IMG/VR virus record: IMGVR_UViG_3300042301_004453
Span: 1 to 60,166 of that record
Direction: 5' to 3' (one strand)
Origin: a virus
Length of the DNA stretch: 60,166 bases
Shown in pieces: positions 1-60,166 of the stretch. Made by a program: the position numbers and the translations under genes. How positions within the stretch are numbered: position 1 is the stretch's first letter; every line of letters begins with the position of its first letter. Below the pieces are notes generated by a model, which was not told the DNA's origin, did no database searches, and saw nothing but the letters and a program-made list of their open reading frames with translations.

Positions 1-1
1 T

Positions 2-3000
2 GGTTCTTCTGGATCGACTGGATCAAATGGTACGGTTGGTGCTTCAGCTAACTCAGGTAGTTCAGCCACTTCAGGTACATCTGCGACTTCAGGTTCAGCT
101 GGTACAAATGGTTTATCTCAATTGAGTGGTAGTGCGGGTTCTTCAGGTTCATCAGCATCTTCTGGTACAAGTGGATCAAACGGTACGAGCGGTAACTCAG
201 GATTGAGTGCAAATAGCGGATCTTCAGCATCTTCAGGTTCTTCTGGAACAAACGGTACTTCAGGTTTGAGTAGATCTTCAGGTTCATCAGGAACTTCAGG
301 ATCTTCAGGAACAAATGGTACAGATGGTGCTTCTGCTTTAAGTAAATCAAGTGGTACATCAGGTAGTTCAGGATCAACTGGTACTGCGGGTACTGATGGT
401 ATTTCTAGAATAGCAGGTTTTGCTGGAACTTCTGGAACATCCGCAACTTCGGGTACTATTGGTACAGTTGGTAACAATGGTGCTAGTAATAATTCAGGTT
501 CTTCAGGATCAAGTGCTTCTTCTGGAACAAACGGTACAACAGGTACATCTGGTTTATCAAGATTGTCAGGTTCTTCAGCAACAGCTGGAACATCAGGTAC
601 TTCAGGTACAGATGGTCAATCAGCTTTAAGTGATACTTCTGGTAGCTCAGGTTCATCAGGAACAACTGGTACTTCTGGTACAGATGGTGTTGGTGGTTTA
701 AGTAGATTATCTGCAACATCAGGATCAAGTGGTTCAACTGGTACAAACGGTACAACTGGTAACGCAGGTGCTAACGGTGCAAGTGCTTTATCAGGAACTT
801 CAGGTTCAACTGGTACAGCTGGTACAAACGGTTTACCTGTTCCTTCTGGAACAAGTAACGTATCAGGAACTTCAGGTTCAACTGGTACTAATGGTACGAA
901 TGGTGCTGCGGGTAATAATGCAATAAGCGCATTGAGTGGTTCTTCAGGGTCAACTGGTACAAATGGTACAAATGGTGTAAACGGTGGTAATGGTTTATCA
1001 GCGAACTCAGGTTCTTCAGGATCAACTGGTACAAACGGTACTAATGGTAACTCAGGTAATAACGCTATAAGCGGAGCTTCTGGATCGTCAGGTTCTAACG
1101 GTACAAATGGTACAGTTGGTTTAATGGCTAACTCAGGTGCTTCTGGTTCTTCTGGTTCTTCAGGAACAAACGGTACAACAGGTACTTCTGGATTAAGTAG
1201 GTTAGCTGGATCTTCAGCAACATCTGGAACTTCTGGTACATCAGGTACAGATGGTCAGTCAGCTTTAAGTGATACGTCAGGATCCTCTGGTTCTGCTGGT
1301 AGTACAGGTACTTCGGGTACGGATGGTGTATCTGGTTTAAGTAGATTGTCAGGTTCTTCAGGTTCTTCAGGTTCAAATGGTACTTCAGGTAACGCTGGTA
1401 ACATTGGTGCTTCTGCTTTAAGCGGTTCTTCAGGATCAACTGGTACTAATGGTACTGGTGGTGTGGCTGGATTAAATGGTATTAGCGCTGTTTCAGGTTC
1501 AAGCGGATCTTCAGGAACTGCTGGTAATAGTGGTTTGGGTGGATCTTCAGGAACATCTGGTTCCTCAGGTACTTCAGGTACTGCGGGTGCTTCAGGTTCA
1601 TCACGATTAAGTGGTTCTTCAGGAACTTCAGGTTCTAATGGTACTTCAGGTAATGCTGGTAACATTGGTGCTTCAGCTAATAGTGGTTCTTCAGGATCAA
1701 CAGGTACAAATGGTACTATCGGTATGAACGGTAATTCTGGTAATTCTGGATTAAGCGGAACTAACGGTTCCACAGGTACAAACGGTAACAATGGTGCTAA
1801 CGGTAACTCTGGTAACAGTGGTTTATCAGGATCAACTGGTACAAACGGTACAACTGGTAATAACGGTAATGCTGGTGGAAATGGTAACTCAGCGGTGAGT
1901 GGAACATCAGGTTCATCAGGTACAGGTGGTACAAATGGTTTACCTGTTCCTTCTGGTACAAGTACTCTTTCAGGTTCTTCAGGATCAAGTGGTACGAATG
2001 GTACAAATGGTGCTGCGGGTAATATTGGCGCAAGTGCATTAAGCGGATCTTCAGGATCAACTGGTACAAATGGTACTATAGGTATGAACGGTAATTCTGG
2101 TAACTCTGGATTAAGTGGTACAAATGGTTCTTCAGGTACAAACGGTAATAACGGTGGTAACGGTGTAAGTGGTTTATCTGGTTTATCGGGTTCTAATGGA
2201 ACTGTCGGTACATCAGGTGCTAGTGGTGCTAATGGTACAAGTGGTTTATCAGGTTCTTCAGGATCAACTGGTACGGGTGGTGCTAGTGGGTTAAGTGGTG
2301 TAAGTGGTCTATCAGGTTCTTCAGGATCAACTGGTACGGGTGGTACTGGCGGTAACAACGGTAATAATGCCATAAGTGGTGCTTCAGGTTCTTCTGGATC
2401 TAACGGTACAAATGGTACTGTTGGTTTAATGGCTAACTCAGGTGCCTCAGGATCTTCAGGATCTTCAGGAACAAATGGTACAACAGGTACTTCTGGATTG
2501 AGTAGACTTTCTGGTTCTTCTGGATCAAGCGGGTCAACTGGTACAAATGGTCAATCAGGTGCTAGTGGTGTAAGTGGTCTATCAGGTTCTTCAGGATCAA
2601 CTGGTACAAATGGTACTGGCGGTAACAGTGGTAACAATGGTGCTGGTGGCGTTTCAGGTGTAAGTGGTACTAACGGTACTACTGGTACTGCGGGTCTTTC
2701 TGGTGGTGTTGGTCTTGGTGGTGAATCAGGTGAAAGTGGTACAAACGGTTCAACTGGTACAAACGGTACTTCAGGTACTGCGGGTGCTTCAGGTTCATCA
2801 CGATTAAGTGGTTCTTCAGCAACTTCAGGTTCTTCTGGAACTTCAGGAACTGCTGGTTTATCAGGTTCTTCTGGATCTTCTGGTTCAGGTGGTACATCAG
2901 GTACTTCTGGATTAAACAGATTATCAGGTGCTTCAGGTTCTTCTGGATCTTCTGGTTCTGATGGTACTACTGGTAATACAGGTATTAACGGTCAAAGTAG

Positions 3001-3420
3001 ATTATCAGCAACTTCAGGATCTTCAGGAACAAACGGTACAACTGGTAATAGTGGTAACAACGGTGTTAACGGTACATCAGCTGTAAGTGGTACTTCAGGT
3101 ACTTCAGGGGCTGGTACGTCAGGTATTGGCCAAAACGGTACATCAGGTGCTAACGGTACATCAGGTACAACAGGTACAACAGGTACAGTAGGTAGGGGTG
3201 GAACTAGTGGTCAATCTAATACTAACGGTTCATCAGGTACTTCAGGTTTATCTAATACATCAGGATCAAACGGAACATCAGGTACTTCAGGTAGAAATGG
3301 TACGGCAGGTACTATGGGTGCTGGTGCTACATCAGGTGCTAATGGTTCAAACGGTACATCAGGTGCTGCTGGTACAAGTGGTCAATCAATCAGTGGTACA
3401 TCAGGTATCAGTGGTGGTTC
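2..3420 (+). repeat. Gly-X-Y coding repeat array with long internal duplications
   Basis: GGT/GGA codons recur every nine bases through most of the region. Long near-copies sit on top of the triplet pattern: about 511-660 with 1147-1290 (offset 639), about 1067-1209 with 2372-2514 (offset 1305), and about 1663-1785 with 2023-2145 (offset 360). All offsets are multiples of three, so the frame is preserved. Synonymous differences between copies suggest the duplications are not very recent. Confidence 0.85.
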
Positions 3421-3868
3421 ATTTACAAGCCAACCTGATTACTTAGTTAGAACAGTAAGCACAACTCAAGTACAAAGTGTTAGCTTCTTGAAAGCTGATA
3501 TGACCAACACTAGATTAGGTATCAATAACGCTTCTCCTTCATACACATTGGATGTTAATGGTGATATATACGCTTCTGGTAACGTTATAGCTTACTCGGA
3601 TGAAAGAGTTAAAGAAAACGTTGTAACTATTAGCGATGCCTTGAATAAAGTAAGAAGTATGAGAGGTGTTAACTATACAAGAAAAGATATAGAAGACAAA
3701 TCGTTACAAATGGGTGTGATTGCACAAGAAGTTCAAAAAGTTATTCCAGAGGTTATTTCAATGAGAGAATCTGATGGTCACTTAGCAGTTGCATACGCAA
3801 ACATGGTAGGTCTACTTATCGAAGCGATAAAAGACTTGGATAAAGAAATCCAAAGTTTAAAGAAATAA
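2..3868 (+). CDS. Giant Gly-X-Y repeat tail fibre with C-terminal S74 chaperone domain (5' partial)
   Basis: The reading frame is open from the first bases of the window, so the N-terminus is missing and the TTG at 122 is internal. About 1,140 codons are almost entirely Gly-X-Y triplets with X/Y mostly Ser, Thr, Asn or Ala and essentially no proline. They are punctuated by less polar breaks such as GLSRLS, ALSD and GLPVPS. The last ~140 residues are normal sequence: a short beta-rich stretch (LDVNGDIYASGNV), then SDERVKE, MGVIAQEVQKVIPEV and a C-terminal helix. This is the peptidase S74 / endosialidase intramolecular chaperone, which trimerises fibres and then cuts itself off before the Ser of the SDE motif (codon 3596-3598). 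The role is inferred as a long virion fibre or adhesin. The Ser/Thr-rich shaft would be a good O-glycan acceptor for the enzymes encoded just downstream on the other strand. Confidence 0.85.
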   Translation, partial: GSSGSTGSNGTVGASANSGSSATSGTSATSGSAGTNGLSQLSGSAGSSGSSASSGTSGSNGTSGNSGLSANSGSSASSGSSGTNGTSGLSRSSGSSGTSGSSGTNGTDGASALSKSSGTSGSSGSTGTAGTDGISRIAGFAGTSGTSATSGTIGTVGNNGASNNSGSSGSSASSGTNGTTGTSGLSRLSGSSATAGTSGTSGTDGQSALSDTSGSSGSSGTTGTSGTDGVGGLSRLSATSGSSGSTGTNGTTGNAGANGASALSGTSGSTGTAGTNGLPVPSGTSNVSGTSGSTGTNGTNGAAGNNAISALSGSSGSTGTNGTNGVNGGNGLSANSGSSGSTGTNGTNGNSGNNAISGASGSSGSNGTNGTVGLMANSGASGSSGSSGTNGTTGTSGLSRLAGSSATSGTSGTSGTDGQSALSDTSGSSGSAGSTGTSGTDGVSGLSRLSGSSGSSGSNGTSGNAGNIGASALSGSSGSTGTNGTGGVAGLNGISAVSGSSGSSGTAGNSGLGGSSGTSGSSGTSGTAGASGSSRLSGSSGTSGSNGTSGNAGNIGASANSGSSGSTGTNGTIGMNGNSGNSGLSGTNGSTGTNGNNGANGNSGNSGLSGSTGTNGTTGNNGNAGGNGNSAVSGTSGSSGTGGTNGLPVPSGTSTLSGSSGSSGTNGTNGAAGNIGASALSGSSGSTGTNGTIGMNGNSGNSGLSGTNGSSGTNGNNGGNGVSGLSGLSGSNGTVGTSGASGANGTSGLSGSSGSTGTGGASGLSGVSGLSGSSGSTGTGGTGGNNGNNAISGASGSSGSNGTNGTVGLMANSGASGSSGSSGTNGTTGTSGLSRLSGSSGSSGSTGTNGQSGASGVSGLSGSSGSTGTNGTGGNSGNNGAGGVSGVSGTNGTTGTAGLSGGVGLGGESGESGTNGSTGTNGTSGTAGASGSSRLSGSSATSGSSGTSGTAGLSGSSGSSGSGGTSGTSGLNRLSGASGSSGSSGSDGTTGNTGINGQSRLSATSGSSGTNGTTGNSGNNGVNGTSAVSGTSGTSGAGTSGIGQNGTSGANGTSGTTGTTGTVGRGGTSGQSNTNGSSGTSGLSNTSGSNGTSGTSGRNGTAGTMGAGATSGANGSNGTSGAAGTSGQSISGTSGISGGSFTSQPDYLVRTVSTTQVQSVSFLKADMTNTRLGINNASPSYTLDVNGDIYASGNVIAYSDERVKENVVTISDALNKVRSMRGVNYTRKDIEDKSLQMGVIAQEVQKVIPEVISMRESDGHLAVAYANMVGLLIEAIKDLDKEIQSLKK

Positions 3869-3870
3869 GA

Positions 3871-3897
3871 AAAGGGGCCTAGCGCCCCTTTTTTTAT
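3871..3897. terminator. Bidirectional terminator between convergent genes
   Basis: The stem AAGGGGC/GCCCCTT with a CTAGC loop is followed by a T-run on the + strand and preceded by an A-run, so it works on both strands. It separates the fibre gene (+) from the end of the minus-strand peptidase gene and overlaps the stop codon of the latter. Confidence 0.85.
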
Positions 3898-4727
3898 TTT
3901 CGTAATCCATTAAGTGATTTTAAAGCCCTCTCTTTGACCCTTTCCTTGTCGATTCTGACATTTTCATCAATAAATGGGTACTTTATATTACCCAGGGATG
4001 AAATGATCTCTAAAGCGATATTTTTGGCTTGTTGTACAAAACCGACACTGACATATTCAAGACTTGAATGCATGTTATAATAACCAACTGAATAATTGAT
4101 ACATGAAAAGTCGTAGAAAGCCCCTAAAATGCTGACATCTGTATATGGGTGTCTACCCAAAGAGTAATCACCCATGTAATCTTCTAAGATTGGTTGAATT
4201 GTTTTATAAAAATCGCCCTCTTCATCAAATAATTTAACACCATTACAATAATGCGTTACCCAATCATTTTCTGGTGCATCAAATTGAAGGGTGTAACCAA
4301 CGTTTTCGAAGAATGTTTCATCTGAAAGTATTGAACCAAAACAACCATATTCTTCTGAAACAAAAAATGCTGCTTTAAGTACCTCAACACGTTCAAGCAA
4401 CTCAAGACAAACATATACACCCGCCTTATTATCACCACCACAACCAGTTCTTTTTTTAGAACCCTTTTCAACAGCGTATAAAATATCCTTGTCATCCTCA
4501 CGTTCAAGGATATCCATTTCAACAATCCTATGAACTGAATCTGTATGGGCAACAACACAAGGATAATGATCAGCAACACCTTTTGTTACAAAGATATTAC
4601 CGTGTTCATCAACAACATAATCTAAATTACTTTCACTAAGATATCTTGTTATTTTTGCTATAAGATATTGTTCTTGCCCACAATAGGTTGGGGTGGATAA
4701 GATATCAATTAATTTTTCTTTACTCAT
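3894..4727 (-). CDS. M20/M28-like di-zinc metallopeptidase
   Basis: This 277-residue protein carries a full set of co-catalytic zinc-peptidase signatures in order: H61-T-D63 (AHTDS), D99 in GCGGDNKAG, E125-E126 in VSEEYGCFGS, D150 in QFDAPEND, and H220 in YNMHSSLEY. This matches the M20/M28/M42 amidohydrolase fold; it is shorter than most M20 enzymes and has no obvious dimerisation (lid) domain. No signal peptide is visible, so it probably acts in the cytoplasm or after lysis. It overlaps the upstream glucosaminidase gene by 8 bases, which suggests translational coupling and a shared role in cell-wall peptide degradation. An aminopeptidase or desuccinylase-type role remains possible. Confidence 0.7.
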   Translation of the reverse strand: MSKEKLIDILSTPTYCGQEQYLIAKITRYLSESNLDYVVDEHGNIFVTKGVADHYPCVVAHTDSVHRIVEMDILEREDDKDILYAVEKGSKKRTGCGGDNKAGVYVCLELLERVEVLKAAFFVSEEYGCFGSILSDETFFENVGYTLQFDAPENDWVTHYCNGVKLFDEEGDFYKTIQPILEDYMGDYSLGRHPYTDVSILGAFYDFSCINYSVGYYNMHSSLEYVSVGFVQQAKNIALEIISSLGNIKYPFIDENVRIDKERVKERALKSLNGLRK

Positions 4728-5289
4728 TAAAATATGATTTTAATTTTTGTTCTTTTATAACGCTTTTTAATTTTGCTATGTACGTTGGTGATTCAGCGTA
4801 ATTGGCACCTAAATATAATAAATATTTTTCTTCACTGTTAATCCCGTTTAAATAAGAGGCTTGAAAATAAGCCATATCTAATACACAATCTTGCCACTTA
4901 TTATAATAGGCAAAATTATTTTTTGATTCTGCGGCAGTTGTCATTCTGCTTCTAGCTTGTCGCATACCAAATAAGTTGTTGTTTTCCTTAAATAAATTAC
5001 TTTTACCCAAACCACTTTCCATGATAGCCTGGGCCATGACAATATAAGGAAATTTAACGTTTTTGTTTTTTAATTCTTCAACAAATCTTTCTTTGGAGAA
5101 TTTATCCTTTTCTTTTTGAAGATTTATAATCCTAACACCATTTTCAAAATTGTCTAATGTGTCTGATTGGAAATATCTACCAATAAAAAAGGAACCAACC
5201 ATCAATAAAATGGTGGTTCCCAGTGCTATTCTTATACCCAATTTGTTCTTGACAAATTTGAGCTGATTTTCGTCATATTTATAAAACAT
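4720..5289 (-). CDS. Membrane-anchored N-acetylglucosaminidase-like endolysin
   Basis: The first ATG (5289) gives 189 residues; a longer frame from a TTG at 5319 looks like an extension. A single transmembrane segment spans about residues 19-38, after a short positively charged N-terminus. The C-terminal domain resembles the glucosaminidase family (FlgJ/LytG-like), with the catalytic-type Glu in AQAIMESGLGKS (E91), then NNNLFGMRQ and a YNKWQDCVLDMAYF block. It probably cleaves peptidoglycan glycan strands at lysis, exported and tethered by its N-terminal helix like signal-anchor endolysins. It lies between the sugar-transfer cassette and the coupled peptidase gene. Confidence 0.7.
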   Translation of the reverse strand: MFYKYDENQLKFVKNKLGIRIALGTTILLMVGSFFIGRYFQSDTLDNFENGVRIINLQKEKDKFSKERFVEELKNKNVKFPYIVMAQAIMESGLGKSNLFKENNNLFGMRQARSRMTTAAESKNNFAYYNKWQDCVLDMAYFQASYLNGINSEEKYLLYLGANYAESPTYIAKLKSVIKEQKLKSYFNE

Positions 5290-5325
5290 AGTTGTTACTA
5301 TTATATGTAATAGCAACAAATATAC

Positions 5326-6603
5326 CTAAAAAAACTTACCAAAAAAACTTTTTTTCTCTTTTTTTTCTGAAATTTCTTCGGTGACCTCTTGAATAACCTC
5401 TTCTTTTTTACTTAAAAGTCTATCAACAGCATCTATAACTGTTTGAGTTTTAATGGTTTTAGAACATTCAAAATGTCTTGGTGTGTCTTTGTGATCTGGA
5501 CACCACTCCCAATCACCTGGGTTTAACCAATGTCTGTTAAAACATCCATTACAGATATTTTGGTCTGGGTTAAAGATTCTTTCACAGTCAGCAAACTCAG
5601 ATAATGGGTAACTAAATCCAGAAATAAGGACAGTTGGTGTTCCAATAGCCCAAGATAACCAACTTAATCCACTACCAAGGCCGATAAATGCTGATGCGTG
5701 TTTAATATCGATCATTCTATCAATAAGATCAATGTGACCACCAGTTTTATCAATAACATTTTTCAATGTACCGCCAAGTTTTGAATCATGCCAAGCATCA
5801 CCTAATTTTTCGGAAGTAATCATAACAACTTTATAACCGTTATTATTTAAATGATCGATAACACCTTGCCATCCACCTGGATGATTCCAATATTTAGCGT
5901 GCGCTGATGCGTGTGGTGCAATGATTACATATTTACCATCAATTCGACTAGGTTCATCTGGTACAAATACCTTTGGTTTAACCTCTACATAATCTAAACC
6001 TAAAATACATGAACTACTTTCTTGTAATGGGTGTTGTTTAAAGTCAATTGGTATTTTGGTTTTAACAACTTCTTTGTTATCATAGAACCAACCAATCTTA
6101 TACATAGCGTACAAATCAATCACAGGTGTACCAGGTTTAACAAATTCAATTTCTGGGTACATTTGCTCAAACCATTCATTATGGAATGTTGAACACAATA
6201 CCTTACAGCCGTGTTTCTTTCTAAACTCATCCGCATAAGGGAACCAAGCCATTGTATCGCCAACAGCAGAACTGTCCAAGTGGATATAAACTCGCTTGTC
6301 TTTGCAATCATATGTGTGTTCAAAAACTAATTCGTTAGTATCTAATTCATATACTTTAATATTCCACTCAATAAAATATTCAATAGCACTTTTAGTCCAC
6401 ATATTATTTGTGATCTCAGATACGTGATGAACTTGCCCAGTTTTATTATCAGAAAAAACAACCTTGTATTTTTTTGATATTGGTCCTTTAATTTCGCATA
6501 AAGCACCGTTAACAAAATGTACGATGAATGAATTAGATGGTTGTTTGTAATCTCTTGCTAAGATTTCGGTATTATTGTATTCGTTAATTAAGATGTCCTT
6601 CAT
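5326..6603 (-). CDS. TibC/BAHT-like protein O-heptosyltransferase (GT9-related)
   Basis: The 425-residue protein has a beta-rich N-terminal ~100 residues, then the IHLDSSAVGDTMAW motif (D110 within it), STFHNEWF, and YPEIEFVKPGT. A GT-B second half follows with IIAPHASAHAKYWN and FIGLGSGLSWLSWAIGTPTVLISG. A four-cysteine cluster follows: C351-x2-C354-x13-C368-x11-C380. This architecture matches bacterial autotransporter heptosyltransferases (TibC, AAH, BAHT), dodecameric enzymes whose cysteines bind iron and which transfer heptose from ADP-heptose to Ser of repeat adhesins. The C-terminal tail is lysine-rich. It overlaps the carbamoyltransferase gene by 20 bases. That it acts on the phage's own repeat fibre is inferred. 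Confidence 0.75.
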   Translation of the reverse strand: MKDILINEYNNTEILARDYKQPSNSFIVHFVNGALCEIKGPISKKYKVVFSDNKTGQVHHVSEITNNMWTKSAIEYFIEWNIKVYELDTNELVFEHTYDCKDKRVYIHLDSSAVGDTMAWFPYADEFRKKHGCKVLCSTFHNEWFEQMYPEIEFVKPGTPVIDLYAMYKIGWFYDNKEVVKTKIPIDFKQHPLQESSSCILGLDYVEVKPKVFVPDEPSRIDGKYVIIAPHASAHAKYWNHPGGWQGVIDHLNNNGYKVVMITSEKLGDAWHDSKLGGTLKNVIDKTGGHIDLIDRMIDIKHASAFIGLGSGLSWLSWAIGTPTVLISGFSYPLSEFADCERIFNPDQNICNGCFNRHWLNPGDWEWCPDHKDTPRHFECSKTIKTQTVIDAVDRLLSKKEEVIQEVTEEISEKKEKKSFFGKFF

Positions 6604-8209
6604 ATTTTCTATAGATAAAATTATTTATTATTAATAAGTCAACGATATCATTCTCTAAATGGTTGAATGCTTCGCTCGGGTGGCATACGATTGGTTCTTC
6701 GTGTACATTAAATGATGTGTTTAAAAGAACTGGCACACCCGTTAATTTATTATATTCGTCAAGAACCCTGTAAAATGTTGGGTTGCTTGTTTTAGTAACT
6801 ATTTGTATTCTAGCTGTTTTATCCTTAGGGTGAACAACTGTTGGTATTCTGTCAACCCATTCAGGTCTTGTATCATACAACATAGTCATAAATTCAGCTG
6901 TGTATCTCGATTTAGTGACATTAAAAATTGTATCAGCATGTTCTTCCATAACAGCTGGTGCAAATGGCATAAAATCGTTTCTTTGGAGTTTATTGTTAAT
7001 CTTATCGTAGGTATCTGGGTTGGTGACCTCTCCGATAATACTTCTATTACCTAAAGCCCTAGGCCCATGTTCATATCTACCATTAAACATACCCATAATC
7101 TTACCCTCAGCTAAGTATTTTGCGGCTAATTCTGGTGTAAATATTTCTCTTGAGAACTTATTCTGATCCCAGTAATCTTCACCAACTTCAGCATCTGTGT
7201 ATGATGTACCCATAAACATATTATCCAATTTAAATGGTTTAAAATCTGGGGTAAACATTTTATGTACCATCAAAGCACAACCAAGTGGACAACCCTCATC
7301 ACCCATTGGGGGTGCAACAAACATTTCATCAACCCAATATAACTCATTGATGCGTTTATTTAATTTTACGTTAGCAAATACACCACCAGCTACAGCGACT
7401 TTTTTAACATTTGGGTACATATTGTGTAGGTTATTGAATACTTGTAATATTTTTTCCTCAAAAACTAACTGACCTGTATACGCTAAGTCAGCTTTTGTCC
7501 CGAAAAATACTTTAGAACCTAATTTTTTATAGTAGTTAGTGTAAAAATCAGCATACACTTGACCAAGTAATACATCTGATTGATCTTTATCTGTGTGTAT
7601 ACCCTCAATTTTAATACATTCATTGAATGCTTGGTATGAGATAGTGTCGTGTCTACCATGTGCGGCCATACCAACAACCTTACCTTCATCTTTAAGTCTT
7701 CTAAAGCCTAAAAATTCTGTTAACATCGCATAATAATGACCAAAAGATTTTCTTGTTAAATCCAATCCATCGATGTATTCTAAATTACCGTTAGATCCGA
7801 TAAAATATTTTGCGCTATATTGTCCACCGCTAGCGTCCATTGTAACAACAAGTGTATCTTCATCAAACCCACTCATATAATAAGCCGTACCAGCGTGTGA
7901 ATCATGGTGATCAATGAAAATATATTTTTGTTCTGGGAATAAACCCAACCCCATACTTTCCCAAAAAATTTTAACTTCGTGTTTTGGATAATAGCTGGTG
8001 ATATAGTCGACAGAACTTGGATCAAGGTTAAATTTTTTAATAGCCTCGATTATTGATAATTTAGGGTATCTAAAATAATCACTATAAAAATCTTTGTGTA
8101 CTTTTACCCTTGAGTGTCTTTCTTCTTCTAAAGAAAAAATAATTTTACCGTTTTCTATTAAGCTTATACCACAAGAATGTGATCCAGCTGAAAGTGCTAA
8201 TATTTTCAT
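6584..8209 (-). CDS. NodU/CmcH/TobZ-family carbamoyltransferase
   Basis: The full-length 541-residue enzyme has an N-terminal YrdC/Kae1-like ASKHA half with IDHHDSHAGTAY (H101, H102, D103, H105), TMDASGGQ and AGGVFANVKLN (about 274-284). The C-terminal carbamoyltransferase half carries NGRYEHGPRALGNRS (376-390). The family uses carbamoyl phosphate and ATP to put a carbamoyl group on a hydroxyl, usually of a sugar. The gene sits between a GT4 glycosyltransferase and the heptosyltransferase-like gene, with overlaps of 1 and 20 bases, so it is likely to carbamoylate the sugar that these enzymes add. Confidence 0.9.
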   Translation of the reverse strand: MKILALSAGSHSCGISLIENGKIIFSLEEERHSRVKVHKDFYSDYFRYPKLSIIEAIKKFNLDPSSVDYITSYYPKHEVKIFWESMGLGLFPEQKYIFIDHHDSHAGTAYYMSGFDEDTLVVTMDASGGQYSAKYFIGSNGNLEYIDGLDLTRKSFGHYYAMLTEFLGFRRLKDEGKVVGMAAHGRHDTISYQAFNECIKIEGIHTDKDQSDVLLGQVYADFYTNYYKKLGSKVFFGTKADLAYTGQLVFEEKILQVFNNLHNMYPNVKKVAVAGGVFANVKLNKRINELYWVDEMFVAPPMGDEGCPLGCALMVHKMFTPDFKPFKLDNMFMGTSYTDAEVGEDYWDQNKFSREIFTPELAAKYLAEGKIMGMFNGRYEHGPRALGNRSIIGEVTNPDTYDKINNKLQRNDFMPFAPAVMEEHADTIFNVTKSRYTAEFMTMLYDTRPEWVDRIPTVVHPKDKTARIQIVTKTSNPTFYRVLDEYNKLTGVPVLLNTSFNVHEEPIVCHPSEAFNHLENDIVDLLIINNFIYRKYEGHLN

Positions 8210-9156
8210 TATTGTGCGTATTGTTTGTAAACTTCTAATAATTCTTTTGACCTATTATACCATGATAAAGATTCAGCGTGTTGAATAGCTCTTTCACGAT
8301 ATGCATCGTAGTTGGTGATAATATCATCTAAACCACGTACAATATCTGTAACCTTCCTAGGGGCTCTCCACATACCGTTAAAATCGGTTTCCAGTTCAAT
8401 AGCTCCGTTAATAGGTAAACCACATGCAGCGGCCTCTAAAATCGTTAAATTAGGGTGCCCAGCTTCTAATTCAGAAGGGTGCATGAAGATTGTGTGCCTG
8501 TGATATAAGTTAACCAATTCATCTTGATTTGGTTCCCATTCGATAGATAATTTTGCGTATCCGTTAACCCATGGATTCTCATTAAAGAAATTTTGGTTAT
8601 TTCTTGGGCCAGCAATTGTTATTGGTAGATTTCTCGCCATTGCTGCTTGGATAGCGAAACCAAAACCTTTTCTATCATACCCATCCATACCAGCTAATCC
8701 GTTATTGGCTAAACATAGTAATTTATGCTCTTTTGGTCTGACATCTGAAGGGTGATAAAAATCGGTGTTAACACCATGTGAAAAATAAATAGCTTTTTCG
8801 GTGTCAAAATAAGGTACCAAGAATTTACCAGGCATCAAAGAAACCTGTGATTCGAGAATAGCTCTGTTATTTTGGTTAAAAACATATGACCCTTTACCGT
8901 AGTAATACGCATGGTGATCATGTAATTGATAAATGTATGGTATATCTCTATCCTGTAAAAAATGACATAAATTGGCCATGTGCACGTGAACAACATCGTA
9001 TTCACCTGGTTTAATCTCATTGGCATATTTAATGTCAACTTCATGTCCTAATAATCTTAAATTCTGGGTAAATTCCCATACTATTTTTTCAACAGCACCC
9101 CAATTAGGTGGTGGTACTGGAATTCCGCATCCTGGGTGTACTTGACAAATTTTCAT
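8209..9156 (-). CDS. GT4-family glycosyltransferase
   Basis: The 315-residue GT-B protein has an N-terminal Rossmann half starting MKICQVHPGCG with NWGAVEKIVWEFTQNLRLLGHEV, and DVVHVHMAN. The C-terminal donor-binding half has CLANNGLAGMDGYDRKGFGFAIQA, TIAGP and the GT4 E-x7-E-type signature around HPSELEAGHPNLTILEAAACGLP. It is somewhat short for the family. It shares one base with the carbamoyltransferase gene and four bases with the methyltransferase gene, so it belongs to the same transcription unit. The donor and acceptor sugars cannot be read from the sequence. Confidence 0.85.
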   Translation of the reverse strand: MKICQVHPGCGIPVPPPNWGAVEKIVWEFTQNLRLLGHEVDIKYANEIKPGEYDVVHVHMANLCHFLQDRDIPYIYQLHDHHAYYYGKGSYVFNQNNRAILESQVSLMPGKFLVPYFDTEKAIYFSHGVNTDFYHPSDVRPKEHKLLCLANNGLAGMDGYDRKGFGFAIQAAMARNLPITIAGPRNNQNFFNENPWVNGYAKLSIEWEPNQDELVNLYHRHTIFMHPSELEAGHPNLTILEAAACGLPINGAIELETDFNGMWRAPRKVTDIVRGLDDIITNYDAYRERAIQHAESLSWYNRSKELLEVYKQYAQ

Positions 9157-9746
9157 ATTCTTTTTTTTGCGTATAATAATGCTAGGTTTGTTTCTTTATG
9201 TACTTGTTCGTAATTTACATCAAACCCATTTAATGTAAATTTTTCAATTATATCTAATATTTTATCGTAATTATCGTATATACTATGCAACTCAATAACC
9301 CATTTGTTTGCTCTTTTCATTGTTTCATTTGACATGTTGATTAATAATGGGTATTCCCACCACTCAATGTCCACTTTAATGAAATCGATATGAGTTAAAC
9401 CAAAATCATGTAACATTTTTTCAATGTTATAATGACCTTCTTCGTCTCTATCAGAAACAAACGCTTGTGTTATGGTAACATTTTCATTTGTATTTTCTCT
9501 TAAACACTCAATATATGTTTCATCACATTCAAATGAATAGACATGTTTTGCTTTACGATAATTTAAAGCGTAGTTGGTGAAAAAACCAACATTAGCCCCA
9601 CAATCAACAACTACATCACCTTTTTCAACTTCAACACCATACCTTGAGTATTCGTGATCTAACCAAATTTCTTTGAAGACTGATTCACACCACCCCAGAC
9701 TAAAATCTGGGTGTTTTGTGTTTAATTTGTGGCCGTGTAAATACAT
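9153..9746 (-). CDS. FkbM-family SAM-dependent methyltransferase
   Basis: The 197-residue Rossmann methyltransferase has the SAM-binding motif VVVDCGANVGFFTNYA, an acidic strand end (YSFECDE), and the FkbM-type HIDFIKVDIEWWEYPLL block. FkbM enzymes O-methylate sugars and small molecules. The gene lies between two glycosyltransferase genes, overlapping each by 1-4 bases, so sugar methylation in the glycan pathway is the likely role. Confidence 0.85.
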   Translation of the reverse strand: MYLHGHKLNTKHPDFSLGWCESVFKEIWLDHEYSRYGVEVEKGDVVVDCGANVGFFTNYALNYRKAKHVYSFECDETYIECLRENTNENVTITQAFVSDRDEEGHYNIEKMLHDFGLTHIDFIKVDIEWWEYPLLINMSNETMKRANKWVIELHSIYDNYDKILDIIEKFTLNGFDVNYEQVHKETNLALLYAKKRI

Positions 9747-12496
9747 TAATTAGTAAAAATTGCTGCGTAGTCGTTATCTTTATTTTTATCCTTTCTATCT
9801 ACAATAGAATAACCTGGTAAATGTTTAGTATAGATCTTGTTAGCCATTGCACCGTGTAATTTAGCAACCTTGGTCATCCACAAATCAAACGCATCCCATT
9901 TACAAGTTTCAAATTTTTCTACAAAAGTAGGTAATTTTTCTCTATTAATCAAGTAGGATTGCGCTGGTGCAAAAATACTTAAATTAAGCATTAAATCTTC
10001 ACGCTCACCACTATATCTTTCAGCACAGTAATTACCAAAACCAACCATATCAACATTTTCTTCTTTGGCTAATTGTGACCACCTAATTAAATTATCATAC
10101 AATTCTTGATAAGGTGCATCAATAATAACATCACCCTCAAATACTAAGATAAAATCATACTGATTGTTATCTGGTAAAGTAATACCGTTTTTATGTGCTA
10201 AGAAACAACCATAGTGTCCTGGGGATAGTTTGAAGTACCCTGGTTCAGGTGCAACATCATGTGGTCTATTACACGTATCAACTGGTGGTAACTCCCTATA
10301 AATTTCATTAACTTTTTCGTAATATTCAACATTATCAAAAGTCTTGGCAAAATCTTTCAAAGAAAAAGCTGACCTTAATTCTTTAGGGTTAGTTGTTGGT
10401 TCTGTAACTAAATGCACTATTCTAATTTTAGGTTTAGAAGGGTCATCATTAGTTAATAAATTAACATTATTAAGATTACCTTTATATTCAAACATACCAT
10501 TATTAGGTAATGTGTTTAGTATATAATTGTTGTCAATTTTCATTAACTTACTTTCAATAAATTGTTGTGTGTCTTTATCAAAAGCTTGATAATCAATAGT
10601 ATATTCAGCGTTCTCATCTAAATTATAACCAACCATATTGTACCAAGCACCTCTACCTGTCACAGTAATTTGCTCTTCTTTTAATAATGATCCGTTTTTG
10701 TTAATTTTTATGTTAACAATTCTACTATCGATTGAATTTGAAACTTGGAAATAAACGGTGAATGAATTAGGGATATTTGTCGGTAACACCGTAAAATATT
10801 CTACTCTAGAATAATCTCTATGGTGGAAATTAGTCGCAACTTCGGTTTTAAATTGTTCCTCACCAACCAATTCAATTTGATTCATTTTGTCTTTAAAAGC
10901 AAAATACATCATATTTTCATATCCATTGCTAAATGAACCCCATTTAGTTTTTAAATTTTCATAGTCTTGCGCACAAAATATTGGATCAACCGTGTTTAAA
11001 TAAAAACTAGGTCTAATACCCATAAAGAATGTAGTAACTGAGTGACCCTCTTGATTATTTGGCATATCCCCAAAGTAAGCTGATTTTGTGTTTAATACTT
11101 TTGAAACATTATCCAAATAAGCGTCATTTTTAAGGACATAATCATAGTTAAGGAAATAAACTTTTTCCATACCCAATTCATTTGCCAATGCAGCGCCATT
11201 GTAGTAGTTTGTGTAACAAGTGGGCCCGTGATAAACATCGTTACCTTCACCTCTTAAATTAACAAACGCAAAGAAATCAGCTTCACTGTATCTACTTTGA
11301 GAGTAGTATGTGTGTTTTGTTAAAATATTATTTTTATCGTATATACAATAGTCAACTAAATTTTGTAAATCTGGTGAAATTGGCAGGTGAGAAGTTAATA
11401 TAACCTTTCTACCTGTTTTTTTAGCAGCCATTATACATTCAGCGGTTGTATCAAATACGCTTTTTGTCGTTGGGTAAGTTGAGATTATTACAGCCTCGTT
11501 ACTTCTATCAATATCTAACGCTTGATTACTTTGGTAACCATTTTCAAGAACCTCTGTTATCAAAGAGCAGTTTTTATTAAAATCTGTAAAATCTAAATAA
11601 CTGATGTTATCAAATTTATCAAAATAATTCAAATAAACACCAAGGTTGTAAATTAAAATTGGTAAGTTCCAGGAAATAGCCTCACGAATAACCAAAGGCA
11701 TTGTTTCCTTATCATTATCTGTACCCCTGGATGTAAATAAGAATAGATCCATCGCCTGATAAAATCTATCAACATCTTTTCTTTCACCATGCCAAACAAC
11801 ATTTTCTGGTTTATCCTTCATTAAAGGTTCCCAGTAGTGCGCAAAGTTCCCAGCTTGATTTCCAACAGAATGGAAAACATATTCTGGTAAAGATTTTGCG
11901 TATTCGAAAAATTCTTTTTGATTTTTTCTTGGTGTAAATAAACCAACGTGTAGTATATGCTTTTTATTAGGGTCTAAACCTAAATCTCTTAAAGCATCCT
12001 CTCTATTTGGTCTTTGTTTGTATTCAATAGGATATTCAACCAAAACTTTTGGTATATCAATCGATTCAAATAATTTAATTTGCCAATCAGATACAAACAT
12101 AAATTTGTCTGGAAAAAATTTCTTTTGTGTGGCATCGTATGATGAATCGTGAGAAGTTTCTACAATAACATAATTACGATCTTTTTTGTAGATTTCTTTT
12201 GCAACTTCAAAATCCATGAAATATTCAGGGATTTCTTCTAAGTGTACAATATCAGGTGATACATGATTAATAATATCAATCAATTGCATTTTATTTTCTT
12301 CCAGAGTAAAAAATTTATCTGGCGCAACCATTGAAGTTATTTTATCTCTTTGTACAACCAACACACCACCAGTGTGGTTAGACCATTCAACAACATAAAT
12401 GTCAAATGAATCTCTAAGTAATTCAATTTTTTTAGTTAGGTACTGTGGTAAACCGCCTGTGGAAAGGTGTGGGGCGATGTATAATAATTTTTTCAT
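9746..12496 (-). CDS. Three-domain glycosyltransferase (GT4 - unknown - GT25-like)
   Basis: This 916-residue protein opens the glycosylation cassette. Residues 1-330 form a GT-B/GT4 unit (KKLLYIAPHLSTGGLPQYL; HILHVGLFTPRKNQKEFF; LFLFTSRGTDND; MPLVIREAISWNLPILIY). Residues about 335-580 form an unfamiliar alpha/beta domain beginning AVIISTYPTTKSVFDTTAE, followed by a beta-rich stretch to about 670. Residues about 690-900 look like GT25 (LPS/collagen galactosyltransferase type): RIVHLVTEPT, SPGHYGCFLAHKNGI and ILVFEGDVII in place of the usual ED(D) motif. Multiple sugar transfers by one polypeptide are likely. A host-type promoter lies just upstream. Confidence 0.75.
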   Translation of the reverse strand: MKKLLYIAPHLSTGGLPQYLTKKIELLRDSFDIYVVEWSNHTGGVLVVQRDKITSMVAPDKFFTLEENKMQLIDIINHVSPDIVHLEEIPEYFMDFEVAKEIYKKDRNYVIVETSHDSSYDATQKKFFPDKFMFVSDWQIKLFESIDIPKVLVEYPIEYKQRPNREDALRDLGLDPNKKHILHVGLFTPRKNQKEFFEYAKSLPEYVFHSVGNQAGNFAHYWEPLMKDKPENVVWHGERKDVDRFYQAMDLFLFTSRGTDNDKETMPLVIREAISWNLPILIYNLGVYLNYFDKFDNISYLDFTDFNKNCSLITEVLENGYQSNQALDIDRSNEAVIISTYPTTKSVFDTTAECIMAAKKTGRKVILTSHLPISPDLQNLVDYCIYDKNNILTKHTYYSQSRYSEADFFAFVNLRGEGNDVYHGPTCYTNYYNGAALANELGMEKVYFLNYDYVLKNDAYLDNVSKVLNTKSAYFGDMPNNQEGHSVTTFFMGIRPSFYLNTVDPIFCAQDYENLKTKWGSFSNGYENMMYFAFKDKMNQIELVGEEQFKTEVATNFHHRDYSRVEYFTVLPTNIPNSFTVYFQVSNSIDSRIVNIKINKNGSLLKEEQITVTGRGAWYNMVGYNLDENAEYTIDYQAFDKDTQQFIESKLMKIDNNYILNTLPNNGMFEYKGNLNNVNLLTNDDPSKPKIRIVHLVTEPTTNPKELRSAFSLKDFAKTFDNVEYYEKVNEIYRELPPVDTCNRPHDVAPEPGYFKLSPGHYGCFLAHKNGITLPDNNQYDFILVFEGDVIIDAPYQELYDNLIRWSQLAKEENVDMVGFGNYCAERYSGEREDLMLNLSIFAPAQSYLINREKLPTFVEKFETCKWDAFDLWMTKVAKLHGAMANKIYTKHLPGYSIVDRKDKNKDNDYAAIFTN

Positions 12497-12517
12497 AAAT
12501 ATTTCTAATTAACCATA

Positions 12518-12552
12518 CAAATATAGTAATAATAGAAACAAATATAAACAAA
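12518..12552 (-). promoter_or_regulatory. Host-type promoter for the glycosylation cassette
   Basis: Reading leftwards, TTTG (12552-12549) is followed after 23 bases by TATATTTG (12525-12518), a match to the Bacteroidetes -33 TTG / -7 TAnnTTTG promoter with slightly long spacing. The glycosyltransferase start codon is 21 bases further on. The -33 box abuts the major capsid terminator. Confidence 0.5.
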
Positions 12553-12580
12553 AAAGGGTGGAAAAAATCCACCCTTTTAA
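12551..12580 (-). terminator. Terminator after the major capsid gene
   Basis: The perfect 11-bp stem AAAAGGGTGGA/TCCACCCTTTT with a short A-rich loop lies just after the capsid stop on the minus strand. The T-run on the minus strand supports intrinsic termination. Confidence 0.85.
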
Positions 12581-12600
12581 TTTTTAATGTAACCCTAAGA

Positions 12601-14184
12601 TTATCTCAAACCTGTGATACCGAAGCTAACGATATTTTGACATTTGATTACACCATAGAAACGGTTGTTAACCATTTTCTTAGCGTAACGAGTCATAATA
12701 CCTTTAACTGGTGCAAAGGTGAATGGGTTGTACATTGTAGGAGTTAATTGCATTGGCACGTATGGTGCGTAGATGTAACCTGTATCCAACAAAGATGTAC
12801 CTTTGTGACCCATCAAGATTGTATCAGCTGGGAAGTAAGGATCACGGTAAACTTGGTATCTTCCACCCAATGAACCGATTCTTTCAATACCCATGTTATA
12901 TTTGTCTTGCTCTGGAGCAGCGTTAGATACGTGGAAGTATTCTAAGTCGTCCAAGATAGCTGAAACCTCAGCAGAAACTACGATCCAGTTAGCACCACCT
13001 CTTAAAGTAGCTTTGTGGATTTGTGCAGAAACTTGGTTGATCGCAGTGATCAAAGTTTGGTTCCAATCTTTTTGAGTATAGAAACCGTTTGTAGCGTTCA
13101 AACCACCAGTGTTAACTCTTGAACCTGAGTAATCCCAAGTCATTCTCCAAGCAGCACCTCTTCTTAAGTCTCTTAAGATTTCACGGTCAATCTCAGCAGC
13201 AACTTGCTCAGACAATAAAGCTGTTAATTCAGCTTCTGCATCAATGTTATGGAACGCTGATACGTCTTGAGCTAATTCTGGAGACCATTGAGCTCTTAAC
13301 TTTCTTTCGATAACAGAAACTGTTACAGATTGAAGTTCGAAGCTTACTTCACCCATTGTATCTTCATACTCTAATGAAGCGTATTCTTTAGCCGTTACTG
13401 TTAAACCAGTCAAAGGTAATGCTACTGTAGCACTGTTGTTAACAACTGCAACATAGATAACACCGTTAGAATCCATGATTGATTTACCGTATTTTTGAGC
13501 TGGTAAATAGAAATCGAAATCAGCACCAGAAGTAACTGAAGTAACATTCAATGTTGAAAGAACTTCTTCAGCATTATCCCAGTTAGTGATAGATGGAGCG
13601 AAATCAACCTTGACGATTGAAGTTGCGCCTGTTGGTGCACTAGTTCCAGCTAAAGTAGCATAACCATCAGAAGATGATGAGCTAAATTGGTACAAGTTAG
13701 CAGTTGTTGTAGCACCTGTTATTGTTGAAGCAGCACCTTTTGAGTTGTCATAAAGACCGTTTTCGCCATAGAAAGCGTCATAAAGGTTAGGGCTGATTGT
13801 GCTGTTAGGGGTTTTGTCGATACCAGCTGCACCCGAAGCAAATGATGAATTCTCTAACTTCGGAATGAAGTAGAACAATTTACCAATAGGTAAGTTTAAT
13901 GCTTGAACCGAAACGATTTCGTTAGCTAATAATTTTGAGAATACTCTTCTCACGATTGGGAATACCACAGTTTCGAAAGAACCTTCGTTACCTAAAGCAA
14001 CTGATTCATTAAGCATGTGTGATGCTTGGTTTTCAAATAATTGTGCGATATTCTCTTTTCTGTGACCAGCAAGACCTTCTAAAAGACCTAAGCTGTCCCA
14101 TCTGTTAATTACGTCAGTACGTACAGCTTTCAAGTGATTTAAGCTTACGTTACCAACTTTTCCTGATTCTAATAATGCTCCCAT
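12601..14184 (-). CDS. Major capsid protein, T4 gp23-like
   Basis: The 527 residues are close to T4 gp23 (521). The N-terminal half contains FENQASHMLNES, VFPIVRRVFSKLLANEIVSVQ and LPIGKLFYF. The centre contains VSVIERKLRAQWSPELAQDV, then AELTALLSEQVAAEIDREIL, the most conserved gp23 block, and the C-terminus carries YAPYVPMQLTPTMY and GIMTRYAKK. L58-N59-E60 fits the L/I-x-E cleavage rule of gp21-type proteases and lies where T4 removes its ~65-residue propeptide. The gene is followed by a strong terminator, as expected for an abundant product. Confidence 0.95.
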   Translation of the reverse strand: MGALLESGKVGNVSLNHLKAVRTDVINRWDSLGLLEGLAGHRKENIAQLFENQASHMLNESVALGNEGSFETVVFPIVRRVFSKLLANEIVSVQALNLPIGKLFYFIPKLENSSFASGAAGIDKTPNSTISPNLYDAFYGENGLYDNSKGAASTITGATTTANLYQFSSSSSDGYATLAGTSAPTGATSIVKVDFAPSITNWDNAEEVLSTLNVTSVTSGADFDFYLPAQKYGKSIMDSNGVIYVAVVNNSATVALPLTGLTVTAKEYASLEYEDTMGEVSFELQSVTVSVIERKLRAQWSPELAQDVSAFHNIDAEAELTALLSEQVAAEIDREILRDLRRGAAWRMTWDYSGSRVNTGGLNATNGFYTQKDWNQTLITAINQVSAQIHKATLRGGANWIVVSAEVSAILDDLEYFHVSNAAPEQDKYNMGIERIGSLGGRYQVYRDPYFPADTILMGHKGTSLLDTGYIYAPYVPMQLTPTMYNPFTFAPVKGIMTRYAKKMVNNRFYGVIKCQNIVSFGITGLR

Positions 14185-14217
14185 TTTAGTATTTTTTTAA
14201 GTTTTTTTTTAATTTTA

Positions 14218-15510
14218 TTATTTAATTTTTCCGATGATATCTAACATTCTAGATAATTGTGGATTTTGATAAGCAGTTGATTCATTTAATTTTGAAGAAC
14301 CACTAGCTTTCGGACTTTCCATAATTTTGTCTTCAATCACCTGTTTTGTTGCTGTTTTACCAGAAACTAACTGATCTTGCAAACTATTGAAGATTTCTCT
14401 TGACTCGTTTAAGTTTTTAGCTGAATCGAATCTCTTAAGGATATTTAATTTTTCATCCTTAGTTGTAGAGTTTTCAGTAATCAATTTGATTGCATAAGTT
14501 AGATTTGATGAGAACAAAGCAACTTCTTGTAACTGCGACTTAAGATTTTTAATAGCTGACTTATATTCAGTTTCAGAACCTTTAAATTCTTCCGCTAAAG
14601 TTTTGAAGCTATCTAACTCTTGAGTCTTTTTATTATTTTCAGCCACTGCTTCTTGGTATTTTTTTCTCATTACCACCAAGCTTTCATGTAACTCTTTTTC
14701 TTTGTTTTTGTTTCCAGCCTTATTTTGTGTACTTTCGTGGATGTCTTTCGTAGCCGCATTTTTGATTACACCGTTTTCTTTAGCTGGTTCCTCAAGTTTC
14801 TTTTCACCTGTTGGAATTGATCCACCTTTAGTAGACATGTGTTTGGTAGCTGCATTTTTAATCACACCATTTTCTTTAGCGGGTTCTTCAAGTTTACTTT
14901 CACCTGTTGGAACTGATCCACCTTTGTTTACGATGTGAGCTGTAGCTTCCTTAGCAACTTCGTTAAGATCCTCTTCTGAGATTTCAACCTCATACACTGG
15001 CTCTTCTTCTAAGTCAATCATTTCATCGACCATACCTTCCATTGGTTTATCGTTGTACTCATCAATATCAGTAGCTACTGGTGTTTCTTCAGAATCTTCT
15101 TTAGATTCTTCGTCATCCTTAGTAGATGCTGTAATGTTGATTTGTACCCCACCTTCTGGAGTTTGTACGATTTCGATCTCGTCAGCTGGTTCCATGAGGT
15201 TGAAATGATTAATTACTTCCTCATCTGATTTGTCGGTTAAGTCAATAACCTCTTCACCATCTTGTGGTTCAGTAGGCATATCACCCATACCGTCAGCATC
15301 ATTATCTGCTGCTTGATCACCTGGTAGATTATCACCAGGCATGTCATCTGTTAACTCTTCGTCATTAACTTCCTCTAGGTTGTTTTTGACAATTTCTTCT
15401 AATTCTTCTTTAAGAGTGCTTTTCAAAGCGTGATTAGCGTTTTTAGAAACGGCTTCTCTTAATTCTTGAATTTCAGCTAGAGTCTCTGCTAAAATATTTG
15501 TTTTGCTCAT
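14218..15510 (-). CDS. Prohead scaffold/core protein, gp22-like
   Basis: The 430-residue protein is very acidic and hydrophilic, with a long disordered Asp/Glu/Pro-rich stretch (about 60-200), a pair of near-identical repeats (ATKHMSTKGGSIPTGE-type and KLEEPAKENGVIKNA units at about 200-255), and a coiled-coil C-terminal half. Its place immediately upstream of the capsid gene and downstream of the protease gene matches T4 gene 22. L-N-E sites at 367-369 and 408-410 would be cut by the prohead protease. Assignment rests on position and composition more than on sequence identity. Confidence 0.7.
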   Translation of the reverse strand: MSKTNILAETLAEIQELREAVSKNANHALKSTLKEELEEIVKNNLEEVNDEELTDDMPGDNLPGDQAADNDADGMGDMPTEPQDGEEVIDLTDKSDEEVINHFNLMEPADEIEIVQTPEGGVQINITASTKDDEESKEDSEETPVATDIDEYNDKPMEGMVDEMIDLEEEPVYEVEISEEDLNEVAKEATAHIVNKGGSVPTGESKLEEPAKENGVIKNAATKHMSTKGGSIPTGEKKLEEPAKENGVIKNAATKDIHESTQNKAGNKNKEKELHESLVVMRKKYQEAVAENNKKTQELDSFKTLAEEFKGSETEYKSAIKNLKSQLQEVALFSSNLTYAIKLITENSTTKDEKLNILKRFDSAKNLNESREIFNSLQDQLVSGKTATKQVIEDKIMESPKASGSSKLNESTAYQNPQLSRMLDIIGKIK

Positions 15511-15640
15511 GTTTTAATTTATTAAAAAATTATTATGATAGGTTATCTTAGTAATAAATACTATGAAAATATCAAAAGAACAAAAAAAAATAAAAATTAT
15601 CCCTTTTTTCCCATATAACATGGGCATTAAGCAAAAAAAA

Positions 15641-15668
15641 ACCACCCGATATGGATGGTTTTTTAAAT
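15641..15668 (-). terminator. Minus-strand terminator
   Basis: AACCATCC/GGGTGGTT forms an 8-bp stem with one G-U pair on the minus-strand RNA, followed by a run of T. It follows the DUF4494-like gene and precedes the scaffold gene. Confidence 0.7.
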
Positions 15669-15685
15669 GTTTTTGTCTTAGTTTT

Positions 15686-15925
15686 TTATTCAGCGTTGAT
15701 GTCAACTCCTTGTGGAAGGATAACTCTAACAATTTTAGACTCATCAATTTTTAAGATTCTAAAATCACCCATTGTACCTTCAAGATCCTTGATTACAGAG
15801 GCTTCTGCGTCAGTAACAGAGATTGCTTTGGTAAGATAATTTTCTTTAATCTTTTTAATTTTTCCTGTTTGCTCGTCTTCAACAACGAATTGAATTGTAA
15901 CTGTGTACCAATAGTAAGTTTTCAT
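15686..15925 (-). CDS. DUF4494-like small protein
   Basis: The 79-residue protein begins YYWYTVTIQF and has KIKENYLTKAISVTDAEASV. It resembles DUF4494 of Bacteroidetes and their phages in the order WY.V.v / E.Yl..A.SvTeAEa.i, but is shorter. Function is unknown in the family. It is flanked by its own terminator and lies between the scaffold and protease genes, where T4 has no equivalent. Confidence 0.55.
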   Translation of the reverse strand: MKTYYWYTVTIQFVVEDEQTGKIKKIKENYLTKAISVTDAEASVIKDLEGTMGDFRILKIDESKIVRVILPQGVDINAE

Positions 15926-15979
15926 AAAAAATATTTTTTAACTGCTATAATAGTAGTAAAAATTTTTTAAAAAAACAAC

Positions 15980-16693
15980 TTAAAACTTCAAAAATTTATT
16001 AAGATTTGCTAAAAAACTATCCTCTTCTGGTGCTGCGTTTTCTTCAATACCAGCTGGTTCGTTTAAAACTTCATCATATTTTTTGAAATCCTGTGGGTCT
16101 TTATATAAGTAAGAACCTGGGGTAGACGGTGATGAAACAATATCCCAACATATTAATTCGAAGTCATCTTGCACAACATTTTTACCGTTGATCTTTTTAA
16201 GGCTACCAACACCTCTAGATGAGATACCTAATGTCATACCATAACTTAAGTAGTGTGCTACTAAATCACCATTGCAAGAAATTATACCACCTCTTCTAAA
16301 ACCTTCAGATACTAATATTTCTAATTTACCGATAAGAACATTATCTTTCCAGAAGATATCAACTATCCTATGTGGTGAACCACCTTTAAGTGATATAACC
16401 GATTCCTGTGGGTGATCCAATTCATGAAAACTGGAATTACGAGCAATAACTTCTCTATATCTCTCAACTTCTTTTCTTAAGATATTCTCAGGATAAACCC
16501 TACCATTTCTATTTTCAACACCATATTTTTGTAATGTGGCGTAATAGTATATGGGTCCAGATAAATCTATCGGGCCCTTACTAATTTCCTCATTTATAAT
16601 TTGCCCTTGTAATACCTCGGATACTGAACCAGCATCACCTTCAATTAAGATACCAAAACCTTCTTCGTTTTCTTTTAATATTTTTATACCCAT
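15980..16693 (-). CDS. Prohead maturation protease, gp21-like
   Basis: The 237-residue protein has the gp21/herpes-assemblin-like order: YGVENRNGRVYPENIL (57-72), SSFHELDHP with candidate catalytic His (87-95), then LGISSRGVGS with candidate catalytic Ser (155-164), and an Asp/Glu-rich tail. T4 gp21 is 212 residues. It contains L-N-E (210-212) and I-N-E (33-35), which could be self-cleavage sites. Its place between portal/core and scaffold/capsid genes matches T4. Confidence 0.85.
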   Translation of the reverse strand: MGIKILKENEEGFGILIEGDAGSVSEVLQGQIINEEISKGPIDLSGPIYYYATLQKYGVENRNGRVYPENILRKEVERYREVIARNSSFHELDHPQESVISLKGGSPHRIVDIFWKDNVLIGKLEILVSEGFRRGGIISCNGDLVAHYLSYGMTLGISSRGVGSLKKINGKNVVQDDFELICWDIVSSPSTPGSYLYKDPQDFKKYDEVLNEPAGIEENAAPEEDSFLANLNKFLKF

Positions 16694-16710
16694 TTTAGTA
16701 GATTATATAA

Positions 16711-16720
16711 TATAAATATA
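16711..16720 (-). promoter_or_regulatory. Late-promoter-like motif upstream of the protease gene
   Basis: The minus strand reads TATATTTATA, 17 bases before the ATG at 16693. This is a variant of the GATATTTATA element found at other late gene starts here. Confidence 0.45.
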
Positions 16721-16743
16721 ATGAAAACAAGTTAAGTGCGTGG

Positions 16744-17667
16744 TTAATCATCAGAAAGATCAAATCCCATTCTTTCGTCAGCAATTTTTTTATTTTTTAA
16801 TCGCTTGATCGTTTCATCATATGGGTTTTTAAGAATATATAATGAAATAAAAGTTTCCTTAAGATGGGCCATGGTATAACCATTAGTATCTTTAACTAAT
16901 TTATCCATGTCATACAGCTTTTGGTCTTCTTCATCCAATATCTCCTTGAAATAAATCTTTCTATCTTCTGCGGTTGGCTTTTCTATCTTATATTTTTTAT
17001 CAAATCTTGATGGTCTATCTTTAATCCTAGCTGGTATTTTCTCAAGATTATTTGTTGTGGCAACGTAAACAACATTATCTATTGAGTTTAGGCCATCTAA
17101 AAAGTTTAAAAAAACTTCCTCACCGAACTTTTGAATTACAAGATCTATATCTTCAATGATACAAAGTAAAGGTCTTGTCTTTTCAACCTTTCTAACTAAT
17201 TTAGCTAATTCAACCCAATTAAATGGGTTATCAAAATAGATTGACAGTCCGTTATATTCTTTTAACTTATCAACTAATAAATAAATTAATGATGTTTTAC
17301 CACAACCTGGGTCACCATATAAAATAATACCTCTTTTAGGTGTTAGGTTATATTTTTTAAACCTATCAACATTATCCCAAAAATTAATTAAATCATCAAT
17401 AATTTCATTATGTGGTAATGATGGTAAATGAAAAAATTCATCGCTTTTATATGGTAGTTTTGAAACACCAAAGCCGTTACCATCGTTATATATCATGCTA
17501 TATAAACCAGATTCAACAGTGGCAACTGTTTTAAAATTAAAAAAGAAATCAGTATTGTTTATTGTATACCACGATTCAATTGATGGGTATATTTTTTCTA
17601 AATGGTCTTTAAGCATTTCCTGTCCCTCTTCTGGAGACATCTCATATAAGTCTTCTTGATCTAGCAT
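16744..17667 (-). CDS. AAA+ ATPase, BCS1-like
   Basis: The 307-residue protein has a ~100-residue N-terminal domain, a Walker A GDPGCGKTS (118-126), a Walker B LLCIIEDID (about 167-175), sensor 1 (VYVATTNN) and an arginine-finger region (PARIKDRPSRFD). The closest familiar architecture is the BCS1 subgroup of AAA+ proteins. T4 has no counterpart in the head module. It may be an unfolding or assembly chaperone for head proteins or the neighbouring membrane protein; the partner is unknown. The ATG at 17667 overlaps the upstream gene by 26 bases; an ATG at 17640 would avoid this. Confidence 0.75.
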   Translation of the reverse strand: MLDQEDLYEMSPEEGQEMLKDHLEKIYPSIESWYTINNTDFFFNFKTVATVESGLYSMIYNDGNGFGVSKLPYKSDEFFHLPSLPHNEIIDDLINFWDNVDRFKKYNLTPKRGIILYGDPGCGKTSLIYLLVDKLKEYNGLSIYFDNPFNWVELAKLVRKVEKTRPLLCIIEDIDLVIQKFGEEVFLNFLDGLNSIDNVVYVATTNNLEKIPARIKDRPSRFDKKYKIEKPTAEDRKIYFKEILDEEDQKLYDMDKLVKDTNGYTMAHLKETFISLYILKNPYDETIKRLKNKKIADERMGFDLSDD

Positions 17668-18091
17668 TTGATTTTTTTGAAAAGTAGTTTAATTTATTCT
17701 GTTCTAAGGATTCTATCACAAGATTAGATAATTCTTGCATTTTTTTAAACATTAAAGTTGAATTAAATTTCAATTTTTCTTTTGGATACACGGTTAATTC
17801 GATAAACATAAAACTTTTTTTATCTGTTGACATACCTGAAGCTCTCAGGTCTAGATCAACAATAAAATTCTCATTAAACGTTATTGTGTCGATACTATCC
17901 TTTATTTTAACAATAATTTGTTTTCGCATTAACCTGATATATGAATCGTAATTTTCTATATCTTTTGGTTGTACCCAGGATTCGATATTTAGGTATACTG
18001 CGTTTAATTTTACGGCATCAATCGTACCGTATTTAACTCGAAATCTCTCGTCTGTAAAGAGTTTCTTTTCTTTCCCAAATTTGCATTGCAT
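17642..18091 (-). CDS. Hypothetical protein upstream of the AAA+ ATPase
   Basis: The 149-residue protein is not recognised. It is a mixed alpha/beta sequence with VKLNAVYLNIESWVQPKD and FIVDLDLRASGMSTDKKSFMF, and ends in a basic tail (SKKSNARSRRLI). It overlaps the ATPase gene by 26 bases, so the two are probably translated together and may work as a pair. Confidence 0.65.
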   Translation of the reverse strand: MQCKFGKEKKLFTDERFRVKYGTIDAVKLNAVYLNIESWVQPKDIENYDSYIRLMRKQIIVKIKDSIDTITFNENFIVDLDLRASGMSTDKKSFMFIELTVYPKEKLKFNSTLMFKKMQELSNLVIESLEQNKLNYFSKKSNARSRRLI

Positions 18092-18169
18092 TTTCTTTCT
18101 TCATGTTTAGTCTTTTTTATTATTTATTAATATAATAATAAGAAAAAAAGTTCATTAAAGCAAATTTCG

Positions 18170-18179
18170 GATATTTATA
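18170..18179 (+). promoter_or_regulatory. Late-promoter-like motif GATATTTATA
   Basis: This exact decamer sits 17 bases upstream of the ATG at 18197 on the coding strand and is the only + strand exact copy noticed. It allows this gene to be expressed although it lies inside a minus-strand block. Confidence 0.5.
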
Positions 18180-18196
18180 TTAAACACACATTAATT

Positions 18197-18505
18197 ATGA
18201 ACGTAGACATCAAAAAATGGTCTTTCGGTGAGATGACATCGAACCCAGACGGAAAAACATCTGTAACATCAACATCAGGCTTTATAATCGTAATGATTGG
18301 CTGTTTATCATTCTTATTAGGGGTGATTGATAAAATGTTCATTGACAAAAGTATGGACGTAATTAACCAGGCGGTGGCTTTTACCATGATTGGGGCCGCT
18401 TTAATTGGTTATAAAAACTATACTGGTCACAAAGTATCAATAGCGAAATCAAATGCTGAGGCGTCAGCTGCTACTGAAGATACTGCGGTTGAGGAAACCA
18501 AATAA
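18197..18505 (+). CDS. Small two-helix membrane protein, holin candidate
   Basis: The 102-residue protein has hydrophobic segments at about 28-46 and 58-75, separated by a short charged turn (DKMFIDKSMD), and an Ala/Glu/Thr-rich soluble tail. This topology suits a class II holin or another small inner-membrane protein. It is the only + strand gene inside the head module, with its own promoter-like motif and a structured 3' region. No clear family match can be named. Confidence 0.7.
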   Translation: MNVDIKKWSFGEMTSNPDGKTSVTSTSGFIIVMIGCLSFLLGVIDKMFIDKSMDVINQAVAFTMIGAALIGYKNYTGHKVSIAKSNAEASAATEDTAVEETK

Positions 18506-18511
18506 GATATT

Positions 18512-18552
18512 CCGCTATAAGCGGTGTTTTAGGACCGTTCCAGTTATGGAAC
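18512..18552 (+). other. Tandem RNA hairpins in the 3' region of the membrane-protein gene
   Basis: CCGCT-ATA-AGCGG (18512-18524) and GTTCCA-GTTA-TGGAAC (18537-18552) are perfect hairpins. CGGT (18522-18525) can also pair with ACCG (18534-18537), which competes with the first hairpin. Neither is followed by a T-run on the + strand, so they are not ordinary terminators. Confidence 0.5.
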
Positions 18553-18557
18553 AAAAA

Positions 18558-18590
18558 AAAGCCAGGATTCGCTACCCTGGCTTTACTTTT
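18558..18590. terminator. Bidirectional terminator
   Basis: GCCAGG/CCTGGC stem extended by AAA/TTT pairs, flanked by an A-run on the left and T-rich sequence on the right. It ends the + strand membrane-protein transcript and the minus-strand core-protein transcript. Confidence 0.75.
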
Positions 18591-18606
18591 TATAAGTAAT
18601 TTTGTT

Positions 18607-19320
18607 TTATTCGAAACTTTTCTTTAAATCAAGTACGTTATCAATGACATCTAGCGATGGTTTTTGATTTTTCATCTCATTTAACTTTGATCTAACCTCT
18701 AATAATTTCTTAACAACAATAATGTCATCAGCTTTATTGATAGTCTCTTCAACCACACCTTGTGTGCTTTCAATTAATGTTGTGTAATATTCATTAATAG
18801 CCGATTCATCATTTTCAGCAAATAAATTTAAAACCTTTACTTGTTCCTCATTTAATTTTGAGATTTTATCCGCTAAACTTTCATTAATCTTATCGATTGA
18901 TTCTTTTAACGATACAACATTTTCATCAACTCTAGTTAAGTGTTTAACCAAATTTGTTTTATGTTTAACTTTATCAACTAAAGATATTTTTTTATTAAAA
19001 ATAAGCTGGTCGATACTTTCGTTAATTGTGTTATTAACAATAGTAACGTTTTCAGTTAAACTTTTTAAAGCATCAACTTTTGTTAAATCAAAAGATTTTA
19101 AATGTATTATTGATTCTTCAACGAATTCTTTTGCAATTTCTTCGTTTTCAAATTTCATTGTGTTCAATAAGTTATAAACCTCATTAAACTCTCTTAATAC
19201 GTTATTTTCTTTTAATACTTTAACATACTTAGCAAAAGATTTCTTAAAATCTTTTTCACCTTTTTCTTGGTATGTTTTTTCTAAATCTGAAAGAATACTT
19301 TCTTTTAATTGTCCAAACAT
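18607..19320 (-). CDS. Probable prohead core protein (gp67/68 position)
   Basis: The 237-residue protein is almost wholly helical and charged, with heptad-like spacing. It sits directly after the portal gene, where T4 carries genes 67 and 68 for prohead core proteins. It contains five L/I-N-E triplets (99-101, 145-147, 156-158, 175-177, 213-215), an unusually dense set for the cleavage rule of gp21-type proteases. Assignment is by position and composition. An exact GATATTTATA motif precedes it. Confidence 0.55.
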   Translation of the reverse strand: MFGQLKESILSDLEKTYQEKGEKDFKKSFAKYVKVLKENNVLREFNEVYNLLNTMKFENEEIAKEFVEESIIHLKSFDLTKVDALKSLTENVTIVNNTINESIDQLIFNKKISLVDKVKHKTNLVKHLTRVDENVVSLKESIDKINESLADKISKLNEEQVKVLNLFAENDESAINEYYTTLIESTQGVVEETINKADDIIVVKKLLEVRSKLNEMKNQKPSLDVIDNVLDLKKSFE

Positions 19321-19335
19321 TTGTTTAATTTTTTA

Positions 19336-19345
19336 TATAAATATC
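19336..19345 (-). promoter_or_regulatory. Late-promoter-like motif GATATTTATA
   Basis: Exact decamer on the minus strand, 15 bases upstream of the ATG at 19320, between the portal stop and the core-protein start. Confidence 0.5.
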
Positions 19346-19358
19346 AGTTATTTTTTTA

Positions 19359-21218
19359 TTATACCAATAAATCGTCAATTTCATCAATTGTTTTTTTGAG
19401 CGCCTCATTGATTAATTTATTCTTAGCATCTAATTTTCTTTTAGTTATCTCAGCTAAAGGTTCTTCAGTACCAGGTATTTCCGTACTAGCCTCTGTTTCG
19501 GCACCAGCTTCTGGGGTTTCCGCACCAGGTATTTCAGCACCAGCCTCAGCTCCTGGAACTTCTAAAGGTGCTGTAAAGTCTGTACCACCAGCAGGTTCCG
19601 TCATACCACCGCCCATGGATCCACCACCACCACCCATAGCAGCAGCGTCTGAACCAGTTCCACCAGTAGCACCAAGTGTCATGTTATTAGGGTCGATTTT
19701 GTAAATTTTGTAAATATCTCTGAATATACCTGTTTGTTTAATGGTTTCTCCAAGAGCTTTAATTTCCTCACCACCAGCTTTTTCAACAGCTTGTCTTTGG
19801 ATATCAAGTTTAATCTCATCATCACTCATGTTTAAGATCTCTTTCTTAGCATAAGTCATTGACATAGCTGAGAATCCATTACCAGCATCAGAAACCGCAT
19901 CACGATATAACGTAACCTTCTCTTTCCAGTTTTGGATTTTAAGCATTTCAGCTTGTGTGGATGGGCTTGTTAATGTTAATGTAAAGTTTTCTAGGTCATC
20001 TGTAAAACCTTTGGTATATAAATGGATAATAGCCATTTTATTTAACTCTTGGATAAGAGCTTTTTGTATTCTATGTACGGCTCTTGCAAAACGAACATCA
20101 AGGATGGCCAAGTTTTTACCATCACCAGTTGTTTCTTCAAAACCAATAAAAGCTTTAGGTACTCTAAGAGCGGCAAGCATTTTCTTTTGAATGTATTCGA
20201 TATCGGCTATTTCTGATAGGTTTTGAGCCCCAGGAAGCGTCTCAATTGGCATCGCAAGGCTTGGATCCCTAACAGGGATAAAATAGTCCTGATCAACAGC
20301 TAATGCGTTATAACGTGTATCCTGATTACCATTATCTTTATTAACCATATTAACCCTTTTAAAGTTATTGGCGATCTTGTCAACATAAGCATCAACATCT
20401 TTATCATCCATATTACCAACGAATACTTTATAAACACGTCTTTCTGGTGCTCTGGTTACACGGTAAACTAACATAGCATCTTCAGATAACAATAATTGTT
20501 TCCAAATCCTTCTTACTTTTTCAAGCATAGAGGTACCATACGGTAATCTCCTATCGTCACCAAGTAATCTAAAGTGAGAAATTTCAAATGAGTTAAACTC
20601 AACGTTTTTATCTTTCCAGAAAAATTTAATGTTTTTTTCTTTTTGTTGATCATCCAAACTTGTAACCTTTGAAAAACCTGGTTCAGATCTGGTCATCTCA
20701 ATATTAGGTAATTGGGTTACGCCAACAATACCTTGGTTAGGTACAATCTTGTTATAGACAAAGTTATCACCGTATTTACATACGTTTCTAGCCCAAGACG
20801 TAAGGTTAGCGTTAATATCCAAAACATTTTCGAATAAATCCGTTAACTCTTTTTTAATTCTTGTGCTATCAGAATAAATTGTTAAAACTTTACCGTTTTC
20901 ATTTGCAGTTGTTGCTTCCTCAGCAAAAATATCCAACGCAACAGAAATTTCTGGAGTATATTCCATGGCTTCATAATCATAATATGACGCAATTCTTGTT
21001 GGTTCATAGTAAACGGCTTTTTGATAAAGTTCATTATCAATTTTTTTCCACTGATTTTGTAGATATAGCGTTTGTTGCGCCTCTAACTTTTTTTGTTCCA
21101 AATCATCACCACTTAACCCATTGAATGAACTAGGGTCAATGACGTATTTTGGCCCATCGACTTCATTGCCGAGAACTTTATTTAATCTTTGAAATATTGT
21201 TAATCTATTATCTGCCAT
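19359..21218 (-). CDS. Portal protein, T4 gp20-like
   Basis: The 619-residue protein carries gp20-type blocks: SYYDYEAMEYTPEISVALDI near the N-terminus, VRRIWKQLLLSEDAMLVYRV followed by TRAPERRVYKVFVGNM, YIQKKMLAALRVPKAFIG, and HRIQKALIQELNKMAI. It is ~95 residues longer than T4 gp20 (524), owing to a Gly-rich then Ala/Glu/Pro-rich low-complexity segment (about 500-590) ahead of a final helix with an I-N-E triplet (603-605). The portal forms the dodecameric packaging and neck vertex; it lies one small gene downstream of the terminase. Confidence 0.92.
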   Translation of the reverse strand: MADNRLTIFQRLNKVLGNEVDGPKYVIDPSSFNGLSGDDLEQKKLEAQQTLYLQNQWKKIDNELYQKAVYYEPTRIASYYDYEAMEYTPEISVALDIFAEEATTANENGKVLTIYSDSTRIKKELTDLFENVLDINANLTSWARNVCKYGDNFVYNKIVPNQGIVGVTQLPNIEMTRSEPGFSKVTSLDDQQKEKNIKFFWKDKNVEFNSFEISHFRLLGDDRRLPYGTSMLEKVRRIWKQLLLSEDAMLVYRVTRAPERRVYKVFVGNMDDKDVDAYVDKIANNFKRVNMVNKDNGNQDTRYNALAVDQDYFIPVRDPSLAMPIETLPGAQNLSEIADIEYIQKKMLAALRVPKAFIGFEETTGDGKNLAILDVRFARAVHRIQKALIQELNKMAIIHLYTKGFTDDLENFTLTLTSPSTQAEMLKIQNWKEKVTLYRDAVSDAGNGFSAMSMTYAKKEILNMSDDEIKLDIQRQAVEKAGGEEIKALGETIKQTGIFRDIYKIYKIDPNNMTLGATGGTGSDAAAMGGGGGSMGGGMTEPAGGTDFTAPLEVPGAEAGAEIPGAETPEAGAETEASTEIPGTEEPLAEITKRKLDAKNKLINEALKKTIDEIDDLLV

Positions 21219-21224
21219 ATATTT

Positions 21225-21464
21225 TTAATTTACGTATTCACAATCTACATATGGTGGGAAGTTGTAATTTTCAACAGCTTCGACCCATTCTTTTTTTTGT
21301 ACATATGTTGTTGTACCATCTGATTCTGGTGAGCATTTAATTGCATCAATATTTCTTTGCAATGCTCTACCATCTCTTCTGTCTAAATTTTTTGGGTCTA
21401 CTTTTCTAATGATTGATGTGGACCCTGGTCCAGTACTTCTAGCTTGTTTAATTATATTTGCCAT
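21225..21464 (-). CDS. Small hypothetical protein between terminase and portal
   Basis: The 79-residue basic protein has an N-terminal segment rich in Ser, Gly and Arg and a short acidic/aromatic end (FPPYVDCEYVN). No family is recognised. Close spacing to the terminase (14 bases) and portal (6 bases) genes makes it part of the packaging operon. Confidence 0.6.
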   Translation of the reverse strand: MANIIKQARSTGPGSTSIIRKVDPKNLDRRDGRALQRNIDAIKCSPESDGTTTYVQKKEWVEAVENYNFPPYVDCEYVN

Positions 21465-21478
21465 TTTGTTTAATTGTT

Positions 21479-23290
21479 TTAATTATTATTAGGTTTAGGT
21501 TTCATAACGCCAAAAAGCCAAGAAAATTCCCTGGTGTTCATCATATTATTATTCGTAGCAAATTCATCAGAATTATAATATGATTTATCAGGATTTGGTG
21601 AGCTAGTTACGTCTTTTAATAAATAGTCTGCATCTGTTTTTGTGTTATTAGTTGTTATTTTCCAACTGTCTAACATAGCTCTGGTCATATTATCAGATTC
21701 TTGTAACCTTTTAAATGATGTGTTAGCCACAAATAGACACATACCAAGGGCCATAATAAGGTCATCGTGTGAACCTTTCATGTGGTCTGGTTTACCGTTT
21801 TTATAAACGAATTTTTTTAACTCAGCTGTCAATCTTTCGCTGCGTATTTTAAAACCACCTCTAGCAACAGCTTCTTCTAAAGCAGCCACAATTTGACTCC
21901 TTCTGTTTTTAGATGCAAAATTAATACCTGGTATAGCGTTTTCATCTGGCATGTAATACATGCTGTTACTATCACCATCATTATCATAATGTAATAATTT
22001 TTTAGGGTAACCCAATTCTTTTAGTTTTTGTGTTGAGGCTATACCCATACCACCTGTAATATCAAATGTTGACAATGCGTCATACATTCTACCGTATTGG
22101 TCTACAATTAAAGCGGCTACATCTGGTGGAACTTTACCATGATACTCTAAAACCTGCTCAAAAGTATCGTAATCAATAATACACATACCCGTAGCATCTT
22201 CAGAGTCACCTCTGGATACGTCAAGGGCTAATATGTATCTATGACCCTTTTGTGGTAATTGCCATATCCATAGGTTACTGTCCCAAGCTTTATCTTTAAC
22301 CTCAGGAACTCTAACATTTTCTTGTTCTTGTTTTCTAATAACCTCACCTTCAATTACGTTATCACCAGATCCAATAAACGCACATTCCAACTCCTGGTTA
22401 ATCATACGTTTGTTAAAGTTCATATCCCTACACATGTTTTCATACCATGTGGAGTGTGGTTTATAACCATCTGCGATAAATTTAGCTATAACATCTGGGT
22501 GTAAATCAATAACCGATTCAATAATTTCTTCGTGTTTTTCAGTATTTGGTTTTTGAATCCAGTCAACAATATCTTTAGTTTTAATTAAACGTAAATCTTT
22601 GTTGAATCGTGGATCTTGCCACCATTTTAAGTGAGTAACACAGAAACTATTATCACCTTTAATTGCACCCTCATATGAGGCGTAATAGATTGGATCTAAT
22701 CCGTTAGGTGTTGAAATTAATACAGCTTTACCACCAGTACCAATTGAGGCCAAACACGCTGTCCATAACTCTTGACCACCTTCAACGAACGCAGCCTCGT
22801 CAATTAATAAGACCGTAGGTGTATAACCACGCAAGGCATCCTGAGATGTTGCAACGGCTTTAATTTCAGAACCATTAGATAATCTAACGTGTTTTTGCGA
22901 TGATTTATCAAATGTTACATTTACCCAATCAGGTAATTGTTTAATGAAGTTAATGATTTTGTTTTGGAACTCAATCGCTGTTTCTTGCTTGTTGGCAAGA
23001 ATCAATACTTTCTCAGGTCTGTCTGGACTAGCGAAAGCTGTGAGTACAGCAGAATATGCGGCTGTTACCGTTGAGATACCAGCCTGACGATATTTTAGAA
23101 CTAAATTAAATCTATGTTTTCTATAGTTAGAAACTAAAGTTCTTTGGCCATCAAAAAGTTCAAAAGGTACATACCCCTCTCTTGTTTTATCAAAAGTTTC
23201 GAAATAACTTTCTATAACATAACAAGGGTCTTGAGAGCATCTTGCGAACTCTAAAAGTAATTCTTTTTTATCTGTAATTTGTTTTGCCAA
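21479..23290 (-). CDS. Terminase large subunit, T4 gp17-like
   Basis: The 603 residues match T4 gp17 (610). The ATPase part has the degenerate Walker A KYRQAGIST (66-74), LILANKQETAIEFQNKI, the Walker B LLIDEAAF (161-168) and a coupling motif ISTPNG. The nuclease part has ALDVSRGDSEDATG with its first catalytic Asp and a later GSHDDLIMALGM block with catalytic Asp residues. It drives DNA packaging and cuts concatemers. The likely start is TTG (23290): an in-frame stop lies two codons upstream and no nearby in-frame ATG exists. No small terminase was recognised. Confidence 0.93.
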   Translation of the reverse strand: MAKQITDKKELLLEFARCSQDPCYVIESYFETFDKTREGYVPFELFDGQRTLVSNYRKHRFNLVLKYRQAGISTVTAAYSAVLTAFASPDRPEKVLILANKQETAIEFQNKIINFIKQLPDWVNVTFDKSSQKHVRLSNGSEIKAVATSQDALRGYTPTVLLIDEAAFVEGGQELWTACLASIGTGGKAVLISTPNGLDPIYYASYEGAIKGDNSFCVTHLKWWQDPRFNKDLRLIKTKDIVDWIQKPNTEKHEEIIESVIDLHPDVIAKFIADGYKPHSTWYENMCRDMNFNKRMINQELECAFIGSGDNVIEGEVIRKQEQENVRVPEVKDKAWDSNLWIWQLPQKGHRYILALDVSRGDSEDATGMCIIDYDTFEQVLEYHGKVPPDVAALIVDQYGRMYDALSTFDITGGMGIASTQKLKELGYPKKLLHYDNDGDSNSMYYMPDENAIPGINFASKNRRSQIVAALEEAVARGGFKIRSERLTAELKKFVYKNGKPDHMKGSHDDLIMALGMCLFVANTSFKRLQESDNMTRAMLDSWKITTNNTKTDADYLLKDVTSSPNPDKSYYNSDEFATNNNMMNTREFSWLFGVMKPKPNNN

Positions 23291-23305
23291 GGCCTATTGT
23301 TTCCA

Positions 23306-23314
23306 TATAAATAG
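23306..23314 (-). promoter_or_regulatory. Late-promoter-like motif upstream of the terminase gene
   Basis: The minus strand reads CTATTTATA, 15 bases before the proposed TTG start, a one-base variant of the late element's core. Confidence 0.35.
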
Positions 23315-23318
23315 TTTA

Positions 23319-24455
23319 TTATAGTCCTAAAGCGCTTAAATCAAGATTGTCAAGGTCATCTTTAACAAAATTATATTCCATAATTTCCATTCGTTTTTCT
23401 TTGACGATGTCTTTTATCTCTTTTTTTGCGTAATCAGGTCGATGTTCCAACAATGACATGAAATTAATAAAATCCTCAGCATCTCTTTTAAAGAGATCCA
23501 TTAAGATTAACTTCTTAATGTCATAATCTTCCTCATCAATTAAAGCGTGAAAATTACCCCATATAATAGGAAATAAACGAATATCCCATAACTCAGCAAT
23601 GATAGTATCAGCATAATCAATCACTTTATCCGCATCTTTTTCTGGTAAACCAGCTACAGATAGTAGAGAAATAATACCTTTTATCATTTCATGGATTAAT
23701 ATCGGTAAATTAATCGCTTTTGCTATAATTTTAGGTGTTTCTCCGCTAAAGTCAAGCTTAACGTAACCTGCGTTATTAGAATCATCGCTCTCAATTTGTT
23801 GTTGAAACATCTCATCACTAATCAAATAATAAAATAAGTCATTAGCAATTAACGCTTTTTGATAATAACTTGTTATATCTGGTACAATTTCTTCAATTTC
23901 AGTACGGTATAAATGGAATAGGTAATGACCCCTTAATGAGGCACCTTGCGCAAGTGCATTAATTGTCCTTCTCTTTACAATCTCATCTTCCATTTCATTT
24001 TCAAGTTCTTCCTTTTCTTCCTCGGTTAAAGGTGATTCCATACTCATATTTTCAGGTAATTTAATGTTACCTGGTTCTAATATTTCAAGATCAAAAATAA
24101 CCTCATCCTTACCAAGGAACCATTCTTCTCTGATAATTTTTTCAGCCAATGAACAAAGTCTTGGTCTTTTACCACTTTCTTTATTAACTGCAATATAATT
24201 AGCAGAACTAGCGGAAATCATAACTTCCATCGGATTTAATTGGGATTTATCCATACCAAATGTGTTACAATAAGAATCAACCAATTCTTTATAACGGTCA
24301 GATGCTATAATCTCCTCTCTCCAAGTTTCTGGGTGAGTAGATTGATCGTAGTATGGCATTTTAGCCAATGGATGGGTTCGCTTAGATAGTTTATCAACTG
24401 TTGATTTAGCGATGTAGTTTGGGTAATCACCCAATTGTAGTCCTGATTTTCTCAT
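23319..24455 (-). CDS. Hypothetical protein upstream of the terminase
   Basis: The 378-residue protein is not recognised. It is largely helical and acidic in the middle (LTEEEKEELENEMEDEI), with hydrophobic helices around LPILIHEMIKGIISLLSVAGL, and a C-terminal charged region. The N-terminal ~60 residues are basic. It lies just upstream of the terminase gene, so a packaging or virion role is possible but unproven. A well-formed host-type promoter precedes it. Confidence 0.75.
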   Translation of the reverse strand: MRKSGLQLGDYPNYIAKSTVDKLSKRTHPLAKMPYYDQSTHPETWREEIIASDRYKELVDSYCNTFGMDKSQLNPMEVMISASSANYIAVNKESGKRPRLCSLAEKIIREEWFLGKDEVIFDLEILEPGNIKLPENMSMESPLTEEEKEELENEMEDEIVKRRTINALAQGASLRGHYLFHLYRTEIEEIVPDITSYYQKALIANDLFYYLISDEMFQQQIESDDSNNAGYVKLDFSGETPKIIAKAINLPILIHEMIKGIISLLSVAGLPEKDADKVIDYADTIIAELWDIRLFPIIWGNFHALIDEEDYDIKKLILMDLFKRDAEDFINFMSLLEHRPDYAKKEIKDIVKEKRMEIMEYNFVKDDLDNLDLSALGL

Positions 24456-24463
24456 AAAAAAAA

Positions 24464-24488
24464 TGCCTTGTTTATAATTAACAAGGCA
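24464..24488 (-). terminator. Terminator after the 42-residue ORF
   Basis: The 9-bp perfect stem TGCCTTGTT/AACAAGGCA with a 7-base loop is followed by eight T on the minus strand. It ends transcription from the upstream tail genes and overlaps the -7 box of the next promoter. Confidence 0.8.
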
Positions 24489-24518
24489 AATATAGGTAAA
24501 AGTTTTTAAACAACCAAA
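24487..24518 (-). promoter_or_regulatory. Host-type promoter TTTG-N20-TATATTTG
   Basis: On the minus strand TTTG (24518-24515) is followed after 20 bases by TATATTTG (24494-24487), the Bacteroidetes -33/-7 arrangement. The predicted start of transcription falls within the terminator hairpin, so transcripts beginning here would lack one arm and read into the 378-residue protein gene. Confidence 0.6.
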
Positions 24519-24521
24519 TTT

Positions 24522-24650
24522 TTATGCTTTTGGTTTTGGATCAGCCTTTGGTTTGGGGATATCAATTTTTGATGGATCCTTAACTGGACTAGGTGTCTTT
24601 ACAGGAGTTTCAACTGGATTTTCAGTTGGGCTTAGTTGGTTATTTTTCAT
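24522..24650 (-). CDS. 42-residue Pro/Lys-rich small protein
   Basis: A complete short ORF (ATG at 24650) fills the gap. Its product is rich in Pro, Lys, Thr and Asp (ETPVKTPSPVKDPSKID) and ends PKPKADPKPKA; it is probably disordered. It is followed by a clear terminator and starts 10 bases after the upstream gene, which favours a real gene. Function unknown. Confidence 0.5.
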   Translation of the reverse strand: MKNNQLSPTENPVETPVKTPSPVKDPSKIDIPKPKADPKPKA

Positions 24651-24659
24651 ATTTAAAAT

Positions 24660-25496
24660 TTATTTTTTGCGTTGTTTAACAAATTCCAAAATATCCGATT
24701 TCGTCAATTTTGGTTTTTCTGACTCTGCAATAATACGAAATGTTTCTGAACCAACCAAATTTTCTTTAGATTCTTTTAGTGAATCCAATAAATTTCTTAA
24801 TTGACTATACGCTTCTTTTTGTTTATTAACCCTTAACATTTGTACCGTAGCATCAATCTTGTTACGAACAAAAGGGTTGTTAATCATACTAAGTAGTCTT
24901 TGGTATTCTGAATCATCCATTTTACTTATGACAGTATTTGGTTTTTCTTCAGGTTGTTTCTTTTCAGATGGGAATAAACTCATCTGTTTTGTGTCATCAA
25001 CATTAATAACCATAAAATTACCCTCATTTTCTAAGGCGTTTTTAGCGTCTTGGAAGGTTTTAAATTCTTCAGCTTCATTGTCAGCCATATCATAGTGATA
25101 AACAGTATTAGCGTACTCAATAACATCGTCTTCAGATGCATTTGCTTTAACGGTATCACCAGATTCATCATTAATATTATACCTAGCACCGCTAAGTTTT
25201 GGTCTGTTTCTCTCATTCCATGGTTCATCGTAATAAGTATGACCCATCACAATTTTAGACATCAACTCGTCAATAGTATCTTCCATAGTCCAAGATTTTG
25301 CTGAATCTTCTTTAACCTGACCACCAGTTTCTTCTACACCAGCAGTAGCTTTTACTTCTTTTGCTTTATCCGCAAGTTGTTGTAATGTGTTTTTTAAATT
25401 ATCTAAACTTTGCACCATACCCTCTGGGTTTTCAATTGCTGAGGCAGCTGCTTTACCCATTACATCATCATTGTTATTTGTTTCCATGTTTTCCAT
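24660..25496 (-). CDS. Hypothetical protein, possibly virion-associated
   Basis: The 278-residue protein is acidic and hydrophilic. It has helical ends, a central region with a SWTMEDTIDELMSKIVMGHTY block, and no recognised family. It shares one base with the next upstream gene (25496), so the two are translationally coupled. Its place in the probable tail/baseplate cluster suggests a virion or assembly role. Confidence 0.65.
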   Translation of the reverse strand: MENMETNNNDDVMGKAAASAIENPEGMVQSLDNLKNTLQQLADKAKEVKATAGVEETGGQVKEDSAKSWTMEDTIDELMSKIVMGHTYYDEPWNERNRPKLSGARYNINDESGDTVKANASEDDVIEYANTVYHYDMADNEAEEFKTFQDAKNALENEGNFMVINVDDTKQMSLFPSEKKQPEEKPNTVISKMDDSEYQRLLSMINNPFVRNKIDATVQMLRVNKQKEAYSQLRNLLDSLKESKENLVGSETFRIIAESEKPKLTKSDILEFVKQRKK

Positions 25497-25900
25497 TAGA
25501 ATTTATCTATTTCTTCTTTATTTATTATTGTTAGTAGTTTATCTCTACTGTATATTTTTTCTTTTATTGATTCAATGGTTTCCCCATATCTGAACACTAA
25601 TCTATCATCAATTTCAGGTGATTCTGATTCCCAACCAAGTGCAATAATACCTTCAACACAGTCATACATTGAAAATGTATCTGAGTTCATTGCAAGATCT
25701 AATTCAATATCGTCTGATTTTAACATACCAATTGATTCGATTTGTTTAACATTTGGTGGTGTTGGTGATCCGCTTGACGCTGGTTGGACATCCCAGTCAT
25801 CACCATACTCAACGTTATCCAAACGTTTTGTAAAGATAAACTCGTAGGTGTACTGACCTTTAAAATTTTTATTAAGTGGGTTTATATAAATTAAATACAT
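25496..25900 (-). CDS. Hypothetical protein in the tail/baseplate cluster
   Basis: The 134-residue protein is mixed alpha/beta with an N-terminal YLIYINPLNKNFKGQYTYEF stretch and a central Pro/Ser/Gly linker. Not recognised. Three bases separate it from the 458-residue structural-type gene upstream. Confidence 0.65.
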   Translation of the reverse strand: MYLIYINPLNKNFKGQYTYEFIFTKRLDNVEYGDDWDVQPASSGSPTPPNVKQIESIGMLKSDDIELDLAMNSDTFSMYDCVEGIIALGWESESPEIDDRLVFRYGETIESIKEKIYSRDKLLTIINKEEIDKF

Positions 25901-25903
25901 ATC

Positions 25904-27280
25904 TTAAGCTTTATTCACAACGTCAAAATGTAATTCGTTACTGTGTAACGTTACCTCACCGTTTGTTTCAATTTTAATGTCAACAAAATATCTTTGTGGT
26001 ACCAACCAGGTTGTATCAATTGTGAAATAATTATTATTTAACGCTTTATTTGCCAACTGCCAATCAAAAATATCAATAACAGCTGGGCCTTGTTTAACAT
26101 ATAACTTGTAGTAAACACTATTACTAACGTAGTATTCTGAAACAGTATAAGGTTTTCTTAAAAGGATATTAACTTTTCTTTGCTCACCTTGTTGTAAACC
26201 CTCACCAACTTTTATACCACTCAAAGATAAACCATATCTGGTATCATCCAAAGCATCTATATTAAAGTTATAGTACTTATCAGCGTCAATTGGGACAAAT
26301 CTTAATTTAACGTTAGGTCTAGCATTCCCATTATAAATAATGTCACTCCAAATGTCGTTATATTCTGTGTAACTAACAAAGGTTGACTCATCACCATCAA
26401 CAGTCACGTAATAAACACCTTTTGTTTTTTGGTTAACTGTATATGTTGTACCGTTAATAGTACAAGTAGGTAATTGGTCTAGATTCTCTAGTTTACCGTT
26501 GATAACCGAATAAAAAAACAATTTATTTTCTTTACCTAAATAGAATGTAACTCTTTCATCGTCAATATGATCATCATATATTGTCTCAATGTACGGTTCA
26601 AAAAATGTTTGTGTGTGTCTTGTGAATAAACCAAGAGCGCAAGTTCTATTATCAGGGAATGTTAAAGCTTCAATAGCATCTGAATACTTTAAGCAGAAAC
26701 CGTTATAGGTTGTACCACTTGTAGCTCCGCTTATAATTGAATTAACAAAGTTTGTTATATCCATTTTAATATCCTCATTACCTAAATCCAGATGTTGAGT
26801 TGCTATTGGTGTAGCTCCGTTAGGTACAACACCAGATGTGGTAAAATTAGTCGTATTTGTAGCTTTAGTCCAATTTGATGGCCCTAAAACATACTCAATG
26901 TTTTGTGGGAAAGTTCTTATACCAGTGACAAAATCATACCCATTACCCTCGTCCCAAAGTTGGTTAACACCATGTAACTCAACATCAAAAGATGTTGGTC
27001 TATAGTAATCACCGAATCTTAAATTATTATCTATAGTTAATATATCCTTAATATCAAAACTACTAGTATTCTTAATAGTTAATATATGTCTTACGTTTCC
27101 GTTTAAATTGATAACACCAGAATCGACAAGATTTCTGATTTCATCAAATGAGCAATAAAACAAAAACCTACTGATGAGATTACCAAAATATAGCTCTGAC
27201 ACTTGATTTCTGCCAGTATTAACATCACTATCTTTAACGATTGTGTTGTTTTTATCAAAATATGTTCTGTATATACCCAT
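25904..27280 (-). CDS. Probable virion structural protein, beta-rich
   Basis: The 458-residue protein is dominated by beta-strand-like sequence with many Asn, Thr, Tyr and Phe residues, as in baseplate or fibre proteins. Its first half could be a lectin or carbohydrate-binding fold (an all-beta stretch with an FCLKYSDAIEAL block), and its C-terminal half looks like two Ig-like domains (KVNILLRKPYTVSEYYVSNS; VPQRYFVDIKIETNGEVTL). No exact family can be named. It lies between baseplate-like genes. Confidence 0.6.
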   Translation of the reverse strand: MGIYRTYFDKNNTIVKDSDVNTGRNQVSELYFGNLISRFLFYCSFDEIRNLVDSGVINLNGNVRHILTIKNTSSFDIKDILTIDNNLRFGDYYRPTSFDVELHGVNQLWDEGNGYDFVTGIRTFPQNIEYVLGPSNWTKATNTTNFTTSGVVPNGATPIATQHLDLGNEDIKMDITNFVNSIISGATSGTTYNGFCLKYSDAIEALTFPDNRTCALGLFTRHTQTFFEPYIETIYDDHIDDERVTFYLGKENKLFFYSVINGKLENLDQLPTCTINGTTYTVNQKTKGVYYVTVDGDESTFVSYTEYNDIWSDIIYNGNARPNVKLRFVPIDADKYYNFNIDALDDTRYGLSLSGIKVGEGLQQGEQRKVNILLRKPYTVSEYYVSNSVYYKLYVKQGPAVIDIFDWQLANKALNNNYFTIDTTWLVPQRYFVDIKIETNGEVTLHSNELHFDVVNKA

Positions 27281-27293
27281 AGTAATAAATATT

Positions 27294-28967
27294 TTAATTA
27301 AGACGTAAGTTATGGTTAATTATCTTTGTTGTTGAATTTGTTGTGTTTCCGTTTATTTCTTGCGCAATATCACCTCTTAAATTTTTAATTAATTCAACGG
27401 CATTATTACTTAAAGACCCTTCAGATTGTCCGATGGAATGCCCGTGGGATAAGAAAACAGCTAAAATTTGATCTAAAAGTTCAAGAATTTTTTCACCCCT
27501 AACAAACCCGTAAGTTTGGTAAGTTCTACCCGAATCATCCACAGATAAATTTGATAAAAATTTTGAAATAGTTTCATTACTCATACCTTCTCTAGCATTT
27601 TCTAGGTAGTCTCTTGAGTTAATACTACTTAAAAATAAAAATTTATCAGCGTAATTAACGTTTACAGTAACTTCTTTATCAGTTAAACTCTCTTGAGTTT
27701 TTTTACTTGTTGTTGTAACAGGTGATTGTAATTCTTGGTCACCTAAAAATCTTTCGTTATTATATTTTTTAATTTTAGTTATGAATTTATTAAATTCAGT
27801 AAACCTAATATAGTTAAGTGTTGTGTTATCAGTTGGTTGCGTTGCTGGTATATTGAGTTTGTTTTGTAAATCAGCACTAGGTTTTGTGTATAAATCCCTA
27901 CTATTTGGGTTTATCCTAACAACAAAGTTTTTTAAATCAGCAACTTCATCTGGTGTGTCGTGGTTAGCACCAGCATTATTGGCCCTAAAAGGTATCCTAT
28001 TGCTTAATGTAATCGTATTAAACTGTGTTTCAATTTTTTGGGTACCTATTAATTGTGGATTATAGTATTTAATTTTTTTGGTCCTATATGATGATATAAT
28101 TTCTTCAATAGCTTTGTCCATTGATTCAACATCATTAAACTCTAAGGTATGGTTAACAGTATATTGGTTATAGTTTGCACCAGATGTGTAATCTTGGAAC
28201 CTGCTATAATCTTTCTTCATTAAACCTTTAACAACATTAGATTGGTTGCTTTGTTTAGTAGTTACAACCTCTAAAGTGTTATATAGATTTACACTACACA
28301 CGATATTTTTACTTTCAAAATTTTCTTTTCTACTGTAGTCAAAAGTTATTTCAATAATATAGTCTAAAAAAACATCTGGTTTAACAGTTTCAGTAACATC
28401 TTTAACCGCATAATTTATTGTTTTTGTAAATTTAGATAATTGGAATATTGGGTATGTTTTTTTTCTGGTTCTGTTAGATAGGTGATCTAATCTTAGTAAG
28501 ATCCTATCGTTACCAAGCGAAACTTGTTCATTATTATAACCAGAAAAAACCGCATCATTGATGCTATTTGATATATCATCAGATACTGGAAATTTTCTTC
28601 TACTATTTTCCTCAAAATATGTTGTGTTTAATGTTAGAGGGTTTTGTGTTATTGGCCCAATATAATTTATCGAACCATCATCAAATTTAATTAATCTAAC
28701 AACTTGGCCAGGTTTTGGTATTATCGATAATTGATTAGGTAAAAATGGTGTTGCAACATACGGGTCACTAGTTTTAGTGTTGGATATACCCCTATCAGAC
28801 CATTTTTCATATTTAGTAGAACTGATATTGATTCGATCAATGGCGTTTTCAATTGAAACATAAGAAACATGTCCTTTATATTCTTCATATGGGGCAACGA
28901 GAATTCTTCCGTGGTTTAACGGATCACCATTGTTGAAACAAATACCTAAACTAAATTCAGCCTTCAT
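27294..28967 (-). CDS. Probable baseplate protein with N-terminal OB-like domain
   Basis: The 557-residue protein begins with a segment that looks like a phage baseplate OB fold (GRILVAPYEEYKGHVSYVS, VATPFLPNQLSIIPKPGQVVRLI), as in gp5-type hub/spike proteins. A long beta- and Asn-rich middle follows and an Asn-rich tail. The last region has a helical block (RGEKILELLDQILAVFLSHGHSI). No lysozyme domain is visible. It shares 11 bases with the upstream small gene. The baseplate assignment is tentative. Confidence 0.55.
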   Translation of the reverse strand: MKAEFSLGICFNNGDPLNHGRILVAPYEEYKGHVSYVSIENAIDRINISSTKYEKWSDRGISNTKTSDPYVATPFLPNQLSIIPKPGQVVRLIKFDDGSINYIGPITQNPLTLNTTYFEENSRRKFPVSDDISNSINDAVFSGYNNEQVSLGNDRILLRLDHLSNRTRKKTYPIFQLSKFTKTINYAVKDVTETVKPDVFLDYIIEITFDYSRKENFESKNIVCSVNLYNTLEVVTTKQSNQSNVVKGLMKKDYSRFQDYTSGANYNQYTVNHTLEFNDVESMDKAIEEIISSYRTKKIKYYNPQLIGTQKIETQFNTITLSNRIPFRANNAGANHDTPDEVADLKNFVVRINPNSRDLYTKPSADLQNKLNIPATQPTDNTTLNYIRFTEFNKFITKIKKYNNERFLGDQELQSPVTTTSKKTQESLTDKEVTVNVNYADKFLFLSSINSRDYLENAREGMSNETISKFLSNLSVDDSGRTYQTYGFVRGEKILELLDQILAVFLSHGHSIGQSEGSLSNNAVELIKNLRGDIAQEINGNTTNSTTKIINHNLRLN

Positions 28968-29175
28968 TTTTATCTTCGAATTTTAACCTTTCTTTTAATT
29001 CATTATAAACTTTATCGTAGGTCATTTCAACCTCTTCCATTGTAGCTGTTAACCTTAGAGCAGTTTCTTTAACATCTTCAAAATCATTTTTTAAAGCAAC
29101 TAATAATCTTGCTAAATCTTTATTAGATTTTTTCTCAACGTTTTCAAAAATTTCTTTTAATTTTGGGTTATTCAT
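28957..29175 (-). CDS. Small coiled-coil protein
   Basis: The 72-residue protein is almost wholly charged helix with heptad-like spacing (KDLARLLVALKNDFEDVKE). No family recognised. It is separated by 2 bases from the upstream 634-residue gene and overlaps the downstream one by 11, so it is probably a small structural or assembly partner of those proteins. Confidence 0.6.
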   Translation of the reverse strand: MNNPKLKEIFENVEKKSNKDLARLLVALKNDFEDVKETALRLTATMEEVEMTYDKVYNELKERLKFEDKNEG

Positions 29176-29177
29176 AT

Positions 29178-31082
29178 TTACTGTATTTGTCCAAAGCCTG
29201 TTGTAAGACCAACTCCTGTTGTTGTTACCTCAACCTTTGCGTTTGTTTTTATGCTTGAAACCATAACTTTCATCGTTTCTTCCAAAGCGATCATAAGATG
29301 ATTTGGTGTCCCGTCTGGGAATGTTGCAGCTGTCTCAATACCCTTTTCACTTAAATTAGATTTAAGATCATTTATCATTGATACGTGGTTTAACCCTGGT
29401 TTTAAGGCACCACCCAATAAAACTAATGGTGGTGGTATAAGTGGCATAGGTGTTACATTCAATAATTTTAATAAGCGAAGTATTTGTTCTATTATTGATT
29501 GGCAGCCACCCACTTTGAAACCTTTTAAAGCCTTTAAAAGAGCTAATAAACTTTTTAATGATGATATGTAATCAAGACCTCTTTGTTTTAAGAAATCAGC
29601 ACTTATTTTTTTAGCCAAACCAATTAAATCTTTTTTTATTAAGTTAAATATATTTTTAACCAATAAATCCGTTATAAAACTACCAATTTTTTTAATCAAT
29701 GGTCTTACAAAAGAAATCATTTCTTCTGGTGATTTTTTACTATCATCACCCTTTAACACTAAAAACAATTTAGGGACCATCATTAATTTTGGTGTTATTA
29801 TCATTTGCATTAACGCATAAGGGATAGCTTTTAATATATTTAATTGAATTTCAGCGTTAATATTAGGTAAATTAATCGCTGCGTTAATTTCACCTGAATT
29901 TACAATATCATTAATACCGTTTTTTAAGGCTTTATCCAATACATCGGACGCTTGATCGAGATTAGGTATTTTTTTAGAATTATCGGTCAAGGAGTCATTT
30001 GCTTGTGGCGTCACATCTTGCGGGTTTTCACCTGGAAATAGTAATTTATCACCCTGACTATTATTAAACAATTCCTCTAATGAGTTTAAAATGTCATCTG
30101 GGTTTATAGCCACATCAAGATTACCACAAGATGAGAACCTTAAAAACCCATTTGCCCTTAGATTACCAGTATTTTCGATATCGTCAAGTTCGGTTTTATT
30201 AAAATTAAACACGTTATCAAAATCCGCATCATTATTTAAAATACCGCTATCCTCACCATTTCTTTGAGCGTCAGCTGGATTAAATTCTTTATCTAAAAAT
30301 GATTTATTTGATGAGTCTGGTTTTTCTGTATCATCCTCATTACAAAACCCAAACATTTTCTTTAAACCTTTAATTAAGGCGCTTTGTTTTACTATAATCT
30401 TTTTATTTAATTTAGCTTTAACAGATAAAGCCCCAGTTAATATATCCATTAATATGGCCATAAAATTGGGGAAATTAAATACTGGTGTTGCTACGGTTAA
30501 ATAATCCTTTAAAAAATCTGAAAATAATTTTTTAGAATAAAACTCACCGAATTTAAAAACAAATGTTGATGAATCTTTTGCGTATAAAGTAAATAAAACT
30601 CTATTACCTTTTTTAAGTTCTAGTGGAGCGTCACTTATAGCGTTTTGTGATTTACTAAAAAAGTAATTTACGTGTTTGGTGATGTCGTTACCTTCATACA
30701 TCAATTTACCAGTCTTACTATCTGGGTCGATATTTAATAAACCAAAAGAATCAATCTCTTGTTTATTAATTTCTATACCCCCAGCGGCTAAAGTTGTGTA
30801 TTTTTGTGGTATAACTAAATTATCGTCACACCCAAATAAAGCAATAATGTTATCAACAATAACCTTGTTGATATCATCAAATTTTTTTAATTGAGATAAA
30901 CTACCTTTTAGTATTAAACTTTTAAATTCTTTTTGACCTCTGGTTGATTTTACTAACTCAACTAAGAAGTCAACGAACTCTAATTTGTCTAGTTTTTTTT
31001 GTGCATTAGTAGCATATGGTTTCTGATTATTAGAAACCACTAGTGATCTATATCTTGAAAATATTTCGCTTTGTGAACCCAT
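29178..31082 (-). CDS. Large probable baseplate/tail protein
   Basis: The 634-residue protein is not recognised. It has a helical N-terminus, an acidic Asn/Asp-rich middle (about 240-380), and a C-terminal half with several amphipathic or hydrophobic helices (LVKNIFNLIKKDLIGLAKKI; LLALLKALKGFKVGGC) and LIPPPLVLLGGALKPGL. The tail resembles a wedge or tape-like virion component more than an enzyme. It is tightly packed between two small coiled-coil genes. Confidence 0.55.
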   Translation of the reverse strand: MGSQSEIFSRYRSLVVSNNQKPYATNAQKKLDKLEFVDFLVELVKSTRGQKEFKSLILKGSLSQLKKFDDINKVIVDNIIALFGCDDNLVIPQKYTTLAAGGIEINKQEIDSFGLLNIDPDSKTGKLMYEGNDITKHVNYFFSKSQNAISDAPLELKKGNRVLFTLYAKDSSTFVFKFGEFYSKKLFSDFLKDYLTVATPVFNFPNFMAILMDILTGALSVKAKLNKKIIVKQSALIKGLKKMFGFCNEDDTEKPDSSNKSFLDKEFNPADAQRNGEDSGILNNDADFDNVFNFNKTELDDIENTGNLRANGFLRFSSCGNLDVAINPDDILNSLEELFNNSQGDKLLFPGENPQDVTPQANDSLTDNSKKIPNLDQASDVLDKALKNGINDIVNSGEINAAINLPNINAEIQLNILKAIPYALMQMIITPKLMMVPKLFLVLKGDDSKKSPEEMISFVRPLIKKIGSFITDLLVKNIFNLIKKDLIGLAKKISADFLKQRGLDYISSLKSLLALLKALKGFKVGGCQSIIEQILRLLKLLNVTPMPLIPPPLVLLGGALKPGLNHVSMINDLKSNLSEKGIETAATFPDGTPNHLMIALEETMKVMVSSIKTNAKVEVTTTGVGLTTGFGQIQ

Positions 31083-31084
31083 TA

Positions 31085-31471
31085 TTATTCATACTCTTTT
31101 TCATTCGTATCCGATTCACTTGAGGTAGCTTGTTTTTTAATAAAATCTTCAGCCCATTTTCTATCTTCATCGGTAATTGTCATATTACCAATACTAGCGG
31201 AATCAGACGGTTTACCAGACTTATAAAGAATGTCACCTTGAATTTTTATTAACCTTAGTTTTTTTTCGATAGATGAATCTATTATTTTTAATAAGTCATT
31301 TGTAATCTTACCAACCAAAGCGATATCAGAATTTTCATTAATATCTTTTGTAAATTTTTTATAGGCTGTTAAAGCCCTATTTCTTTCATCAACAATTTCA
31401 TTATAAGTTTCTTGCATGAGTTCTTTCATACTATCCTCTGAAACGTCAACTTTTTTCTTTTTTGGTACCAT
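31085..31471 (-). CDS. Small helical protein after the sigma factor gene
   Basis: The 128-residue protein has a very basic N-terminus (PKKKKVD) followed by long charged helices and an acidic Ser-rich tail. Not recognised. It is preceded by an exact GATATTTATA motif that overlaps the stop of the sigma-factor gene, so it probably begins a late transcription unit that runs into the baseplate genes. Confidence 0.65.
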   Translation of the reverse strand: MVPKKKKVDVSEDSMKELMQETYNEIVDERNRALTAYKKFTKDINENSDIALVGKITNDLLKIIDSSIEKKLRLIKIQGDILYKSGKPSDSASIGNMTITDEDRKWAEDFIKKQATSSESDTNEKEYE

Positions 31472-31487
31472 AGTAAATGTTATTTAA

Positions 31488-31497
31488 TATAAATATC
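31488..31497 (-). promoter_or_regulatory. Late-promoter-like motif GATATTTATA
   Basis: Exact decamer on the minus strand, 16 bases before the ATG at 31471, overlapping the last codons of the sigma-factor gene. Confidence 0.5.
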
Positions 31498-32209
31498 AAC
31501 CATCTAAATAATTATCCTTAAAAATACGATATAAAGACTTAAATCTTTTCATACTATTCCTGATTTCCTTCGTATTTAAGCCAGTCATATTACGAATATA
31601 TAGTAATATCAAGTTTTTATTGAATTTGGGTGAGTTTTTACCATCACTGACCTGGGAAAATAATTCACGCCATTCCTCTAGTATTTTTACTAATGAATGG
31701 CCAACCTTAAATTCGTTTTCCGATAAATCATCAGATTTTAGCTCATCTTTTATGTTAGTGGCTAATGTTTCGATAAAAAGTGTAAGGTCAAGATCCTCAT
31801 TATCAATACGATATAGTAGTTCATCTCTCCTTAATACATCACCTTCAGATTGATCTATATCAACCAGTGACGTGTTTTTTTTATATTCTTTGACCATTTC
31901 CCCAAAAAGGTAATTTTTACATATCGTACCAAAGTATGAAAATGATCTTTTACCTTTTTCGGGCTTAAATTTGTCAAATTTTGTCATCAAGAATGACAGC
32001 GTGTCTGCATGTAAATCGTGGAATTCGTATGATTGTCTATATAATTTATAAGTCCTAATAATACTTTCTATCATTGTATTGATAGGTTCTTGTAAGTACT
32101 CTCTATAAATTTTTTCTCGCTCACCAACCGTTTTGGCTTCCAGAAACATGATCACCGCTTTTTCCTGGTCTACACCATAATAGTTGCGATCTTTTTTCTG
32201 TCTTGCCAT
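31496..32209 (-). CDS. Late sigma factor, T4 gp55-like
   Basis: The 237-residue protein has a sigma-70 region 2-type core, YEFHDLHADTLSFLMTKFDK and FKPEKGKRSFSYFGTICKNYLFGEM, and a C-terminal helical segment (LNTKEIRNSMKRFKSLYRIF) that may correspond to region 4 or the gp55 clamp-binding tail. T4 gp55 (185 residues) directs host RNA polymerase to late promoters of TATAAATA type. The gene shares one base with the upstream glycosyltransferase gene. A plausible binding site is the ATATTTATA element found repeatedly in the window. Confidence 0.8.
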   Translation of the reverse strand: MARQKKDRNYYGVDQEKAVIMFLEAKTVGEREKIYREYLQEPINTMIESIIRTYKLYRQSYEFHDLHADTLSFLMTKFDKFKPEKGKRSFSYFGTICKNYLFGEMVKEYKKNTSLVDIDQSEGDVLRRDELLYRIDNEDLDLTLFIETLATNIKDELKSDDLSENEFKVGHSLVKILEEWRELFSQVSDGKNSPKFNKNLILLYIRNMTGLNTKEIRNSMKRFKSLYRIFKDNYLDG

Positions 32210-33039
32210 TACTCACTAACTTCATTTTCCTCATATATTATATTCCTATCATCGTTAAACAAATATTCTTTCTTCGCTGTTTCCATCCAAAATAAAGCTT
32301 GTTTAGGTTCCATCTTATACTCAACAGCTTCACTATTTTTGTATAACCAGAATAATGATTCCTGTCTCATATTCACGTGTTTGTACCCAATTTTTGGGAT
32401 TACCATTGACTTGTAACCGTTTTTGTGGAAACGTAATAAGAATTCATAATTAAATGTTAACTTGATTTGTTTTAAACCTTTAATTTCATTAAATACGGCT
32501 GTTTTAATTACCATACCACAAGGGCTAATGTTTGGGTATTCCAACAAAGATTCCAAATCTATGTTACCCATAGTTTCTGTAAAATTATAGGCCCATACAG
32601 CTTCGTTTGAAAGACCGATAAATTTATTATCCTCAGATACGTCATTAATTATCGGAAGGAACATATCTACCTCTGGGTAAGCCTGGATATGCTGCTCAAC
32701 GTTCTTGTACCAAGTTTTTGATACTTCATCATCAAACTCCAAAATTGACATGTATTCAGTCTCAACATTCTGAGCCGCAAAGTTTATTTGACTTTGGTAA
32801 TCAGTATCACCATCATTAGCAATAATTTCAATGTTTAAGTCGTATTTTGATAAATCCATTGATGATAATTTAGCATCAACTTCAATACAATTGCATCTAA
32901 CGATTAAAACCTTTTCTGGTTTAATGTCATTTCTACTAATTGACGATAGTGCGATGTCAAAAAGATCGTCAAATTTTTGGTTTCCAATATCACTAACCGA
33001 GTGAACTGGGATTATAACGGTTAAATTAGTTTTGTTCAT
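32209..33039 (-). CDS. GT2-like (GT-A) glycosyltransferase
   Basis: The 276-residue protein starts with the GT-A beta strand LTVIIPVHSVSD, has ETEYMSILEFDDEVSKTWY (the DxD-like site as FDDE), and later acceptor-loop features (KNGYKSMVIPKIGYKHVNM). It overlaps the GT-B gene upstream by 14 bases. It probably transfers a sugar in the second carbohydrate cluster. Donor unknown. Confidence 0.75.
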   Translation of the reverse strand: MNKTNLTVIIPVHSVSDIGNQKFDDLFDIALSSISRNDIKPEKVLIVRCNCIEVDAKLSSMDLSKYDLNIEIIANDGDTDYQSQINFAAQNVETEYMSILEFDDEVSKTWYKNVEQHIQAYPEVDMFLPIINDVSEDNKFIGLSNEAVWAYNFTETMGNIDLESLLEYPNISPCGMVIKTAVFNEIKGLKQIKLTFNYEFLLRFHKNGYKSMVIPKIGYKHVNMRQESLFWLYKNSEAVEYKMEPKQALFWMETAKKEYLFNDDRNIIYEENEVSE

Positions 33040-34108
33040 TTTGTTCCACTTCCTTTTTAAAATTTTCTTTTATTGTTTCTAATTTTGACACTTTTTTATT
33101 GAATAGGTATTCATAAACCTCTTTGGTGTTTTTTTCAAAACCCTCTTCAGTGTATTTACCTTCAACGGTTTTCGCTACATTCAATAAATTTTCTGGTAAA
33201 GTGTCTTCCAACCAATTTTTAATAAAGCTTGATAAGATTTCAGGGATTTGATTTTCATCATAAACCCATACACCATTTTCATCTGTCATCCACTCTGGGA
33301 TAATGTTAGGTACTTTACCGATTACAGGTACATTACACTTAATAGATTCGATTGGGTATCTACCAAATGATGAATCATCGTCAATCCAAACAGACACGCA
33401 ACATTCTTTTAAGTTTTTAGCGAAAGTGTCTTGTGGCATTGTATGCATGTCTTTAAAAGACACAAATCTGTAGATAGGGTATTTCAAGTAGAATGATTTG
33501 ATCATTTTTGCGGCTTTTCTAGCCTCACGACAATAGATAGCAATAATCGGTTTTTGTGGTTTATCATTTAAAGTGAAAATTTCACTTGAAACCGCTGGTT
33601 CAATGAATTGAACATCCTCAACTGGAACTGTATCCTCAATCATTGATTTAAGTGTGTTTGATGTTGTGATACATTCTTCAGCACCTAAGTCAACCCATGA
33701 TTTACCTGGGGCAAAAGCCTCAAGCATGTAATCAAATGATTGTACGTAAATAACCTTTTCTAATGGCATTTTATTAATTTGTTCAAATACACTACCATAT
33801 ACTTCTGGTACGATGATAAAATCAGAAGCCCCGACAACTAAGTTATTATCTTCAATTGATAAGTGTTCTAACTCATCACATTCTGGCGTCAACCATGAAC
33901 CAACTTTAATGTAGTCGTTTTTTTCGTGTAACATACTAACGTTATAACCTAAATTTTTAAGTGTTAACGCTTGTTTATACAGATGGATAACACTTGATTT
34001 AGCATTACCCTTGGTGTCTGGTACCAAAAAAACAATTTTTTGTTCTTTGTTTTGAATCTTACTTATAGCCGATTCAATGTTTTTAACTATTTCGTTAGTT
34101 TTTTCCAT
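33026..34108 (-). CDS. GT-B glycosyltransferase (GT4/GT1-like)
   Basis: The 360-residue protein has an N-terminal KIVFLVPDTKGNAKSSVIHL segment, a central VIYVQSFDYMLEAF block, and a GT-B donor half (IIAIYCREARKAAKMI; VSVWIDDDSSFGRYPIESIKC; VPVIGKVPNIIPEWM). The GRYPIESIKCNVPVIG segment takes the place of the E-x7-E signature of GT4. It overlaps both neighbours by 14 bases, a sign of translational coupling. Confidence 0.75.
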   Translation of the reverse strand: MEKTNEIVKNIESAISKIQNKEQKIVFLVPDTKGNAKSSVIHLYKQALTLKNLGYNVSMLHEKNDYIKVGSWLTPECDELEHLSIEDNNLVVGASDFIIVPEVYGSVFEQINKMPLEKVIYVQSFDYMLEAFAPGKSWVDLGAEECITTSNTLKSMIEDTVPVEDVQFIEPAVSSEIFTLNDKPQKPIIAIYCREARKAAKMIKSFYLKYPIYRFVSFKDMHTMPQDTFAKNLKECCVSVWIDDDSSFGRYPIESIKCNVPVIGKVPNIIPEWMTDENGVWVYDENQIPEILSSFIKNWLEDTLPENLLNVAKTVEGKYTEEGFEKNTKEVYEYLFNKKVSKLETIKENFKKEVEQNEQN

Positions 34109-34730
34109 TTTGTTCTTTCTTTAATTTTTTTAAAATTTTAAATAATTCTTCAATGTTAATTATAGTATAATCTGATTTAATGTCAACATTAAAATCATTT
34201 TTGTATTTTATCGATATTTTGTCTTTTGGCTTGGTTTTTAATAGTTTAGGGTTATCAGTAACTAAGACATCACAATACGACCAAAAATCTTTCCATTTGC
34301 TTGGGAAGATTATTTGTTCTAGGTTATAATAGTTCTTACTTAGGAAGAATAATGTTGCTGATTTAGATCTTTGGCTTTCATTATTTAATAACACGATTTT
34401 GATTTTGTTTTTGTTAGAAAAATCACATACCTGTTTAATGATACCTGGTTGACTTTCTTCAACTCTACCAAATACTTCAAAACACGCATCTTCATACATG
34501 AATTTACTTAAGTTAAAAGAAGTGTCTTTCTTATTTTCAGATAACTCTAACTCTTTGTCAACCTCAAAATTAGTGTCAACAATTTCACCCTCAATATCTG
34601 GGAATGATTTGGATAAATCAAAAGGATTTATAGGTAAAATGGGTTCTTTTTCAAACTCAAATTCATATAAATCCTTTAGTTTACTAATGTGTTCTCTTAA
34701 AATGTTATTTATCGTAATACCTATTACCAT
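34095..34730 (-). CDS. Hypothetical protein, possibly HAD-like
   Basis: The 211-residue protein starts MVIGITINNILR and ends with an Asp/Lys-rich region. The second half (KIKIVLLNNESQRSKSATLF; WSYCDVLVTDNPKLL) has the strand-loop-helix rhythm of HAD hydrolases or nucleotide phosphatases, but the nucleophile DxD motif is not visible at the N-terminus. It overlaps the GT-B gene by 14 bases. Uncharacterised; enzymatic activity is doubtful. Confidence 0.55.
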   Translation of the reverse strand: MVIGITINNILREHISKLKDLYEFEFEKEPILPINPFDLSKSFPDIEGEIVDTNFEVDKELELSENKKDTSFNLSKFMYEDACFEVFGRVEESQPGIIKQVCDFSNKNKIKIVLLNNESQRSKSATLFFLSKNYYNLEQIIFPSKWKDFWSYCDVLVTDNPKLLKTKPKDKISIKYKNDFNVDIKSDYTIINIEELFKILKKLKKEQNGKN

Positions 34731-34782
34731 ACTATTGTTTATTTTTATATAAAAATAATAGGGTTTCGGCCTAAAATAAAGA

Positions 34783-35547
34783 CTACATTTTACTTTCGTT
34801 AAATATTTTTTCGATTTTTTTGATCAGCGGGTTTCTAACAACATCGTCCTCACCAAGAACTACTGTACCAACCTCATCGAAGTCACTGAATTTTTGAATG
34901 ATAAAGTTTAATGAACTTTCACCCTTCCTTTTCATGTCAATTTGGTTTTCATCGCCCAAGAATATCATCTTAGAGTTTTCGCCAAGTCTAGTCATAATTG
35001 TTCTAATGTTATCGATTGAAATGTTTTGGGCCTCGTCAATTATGGTTATTGAATTGTCGATGTTAATACCTCTCATGTAAGCTATTGGCATCTCCTCAAT
35101 CATATTATTGGCTCTTAAAAGCTCAACATTGTGTCTTCCGATAACCTTCTCAAAGTTATGCATAAATGAGTACATAAATGGTTCCATTTTTTCTTTCATC
35201 GTACCCTTTAAAAATCCAATTTCTTCGTCTTTTAATGTTGTAACAGATTTAACGATAACGATCTTTTTATACCTTGGGTCATTCTTAAGGAGTTCTAACG
35301 CCATGGCGCATGATAAGAATGTTTTACCAGTACCTGGTAACCCAGAACAAATAACCATTTCTTTGTTTTTTATTTCAGTCACTAATTTTTTTTGATTTTG
35401 TGTTTTGCATTTGATGTCAATTTTCATCTTATCAAGAACGTTACCGCTGTGCGCTTTGTTAATAGCTTCAAAAGCTTCATACTCCTCTTCAGGTGTTAAT
35501 TTTTTTCTCGTTCTTCTAGAAGATGTTTTTGTCTTGTTTGTGTTCAT
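34783..35547 (-). CDS. PhoH-like P-loop ATPase
   Basis: The 254-residue protein carries a Walker A SGLPGTGKT, then IVIVKSVTTLKDEEIGFLKG, SITIIDEAQN (Walker B), MIFLGDENQID and a basic N-terminus (SSRRTRKKL). This is the PhoH family, common in large phages, where a role in RNA or nucleotide metabolism is suspected but not settled. It sits inside the second carbohydrate cluster but has no apparent connection with it. Confidence 0.9.
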   Translation of the reverse strand: MNTNKTKTSSRRTRKKLTPEEEYEAFEAINKAHSGNVLDKMKIDIKCKTQNQKKLVTEIKNKEMVICSGLPGTGKTFLSCAMALELLKNDPRYKKIVIVKSVTTLKDEEIGFLKGTMKEKMEPFMYSFMHNFEKVIGRHNVELLRANNMIEEMPIAYMRGINIDNSITIIDEAQNISIDNIRTIMTRLGENSKMIFLGDENQIDMKRKGESSLNFIIQKFSDFDEVGTVVLGEDDVVRNPLIKKIEKIFNESKM

Positions 35548-35568
35548 AGATTTTTTTTTCTTATTTAT

Positions 35569-36006
35569 TTATTTACATAATAACCATACTAGTTCAGCAA
35601 TAACGCCTTCACCACCTTTACAGTTAAGTATTTCTATTTTATTACTGTTATAACGAATCGCCCTATCACAATCTTTTGGTGCGAAGAATCTTTCTGATTT
35701 TTCTATTAAACCAAGATCCCAAACATCGTCACCAACGGCAATAAATTTTTCGTTTAGTTGATCAGCAAAAAGTTTTTTATCTTTTGATATAACAATCTCT
35801 GATCCAGTTTTTTTAGCAAAAGTTTCCGAACCTGGCCAGCTACTTGCTGTTAATATGATAACATCATAACCATATGATATTAATTCCCTAATAGCCCTAA
35901 CATCACGTGTATTGGTACCTTTAAATTGTTCACCATTGTGTGTATAATATATCTTACCATCTGTTAAGACACCATCAAAATCAATTAATATTTTTGTTAC
36001 TTCCAT
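35569..36006 (-). CDS. KdsC-like HAD phosphatase
   Basis: The 145-residue C0-type HAD enzyme has motif I LIDFDGVLTDGKIY with both catalytic Asp residues, motif II VIILTAS, a Lys in SKDKK (motif III) and motif IV VGDDVWDLGL. The family includes KDO-8-phosphate and sialate-9-phosphate phosphatases that make precursors for surface sugars. It lies directly downstream of a glycosyltransferase gene, so a sugar-phosphate substrate is likely. Which sugar cannot be read from the sequence. Confidence 0.8.
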   Translation of the reverse strand: MEVTKILIDFDGVLTDGKIYYTHNGEQFKGTNTRDVRAIRELISYGYDVIILTASSWPGSETFAKKTGSEIVISKDKKLFADQLNEKFIAVGDDVWDLGLIEKSERFFAPKDCDRAIRYNSNKIEILNCKGGEGVIAELVWLLCK

Positions 36007-36016
36007 TTAAATTTAT

Positions 36017-36658
36017 TTACATAAGGATTAATCGCCAATTATTGCCGTAATCCTTATTTAATATTTGATACTCAAAACTATTTCTAGCGTCTCTTAATTC
36101 TTTTCTTTTTTTGGATATTGGGTTTGATAAATCTTTTACAAGATACCTGTGATCAACAAAAGCGCCATGATCGACACCAATTTTATAACCAAGCTTTTTG
36201 ATTTCAAAACTCCAAACCAAATCAAAAAACCAATAATGATAATTTTCATTTAAAGGATATTTTAAAAACAAGTCAGTTCTAACAATTGGTGATGTCCACT
36301 CAATATACTTTGTTTCAATAACTTGTCCAGATTTATTATTTATATGTGATGGGTGATCACTATCATGTGTTGGGTGAATTGCTGCAAAGCCTGTGTTATC
36401 CATCGATTCCACTAATCTATTAACAACATCTAATGTAAAATTATTATTTGTTACAAAAAACAAATATTCAGGTAAATTATCACCAAAAATAATATTTAAT
36501 TCTGGTATTGCTGAGTTAAAAGCTTTTGTCATAGAGCCAACACCTTCCCTATCAACATATATAACAGGTAAACCAGAATCAACAATATTTTTTTGCGTTG
36601 ATTCCCAATAATCTTCTAAATATTTTAATGCGATTATACAGACTTTATTAGATTCCAT
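36017..36658 (-). CDS. GT2-like glycosyltransferase
   Basis: The 213-residue protein has KVCIIALKYLEDYWESTQKN, VIYVDREGVGSMTKAFNSAI and the acceptor-side YHYWFFDLVWSFEIKKLGYK with VDHGAFVDHRYL, as in short GT2 proteins. It is shorter than most and lacks an obvious DxD, having VTNNN at that place. It overlaps the WbsX-like gene by 11 bases. Confidence 0.65.
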   Translation of the reverse strand: MESNKVCIIALKYLEDYWESTQKNIVDSGLPVIYVDREGVGSMTKAFNSAIPELNIIFGDNLPEYLFFVTNNNFTLDVVNRLVESMDNTGFAAIHPTHDSDHPSHINNKSGQVIETKYIEWTSPIVRTDLFLKYPLNENYHYWFFDLVWSFEIKKLGYKIGVDHGAFVDHRYLVKDLSNPISKKRKELRDARNSFEYQILNKDYGNNWRLILM

Positions 36659-37727
36659 TTAATGCGTTTTTTATCGCAACCAAATATTGGTTACCATATA
36701 GATCACTCGGTTCAATTACCGCACCTTCACCCCATTCATTCCAAGCAAAAATAAATAAGTAATTATAAGGTTCATTATTGTCGTCAACAACATTATTTAA
36801 CTGTTTTTTTAAATAAAACTCAAAGTTTTTTGGGTCGTTGTATAAATCAATTGTTGATGCTCTGTTTTTAGCCCTTGGGGATGAGTCCCAACCACTATAA
36901 AAACCACGAATATATGGTTTATCACCAACATCTTTTGGTTTCTTAAGATTGGTTATGTCTTCCCATTTTTTAGGTGCATAGAATATAGTTACATCATCAT
37001 TACTTTCTGGTTCTGGTTTAGAAAATCTATTTACATACATAGGGTGGTACTCGATATATGCATCAGCATTTTTATTAACACCTTCATAACTACCATCTTC
37101 ATTAAAATGGTTTAAAGTTTGTGAAAAAATAATACCATCAAAACCCTCTTTCTTAGCTAAGTTATCAAAATGTTTTTTAAATTTATCAAACTCTTTAAAG
37201 TGACCCATTCTATAAACAAGAAACATTGGTTTATTATCAACTTTTATATAATTTTTGTGTTTAAAAAATTTCAATAAATAATTAAAATGTTCTGTCCAAT
37301 CTTTTTCAGTACCATATTCCTGTTTTATTAGGTAGTTTTTTTCCATACCATCCCAAGTTCTTGTCCAAGGTTCGTTTGCCCATTCAAAACAAAAATTAAT
37401 GTTAGGTTCACCATCCTCAAGCATTCTCTCAGCAACCTCATACATAACTTTATTACCTGGGTGACCATAAAACCAATAATGGTAAAGACAAAACCCATCT
37501 ATACCATGCTCTTTGGCTAACTCAGCGTGTCTTTTTCTAACAGTATAACTTCTCAGATCATAATCACCAAATTCAGATGATGTTCTCATAAATTTTTGAT
37601 TTTTATGAAATTTTTTTACGCTATATAGATTATTCCACTCAGTAAAACCACGGCCCCAAAATTGATCATTTTCATCAAAAGGGTGAAATTGTGGTAGATA
37701 GAAACAAATAATTTTTGGTTTAGACAT
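36648..37727 (-). CDS. WbsX/GH99-like glycan protein
   Basis: The 359-residue protein has the unmistakable WbsX start IICFYLPQFHPFDENDQFWG, with GFTEWNNL, HGIDGFCLYHYWFYG, FCFEWANEPW and a C-terminal IFAWNEWGEGAVIEP. The family (GH99-like TIM barrel, found in O-antigen and rhamnan gene clusters) acts on or transfers polysaccharide sugars. It overlaps the RgpF-like gene by 8 bases, as the two domains are often fused or neighbours in bacteria. Confidence 0.85.
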   Translation of the reverse strand: MSKPKIICFYLPQFHPFDENDQFWGRGFTEWNNLYSVKKFHKNQKFMRTSSEFGDYDLRSYTVRKRHAELAKEHGIDGFCLYHYWFYGHPGNKVMYEVAERMLEDGEPNINFCFEWANEPWTRTWDGMEKNYLIKQEYGTEKDWTEHFNYLLKFFKHKNYIKVDNKPMFLVYRMGHFKEFDKFKKHFDNLAKKEGFDGIIFSQTLNHFNEDGSYEGVNKNADAYIEYHPMYVNRFSKPEPESNDDVTIFYAPKKWEDITNLKKPKDVGDKPYIRGFYSGWDSSPRAKNRASTIDLYNDPKNFEFYLKKQLNNVVDDNNEPYNYLFIFAWNEWGEGAVIEPSDLYGNQYLVAIKNALNGI

Positions 37728-38700
37728 ATTTAATTGTTTTATGTAATTTTTTTATTGTTAAAATGGGTAAAAACCTTTCAAATGCGTGGGCCATTTGCCC
37801 GTCAAGATCAGAACCATCTTCAAAATATGATAAATCCATTAACGCACCTATTTCTTCAATTAATTCTGCATTACATAAAAAAAATGTACCAGCTGAAAAT
37901 TCTAATTTATTTAAGTCGTAATCAACTCCATATAATTGCATTAATTTTTTTAAATTAGTATAATTACTACCCATGGAATTTGTTTTATATAAACCTGGTA
38001 CTACCAAACCAAAATTATTATACCTTATATCTTTAATAAGGTTATTAACTTTATTTTCGTCACCCATTAATGAAGTTAACATATCATTTCTCCAAACGTG
38101 CCCACTTTTTAAATGCGGGCTCTTTTTTGTGTGTATAAAATATACACAATCATACTGATTTTTTATAATATATTTTGACATGGTTATTAAACCACCAATA
38201 TCACGACCTTTATTAATATTTTTAATAATTTTTGCGTTGGGGTATTTATCAACTATTTTGTATATAACATCATTATCATATTTATCCATCACAGCGTTTA
38301 TATATAGGTCAAACTCACATTCGATGTTACTCAAATAGCTGTCTAGCGTATCCCATAGGTCTGGGTAGAACATGTGAAGAAAAACAGCCAATTTCCTTTG
38401 TCTAAAAGGGAAAGGTTCAATATTATTAATATTATCTATAATACCAAATTTTTCTGTTATTTCTGGAAAAGCGTAATCTGCAACAAATTCTTTTTTTTCA
38501 AAATACTTTGTTACATCAGGGGCCTCATTTTTTCTAACTACTGTTGAAGTTTTTTTCACGTATGGTTCACCTTTATTTGTATCCGTATAACTTTTTTTTA
38601 TGGTTATTTTTGGTAGATCAACTAATCTCTCTTCTTGTACGAGATCTTCCGTTATGGTATAATCATCTTTTACTTTTTTTCTAATTCTAAAAAAACCCAT
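37720..38700 (-). CDS. RgpF-like rhamnan synthesis protein
   Basis: The 326-residue protein has a variable, charged N-terminal ~105 residues and then the RgpF family pattern: LAVFLHMFYPDLWDTLDSYL, AKIIKNINKGRDIGGLITM, CVYFIHTKKSPHL and WRNDMLTSLMGDE. RgpF acts in rhamnose-glucose or similar surface polysaccharide assembly. With the coupled WbsX-like protein it suggests polymer or fibre glycan building. Confidence 0.8.
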   Translation of the reverse strand: MGFFRIRKKVKDDYTITEDLVQEERLVDLPKITIKKSYTDTNKGEPYVKKTSTVVRKNEAPDVTKYFEKKEFVADYAFPEITEKFGIIDNINNIEPFPFRQRKLAVFLHMFYPDLWDTLDSYLSNIECEFDLYINAVMDKYDNDVIYKIVDKYPNAKIIKNINKGRDIGGLITMSKYIIKNQYDCVYFIHTKKSPHLKSGHVWRNDMLTSLMGDENKVNNLIKDIRYNNFGLVVPGLYKTNSMGSNYTNLKKLMQLYGVDYDLNKLEFSAGTFFLCNAELIEEIGALMDLSYFEDGSDLDGQMAHAFERFLPILTIKKLHKTIKYV

Positions 38701-38733
38701 ATAATATTACTTTAATCTAAATAGTTATAAAAA

Positions 38734-40173
38734 TTAAATAACATCGGATATTTTACTCAAAGAGTCATTAAAATCTTCAATGTGTTTATCGTTATTAAAT
38801 TCATATTCATAACCAAGCTTATACTTTTTATTAAACTCGCTTAACCTTTTTCTATAAGACGACATTTTATTTAAAAAATATTTTAAACCAAGTCGTTTGT
38901 AGTGTAGGAGTAAAAAATTATTTTCGAATAGTTTAACCTTAGGGCCTCTTGGTGCAGCGACATGGCAACCACCATTATAATTTATTTCTGTTATATCCTT
39001 TGTTTTAAACATAACCATCTTATCAAAAAGATTGTTTTTATAACCAGTTTTAACAAGATTAGTTAACTTATCATTATAGTTAAACTCAAACTCATTTACA
39101 ATCATATCATAACCAGTTGGTTTAATGAGGGTGGCATCGCTTTCGTAAAAATCAATAATTGATTTCTTTAAATCATCACTGTATAAAAATTCATCCATAT
39201 CACATACAATGACAATATCAGCCTTACCTATTGAGTTTTTCCATGCGTTATTTTTTATTTGTAGGTAAGCATCATCTCTAATCTGGTCATTTGTATCATA
39301 AGGTATAATCGTGACTTTAGGGTGTTTTTTTAAAATCTTTGTACCGTTATCATTTGACTTATTATCATAAACAAATATGTTGGAAACCAAATTCTCATAG
39401 TGATTTAAAAAATACGGTATAATCTTTTCCTCGTTCCAGCAAAGGACATGCATGTCTATTTTAGGTAGGTCTTTATCGAAGATGATATGACTGTTTTCTT
39501 TATTTAAACAAATTGGTAATTTATCAGAATAAATTGACTCAAATTTAGTTTTATTTTCAGCCCATTGTTGGTTAACAGCACCAACTGATTTATGTAGTAT
39601 TAGGATGTTTGAGATTAAACCTATTTTTACATTATCTAAATGATTTTTAAAACAAAAAGACAAATCGTAAAAATGAAACCCGTTAAATTTTTCATCAAAT
39701 TTATGTTTTATGATATTTTTGTTAACAGCAATAAATAAACCGTCAACAACAACCATCTCTTTTAAATCATTACCATAATTTTGTGAATACTTATTTGTCC
39801 AAACTTTAGTACCATCAGTATGTTTAACAGTACCATGCATCGCATTTTTGATCTCCCACCACATACCACTAATCATATGGTTTGTACCAGCAACACCAAG
39901 AATGCCATATTCTGGATTTTTGGTGAAAGCTTTTAATAATTTCTCACCCCAATTTTTTGTCTCAAATAAGATATCATCATGACAAAAAACAACAATGTCG
40001 CTTGATGCCTCTGACAAACCCTTATTATATATCTCAGTTAAAGAATATTCACCATTATTCTCATAAGGTAAAACCTCAACACCTTTATACATGCATGTTT
40101 TTTTAACATGATCAATAAAGTTTTCGTCTATTTTTCTGGTTGAGAATACAACACTAATTTTATAGTCCATCAT
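38734..40173 (-). CDS. Two-domain GT-A glycosyltransferase (GT2-like + GT92-like)
   Basis: The 479-residue protein has an N-terminal GT-A domain (ISVVFSTRKIDENFIDHVK; VVFCHDDILFETKNWGEKLL; LKEMVVVDGLFIAVNKN) to about residue 225. A second GT-A domain follows from about 233 (KIDMHVLCWNEEKIIPYFLN; NIFVYDNKSNDNGTKIL; IVIVCDMDEFLYSDDL with a DMDE metal site), like GT2/GT92 proteins. It could make a disaccharide by two successive transfers. It overlaps the next upstream gene by 14 bases. Confidence 0.8.
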   Translation of the reverse strand: MMDYKISVVFSTRKIDENFIDHVKKTCMYKGVEVLPYENNGEYSLTEIYNKGLSEASSDIVVFCHDDILFETKNWGEKLLKAFTKNPEYGILGVAGTNHMISGMWWEIKNAMHGTVKHTDGTKVWTNKYSQNYGNDLKEMVVVDGLFIAVNKNIIKHKFDEKFNGFHFYDLSFCFKNHLDNVKIGLISNILILHKSVGAVNQQWAENKTKFESIYSDKLPICLNKENSHIIFDKDLPKIDMHVLCWNEEKIIPYFLNHYENLVSNIFVYDNKSNDNGTKILKKHPKVTIIPYDTNDQIRDDAYLQIKNNAWKNSIGKADIVIVCDMDEFLYSDDLKKSIIDFYESDATLIKPTGYDMIVNEFEFNYNDKLTNLVKTGYKNNLFDKMVMFKTKDITEINYNGGCHVAAPRGPKVKLFENNFLLLHYKRLGLKYFLNKMSSYRKRLSEFNKKYKLGYEYEFNNDKHIEDFNDSLSKISDVI

Positions 40174-40468
40174 CTTCTTCCTCTACGATTAAACTCCTTT
40201 CAAGATTATCGCTTTTGTATTTTAAAACAGGTATGATACCTTTTATTGTTTGGATATACGTGAATAGTTGATTAACCTCATCAAGTTCACGCTCAAGAAA
40301 TGTGGCTAGTTTATAATCCTCTGAATTTAATGGGTAAACAAAAGCATACAAAACTTTATCACCAACCTGTATTCTTTTACCAGACCAAACAGTTTTATAT
40401 TCTATTTGATTTAATATATCAGGTGTGATTGATTTATACGCTTTTATTTGATCTTTAAATACTATCAT
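40160..40468 (-). CDS. Small hypothetical protein downstream of dUTPase
   Basis: The 102-residue protein is mixed alpha/beta (KTVWSGKRIQVGDKVLYAFV) with an acidic end. Not recognised. It shares one base with the dUTPase gene and 14 with the two-domain glycosyltransferase gene. Confidence 0.6.
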   Translation of the reverse strand: MIVFKDQIKAYKSITPDILNQIEYKTVWSGKRIQVGDKVLYAFVYPLNSEDYKLATFLERELDEVNQLFTYIQTIKGIIPVLKYKSDNLERSLIVEEEDDGL

Positions 40469-41052
40469 TAATTAATACCTGTTGAACCGAATCCACCAGC
40501 ACCTCTATCACTACTTGATAGTGTATTCGTTTTTATAAATTTTGTTTTTCCCATTGTTTGTACAGCTGAAATAACACCTTGTGCAATTCTATCCCCTTTA
40601 TGTACATAAAAAGGTGTTGATTTATCTGAATTATACAATATAACACCAACCTCACCCCTATAACCAGAATCAACAGTACCAGGGCTATTTAAAACCATAA
40701 TACCATTTTTTAAAGCCAACCCACTTCTAGATCTAACTTGTAGCTCATAGCCTAAAGGTATTTCAAAATATAAACCAGTTGGAATTAAAGCCCTGTGACC
40801 AGGCTCAATTTCGATTGTTTTGTTTATATTAGCTCTTATGTCAAAACCACTATCACCTTCTTTTTCATAAGTTGGATCTGGGTTATCCGATTTATTTATA
40901 AAAGAAACTTTTAGTTTAATTAACATTGTTTCTGGATCGTAATCCCAATCACCCATCAGGTGTTGGGTTTGTTTTAGAATACTATCCAATTCGTTTTTTG
41001 TTTCATCATCAAAAAACTCACCCATGTCTAAATTTTCTAATTTATTGTTCAT
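40468..41052 (-). CDS. dut: dUTP diphosphatase
   Basis: The 194-residue trimeric-type dUTPase has all five motifs: GDSGFDIRAN (1), RSRSGLALKNGIMVLNSPG (2 to 3), GTVDSGYRGEVGVIL (3), GDRIAQGVI (4), and SDRGAGGFGSTG (5). An N-terminal ~50-residue extension precedes the core. It removes dUTP, keeping uracil out of phage DNA and making dUMP. Confidence 0.95.
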   Translation of the reverse strand: MNNKLENLDMGEFFDDETKNELDSILKQTQHLMGDWDYDPETMLIKLKVSFINKSDNPDPTYEKEGDSGFDIRANINKTIEIEPGHRALIPTGLYFEIPLGYELQVRSRSGLALKNGIMVLNSPGTVDSGYRGEVGVILYNSDKSTPFYVHKGDRIAQGVISAVQTMGKTKFIKTNTLSSSDRGAGGFGSTGIN

Positions 41053-41053
41053 A

Positions 41054-42274
41054 TTATATTAATGTTTTATAAATTTCAGCCCTCAATTTGGTTACATAGT
41101 TGATATTGTATTTATCTTTAACAGACTCATATAATTTTTCACCAAGATCTTTAACGAGATTTGGGTTATCAATCAATCTCTTAATGTGTTGGCTCCATTG
41201 TTTGTGGTTTTTACTCGGTTCAACTAGTAAAGAATTACCGTTGTCATTAAAACCACCACCCTTTTCTATTGCAGAAACTAAATCAATTGTATATGGTCCA
41301 TAATTCTGTGCAATTATAGCTTTTTTATGGAATCCAGCTTCAATAACTTTCAATTGTGACTTATAAAGGTTGAATGGGCTATCATTTAAAGGTGCTAATG
41401 CCACATCAAATTCATTATAGCCCTTTGCGTATGTGTCAATAGACTTAGTCCAAATTCTTCTATACGGCATATACTTATCATCATAATTCAATGTTTGATC
41501 AAATTTTAATAAATGTTTAATATACTCCTGATCTTTGATTGTTTTAAAATGATCCGTCAAAAAGACTTCATACATAAACCAGGTTGTTTCAACTGGTTGC
41601 ATATCTCTTTCCATTACCTGACCAGTTTCTGGGTGTATGGCTTTAACTTTACCCCTTGTATCGTATCCACATAAAACAATTTGCATTTTATCCCCATATT
41701 CATTTGATTTTTGGGGTACGCCTTTTAATAATTCAATATCTTTTATGTGCGATGAACCACCAAGCCAGCCGAATCTAAGTCGATTTGATTCACTTGGCTG
41801 TGGTTTAAATTGAGTTTCATTAGGGTTTATGGCATTTGCTAAAACAACACAGTTTTTGTTATACCTAAGTACTTCTTTTTGTAACAAGTGCGTAGATACT
41901 GTTACCAAATTAGCTTCTTTTATGATAGAAATTGTGTGGAATGGGATATCATTCTTTTTAGAAGTTTGATAAAGACCATGTGATGGGTCTAAATTCCAAT
42001 GGTCATCTAAGTCAATGATAACTTTACCACCAAATGATTTAATTTTTTTAACAATCTCGACACCCTGTAAGTAATTTCCACCAGGTGCTCTATGAAAGAA
42101 GAATAACTGAAATTTTTTCAAATAGTTATCATCGTTAAAATTAACATTTTCGTTAATCTCAACAAAGAAATCCTCTGGATTGTTATTCTGTAAGGTTACG
42201 TGAGGATCCACGCATCTATATTTACCTGAACCAGCTCGGTCATTTGGTTGTACCAGTATATTAATTTTGCTCAT
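41054..42274 (-). CDS. GT4-like glycosyltransferase
   Basis: The ATG at 42274 is preferred because it begins a canonical SKINILVQPNDRAGSGKYR N-terminus; a longer frame extends 48 bases upstream. The ~406-residue GT-B protein has FFFHRAPGGNYLQGVEI, VIIDLDDHW and VTVSTHLLQKEV, then LRFGWLGGSSHIKDIELL, FDVALAPLNDSPFNLYKS and KVIEAGFHKKAIIAQNYGP. It lies between the kinase-like and dUTPase genes at the upstream end of the second carbohydrate cluster. Confidence 0.8.
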   Translation of the reverse strand: MSKINILVQPNDRAGSGKYRCVDPHVTLQNNNPEDFFVEINENVNFNDDNYLKKFQLFFFHRAPGGNYLQGVEIVKKIKSFGGKVIIDLDDHWNLDPSHGLYQTSKKNDIPFHTISIIKEANLVTVSTHLLQKEVLRYNKNCVVLANAINPNETQFKPQPSESNRLRFGWLGGSSHIKDIELLKGVPQKSNEYGDKMQIVLCGYDTRGKVKAIHPETGQVMERDMQPVETTWFMYEVFLTDHFKTIKDQEYIKHLLKFDQTLNYDDKYMPYRRIWTKSIDTYAKGYNEFDVALAPLNDSPFNLYKSQLKVIEAGFHKKAIIAQNYGPYTIDLVSAIEKGGGFNDNGNSLLVEPSKNHKQWSQHIKRLIDNPNLVKDLGEKLYESVKDKYNINYVTKLRAEIYKTLI

Positions 42275-42337
42275 AAATTCAATATGTTTCCATAATAATA
42301 GGAAAAATAAGGGAAAAATCAAAACATATTATGAAAT

Positions 42338-43087
42338 TTATTTCGGTACAACAACGCCTCTTCTACTAACAACATCAGACGCTTTGGTGTTAGCAAAATA
42401 TATGGCTGTCTTAATATCTTTAGTTTCATGGTATTTTAAAATAAATGAAGCTGTAAAGGTATCACCAGCCCCACTAACATCAATAGTATCTCTTGGCATT
42501 GGGGATGGGTAAACGTTACCCTTATATTCAGCACCCTTTTTACCCAAAGTAGTTATAATATTTAAATCGGCAATTAAACCGTCTTTTTGTTGTAATCTTT
42601 CGCTTTTATTTAATTTAATAAAAGTAAAATCTTTAAATATTGGTAACATAACTCTCTTACTATCAAGTATTGAGCACGATGAGTAATGTCCAATACTGCT
42701 TAAAATTTCATTTGTTAAAAAACCTTTATTGTAATCACTAACAATCACAATATCAGCTAATAATAACTCATCAATTAACTCCTGGGTTAATTGTAGTGGG
42801 TTTACGTCATTCTCACCTTCATCAACACGAATAATCATTTGATTACTTTGCTCGTCAACATACCTTGTTTTAACGATCTTAGTATCCTGATGAATAAATG
42901 TGATATCACATTCTTTTCTAAGCGCTTTAATATTTTCAACAACATTACCAGCCATCCCAGGATTTTTTGTTGTTTTATAAGGGTTTAATATTGGTACTGG
43001 TGCCTCTGGGCATAATCTGGTAACACTACCATATATAAATTTATCAGTACAATTTTCTCCAATAACTACAATCTTTATCTTATCCAT
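42338..43087 (-). CDS. PfkB-family kinase resembling the HldE heptose-7-phosphate kinase domain
   Basis: The 249-residue protein starts at ATG 43087. It has the HldE/RfaE-type N-terminus (VVIGENCTDKFIYGSVTRLC, followed by PEAPVPIL) where HldE has GDxMLDRY...RISPEAPVPV, and the C-terminal PfkB signature DTIDVSGAGDTFTASF. It is shorter than the ~318-residue HldE kinase domain and has no nucleotidyltransferase domain. By family it would phosphorylate D-glycero-D-manno-heptose-7-phosphate at C1, feeding ADP-heptose. Sequence alone cannot exclude another sugar. Confidence 0.75.
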   Translation of the reverse strand: MDKIKIVVIGENCTDKFIYGSVTRLCPEAPVPILNPYKTTKNPGMAGNVVENIKALRKECDITFIHQDTKIVKTRYVDEQSNQMIIRVDEGENDVNPLQLTQELIDELLLADIVIVSDYNKGFLTNEILSSIGHYSSCSILDSKRVMLPIFKDFTFIKLNKSERLQQKDGLIADLNIITTLGKKGAEYKGNVYPSPMPRDTIDVSGAGDTFTASFILKYHETKDIKTAIYFANTKASDVVSRRGVVVPK

Positions 43088-43091
43088 ATCA

Positions 43092-43122
43092 CAAATATAC
43101 AAAAAAAATGGGGAATGTCAAA
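43092..43122 (-). promoter_or_regulatory. Host-type promoter TTTG-N19-TATATTTG
   Basis: On the minus strand TTTG (43122-43119) is followed after 19 bases by TATATTTG (43099-43092), then the ATG of the kinase-like gene four bases later. The -33 box lies in the loop of the preceding terminator hairpin. Transcription would begin at or beside the start codon. Confidence 0.55.
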
Positions 43123-43130
43123 TTCCCCAT
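43108..43130 (-). terminator. Terminator after the DUF397-like gene
   Basis: The 9-bp stem ATGGGGAAT/ATTCCCCAT is followed on the minus strand by eight T. It ends the late transcript that carries the DUF397-like protein. Confidence 0.85.
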
Positions 43131-43159
43131 CATTAGTTTTTTGTTAAAATTTTTAACAA

Positions 43160-43345
43160 TTAATTTTCATTGATGATCTCATCAAATTTACCTTCTTTAG
43201 CCGCCTCAACAAAGTCAGCAAATTGGTTTTTAGTCCATGTTGTTATACCTTCTGGGCCTTCTTTGTCACCTAATACAATTGCATTTTCTTGTACTTCAAT
43301 AACTGGGCAACATTTGTTTTTACAAAATTTAACTACGTTACTCAT
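43160..43345 (-). CDS. DUF397-like small Cys-containing protein
   Basis: The 61-residue protein has CKNKCCP near its start, then IEVQENAIVLGDKEGPEG and ITTWTKNQFADFVEAAKEGKFDE. The order NCVEVA...V.VRDSKDP.GP...F....W..F....K.GEFD of DUF397 (mostly Actinobacteria, often with a HTH partner) is clearly recalled. The distribution would be unusual for DUF397. It starts one base after the holin-like gene's stop, and a terminator follows it. Confidence 0.5.
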   Translation of the reverse strand: MSNVVKFCKNKCCPVIEVQENAIVLGDKEGPEGITTWTKNQFADFVEAAKEGKFDEIINEN

Positions 43346-43346
43346 C

Positions 43347-43514
43347 TTATTTTTTGTTTTTTTCTACAATTGACCAGATACCACCGATCAAAGTTATTGT
43401 TGCACCAACAAGCTCTTGTGATAAAGCTTCGTTGGCTAAACCATTAGCGATTAAAATACCACCAACAAATGTTAATACGTGACGTACAACACCTAATAAT
43501 TGTTCTTTTTTCAT
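43347..43514 (-). CDS. 55-residue holin-like membrane protein
   Basis: A short complete ORF (ATG at 43514) gives a protein with two hydrophobic segments: VVRHVLTFVGGILIANGLA and LVGATITLIGGIWSIV, linked by NEALSQE, with a lysine tail (EKNKK). This closely resembles small phage holins of the Pam3-gp28 kind. It lies five bases after the upstream gene's stop and is adjacent to the DUF397-like gene. It may be the pore former that releases the glucosaminidase/peptidase pair encoded near the left end. Confidence 0.65.
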   Translation of the reverse strand: MKKEQLLGVVRHVLTFVGGILIANGLANEALSQELVGATITLIGGIWSIVEKNKK

Positions 43515-43519
43515 AGTTT

Positions 43520-44128
43520 TTACTTTTTATTTGTTTTATTATTACTTTCTTTTAAAACATTTAATTTACCACCAAATATTTTATCTCCTATTTTAATTTG
43601 AAAATTTTCGTCAATACTGGTTTTTTTAGCTTGTTCTTCAAGAACCGTCTCAACAGTTTTTTTAATGATATATTCGATTAATTCTCTATCCATTGTAACC
43701 GCTTGATTTTGTGGTGCCTGCGGAGTATGTCTTGGTTGAGCCATTTCTTCAATTTGTTTCATTTTAGGTTGTGTTTTAGCCACATGTTCCATTAAACTAT
43801 CCATTCCAACTGGAACCGTTGGGTCAACAATTGGGTTTTCCATAAACGATTGTAGTATTTCTTTTGGCATTTTTGATGTTGCTAAATTTCTCATAGTGTT
43901 TTTGGGTACGTTACCAGCGGCATTTCTTGTTCTAGCCGCAACTTGTTCTTCTGATAAATACTCTGGTTCACGTTCCTCATAATTATCAGAGTACATTTCT
44001 CTGTTCATAGATGACACACCTCTATCCTGAGCCATTCTACCACCTGTATTGGCTTCAACTTTTTCCATTACCATTCTAGCTTTAGCAATTCCTTGTGCTA
44101 ATAAAGCCGCTTTATCTTGATTATCCAT
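43520..44128 (-). CDS. Hypothetical hydrophilic protein
   Basis: The 202-residue protein has a helical N-terminus, a Pro/Gln/Met-rich middle (RHTPQAPQNQ) and a C-terminal charged helix (RELIEYIIKKTVETVLEEQA). Its end resembles the flexible tail of phage head or tail assembly proteins, but no family is recognised. It overlaps the WYL-like gene by 8 bases. Confidence 0.6.
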   Translation of the reverse strand: MDNQDKAALLAQGIAKARMVMEKVEANTGGRMAQDRGVSSMNREMYSDNYEEREPEYLSEEQVAARTRNAAGNVPKNTMRNLATSKMPKEILQSFMENPIVDPTVPVGMDSLMEHVAKTQPKMKQIEEMAQPRHTPQAPQNQAVTMDRELIEYIIKKTVETVLEEQAKKTSIDENFQIKIGDKIFGGKLNVLKESNNKTNKK

Positions 44129-44699
44129 ATATATTATAAATCCATTTTAAGAATCCAGAACTATGTTCAGTTATTGGCTCCTCATCATTTGGGGTCTCTG
44201 GGACATTTTGTCCTTGAGGTTGTCCTTGTGGTTGAGGTTCAACTGGCTTTTCTTCTGGTTTATTTTCTGGTCTTTTTTTGTTTATATCTATTTTAATTTC
44301 TGGTTTATCATTAACCATTTTTTTATCTCCGCTTAGGTTGAATCCAGACCCGTCTGGTTTATCAAAATAACCATACTTACTTAATATAGCTGCCTTGTCA
44401 TCGCCACCTAAAAGCGTTATATTATTCATTTCATCCACTAAAAATGTCTTCCATGCTCTATTATTGGTATTGCTAGCCCCGCTTTTTTGGTACGCCCTTA
44501 ACATCCATCTGTTACCATCACCCTTGCTTTTACCTAAATCGGTTGGTTGGGCAAATCTCCAGTTTTGTTTGGTGTACTTTTTATTTTTAGGGTCGCTAAC
44601 TTTGATACCTCTATACCAAAATGAAATTTCTACCTTATTTTCAATCGCTTGACGTAATAAGGACAACTTTTCATTTTCGTTTTGTTCAATAATAAGCAT
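44121..44699 (-). CDS. WYL-like domain protein with Pro/Gln-rich tail
   Basis: The 192-residue protein has RQAIENKVEISFWYRG, QNWRFAQPTDLGKSKGDGNR, WMLRAYQKSG and WKTFLVDEMNNITLL, which follow the order of a WYL beta-barrel (I.Y......R...P..LG....W.lrA.......FrlD.I). A linker rich in Pro, Gln and Glu follows (PEEKPVEPQPQGQPQGQ), and a short hydrophobic end (LKWIYNIYG). No HTH is present, unlike most WYL regulators. Function unknown. Confidence 0.5.
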   Translation of the reverse strand: MLIIEQNENEKLSLLRQAIENKVEISFWYRGIKVSDPKNKKYTKQNWRFAQPTDLGKSKGDGNRWMLRAYQKSGASNTNNRAWKTFLVDEMNNITLLGGDDKAAILSKYGYFDKPDGSGFNLSGDKKMVNDKPEIKIDINKKRPENKPEEKPVEPQPQGQPQGQNVPETPNDEEPITEHSSGFLKWIYNIYG

Positions 44700-44711
44700 A
44701 AATGGAAAAAA

Positions 44712-44975
44712 TTAAACTACAGATGAATCTGGATATGTGTTACTATCTTTATAATTATTAACAGCAATTAACTTTGATCTTTCTTCAACATCAGTAGTGT
44801 TACCGATATCACCTTTACCTTTAGCGTCACCACTAAGTGCGTTAGGGTTTGTTGCGCTATACTCAAAAGCGTTTGGTTTATATTCGTTAACGGGTATTAA
44901 TTTACCCTCTCTTTCTTCAAAAGCAATTTGTCTTAATTGCTCTGATGCTGGTACTTTTAAAATATTGTCAGCCAT
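44712..44975 (-). CDS. Small hypothetical protein
   Basis: The 87-residue protein contains two diverged copies of a short motif: EEREGKLIPVNEYKPNAFEY and EERSKLIAVNNYKDSNTYP, 41 residues apart. It is hydrophilic and probably partly disordered. It is 2 bases from the upstream gene and 12 from the WYL-like gene. No family is recognised. Confidence 0.6.
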   Translation of the reverse strand: MADNILKVPASEQLRQIAFEEREGKLIPVNEYKPNAFEYSATNPNALSGDAKGKGDIGNTTDVEERSKLIAVNNYKDSNTYPDSSVV

Positions 44976-44977
44976 GA

Positions 44978-45472
44978 TTAAATTTTATTTATTAAATTTT
45001 TTATTCTATTAATATCTTCTAATAATGCACTATTAAACATTATATCTGGGGTATCCATAATTCTATCATCCAAACTGGTATCAAAATCATTACCTTCGGA
45101 ATCTTTTCTATATTGACCTTTCATACCAGCGTTTGTTCTCGCAACTTTACTACCCTCAACTCTTTCTTTTTCTCTTTTTATAAGATCCTGAACCCAAACA
45201 TTTAACACATCGCCACCATTTAAAGCGTATTCAATTGGGTTAACCTCATCCTTATTTACATTATCAAAATATGATTTGATCATAGCTAAATTAACATAAG
45301 GCTGGTTTGGGTTATTCACCAAAAAATTAGCTCTTTTGTAACCTTTAACCGTTTTATGATCTTTAAATTTTTCTAATGTATTTTTAATATGAATTAAAAT
45401 CTCATCTGGTATATCATAAGACATACCGATAAGTTTTGAGTTTACTTCATATAATTTTGAATTCTTACCCAT
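44978..45472 (-). CDS. Hypothetical protein
   Basis: The 164-residue protein has an N-terminal KLIGMSYDIPDEILIHIKNT block, NQPYVNLAMIKSYFDN, a basic WVQDLIKREKERVEG region and a C-terminal helix. It overlaps the next gene by 8 bases and belongs to the late unit that begins at 46037. It is not recognised and is perhaps an assembly protein. Confidence 0.6.
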   Translation of the reverse strand: MGKNSKLYEVNSKLIGMSYDIPDEILIHIKNTLEKFKDHKTVKGYKRANFLVNNPNQPYVNLAMIKSYFDNVNKDEVNPIEYALNGGDVLNVWVQDLIKREKERVEGSKVARTNAGMKGQYRKDSEGNDFDTSLDDRIMDTPDIMFNSALLEDINRIKNLINKI

Positions 45473-46037
45473 TTTTTAATGAATTTTCAAAATAAGATAA
45501 TAATATCTTTTTCTCACCCTCGCTTAAATTTTCTTTAAAAAATTCTAGTATTTTATCGAATTTATCGAAAAGTAATTTTTCTTTATCTTTGATTTCTTCG
45601 ATAGTTGTTGGCATATCTTTAGATATAAGATAGTCACTATCTTTTTTCTTGGAAAGAAGATCTTCAAGCATTTTAAATGCTTTTTCTTTCGCAATCTCTT
45701 TTAATTTATCTTTTGGATCAATAACTGGTTTAACATCTTTTCTTGGCTTTACTTCAGTAAAGTAATCCTCAAAAGTATGTTCCATACCCTTTTTTTCTAA
45801 AAACTCATAGAATTTTTTAGGGTTTTCTTTACACAAATCAGCCTCATTATTAAAAGGTAAGACAGACTCACCATAGTATCTTCTATAATTTTGGAAGACG
45901 AATGGTTGTCTGGTCATTAAAATTGTAGCATCAGTTGTTTTTTTAGTGGTGTTAACATAATCAATATGTCTTTTATCACCAGTAATTATATCCCCATCTG
46001 CGTCAATAAATTCGTTTATGTCTTTATTAGTTTCCAT
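45465..46037 (-). CDS. Hypothetical protein opening a late unit
   Basis: The 190-residue protein is hydrophilic, with an aromatic RQPFVFQNYRRYYGESVLPF block at about 44-63 and highly charged helices after it. No family recognised. An exact GATATTTATA motif lies 12 bases upstream of its ATG, making it the first gene of a late run through 43160. Confidence 0.65.
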   Translation of the reverse strand: METNKDINEFIDADGDIITGDKRHIDYVNTTKKTTDATILMTRQPFVFQNYRRYYGESVLPFNNEADLCKENPKKFYEFLEKKGMEHTFEDYFTEVKPRKDVKPVIDPKDKLKEIAKEKAFKMLEDLLSKKKDSDYLISKDMPTTIEEIKDKEKLLFDKFDKILEFFKENLSEGEKKILLSYFENSLKNG

Positions 46038-46049
46038 CCAATATTTTAC

Positions 46050-46059
46050 TATAAATATC
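46050..46059 (-). promoter_or_regulatory. Late-promoter-like motif GATATTTATA
   Basis: Exact decamer on the minus strand, 12 bases upstream of the ATG at 46037, in the gap after DNA polymerase. Confidence 0.5.
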
Positions 46060-46081
46060 GGTGATTTGGGTAATATTTCAA

Positions 46082-49000
46082 CTAAACTGTAAATTCTTCA
46101 TCTAAACCAGGTATTTTGAATGTTATTTCGTCAGAAAACCAATAGTCTGATTCATAATCCATTTTAGCCCAGAATTCTTTTTCCATTTGGGACGGTGTAA
46201 AAAATTCTTCCAAAGTATCCTGATCTTCAATATCTGTTGGTTGATCATTCACTAATTCTAACTCAGATTTTAAGAACATTGTTCTTTCACCAGATTTTTT
46301 AATTAGGATTTTATCTCTAACTTCAAGTGGGAAAGCAACTAACAAAGGCTCAACTTTTTTATTTAAAGCTTCCAAATATTTTGGTACATTGTATTCACCA
46401 ATATAATCTGGTTGGTTTTCGATAATGTCATTCGGTACTAATGTAGCATACATTTCACCGTTTTTATCTTCCTGGGCATCTCCGTGTGATTTAGTTTTAC
46501 CGTTATTAACGTAATAAATTGTATCACCAAGGTTAACATCTAGGTTATGTTTAATAGCTAATTCCATGTGGGCTTGTTTAGCCAATTGTTTACCGTTTTT
46601 ATCACCACCACGATTTATGTAAGCGTTTATTGATTTCTTAACCCTAGATTTTGTGGCGATTTTAGATAACGGTATTTGCTTATTACACACCTTTTCAGCA
46701 TATTCATAGTAATATTGTACGAAATCGTAACCATGTCCATTTAATAACATTTTCATACCCTTACCTAAAAATTCTTCGATATAAACGGGCATAGCTTTTG
46801 ATTTAATACTGTTACCAGTTAAACTGATCGTTCCATCATCTTCTAATAAAGCGTAGTTTTTTCTTGATAAGTTTATGGTTGCTGGCCAAATACCATCCAA
46901 ACCAAGACCCATTTCACCACGCATGTACGTATCATTAAATTCAGCCACAACAGCTTTGACACCTTTATATTCTTTACCAGCCTCAACCTCATCATTAAAA
47001 CCTTTACCTACATAAGTAAATGGTTCACCATTCTTAGGGGCCATGAAGTTCACACCATCCGTATCAAGTACCAAGGGTGTGTAACCTCGTTTAAGGAAAA
47101 ATGTGACCATGAGTCTAAGGTATTGCCTTGCCGTACATGTAATACGTTCGCTGACATCAATCTCAGCCCATTGGAAAGCCATAGGTGCTCCCAAGGCACC
47201 GAACATTGAGTTAATGAAGATCTTAAGTGGTAACTGCTTACGTTTGTATTTGTCAGCTAACTGATAGTTACCTTCTTTTTTGTATTTACTAGCCAAATTT
47301 TTGGCTTTAAAACGTTCAGTGTGGAAATACTTTAACATCGATTTCATCGCACCGTTAACATCAACAGCTGGGAATACATCATGGGCCAACTGAATAGCTG
47401 GGTAAAGTGAATTGTAGTCCATCTTTCTTAAAGTCGTTGAGTAACCGACCTTAAACAATCTCGATAAACCACCAGTGTAATCTCTTTTAACATCAGATAC
47501 TGGTATGGCCAAATCATTTTCAAATGAATATGTCATCATCAGTAGTTTCCACAAACCAGCGGTACCCATAGTTGATACCCTTTGGTATGTTGTTGGTACT
47601 AATTTAGCCAACAAGAATGATGATTGATTATAAACATCGTCAACTTCCATGGTCTCCCATAAGTCATCAATCAGGTAACGCTCAACGATGTATCTACCAT
47701 CAACCTCTTGAAATGTATTAATATATTCACGTAATGCACGTAATAAACCAACTAGGTATTTGAATGTTTTTGGTGCTCGCATATCTAATTGAGCCAAACC
47801 TGTACCAATACCCATTTTAGGGAAGACAATTGTTTTACCCTGTTTAATCTTTTCGATTATTTGATTAACATCGGCATCGATATGTTTTTTAATATCCTCA
47901 AAATCTTTGTCATTAAAATAAGACTCTGGGTTTGATTCTGGTGTATGTTTAGTTACAATACCAATAACATTTGGTTCACCACGCATTTCTTTAGCCTGGC
48001 CACCAAGTCCCTGTCTTATCATGTTATCACCAAAAACAAAAACTTTATCTGGATTAGCTTGGATATCTTCTCTGCGAATGTAATCCATAAACTCTAAAGC
48101 GGGTTTTGTTTTAGCGTATGCGCCCGTTCTATCATCAAAATAAAACTTGCTTTCAGAATACCAAGTATCACCGATTTTATCGCCAACAATGTAAACACGA
48201 TTCTTTTTAGCGATCTTGTTGTACTTACAAACATACTTCAAACCAACAGATTTCATACTAGAATCGATAGCTTGGGCACGTCTAGCGGAGTGGATAATGT
48301 CAATCACACTGTAACCGAACATATTAGTTTGGGTGTAGTTTTCAACCTCATTACCCAATTTTAACATGCTATCTTTGTTGTTGATTAATTCACCAACTTT
48401 TAGTGTTATAGCAATATCCTGAATATTTAACCCGAGAATTTCACATCTTTTAAAGAAGAATGGCCAGTCAAAGTTTGCACTATTATATCCAGCAATAATT
48501 GTTGGTTTAATCTCATTGATTTTCTCAAAGAATTTTATAATACCTTGTCTTTCAGACTCATCATTATCTTCAATGGGTATGATTTCTCTAACACCTAAGT
48601 TAGTGTAGATACCAATTAAAAAAATACGGTTGATTGCTGGATCTAAACCTGTTGTCTCTAAGTCAAATATGAATTTGTGGATTTCATCATACTCCTCAAA
48701 CCCTTTAAATAATCTTTTACCAGTGTGTATAAAATACTGCTCAACAGGTGATAACATCAAAAAATGTGATTTAATATCATGTCTAGTATCATAGACAAAA
48801 ATACCACCCTCTCTAAAGAACTCTAACATTCTTTTTTGACCCTGGTTACAAGTTACCAAATATTTATAACCATCAATTAATTTAGGGTGATCCCCACCTA
48901 AAGATTTGATTTCAATGCCGTATCTTTGTCTAGCGGCTTTGATTTTTGAATCACTATTTCCGTAAAAATTAACTATTTCCTTAATCTTGTTAAGGTTTTT

Positions 49001-49180
49001 AATCCACATAAAAGCCAACAGAGGCTCTGTTTCAACATAATTACCCCTCTCTGGGTCCTGTTTAATCTTATGGATCAGATTAGTTTCGGCATCATACTCA
49101 ACATTCACGATGTATTTTTCATCATCGTGCCCATTTAAAAACTTTTCTATCTCTTCAAGGGAAATCTTGTATTCGGCCAT
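46082..49180 (-). CDS. Family-B DNA polymerase, T4 gp43-like, with an inserted macro-like domain
   Basis: The 1,032-residue protein has the 3'-5' exonuclease motifs Exo I IFDLETTGLD (D173, E175), Exo II GYNSANFDWP (D238) and a candidate Exo III Y502-x3-D506. Polymerase motif A is MDYNSLYPAI (587-596), motif B KIFINSMFGALG (653-664) and motif C LDTDGVNF (705-712). T4 gp43 has 898 residues. Much of the excess is a separate domain at about 366-486, between Exo II and Exo III, described separately. It is the replicative polymerase. A strong host-type promoter precedes it. Confidence 0.93.
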   Translation of the reverse strand: MAEYKISLEEIEKFLNGHDDEKYIVNVEYDAETNLIHKIKQDPERGNYVETEPLLAFMWIKNLNKIKEIVNFYGNSDSKIKAARQRYGIEIKSLGGDHPKLIDGYKYLVTCNQGQKRMLEFFREGGIFVYDTRHDIKSHFLMLSPVEQYFIHTGKRLFKGFEEYDEIHKFIFDLETTGLDPAINRIFLIGIYTNLGVREIIPIEDNDESERQGIIKFFEKINEIKPTIIAGYNSANFDWPFFFKRCEILGLNIQDIAITLKVGELINNKDSMLKLGNEVENYTQTNMFGYSVIDIIHSARRAQAIDSSMKSVGLKYVCKYNKIAKKNRVYIVGDKIGDTWYSESKFYFDDRTGAYAKTKPALEFMDYIRREDIQANPDKVFVFGDNMIRQGLGGQAKEMRGEPNVIGIVTKHTPESNPESYFNDKDFEDIKKHIDADVNQIIEKIKQGKTIVFPKMGIGTGLAQLDMRAPKTFKYLVGLLRALREYINTFQEVDGRYIVERYLIDDLWETMEVDDVYNQSSFLLAKLVPTTYQRVSTMGTAGLWKLLMMTYSFENDLAIPVSDVKRDYTGGLSRLFKVGYSTTLRKMDYNSLYPAIQLAHDVFPAVDVNGAMKSMLKYFHTERFKAKNLASKYKKEGNYQLADKYKRKQLPLKIFINSMFGALGAPMAFQWAEIDVSERITCTARQYLRLMVTFFLKRGYTPLVLDTDGVNFMAPKNGEPFTYVGKGFNDEVEAGKEYKGVKAVVAEFNDTYMRGEMGLGLDGIWPATINLSRKNYALLEDDGTISLTGNSIKSKAMPVYIEEFLGKGMKMLLNGHGYDFVQYYYEYAEKVCNKQIPLSKIATKSRVKKSINAYINRGGDKNGKQLAKQAHMELAIKHNLDVNLGDTIYYVNNGKTKSHGDAQEDKNGEMYATLVPNDIIENQPDYIGEYNVPKYLEALNKKVEPLLVAFPLEVRDKILIKKSGERTMFLKSELELVNDQPTDIEDQDTLEEFFTPSQMEKEFWAKMDYESDYWFSDEITFKIPGLDEEFTV
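47725..48085 (-). other. Macro-domain-like module inserted in the polymerase exonuclease domain
   Basis: Residues about 366-486 read FVFGDNMIRQGLGGQA, EPNVIGIVTKHTPES, a helix (IIEKIKQ) and IVFPKMGIGTGLAQLD, then a final helix. This is the order of macro-domain-like proteins, in which small standalone phage proteins carry VFGDN...G.GGQA...PN..GI.TK and FPK.G.GTGLA. It breaks the polymerase between Exo II and Exo III. There is no splice-junction Cys/Ser or HN, so it is not an intein. Confidence 0.7.
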
Positions 49181-49197
49181 ATTTTATTATTTTGGCA

Positions 49198-49228
49198 CAA
49201 ATATAAGTATAAAAACGGTAAAAGCAAA
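49198..49228 (-). promoter_or_regulatory. Host-type promoter for DNA polymerase TTTG-N19-TATATTTG
   Basis: On the minus strand TTTG (49228-49225) is followed after 19 bases by TATATTTG (49205-49198), 17 bases upstream of the polymerase ATG. This is a good Bacteroidetes-type promoter for early or middle expression. Confidence 0.65.
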
Positions 49229-49235
49229 AAAAAAA

Positions 49236-49637
49236 TTAAATAACGTCTGTTTTTACAAAAGAATCGAGAATATGAATATATAGTTCCTCTTGAATTGGTG
49301 CGATTAATTCACCGTAAACTTGGGTTGGATTAGCTAAATCAAATAGCGTTAATTTAAACTCACCCAGAAAAATTCCAGGTTTATCCGTATCATCTTTGGT
49401 AAATTGGTACGTTATGATGTAGTGTTTATAACCATTTTCATCACATGGGTTTTCAAGCGCAATTGTCGCTGCTTTATTAGCAACTTTATATATACCCGTT
49501 TTTTCGTCTTTCATCGCAAATGTTGCGACACAATTTTCGATTAATTCCTCGAAACGTCTAAAATCATTGCGTCCATCTCTGAAAACTTTCATTTTCAAAA
49601 TAGGTAATGTTGCGTTTTGTCTTATACTAAATACCAT
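49236..49637 (-). CDS. Small probable virion protein, BppU-like pattern
   Basis: The 133-residue protein is mostly beta, with ATLPILKMKVFRDGRNDFRR, CVATFAMKDEKTGIYKVANK and GEFKLTLFDLANPTQVYGEL followed by IQEELYIHILDSF. The alternation of strands is like the N-terminal domain of baseplate/upper-fibre proteins (BppU/DUF2479-like), which binds fibres. It shares one base with the repeat-bearing fibre-like gene upstream. Tentative. Confidence 0.5.
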   Translation of the reverse strand: MVFSIRQNATLPILKMKVFRDGRNDFRRFEELIENCVATFAMKDEKTGIYKVANKAATIALENPCDENGYKHYIITYQFTKDDTDKPGIFLGEFKLTLFDLANPTQVYGELIAPIQEELYIHILDSFVKTDVI

Positions 49638-51274
49638 TAGAATCTATTTTTTATAAATATCTGTCTACCACCTTTTATTATTGGTAAATTATATAAACTA
49701 GCTATATTTAAAACATTTTTTTTGATTTCAACCGTATACAAAGGTACACAATACATCTTAATAGATTTCACCCCACCTAAAAATGTACCAGCAAAAAATC
49801 TTTCTAAAACAGTACCCATAACTTTTGTTTTATCAAATACCACAGTGTCGATCAAACTTTGGGTTCCACCACCAAATGAAATGTTAAATGGAACACCCTC
49901 TTGATATTTAGCTTCGGTATCTAATTCATGAGGTATAACCTCAACAAAATTACGATTTCTAAAAACTAAAAACCCGTTAAGATAAATTGAGAACGTACCT
50001 TTTTTATAATCACCGTATTTTAACTGGCAATTATTTCCATACGCAAAATCTCTTTCAAATACACCAGTTATATTTAAAAACTTATTTTCGGTTACATCAA
50101 TTACTGGGTTTTTGGTGTAACATTCTTCTATAGTAAAATACTTTGTAACGATTAATGCTCTTGTATAATTAACGCAGTCATCGGTTGGATCCATAATGAA
50201 TGAATTATTTGTTATACCGCTAACTTCTTGTGTTACACCAGTATAGCAAATATCGGTTGGGTATATTGTTCTATACCCAATTCTACCGTCATTTGTAACT
50301 CTAATACCAAAAGCGTTATATGTTAAATCACTATATTCTTGATGATACTGTAGTGGTTGTGAGTCAACTGTATAATTTCTACCAGTATACATTAAACCAT
50401 TATAGTAATTAAAATAACCGACATAATTTGTTAAACCATCCAAACTTATTAAATTATTATATGTAAATAGGTTTTGTGTGTTTAGTGGCACAACATTGTA
50501 GTTATCCTCAAATCTTTGTATTTCAACATCAGTTTTGTCGGCAAATTTATTTTCAGCTCTAGTACCTAAATAAAAAACAAAACCACTGTTATTTGGGTAT
50601 GTGTCATTTAACGTTAAACAAACACCAGAAGACCCAGAAGATCCGAATGATCCTGAGGAACCTGATGTTCCAGAGGTACCGTTAGATCCTGAAGACCCAG
50701 ATGTTCCAGAGGTGCCACTAGTTCCAGTTGAACCTGTTAAATCCATTGGAAAATGAACAACCATATCAACGGTCCAACCCATTTTAGCTCTAGCTGGATA
50801 CCATTCAACATTTTCACCAAAAATTTTATAAAAACCTTGATAAAAACCACCATTTAATTTGTTATAATAAACACCATTATCAACCCTTAAATGATCAATT
50901 TCATAACAATAATTACCACTGTAACCAGATATTTCGTGAAAACAAAATGTATCACCTGTTTCAATAACATAAACTAGGTCCTTATCAACATTAACAACAA
51001 CATTTTCATTAACCGTGTAACCGATGGTGTCCCCAGTGAAATTGTTTATATTAGATACCTCACCGTTGTTTATGAAAAAATTATCATAACCGTTTAAAGT
51101 TATATTCTCGAGTTCAATCTCTTCTGATTGTGATATTCCAGTTGTTGAGCAAAGACCTGCTGTAACGTTAATATCAATTAAATAACATTCGCTATAATCA
51201 CGATAGAAATCACGGCAATCATTTGTTACGATTAAATCGAAATATTCACTTTTATCTAGGGCTGTATAAAACAT
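49637..51274 (-). CDS. Fibre-like structural protein with a Gly-Ser-Thr segment
   Basis: The 545-residue protein is beta-rich with many Asn, Tyr and Gly residues and a block at residues 181-217 of Gly-X-Y triplets (TSG, SSG, SNG) like the shaft of the left-end fibre. Sequence on both sides is normal and globular, with nine or more Cys residues in the N-terminal half and centre. It looks like a short fibre or decoration protein with a flexible or helical linker. It shares one base with each neighbouring gene. Confidence 0.65.
   Translation of the reverse strand: MFYTALDKSEYFDLIVTNDCRDFYRDYSECYLIDINVTAGLCSTTGISQSEEIELENITLNGYDNFFINNGEVSNINNFTGDTIGYTVNENVVVNVDKDLVYVIETGDTFCFHEISGYSGNYCYEIDHLRVDNGVYYNKLNGGFYQGFYKIFGENVEWYPARAKMGWTVDMVVHFPMDLTGSTGTSGTSGTSGSSGSNGTSGTSGSSGSFGSSGSSGVCLTLNDTYPNNSGFVFYLGTRAENKFADKTDVEIQRFEDNYNVVPLNTQNLFTYNNLISLDGLTNYVGYFNYYNGLMYTGRNYTVDSQPLQYHQEYSDLTYNAFGIRVTNDGRIGYRTIYPTDICYTGVTQEVSGITNNSFIMDPTDDCVNYTRALIVTKYFTIEECYTKNPVIDVTENKFLNITGVFERDFAYGNNCQLKYGDYKKGTFSIYLNGFLVFRNRNFVEVIPHELDTEAKYQEGVPFNISFGGGTQSLIDTVVFDKTKVMGTVLERFFAGTFLGGVKSIKMYCVPLYTVEIKKNVLNIASLYNLPIIKGGRQIFIKNRF
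49652..49661 (-). promoter_or_regulatory. Late-promoter-like motif GATATTTATA
   Basis: Exact decamer on the minus strand inside the 3' end of the upstream gene, 14 bases before the ATG at 49637. Confidence 0.5.
50624..50734 (-). repeat. Gly-X-Y (GTSG/GSSG) segment inside the second fibre-like gene
   Basis: Thirty-seven codons carry 12 Gly-X-Y triplets of Ser, Thr and Asn, the same vocabulary as the left-end fibre but on the opposite strand and 47 kb away. Confidence 0.85.
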
Positions 51275-52365
51275 TATATAACTTTAATTGGTTTTTGGAA
51301 AGCTCTGTATCTAAGAGCTTTATTAATTTCTTCAGCTTCGGTAGACATTCTTTTTAAAATCTCTAATGGATTTAATTTGAACATTCTATCCTCTAATTCT
51401 TTTTTAAGTGTAACCATTTCATCTTTACCTTCTGATAAAAGTGATTGGTATTCAATTTCCATATTTGCATCTGGAACTGGTATTTTACCACCAAAAGTAC
51501 CTCTTACTCTACCTAAAGTTTCTTTACATAACGCAATAAAATATCTTCTAATCCAAACTTTAGCTGGGTCATTTAAATCATCAAATGAAATATCATCCAA
51601 AGGAACATCGGCTGGTGATTTAATAATATCTTTATTTTTAGCTAAACAATCATCTTTTATCAATGGATTGATATCATAATACCAATACCAACATTTACCT
51701 TGTTCAACCATGGCACCCCTAAAATCAAATCTACCACCAGGTGTGTTCATTAAATGAAGATATTTTTTACCATCTGGTGCGTTTGTAATTTTATAAATTA
51801 ACTCAGAACGAATCATTCTGTTCTTAAGATTTCTGTCAGTCGTTCTCATTAAAATATCAAAGGCTGGCAGAATATAATAACTACCCAATCCCATGTATTC
51901 GGCACCAAATTGATTATTCCAAACACCTAAAAATGGGTCAATAACAGATTGGTCTAATGAGGCTGGGGTAAACCATAAAACTTCGTTGATCTCTCTATTA
52001 GCTGGGATTTCATACATTTGTTGACCTTTAACTAACTCAACATAGTCTTTTTTAAGAACATAACCACCCTCACCAGCACCCAAACCAACTATTTTCGAAT
52101 ACGAATATGTGTATTGTGTAACCAAATCAAAAGTTCTATAAATAAAAGCTCTTGTTAAATCAGCCTCGCTAACATTCAAACCAATTAAACTTGGCCATTG
52201 ATGTTCAATCAACCAGTTATTGATAAACTCAACATAATCTTCTGTAGCGATTTCAAGAAGTGAGTCCATTTGCTCATCCTCTAACTGAATCTTTCTAATA
52301 GGGGCCCCAAGCCTGTGTTTGGCTTGTTTGTATATTTTTTGCTTTTCGATTGGATTTATTCTCAT
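51274..52365 (-). CDS. Probable neck/head-completion protein, gp13-like
   Basis: The 363-residue protein has LGAPIRKIQLEDEQMDSLLE near its start, a beta-rich middle, and the block VWIRRYFIALCKETLGRVRG with KIPVPDANMEIEYQSLLSEG and DEMVTLKKELEDRM. This C-terminal block is characteristic of T4-type neck/head-completion proteins (gp13). The gp14/15-like and sheath genes lie 3 kb away on the other strand. Assigned on these features, with moderate certainty. Confidence 0.6.
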   Translation of the reverse strand: MRINPIEKQKIYKQAKHRLGAPIRKIQLEDEQMDSLLEIATEDYVEFINNWLIEHQWPSLIGLNVSEADLTRAFIYRTFDLVTQYTYSYSKIVGLGAGEGGYVLKKDYVELVKGQQMYEIPANREINEVLWFTPASLDQSVIDPFLGVWNNQFGAEYMGLGSYYILPAFDILMRTTDRNLKNRMIRSELIYKITNAPDGKKYLHLMNTPGGRFDFRGAMVEQGKCWYWYYDINPLIKDDCLAKNKDIIKSPADVPLDDISFDDLNDPAKVWIRRYFIALCKETLGRVRGTFGGKIPVPDANMEIEYQSLLSEGKDEMVTLKKELEDRMFKLNPLEILKRMSTEAEEINKALRYRAFQKPIKVI

Positions 52366-52371
52366 TTTCCT

Positions 52372-52381
52372 AATATTTATA
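52372..52381 (+). promoter_or_regulatory. Late-promoter-like motif for the GP88-like gene
   Basis: AATATTTATA on the + strand, 29 bases before the ATG at 52411. The same AT-rich gap also serves the divergent neck gene. Confidence 0.35.
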
Positions 52382-52389
52382 ATAAATAC
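52380..52389 (-). promoter_or_regulatory. Late-promoter-like motif for the neck gene
   Basis: GTATTTATTA on the minus strand, 14 bases before the ATG at 52365, overlapping the divergent motif by two bases. Confidence 0.35.
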
Positions 52390-52410
52390 TTTTAAATACG
52401 GGAATATTAT

Positions 52411-53577
52411 ATGAAAAAGGAATTGAGTTTACAAGAATCGTTAAATAGAATGAAAAATATTATAGGTTTACCTATTAATGAAAGTAATCTATATGAGGAT
52501 GATTTATTTGAAATTGACTGGGAAGGCGATTTTAGTGATGTTAAAAAAAGTTGTTTACCGTTACCGCAATTAATTGAATACTTAAATGATTTAATTGATA
52601 ACAGAAATTTATCTACAAAAGACAGAAAAAAATTCCCAACAAGTCTACCATTTATTCACGCAAAAACCAGACTTTTAGGTACAGATAAGGAATATAAAGA
52701 TGAAACGGTTAAAGGTAATTTTGAAACAGCTGATGTTAACACTTTTATAAAAAGAATGACTGAGCCACCAAATAACGTTGTAAACACTAACGAAAAAATG
52801 ATAAAAAGCGGTGGTCCCAACGATTTTGTTTATAAGACAGGTTTACCCGCTTTTAGAGGTTTAGCTTATGATATACAAAATAAAAAATTTGTTATTATAA
52901 ATACATGCCCAGGTGCAGGTACTTGTAGACAAGGTTGTTACGCTTTATCTGGTCAATATATCCAATATCCAGCATCTTATGATAGTATGACCAGAAGATT
53001 AAATTATCTTTTAAATTTCCCAAAAGAATATGAAGAAAGACTTTATAAAGAGTTAAAAGATAAATGTATTGAACATAAGGCTCTTAAAGGTTATAAATGG
53101 AGAGTTATGTTTAGATGGAACGATTCTGGGGACTTTTTTACGGAAAAATACGTTAGAATGGCCGAGAACGTTATAAATAGATTAAAAGAAGAGGGTTATA
53201 ATATTATAAGTGCCGCACACACAAAAATAGCTTCAGTTGCCCAAGACTCAGAATTAGATTCAACAAGTTTTTCAGCCGATGCTAATAAAAGAGAATTAAG
53301 TAAAATTAACCCAGAAAATCAAAAACTTTCGGTTAGGTTCCCTTCAAGTGAGTTTAAGGATCTTGATTTAGATAGGATTGATGATTTAGAAACTTTAAAA
53401 GAAAGGGTTGCTGAGTATTATAATATACCAAATATAGATGATATTTTATCTTATGATGAGATGATGTCAACAAAAGATATGGGTGTTAAAAAATATCATG
53501 TAATTATAACGCCAAATGATGGTGATGACGCTCTTTATAGATCAGATGTAAAAAGAATCATCCATACCGAACATTAA
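52411..53577 (+). CDS. GP88-like cysteine-motif protein with a possible prohead-targeting leader
   Basis: The 388-residue protein contains CPGAGTCRQGCYALSGQYI, the C-x5-C-x3-CYA signature of the mycobacteriophage gene product 88 family, then WRVMFRWNDSGDFF and IISAAHTKI. Enzymatic activity is unknown; the Cys set suggests a metal or Fe-S site. The N-terminal 24 residues (SLQESLNRMKNIIGLPINE) form a basic amphipathic helix ending in I-N-E (22-24), the cleavage rule of gp21-type proteases, so it may be packaged into the prohead and trimmed. It converges with the helicase, sharing the TTAA stop site. Confidence 0.6.
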   Translation: MKKELSLQESLNRMKNIIGLPINESNLYEDDLFEIDWEGDFSDVKKSCLPLPQLIEYLNDLIDNRNLSTKDRKKFPTSLPFIHAKTRLLGTDKEYKDETVKGNFETADVNTFIKRMTEPPNNVVNTNEKMIKSGGPNDFVYKTGLPAFRGLAYDIQNKKFVIINTCPGAGTCRQGCYALSGQYIQYPASYDSMTRRLNYLLNFPKEYEERLYKELKDKCIEHKALKGYKWRVMFRWNDSGDFFTEKYVRMAENVINRLKEEGYNIISAAHTKIASVAQDSELDSTSFSADANKRELSKINPENQKLSVRFPSSEFKDLDLDRIDDLETLKERVAEYYNIPNIDDILSYDEMMSTKDMGVKKYHVIITPNDGDDALYRSDVKRIIHTEH

Positions 53578-55352
53578 CGTCTAAGGTGCATAATAACCTC
53601 TTTACCAACTGATATTTCCTCTTCAGATGGGTTATCACCCATAATCGTACTAATAATCTTCATTTTACTTTGAAGTGCTTTGTACATGATCATATCCAAA
53701 GTATCGGCAAATAACGGATAAATGATGTGAACTTGGTTTTGTTGGCCAATTCTATGTGCTCTATCTTCAGCTTGCATATGGTTTGCTGGTGTCCAGTCTA
53801 AATCATTGAATATCACAACACTACTTTCAGTCAAGGTCAAACCAACACCAGCGGCAACAATGTTACCCAAGAAAACGGTGATTTTATCATCAGTTTGAAA
53901 TTGGTCAACAGCTTGTTGTCTTTTTTCTTTTGAAACAGACCCGTCAATTGTTACAGCTTTTTTACCAAAATGCGCTTGCAATTCTTTAATTGTGTTTGTA
54001 AAACAACTAAATATGATAACTTTTTGACCGTTCTCGAGCATTTCCTCAGCCATTTCAATTGTATGAGCGATCTTATCATAAGATAATAATTGTCTAACTT
54101 TGATAAGTTTTGTAAGGTGATCCGTAATTGTGGGTTTTTCCCCAGCCGCTTCCATTTCTTCAATCCAAGCCTCATACTCAGCAATATATGCATTGTAACT
54201 CGTTGAAAATTCTAATGGGAGATACACAGGTTTAATAGTCTTTTGCGGTAAATCAATAGAATCGTTTTTAGTCCTTCTAAGGATAACATCAGATGAAAAA
54301 TCTTTTAATTCTTCAAGATTTGAAGATCCAGAACAAACCCAATACTTTTGTTTGGTACCTTTACGATTAAACTGTCTACCAGCACAATATCTTTTAACGT
54401 AACCAACCCAGTTAGCTGCAACAGGTGAATCACACAAATACAGAAGATTATAAAAATCAATTGGTTTATTTGTGATCGGTGTACCTGTTAATAACCATCT
54501 TACTGGTATTTTCATCGCAAAATCATTAAAGATTTTTGTTCTGTTAGATGAAGCGTTTTTAAGGTAGTGAGCCTCATCAGCAATAACTAAATCAAACTTA
54601 TGGTAATCGATTGGTGATACTGGTAGATCCGCTGTTTTGACACCACGTCTAGGTAAATGGTGAAAATTTTTAAGAATGTCGTAGTTTACAATAGTCCATT
54701 TCTTTACGGTAAGATTGCTTCCGTCAACAACACTGATATTATCAGGTGAGTCGTAATTTGAGATCTCAATCTTCCAGTTAAGTTTAAGAGATGCTGGGCA
54801 AACAACTAATATCTTTTTGAATTGTCCTTCCATAGCCGCAATAATAGCGGATGTTGTTTTACCAAGACCCATCTCATCGGCCAGGATAAATTTATCGTTT
54901 GTCAATAATTTTTTAATCGCTGTTATTTGATGTGGTTTTGGATCCCTTTCATATTTTGTTGGGTCAATTTCTGGTTCTGGTCGACTAACCTTTACACACT
55001 CTTTTGAAATATAAAAAGTGTAATATTTGTCACAACCCTCTTCAAAACAGCCAAATACGTGTAAAAAATTTTCTTTTCTACTGAGTAATTTATTGATAAA
55101 AATCTTATCTGGGATAAAATCTAATTTTAATTGTTCAGCGATAAAAGGTCTACAAGATTTACTAATATCAAATAATTTATTAACAACAACTGGTTCTACA
55201 GCGCCATTCCTTATGATATAATCACTTTGATTCTTTGTTGGTATAAAACTTTTACTTGTGAAGTAGGTGTTTTGTATACCTAATATGTAATCGTTAGACC
55301 CCTTATATGTTTTTAATATATCCAGTGCTCTCTTTTCTATTGGTAACTGCAT
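53574..55352 (-). CDS. SNF2-family DNA helicase/translocase (SMARCAL1-like)
   Basis: The 592-residue protein has an N-terminal ~130-residue domain, then all SNF2 motifs in order: LADEMGLGKTTSAI (I), VVCPASLKLNW (Ia), VIADEAHYLKN (II), WLLTGTPITNKPIDFYNLL (III), and the C-terminal helicase half with IFSCFTNTIKEL, VFLGNIVAAGVGLTL and QAEDRAHRIGQQNQVHI (VI). Related HARP/SMARCAL1 and T4 UvsW proteins remodel forks and joints. Its start is close to a perfect 29-bp palindrome. Confidence 0.9.
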   Translation of the reverse strand: MQLPIEKRALDILKTYKGSNDYILGIQNTYFTSKSFIPTKNQSDYIIRNGAVEPVVVNKLFDISKSCRPFIAEQLKLDFIPDKIFINKLLSRKENFLHVFGCFEEGCDKYYTFYISKECVKVSRPEPEIDPTKYERDPKPHQITAIKKLLTNDKFILADEMGLGKTTSAIIAAMEGQFKKILVVCPASLKLNWKIEISNYDSPDNISVVDGSNLTVKKWTIVNYDILKNFHHLPRRGVKTADLPVSPIDYHKFDLVIADEAHYLKNASSNRTKIFNDFAMKIPVRWLLTGTPITNKPIDFYNLLYLCDSPVAANWVGYVKRYCAGRQFNRKGTKQKYWVCSGSSNLEELKDFSSDVILRRTKNDSIDLPQKTIKPVYLPLEFSTSYNAYIAEYEAWIEEMEAAGEKPTITDHLTKLIKVRQLLSYDKIAHTIEMAEEMLENGQKVIIFSCFTNTIKELQAHFGKKAVTIDGSVSKEKRQQAVDQFQTDDKITVFLGNIVAAGVGLTLTESSVVIFNDLDWTPANHMQAEDRAHRIGQQNQVHIIYPLFADTLDMIMYKALQSKMKIISTIMGDNPSEEEISVGKEVIMHLRR

Positions 55353-55369
55353 TCAATCCCTTTTCCTTT

Positions 55370-55398
55370 AATTTATTATTATTCAATAATAATAAATT
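55370..55398. repeat. 29-bp perfect inverted repeat between divergent genes
   Basis: Two 14-base arms (AATTTATTATTATT and its exact complement) flank a single C at 55384. It lies 18 bases upstream of the helicase ATG and 54 bases before the + strand neck gene. It could be an operator for a dimeric protein or, as RNA, a hairpin over the helicase ribosome-entry region. Confidence 0.7.
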
Positions 55399-55430
55399 TT
55401 TGGGACAAAGTCAATTCATTAATAAATCAA

Positions 55431-55440
55431 AGTATTTATA
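55431..55440 (+). promoter_or_regulatory. Late-promoter-like motif for the gp14-like gene
   Basis: AGTATTTATA on the + strand, 11 bases before the ATG at 55452. Confidence 0.4.
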
Positions 55441-55451
55441 TATAAACGGTA

Positions 55452-55973
55452 ATGGAAAGAAAAACTAGAATACCAAACACAAGGTTGAATAGGTTTTATG
55501 ACGAAGAAGATTTTCAACTCGAACTTGATATGGCTACTGAGCTAATCGAGGGTGATATGAACTTTACTGTTGTTTTATTTAGAGTTGATAGAGTTAACAC
55601 TCAAATGGATGATGTTTACGGTGAAAGTAATGTAAACGATATCAGATTTTTATCACCAGTTGAGTTAAAAGTTATTCTTAACCTTGAAAACGGTGAGAAC
55701 AAATCTTATTCACCAAATGGTAATTTAAGGTACCAAGATTATGGTAATCTTGAGTTTACGGTTTTACAAAAACAACTAAATGAAAAAAACACTGAAATAA
55801 GTTATGGTGATATTGTTGGTTATTCAGATAGAGAAAACAATATGAAATATTTCACAGTTTTTGATGACGATACCATAAACACAGATAATGCAAGTAGCCA
55901 ATTCGGTTATTCTGGTTATTTCAGAAGAATAAAATGTACTAATGTTGACCCTAACGTATTTAAAGGGATGTAA
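55452..55973 (+). CDS. Probable neck protein, gp14-like
   Basis: The 173-residue protein has NRFYDEEDFQLELDMATEL, VYGESNVNDIRFLSPVELKV and a beta-rich end with GDIVGYSDRENNMKYFTVFD. It has the order of T4 gp14 (VYGE...; GD.IY/F...; FEI), which is longer. It is followed after 2 bases by the tail-completion gene. Assignment is mostly by gene order (14-15-18) and is tentative. Confidence 0.5.
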   Translation: MERKTRIPNTRLNRFYDEEDFQLELDMATELIEGDMNFTVVLFRVDRVNTQMDDVYGESNVNDIRFLSPVELKVILNLENGENKSYSPNGNLRYQDYGNLEFTVLQKQLNEKNTEISYGDIVGYSDRENNMKYFTVFDDDTINTDNASSQFGYSGYFRRIKCTNVDPNVFKGM

Positions 55974-55975
55974 TT

Positions 55976-56743
55976 ATGGCTTTACCAGGTTCATTTAAAA
56001 AGAAAATAAATATCACGCAACAACGTGCTAACATTGAGTATCCATACTCTATGCAAAGCGGTGCGGCTGAAAATATGAAAGATATGATCATTAATAATGA
56101 TACGTATCTTCCTAAAGGTGTTATGCATATTGACTTAGATAGGGGTTTTAAAGACTTTGTAACCAATAACCTATCAATAAGTCTTGACGGTGAAAAAGTA
56201 CCTGTTTTTATGATGGGTATACAAAAATGGAACGAGTTTTCTCAAACCTGGAAATTTTCAGATGAATATAAAAATCTTAAAATACCTTTTATAAACATTG
56301 TTAGGAATCCAGACACAAAATACGGTACAAACCCTTCTTTGATTTATAACATACCAACTGGTAAACATTACACATATGCGGAAGTCCCAACTTGGGATGG
56401 TAATAAAATGGGTGTTGATGTTTATAAAATACCTCAACCAATACCTGTTGATATAACTTACGATGTTAGAATTTTTTCTTATAGACAACAAGAGCTTAAT
56501 AAGTTTAACGCCACGGTTTTAAAGAATTTTCAAAGCAGACAAGCTTATACTGTGGTTAATGGACATTATATTCCAATTGTTTTAGAAGATTCTTCAGATG
56601 AAAGTCAAGTGACTGATCTTAATAATAAAAGGTTTTACGTGCAATTGTACAATTTTAATTTGCAAGGGTTTATATCGGATCCAGAAGATTATATTGTGAC
56701 ACCAGCGATTAGCAGAACTTTTACAATAACTGAAAATATTTAA
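55976..56743 (+). CDS. Probable tail sheath stabiliser/completion protein, gp15-like
   Basis: The 255-residue protein is close to T4 gp15 in length (272). It has KVPVFMMGIQKWNEFSQTWK, YTYAEVPTWDGNKMGVDVYK, VDITYDVRIFSYRQQELNKF and YTVVNGHYIPIVLE. It lies between the gp14-like and the sheath genes, as in T4-type gene order. The function, capping the sheath/tube end at the neck, is inferred from this. Confidence 0.55.
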   Translation: MALPGSFKKKINITQQRANIEYPYSMQSGAAENMKDMIINNDTYLPKGVMHIDLDRGFKDFVTNNLSISLDGEKVPVFMMGIQKWNEFSQTWKFSDEYKNLKIPFINIVRNPDTKYGTNPSLIYNIPTGKHYTYAEVPTWDGNKMGVDVYKIPQPIPVDITYDVRIFSYRQQELNKFNATVLKNFQSRQAYTVVNGHYIPIVLEDSSDESQVTDLNNKRFYVQLYNFNLQGFISDPEDYIVTPAISRTFTITENI

Positions 56744-56846
56744 AAATAAAGAAAGAATTTTAAAAATGAACGGATATTATGGTTTTTTGGTAAAAAATCT
56801 GATATTTATGAATAAGATAAAATTAAATAAATAAAATTAACTAAAT

Positions 56847-59800
56847 ATGGCAAACAAAGTTTATGCATCTCCAGGTGTCTACACAACCGAAAAAGATTTA
56901 ACATTCACAACTGAAACAGTTGGTGTTACAACATTAGGTGTAGTGGGTGAAACCTTAAAGGGTCCAGCGTTCCAACCAATATTCATCAGAAATTTCGATG
57001 AATTTAAGACTACTTTTGGTGGTACTAATCCAGAAAAATTTAAAAATACACAAATCGTTAAGTACGAATTACCGTACATAGCAAAGCAGTATTTAACGCA
57101 ATCAAACCAATTGTATGTTACAAGACTTTTAGGTTTATCTGGCTATGAGGCGGGTATGGCTTGGGTTATTAAGACATTGGGTGCATGCGATGAGTCAACT
57201 TTATCCCACACTGGTGTTACTCAAACAACAATTAATTTCAAAGTTGATACTAATAACAATGATTTCTATGTTACTGGTGGTTCTGGTAATACGGATTTGA
57301 TTGATTATATCGCAAACTTAACTGGTGTTGCCGCAACTGATTTTGATACAGTATTTAATCAATTCTTTACAACAATTGGTGGTTTTAACAACGCTGATTT
57401 CTACGCTGGTAACGCTTTATATTGGGGTCTTTTGACAGACGATATGGACACTGATTTAGTGACTGATGCAGCTACAAACGCTTTAACACCAATCTATTTT
57501 GACGCATACGAATTACCTTTCACAGTTCCAAATTCTGATAGAGATGCTTATGTGTTAAATAACGAATTAATATACAACACTGCAACTGAAACATATAATG
57601 GACCTTCATTTGCTTTATATTGCCACACATTTACATCGGCTGGTGCGCATACACTTAATGGTAAATTAGAGTTATTTACTGTTAATTTAACAGCTGATCC
57701 TTTCCAAGATGGTCACAATAAAAACGTTGCTACTGTAAGAAGTAGAGGTACTTACACTTCAGATGTATTAGGTTACAGAGTTAATTCATTGGACATGGTT
57801 GCTCCAGCTGGTGTTGTTAGCGACCCTTATTTAGCATTTGACTTAACTGGTACAACAGCTAACCCAACTGGTAGCACATTTACATACACGGTTTCTTTAG
57901 ATAGCACAAAATCTAACTACATTAAAAAAGTAATCGGTACAACCCCAAGTGATAAAGATTCTCAAATCTTTGTTGAAGAGGTTTACGATAATTCATTAAA
58001 ATTAGGATGGTTAAGTGGTAAAATTAAAGGTTTATATAGTGAATTAACATCAGTTAATAATTGGGATCACTACAGATTCCAGTACCAATCACCAGTTACA
58101 CCTTTCTTCGTATCTGAATTAAGAGGTGGTTTACCACAAAGATTGTTCAGATTAATTTCAATTTCTGACGGTACAAGTGCAAACACTGAGATTAAAGCTT
58201 CAATCGCTAATGTTGACTTATCTAAGAAAACTTTTGATATCTACATTAGATCATTTAGTGATACAGATAGAGCGGTATCAATACTTGAAAGATTTGTTGA
58301 TTGTACAATGGATGAATCATTAGATAATTTCGTTGGTAGAAAAATCGGTACTATCGATAACAAATACCCACTTAAGAGTTCTTATGTTGTTCTTGAAATG
58401 GCTGTAAACGCACCAACTGATGGTGTACCAGCTGGTTTTGAGGGTTACGAATTTAGAACAAATGGTGTTTCTGGTTACACAGCAACAGCTGTTCCTGAAA
58501 TACCTTATAAATTAAAATACTACGCTCCTGGCGATACAATTTACAACCCACCATTTGCTAACGCAACAGTTTCTAGTGGTGATAGAGTAACTAAAAACTA
58601 TTTAGGTTTCTCAAACCAATTTGGATTTGACAAAGACCTATTATTGTTTAAAGGTAAAATTAGTATCTTAGGTGATAACGCTTATAACACTGGTGATGAC
58701 TATTCAACAAAAACAAAAGGTTTCCACATGGACATCAATGCAAGTAGCATTGTTGACTCTGTGACTGGAGAACAAGTTTTTGCGGTTGGTGTTGCTTCAT
58801 TCGTTGACCCAATTGTGGTTGATGGTACAACAACTCACCCTTATAATAACATGAGAACAAGAAAATTCACAGCTTTATTTGCTGGTGGTTTTGACGGTTG
58901 GGATGCTTATAGAGTTAACAGAACAAATACAGATGAATACAAAATCGGTAGAACTGGTTTCGTAGCTGGTACATTCGATACATTCACAAACGTTGAGTAC
59001 GCTGAGTTGTTTGGTACTTCTGACTACTACGCTACAATGTACGGTATCAGAACATTCCAAAACCCAGAAGAAACCGCTATCAACATCTTAGCAACACCTG
59101 GTATTGACGTGTTAAACAACACTGACTTGGTTAGAGATGCAATTGAGGTTGTTGAAGAAAAGAGATTGGATGCAATTTACTTACCAACATTACCTGATAT
59201 CAAGTTGTTAAACAATAACAACCCTTCGGATACTGAAAATTGGTACTTTGCTGAAGATATCGTTGATGAATTAGAAAACACTGATATTGACTCTAACTAC
59301 ACTGCGGTTTACTACCCTTGGATTCAAATCACAGACACAGACAATAACGCAAACTTATTTATACCACCTACTGCTGAGGTAGTAAGAAACATGGCTTATA
59401 CTGATAACGTAGCGTTCCCTTGGTTTGCAACTGCTGGTTACAATAGAGGTTTAGTTAAATGTAATAGAGCTCGTATCGTTCTTGATCAAGAAGCAAGAGA
59501 CATCTTATATCCAGGTAGAATTAACCCATTAGCGACTTATTCAGACGTTGGGGTTGTTATCTGGGGTAACAGAAACTTGCAAGTTAAATCAAGCGCTCTT
59601 GATAGACTTAACATCAGAAGATTGTTGTTACAAGCAAGAAGATTGATCATGAGTGTGTCTAAGAGATTGTTATTCGATCCAAACGATACTACAGTTAGAA
59701 ACCAATTCTTGTCTTTGGTTAACCCAATCTTGGATAACATTAGAAAAGAAAGAGGTTTAACAGACTTTAGAGTTAGCGTTGCGATGGACATTGAAGATAA

Positions 59801-59912
59801 CGATAGAAATACTTTAAAAGGTAAAATCTTTATCAAACCAACACCTACTTTAGAATTCATTGAACTTGAATTTACAGTAACTCCACAAAACGTATCATTT
59901 GATAACATATAA
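56847..59912 (+). CDS. Tail sheath protein, T4 gp18-like, oversized
   Basis: The 1,021-residue protein begins YASPGVYTTEKDLTF and GVTTLGVVGETLKGPAFQPI, the standard sheath N-terminus, and ends with WGNRNLQ, RLNIRRLLLQARRLIMSVSK and IRKERGLTDFRVSVAMDIED, the conserved C-terminal interlocking domain. T4 gp18 has 659 residues. The extra ~360 residues lie in the middle, where sheath proteins carry surface-exposed protruding domains. A strong terminator follows. It surrounds the tail tube and contracts on infection. Confidence 0.95.
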   Translation: MANKVYASPGVYTTEKDLTFTTETVGVTTLGVVGETLKGPAFQPIFIRNFDEFKTTFGGTNPEKFKNTQIVKYELPYIAKQYLTQSNQLYVTRLLGLSGYEAGMAWVIKTLGACDESTLSHTGVTQTTINFKVDTNNNDFYVTGGSGNTDLIDYIANLTGVAATDFDTVFNQFFTTIGGFNNADFYAGNALYWGLLTDDMDTDLVTDAATNALTPIYFDAYELPFTVPNSDRDAYVLNNELIYNTATETYNGPSFALYCHTFTSAGAHTLNGKLELFTVNLTADPFQDGHNKNVATVRSRGTYTSDVLGYRVNSLDMVAPAGVVSDPYLAFDLTGTTANPTGSTFTYTVSLDSTKSNYIKKVIGTTPSDKDSQIFVEEVYDNSLKLGWLSGKIKGLYSELTSVNNWDHYRFQYQSPVTPFFVSELRGGLPQRLFRLISISDGTSANTEIKASIANVDLSKKTFDIYIRSFSDTDRAVSILERFVDCTMDESLDNFVGRKIGTIDNKYPLKSSYVVLEMAVNAPTDGVPAGFEGYEFRTNGVSGYTATAVPEIPYKLKYYAPGDTIYNPPFANATVSSGDRVTKNYLGFSNQFGFDKDLLLFKGKISILGDNAYNTGDDYSTKTKGFHMDINASSIVDSVTGEQVFAVGVASFVDPIVVDGTTTHPYNNMRTRKFTALFAGGFDGWDAYRVNRTNTDEYKIGRTGFVAGTFDTFTNVEYAELFGTSDYYATMYGIRTFQNPEETAINILATPGIDVLNNTDLVRDAIEVVEEKRLDAIYLPTLPDIKLLNNNNPSDTENWYFAEDIVDELENTDIDSNYTAVYYPWIQITDTDNNANLFIPPTAEVVRNMAYTDNVAFPWFATAGYNRGLVKCNRARIVLDQEARDILYPGRINPLATYSDVGVVIWGNRNLQVKSSALDRLNIRRLLLQARRLIMSVSKRLLFDPNDTTVRNQFLSLVNPILDNIRKERGLTDFRVSVAMDIEDNDRNTLKGKIFIKPTPTLEFIELEFTVTPQNVSFDNI

Positions 59913-59918
59913 TAAAAC

Positions 59919-59950
59919 TGGGGGTGCCTTAATAGTACCCCCATATTTTT
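59919..59950 (+). terminator. Terminator after the sheath gene
   Basis: The stem TGGGGGT/ACCCCCA with an 11-base loop is followed by ATATTTTTT. It ends transcription of the + strand neck/sheath unit. Confidence 0.85.
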
Positions 59951-60166
59951 TACCGTAGGTGGTTTTCCGTCAGCGGTTAAAAAGAAAGTAACAAAGAAAA
60001 ATAAATATATAGTACATATATAGAATAGAATATAATTAGTATTATATTATAGTACTATAAGAATAGAGTACCTTGGTTAAGACCCTTAACAAAAATAAGA
60101 TAAAAAACGGCAAAAGTCAAGTATTTTGAAATATTTTTTTAAAAAGGTGTACAAAAGCAAAAACAA
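59951..60166. other. AT-rich non-coding right end
   Basis: No credible ORF is present. The segment includes a small palindromic TATAGTACTATA (60050-60061), an ACCG/CGGT flank near 59953-59978, and a minus-strand promoter-like site. No tRNA-like fold was seen. It may carry an antisense or small RNA, or be part of a regulatory gap before the next gene. Confidence 0.4.
60090..60120 (-). promoter_or_regulatory. Possible leftward host-type promoter in the right-end gap
   Basis: On the minus strand TTG (60120-60118) is followed after 20 bases by TATTTTTG (60097-60090), a fit to TTG-N20-TAnnTTTG. It points into the gap and the antisense of the sheath gene. Confidence 0.35.

What the first reader, a model, noticed from the sequence alone, without database searches (positions are those of the whole stretch)
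5326..6603. Phage-encoded TibC-like protein heptosyltransferase with an intact four-Cys cluster
The sequence shows the LDSSAVGD motif with D110, an AKYWN segment in the second half, and Cys at 351, 354, 368 and 380. These are features of the bacterial autotransporter heptosyltransferase family, which modifies Ser in repeat adhesins as a dodecamer. Such an enzyme inside a T4-like phage, next to genes for sugar carbamoylation and methylation, suggests a virion or host-surface protein glycosylation system. The target is not known.
Basis: partly seen in the sequence, partly recalled or inferred. Interest (0 to 1): 0.85.

Follow-up and report, generated by a model that had tools for sequence, protein, structure and literature searches.

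The report
Phage enzyme sugar-coating collagen-like tail fibres
This phage carries a relative of a bacterial enzyme that attaches sugars to serines of surface adhesins, and in many phages the gene sits beside a serine-rich, collagen-like tail-fibre gene, which suggests that the phages sugar-coat their own fibres.

Summary
The gene is real, but on the minus strand (5326-6603, 425 aa). It scores 318.6 bits against NCBIfam TIGR04414 (Aah/TibC O-heptosyltransferase, cut-off 200) and at most 37 bits against LPS heptosyltransferases. Catalytic Asp/Lys/Trp and four iron-finger cysteines are present, as in 188 of 188 viral relatives. The catalytic Asp is D116; D110 is TibC numbering. The evidence points to the neighbouring serine-rich, almost proline-free Gly-X-Y (collagen-like) S74 tail fibre. 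Of 81 viral clusters of this enzyme (90% identity) with a locus of at least 10 kb, 56 have such an ORF; control loci without it give 1 of 39 and 3 of 45. In 120 sampled viral Gly-X-Y contigs the enzyme is on 5 of 17 Ser-rich ones and 1 of 103 others. The phage enzymes, with some from gammaproteobacterial MAGs flanked by Gly-Ser-Ser repeat proteins, form a sister clade to the autotransporter enzymes and lack their thumb signature; the thumb builds the TibC dodecamer. Best reading: a mainly phage-borne subfamily that O-glycosylates (probably heptosylates) collagen-like fibres; linked glycosyltransferases, here with carbamoyl- and methyltransferase, extend the glycan. Activity, donor sugar and acceptor are inferred, not shown.

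The parts
5326..6603 (-). TibC/BAHT-like O-glycosyltransferase (425 aa): predicted beta-barrel ~25-97, GT-B catalytic domain ~103-400, catalytic D116, K237, R296, W315, four-Cys iron finger C351/354/368/380
   Evidence: TIGR04414 318.6 bits; TibC 4rap 2.6e-58; residue map; AF2 model and VIA Z 35.3 to 4rb4_G over 359 residues
2..3868 (+). Collagen-like (Gly-X-Y) tail fibre with C-terminal S74 chaperone; at least 1288 aa, 5' end cut by the contig start; proposed acceptor
   Evidence: Pfam Collagen 1.1e-93 and Peptidase_S74 7.4e-15 (on the part from 122); frame open to position 2; 303 Ser, 162 Thr, 338 Gly, 4 Pro in first 1120 residues
8209..9156 (-). GT4-like glycosyltransferase; a relative is in 75 of 80 BAHT loci, and it is fused to BAHT in a huge phage
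   Evidence: Pfam Glycos_transf_1; neighbourhoods; one ORF of L560 matches both GT4b (286 bits) and BAHT (311 bits)
9746..12496 (-). Multidomain glycosyltransferase: N-terminal GT4-like domain ~1-325, weak GT25-like C-terminal part; relative in 64 of 80 BAHT loci
   Evidence: Pfam; PF01755 E=0.0016, below its cut-off; model pLDDT 78, pTM 0.45 and fold matches; count
9153..9746 (-). FkbM-family methyltransferase
   Evidence: TIGR01444 54.6 bits, cut-off 37.7
6584..8209 (-). NodU-type carbamoyltransferase, overlapping the BAHT start by 20 nt; relative in only 13 of 80 BAHT loci
   Evidence: PF16861 2.2e-58, PF02543 8e-31; phrog_1601; coordinates; count
49637..51274 (-). Second protein with a short Ser-rich Gly-X-Y stretch (residues 181-219); possible second acceptor
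   Evidence: Pfam Collagen 24.9 bits, just below its cut-off of 27.2; sequence
12601..14184 (-). T4-like major capsid protein gp23, first gene upstream of the glycan operon (context)
   Evidence: PF07068 3.1e-73
42338..43102 (-). Short HldE-kinase-like protein (254 aa); possible but unspecific link to ADP-heptose supply
   Evidence: TIGR02198 128 bits, below cut-off 345; also in 34 phage records, mostly cyanophages

Best explanation
The gene encodes a TibC-related O-glycosyltransferase of a distinct, mainly phage-borne subfamily. It most likely transfers a heptose-type sugar from ADP-heptose (probably made by the host) to serines of the phage's own collagen-like tail fibre while the Gly-X-Y chains are still accessible in the cytoplasm. 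D116 would be the general base, K237, R296 and W315 would hold the donor, and the four-Cys iron finger would stabilise a back-to-back dimer. The linked GT4 and GT4/GT25-like enzymes, and in this lineage NodU and FkbM, would extend, carbamoylate and methylate the glycan. The sugar may replace proline/hydroxyproline or charge pairs in stabilising or solubilising a nearly Pro-free, charge-free collagen helix, and may alter recognition by host or rivals. Shown by sequence: family, residues, operon, linkage to Ser-rich Gly-X-Y ORFs, absence of the thumb signature. Inferred: activity, donor, acceptor, dimer, benefit.
For: Family. Catalytic D/K/W and four Cys in 188 of 188 viral domains with enough coverage (190 extracted). 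Linkage: Ser-rich (S>=0.20, P<=0.05 at X/Y) Gly-X-Y ORF in 56 of 81 BAHT clusters at 90% identity, 15 of 18 at 60%, 8 of 8 at 50% that have a locus of at least 10 kb; control loci of at least 10 kb without BAHT: gp23-centred 1 of 39, S74-fibre-centred 3 of 45. Reverse: in 120 sampled viral Gly-X-Y contigs BAHT is on 5 of 17 Ser-rich and 1 of 103 other contigs, Fisher p=1.8e-4. Longest Gly-X-Y ORF per BAHT locus, not selected for Ser (21 of 37 loci have one): median Ser 0.52 at Y, 0.18 at X, Pro 0; 114 BAHT-free sample genes: 0.02, 0.05, Pro 0.13; Mann-Whitney p=2.6e-7. Median BAHT-to-fibre gap 1.6 kb in 104 loci. GT4 fused to BAHT in 8 of 9 fused proteins examined. Gammaproteobacterial MAG BAHTs flanked by (GSS/GTS)n proteins. 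Tree split with SH-aLRT 99. TibC modifies Ser, not Thr (PMC4358343 section 6).
Against: No activity or mass data. 25 of 81 BAHT clusters show no Ser-rich Gly-X-Y ORF in the stretch held, at least partly because contigs are cut, and 5 of these 25 have only a Gly-X-Y ORF that is not Ser-rich; 3 of 21 longest Gly-X-Y ORFs beside BAHT (L013, L037, L058) are Ser-poor or Pro-rich. 12 of 17 Ser-rich contigs in the sample show no BAHT; one BAHT contig (L337) was sampled for a Pro-rich Gly-X-Y gene; one of the five positives (L315) is a contig-edge fragment below the family cut-off. A huge phage with BAHT has no Gly-X-Y ORF in the 25 kb read. In TibC, thumb-tip mutants that fall to dimers are inactive, which speaks against a working dimer unless this clade has adapted. 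No complete ADP-heptose pathway: HldE kinase-like in 5 of 23 records, HldE nucleotidyltransferase-like in 3 of 26, GmhA in 0 of 26. The adenine-contact Arg is missing in 81 of 188 viral relatives. The known TibC acceptor TibA is a beta-helix (PMC4358343 passages), a different fold.
Confidence: 0.67

Rival explanations
1. The enzyme glycosylates a host surface protein or host repeat adhesin, to block superinfection or alter the host, rather than a virion protein.
For: Phage glycosyltransferases are usually read as acting on host surface or phage DNA (PMC10202952 and PMC7029224, passages); TibC itself acts on surface adhesins; relatives on gammaproteobacterial MAG contigs sit beside lipoprotein-like ORFs.
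Against: Would not predict a Ser-rich, Pro-poor Gly-X-Y gene beside the enzyme in most clusters and its rarity in controls.
Confidence: 0.14
2. It is an LPS or polysaccharide glycosyltransferase of the GT9 type that keeps a TibC-like sequence by descent.
For: Pfam Glyco_transf_9 match; it sits among polysaccharide-type genes.
Against: TIGR04414 318.6 bits against at most 37 for LPS heptosyltransferases; N-terminal beta-barrel region aligns with TibC (model range 23-404), GT9 structures only from residue 96 on; four Cys in 188 of 188.
Confidence: 0.05
3. The fibre is glycosylated, but with a sugar other than heptose (another NDP-sugar). This overlaps the best explanation, from which it differs only in the donor.
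For: Arg-286 equivalent is R in only 107 of 188 viral relatives; TibC Pro-300 is G or S; no GmhA found in 26 phage records; nucleotide-sugar genes of other kinds in L446.
Against: In the window protein R296, K237, W315 and S233 match the ADP-heptose site of TibC; the position of Pro-300 is G in 22 of 24 autotransporter-side rows too.
Confidence: 0.3
4. The linkage only reflects that glycosyltransferases and fibres share one variable host-range region.
For: Glycosyltransferases often lie in phage host-recognition clusters (PMC7029224 passages).
Against: BAHT tracks the Ser content of the Gly-X-Y gene, not the mere presence of a fibre: of 45 S74-fibre loci without BAHT, 13 have a Gly-X-Y ORF and 3 a Ser-rich one; Gly-X-Y contigs that are not Ser-rich carry BAHT in 1 of 103.
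Confidence: 0.1

Closest known systems
TibC / AAH (BAHT family, TIGR04414) of E. coli
   Same: Family HMM over cut-off, beta-barrel plus GT-B fold, catalytic Asp/Lys/Trp, four-Cys iron finger, a repeat protein rich in Ser and Gly next door
   Different: Partner is a collagen-like fibre, not an autotransporter; PxGAED-like thumb signature absent (0 of 188 viral, 21 of 24 autotransporter-side rows); separate clade; encoded by phages
Mimivirus L230 and animal GLT25D1/COLGALT1 collagen glycosyltransferases (GT25)
   Same: L230 adds glucose to a collagen-like viral protein (PMC9614988 passages); the large glycosyltransferase here has a weak GT25-like end and a Foldseek match to COLGALT1
   Different: Those act on hydroxylysine; TM-scores to COLGALT1 are only 0.15-0.25 and unconvincing
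BclA of Bacillus and C. difficile spores
   Same: Bacterial collagen-like proteins reported to be glycosylated, sugar thought to aid the hydration network (PMC8968730 passages)
   Different: C. difficile BclA3 is modified by SgtA (search listing only), whose relation to TibC was not tested; the phage repeats are Ser-rich at Y and almost Pro-free
Glycosylated capsids of mycobacteriophages Che8 and Rita
   Same: Glycans on phage virion proteins (as cited in PMC11256854, passages; the original paper is not held)
   Different: Capsid target; no TibC relation was tested here
UniProt A0A6J5SVC1 'Glycosyltransferase Aah/TibC [uncultured Caudovirales phage]'
   Same: A phage TibC relative already named in a database; best BFVD match
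   Different: Name only; no target or linkage is given in that row

Membership tests
TIGR04414 Aah/TibC O-heptosyltransferase (sequence family) | Score over the curated cut-off of 200 bits | tested here: met
   318.6 bits
BAHT (TibC/AAH) as defined in PMC4358343 | Catalytic base and donor-site residues (D110, T226, K230, R286, W305 of TibC) | tested here: met
   D116, S233 (Ser for Thr, as in 14 of 24 autotransporter-side rows), K237, R296, W315
BAHT (TibC/AAH) as defined in PMC4358343 | Four-Cys iron finger, sequence level | tested here: met
   C351/354/368/380; 188 of 188 viral relatives
BAHT (TibC/AAH) as defined in PMC4358343 | Four-Cys iron finger, geometry | tested here: inconclusive
   Model blocks for residues 351-380 have mean pLDDT 43-53; no metal can be seen
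BAHT (TibC/AAH) as defined in PMC4358343 | N-terminal beta-barrel in front of a GT-B fold | tested here: met
   Strands 25-97 in the model; VIA alignment to TibC over model range 23-404, Z 35.3, 3.0 A, 359 aligned
BAHT (TibC/AAH) as defined in PMC4358343 | Beta-hairpin thumb with hydrophobic tip (F265/V266), said there to be highly conserved | tested here: not met
   Tip aligns with D269/A270 or S274/K275, depending on the alignment; PxGAED-like motif 0 of 188 viral, 0 of 39 clade rows against 21 of 24 autotransporter-side rows; model shows no strand of 3 or more residues between 261 and 305
BAHT (TibC/AAH) as defined in PMC4358343 | Dodecameric ring | not testable with these tools
   Only the monomer was modelled; loss of the thumb argues against the TibC ring
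BAHT (TibC/AAH) as defined in PMC4358343 | Autotransporter partner gene next door (said there to be frequent, not universal) | tested here: not met
   Pfam on the nine ORFs from the fibre to gp23 gives no autotransporter model; the repeat protein there is a collagen-like S74 fibre. Other window ORFs were scanned in part only
BAHT (TibC/AAH) as defined in PMC4358343 | Heptose transfer to Ser | not testable with these tools
   No assay
GT9 LPS heptosyltransferase (RfaQ, HepIII, HepI models) | Score over the curated cut-offs | tested here: not met
   36.6, 29.1 and 22.5 bits against cut-offs of 467, 170.2 and 185.3
Collagen-like protein (fibre 2-3868) | Collagen triple-helix repeat model | tested here: met
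   PF01391 307 bits, cut-off 27.2; trimer formation not testable

The most novel reading that the evidence does not exclude
A separate branch of the TibC family has specialised in O-glycosylating Ser-rich, proline-free collagen-like repeats, in phage tail fibres and in gammaproteobacterial lipoprotein-like surface proteins. It works as an iron-finger dimer rather than a dodecamer, and the sugar takes over the role that proline/hydroxyproline plays in other collagens.
Probability: 0.42. Interest if true: 0.85.

Novelty: new variant of a known kind. Interest (0 to 1): 0.72.

Why it matters
If right, many phages sugar-coat their own tail fibres with an enzyme class described for bacterial adhesins, and phage glycosyltransferases usually read as host-LPS or DNA modifiers need another look. 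It would give the TibC family a second acceptor class, explain how Pro-free, charge-free Gly-Ser-Xaa collagen-like fibres can work, and provide a phage enzyme/acceptor pair that can be tested in laboratory E. coli. It would also mean that the dodecamer, thought critical for the family, is an autotransporter-side feature.

Tried and rejected
Rejected: ordinary GT9 LPS enzyme. Rejected: a complete phage-borne ADP-heptose pathway; only scattered pieces were found, and the window's HldE-kinase-like gene has relatives in 34 phage records, mostly cyanophages, whereas a BAHT was found in only 4 records of that collection. Rejected as weak: COLGALT1 likeness of the large glycosyltransferase (TM 0.15-0.25; no significant sequence match in the PDB; the VIA list covered only its first 325 residues or so). 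Inconclusive: geometry of the Cys cluster. Host: the best-listed gp23 matches (32-43% identity over the aligned pieces) are huge phages, Microcystis phage Mel-JY01 and Flavobacterium phages; two Bacteroidota MAG contigs hold a similar gene block but may be phage contigs, so the host is not settled. Literature: nine searches, seen as capped listings of 4 to 20 rows, showed no paper, by title or abstract start, on a phage TibC/BAHT enzyme or on heptosylated phage fibres; the library holds only open-licence papers.

Mended after my own check: the comparison of Ser content had kept only the 18 BAHT-linked fibres that already passed the Ser-rich filter, so it was biased; one search repeats it on all 21 loci with a Gly-X-Y ORF and is the one cited (Ser still far higher, p=2.6e-7 instead of 8e-9).

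Rows dropped or mixed: in the tree I put 63 selected rows, not all; the 'SerGXY' tag there was set by hand and also covers L013 and L037, whose Gly-X-Y genes are not Ser-rich, and L374, whose P is 0.06. Counts use runs of 12 or more triplets, searches runs of 10 or more. The Fisher value printed mixes the two settings and is not used. BAHT-centred loci are the best 80 of 232, 35 loci and 80 of 84, and some contigs appear in more than one scan; one search used 194 loci, 193 with a BAHT, 190 with a long enough domain. Control loci without BAHT include L171, a cut piece of the window's own fibre lineage.

Full report
Observation. The reported interval is a 425-codon ORF on the minus strand. The window is the whole of a 60,166-base IMG/VR virus record with no end repeats, probably a fragment. 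The protein scores 318.6 bits against TIGR04414 (cut-off 200), while LPS heptosyltransferase models reach 36.6 bits at most. In the PDB sequences only TibC is found at E up to 1. Mapping through that alignment gives D116 for TibC Asp-110, S233 for Thr-226, K237 for Lys-230, R296 for Arg-286, W315 for Trp-305, G310 for Pro-300 and C351/354/368/380 for the four iron ligands. The functions of these TibC residues are from PMC4358343 (abstract, passages and sections 6, 11, 12 read).

Structure. The AlphaFold2 model (37-row alignment of window and viral relatives; pLDDT 80, pTM 0.78) matches TibC best (Foldseek E 3.5e-33; VIA Z 35.3, 3.0 A, 359 aligned, model range 23-404). GT9 enzymes follow at Z 19.7 or lower and start at residue 96 or later, that is, without the beta-barrel. 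The finger region is modelled poorly (mean pLDDT 43-53 for 351-380), so its geometry could not be tested.

Neighbourhood. On the minus strand, downstream of gp23, the genes run: large glycosyltransferase (9746-12496), FkbM methyltransferase, GT4, NodU carbamoyltransferase, BAHT; each of the five overlaps the next by 1 to 20 nt. Behind them lie a glucosaminidase (Pfam) and a peptidase (PHROG). Facing them on the plus strand is a collagen-like fibre with a C-terminal S74 chaperone (2-3868, 5' end cut by the contig). Its first 1120 residues hold 338 Gly, 303 Ser, 162 Thr and 4 Pro. A second window protein (49637-51274) has a short Ser-rich Gly-X-Y stretch.

Linkage in relatives. BAHT loci from viral contigs show two main layouts: the window's, and fibre - large GT - GT4 - (FkbM) - BAHT on one strand. 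In the 80 loci a GT4b relative is present in 75, the large GT in 64 and NodU in 13, so carbamoylation belongs to the window's lineage. Over 193 viral loci with a BAHT, clusters with a locus of at least 10 kb hold a Ser-rich, Pro-poor Gly-X-Y ORF in 56 of 81 (90% identity), 15 of 18 (60%) and 8 of 8 (50%) cases; 61 of 81 hold any Gly-X-Y ORF. Control loci of at least 10 kb without BAHT: gp23-centred 1 of 39, S74-fibre-centred 3 of 45; with BAHT: 4 of 6 and 16 of 17, many of these being kin of the window. TIGR04414 searches of the whole contigs found BAHT on 5 of 17 Ser-rich ones (one of them an edge fragment under the cut-off) and on 1 of 103 others (Fisher p = 1.8e-4). Of 37 non-redundant BAHT loci 21 have a Gly-X-Y ORF; the longest in each has median Ser 0.18 at X and 0.52 at Y and Pro 0, against 0.05, 0.02 and Pro 0.13 in 114 BAHT-free genes of the sample (p = 2.6e-7); three of the 21 (L013, L037, L058) do not fit. 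A 735-kb huge phage has the same set: large GT, a GT4-BAHT fusion and a Ser-rich Gly-X-Y ORF; a 636-kb one has a BAHT but no Gly-X-Y ORF in the 25 kb read. GT4 is fused to BAHT in 8 of 9 fused proteins examined, three of the nine being from MAG contigs, and Microcystis phage Mel-JY01 joins GT4, a weakly methyltransferase-like stretch and BAHT in one 1226-aa protein.

Bacteria. The genome scan returned 79 loci, the best of 90 stretches. Nine have a Gly-X-Y ORF at the 12-triplet setting. Three are on short MAG contigs that may be phage (L363, L364, L366), two on MAG contigs named as an archaeon and as an unnamed bacterium (L369, L379), and four on gammaproteobacterial MAG contigs (L371-L374), where short ORFs that look by eye like lipoproteins and end in GSS/GTS repeats flank the BAHT. 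Most of the Enterobacterales, Oxalobacter, Acetobacter and Elusimicrobia loci have instead a large Gly/Ser/Thr-rich ORF directly downstream, as expected for autotransporters, though no autotransporter model was run on them.

Tree and thumb. In a 63-row tree all 24 phage rows and the gammaproteobacterial Gly-Ser-Ser loci fall on one side of a branch with SH-aLRT 99, and TibC with 23 autotransporter-type and Selenomonas-type bacterial rows on the other (quick method, midpoint root). Nearly all rows of both sides keep the catalytic Asp, Lys, Trp and the cysteines (at least 23 of 24 and 37 of 39 at each position), but the thumb region differs: a PxGAED-like motif is in 21 of 24 autotransporter-side rows, 0 of 39 on the other side and 0 of 188 viral domains, and the window model shows no hairpin there. 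In TibC, changes at the thumb tip leave dimers and abolish activity (PMC4358343 passages). So the phage enzymes either assemble a larger ring in another way or have become active as dimers; this is inference.

Donor. ADP-heptose is the default because the window protein keeps the TibC donor site, but the Arg that reads adenine is R in only 107 of 188 viral relatives, and no full pathway was found in the phage records searched. The donor is probably the host's.

Role. TibC modifies Ser, not Thr. The collagen-like proteins of E. coli prophages have Pro in close to half of the X positions and prefer charged residues, the recombinant one tested is not glycosylated, and that paper names threonine glycosylation as another way to stabilise collagen (PMC3368898 passages). 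BclA glycosylation is thought to aid the hydration network (PMC8968730 passages). The BAHT-linked fibres have almost neither Pro nor charge, so a sugar on Ser is a plausible stabiliser. This is the most speculative step.

Novelty. A phage protein named 'Glycosyltransferase Aah/TibC' exists in UniProt, so the enzyme's presence in phages is not new. The linkage to collagen-like fibres, the separate thumb-less clade and the bacterial Gly-Ser-Ser partners were not the subject of any paper listed by nine searches of an open-licence library. Verdict: new variant of a known kind; interest 0.72.

Noticed in passing
L371:8545-8925 and 11288-11914; L372:11231-11638; L373:7829-9036; L374:8702-9124: Short ORFs, lipoprotein-like by eye, with long (GSS/GTS) repeats flank thumb-less BAHT genes on gammaproteobacterial MAG contigs.
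   Followed up: partly
window 42338-43102 (-): HldE-kinase-like protein about 60 residues shorter than the family model; relatives in 34 phage records, mostly cyanophages.
   Followed up: partly
window 32209-43102 (-): Second sugar block: WbsX, RgpF-like, GT2-type proteins, KdsC-like phosphatase and other glycosyltransferase-like ORFs; product unknown.
   Followed up: partly
window 46082-49180 (-): DNA-polymerase-like ORF of 1032 aa (by eye) with what looks like an extra inserted domain in its first half; no search was run on it.
   Followed up: no
viral BAHT alignment, column of TibC Arg-286: Arg in 107, Thr in 48, Val/Leu/Ile in 33 of 188 viral relatives: possible switch of donor nucleotide within the subfamily.
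   Followed up: no
L446:5697-14722: Phage nucleotide-sugar cluster: aminotransferase, SDRs, RmlC, GDP-fucose-synthase-like protein, HldE-kinase-like protein, methyltransferase.
   Followed up: partly
L216:7841-10315: Ser-rich Gly-X-Y S74 fibre with no BAHT in the 20 kb held; another protein O-glycosyltransferase might serve it.
   Followed up: no
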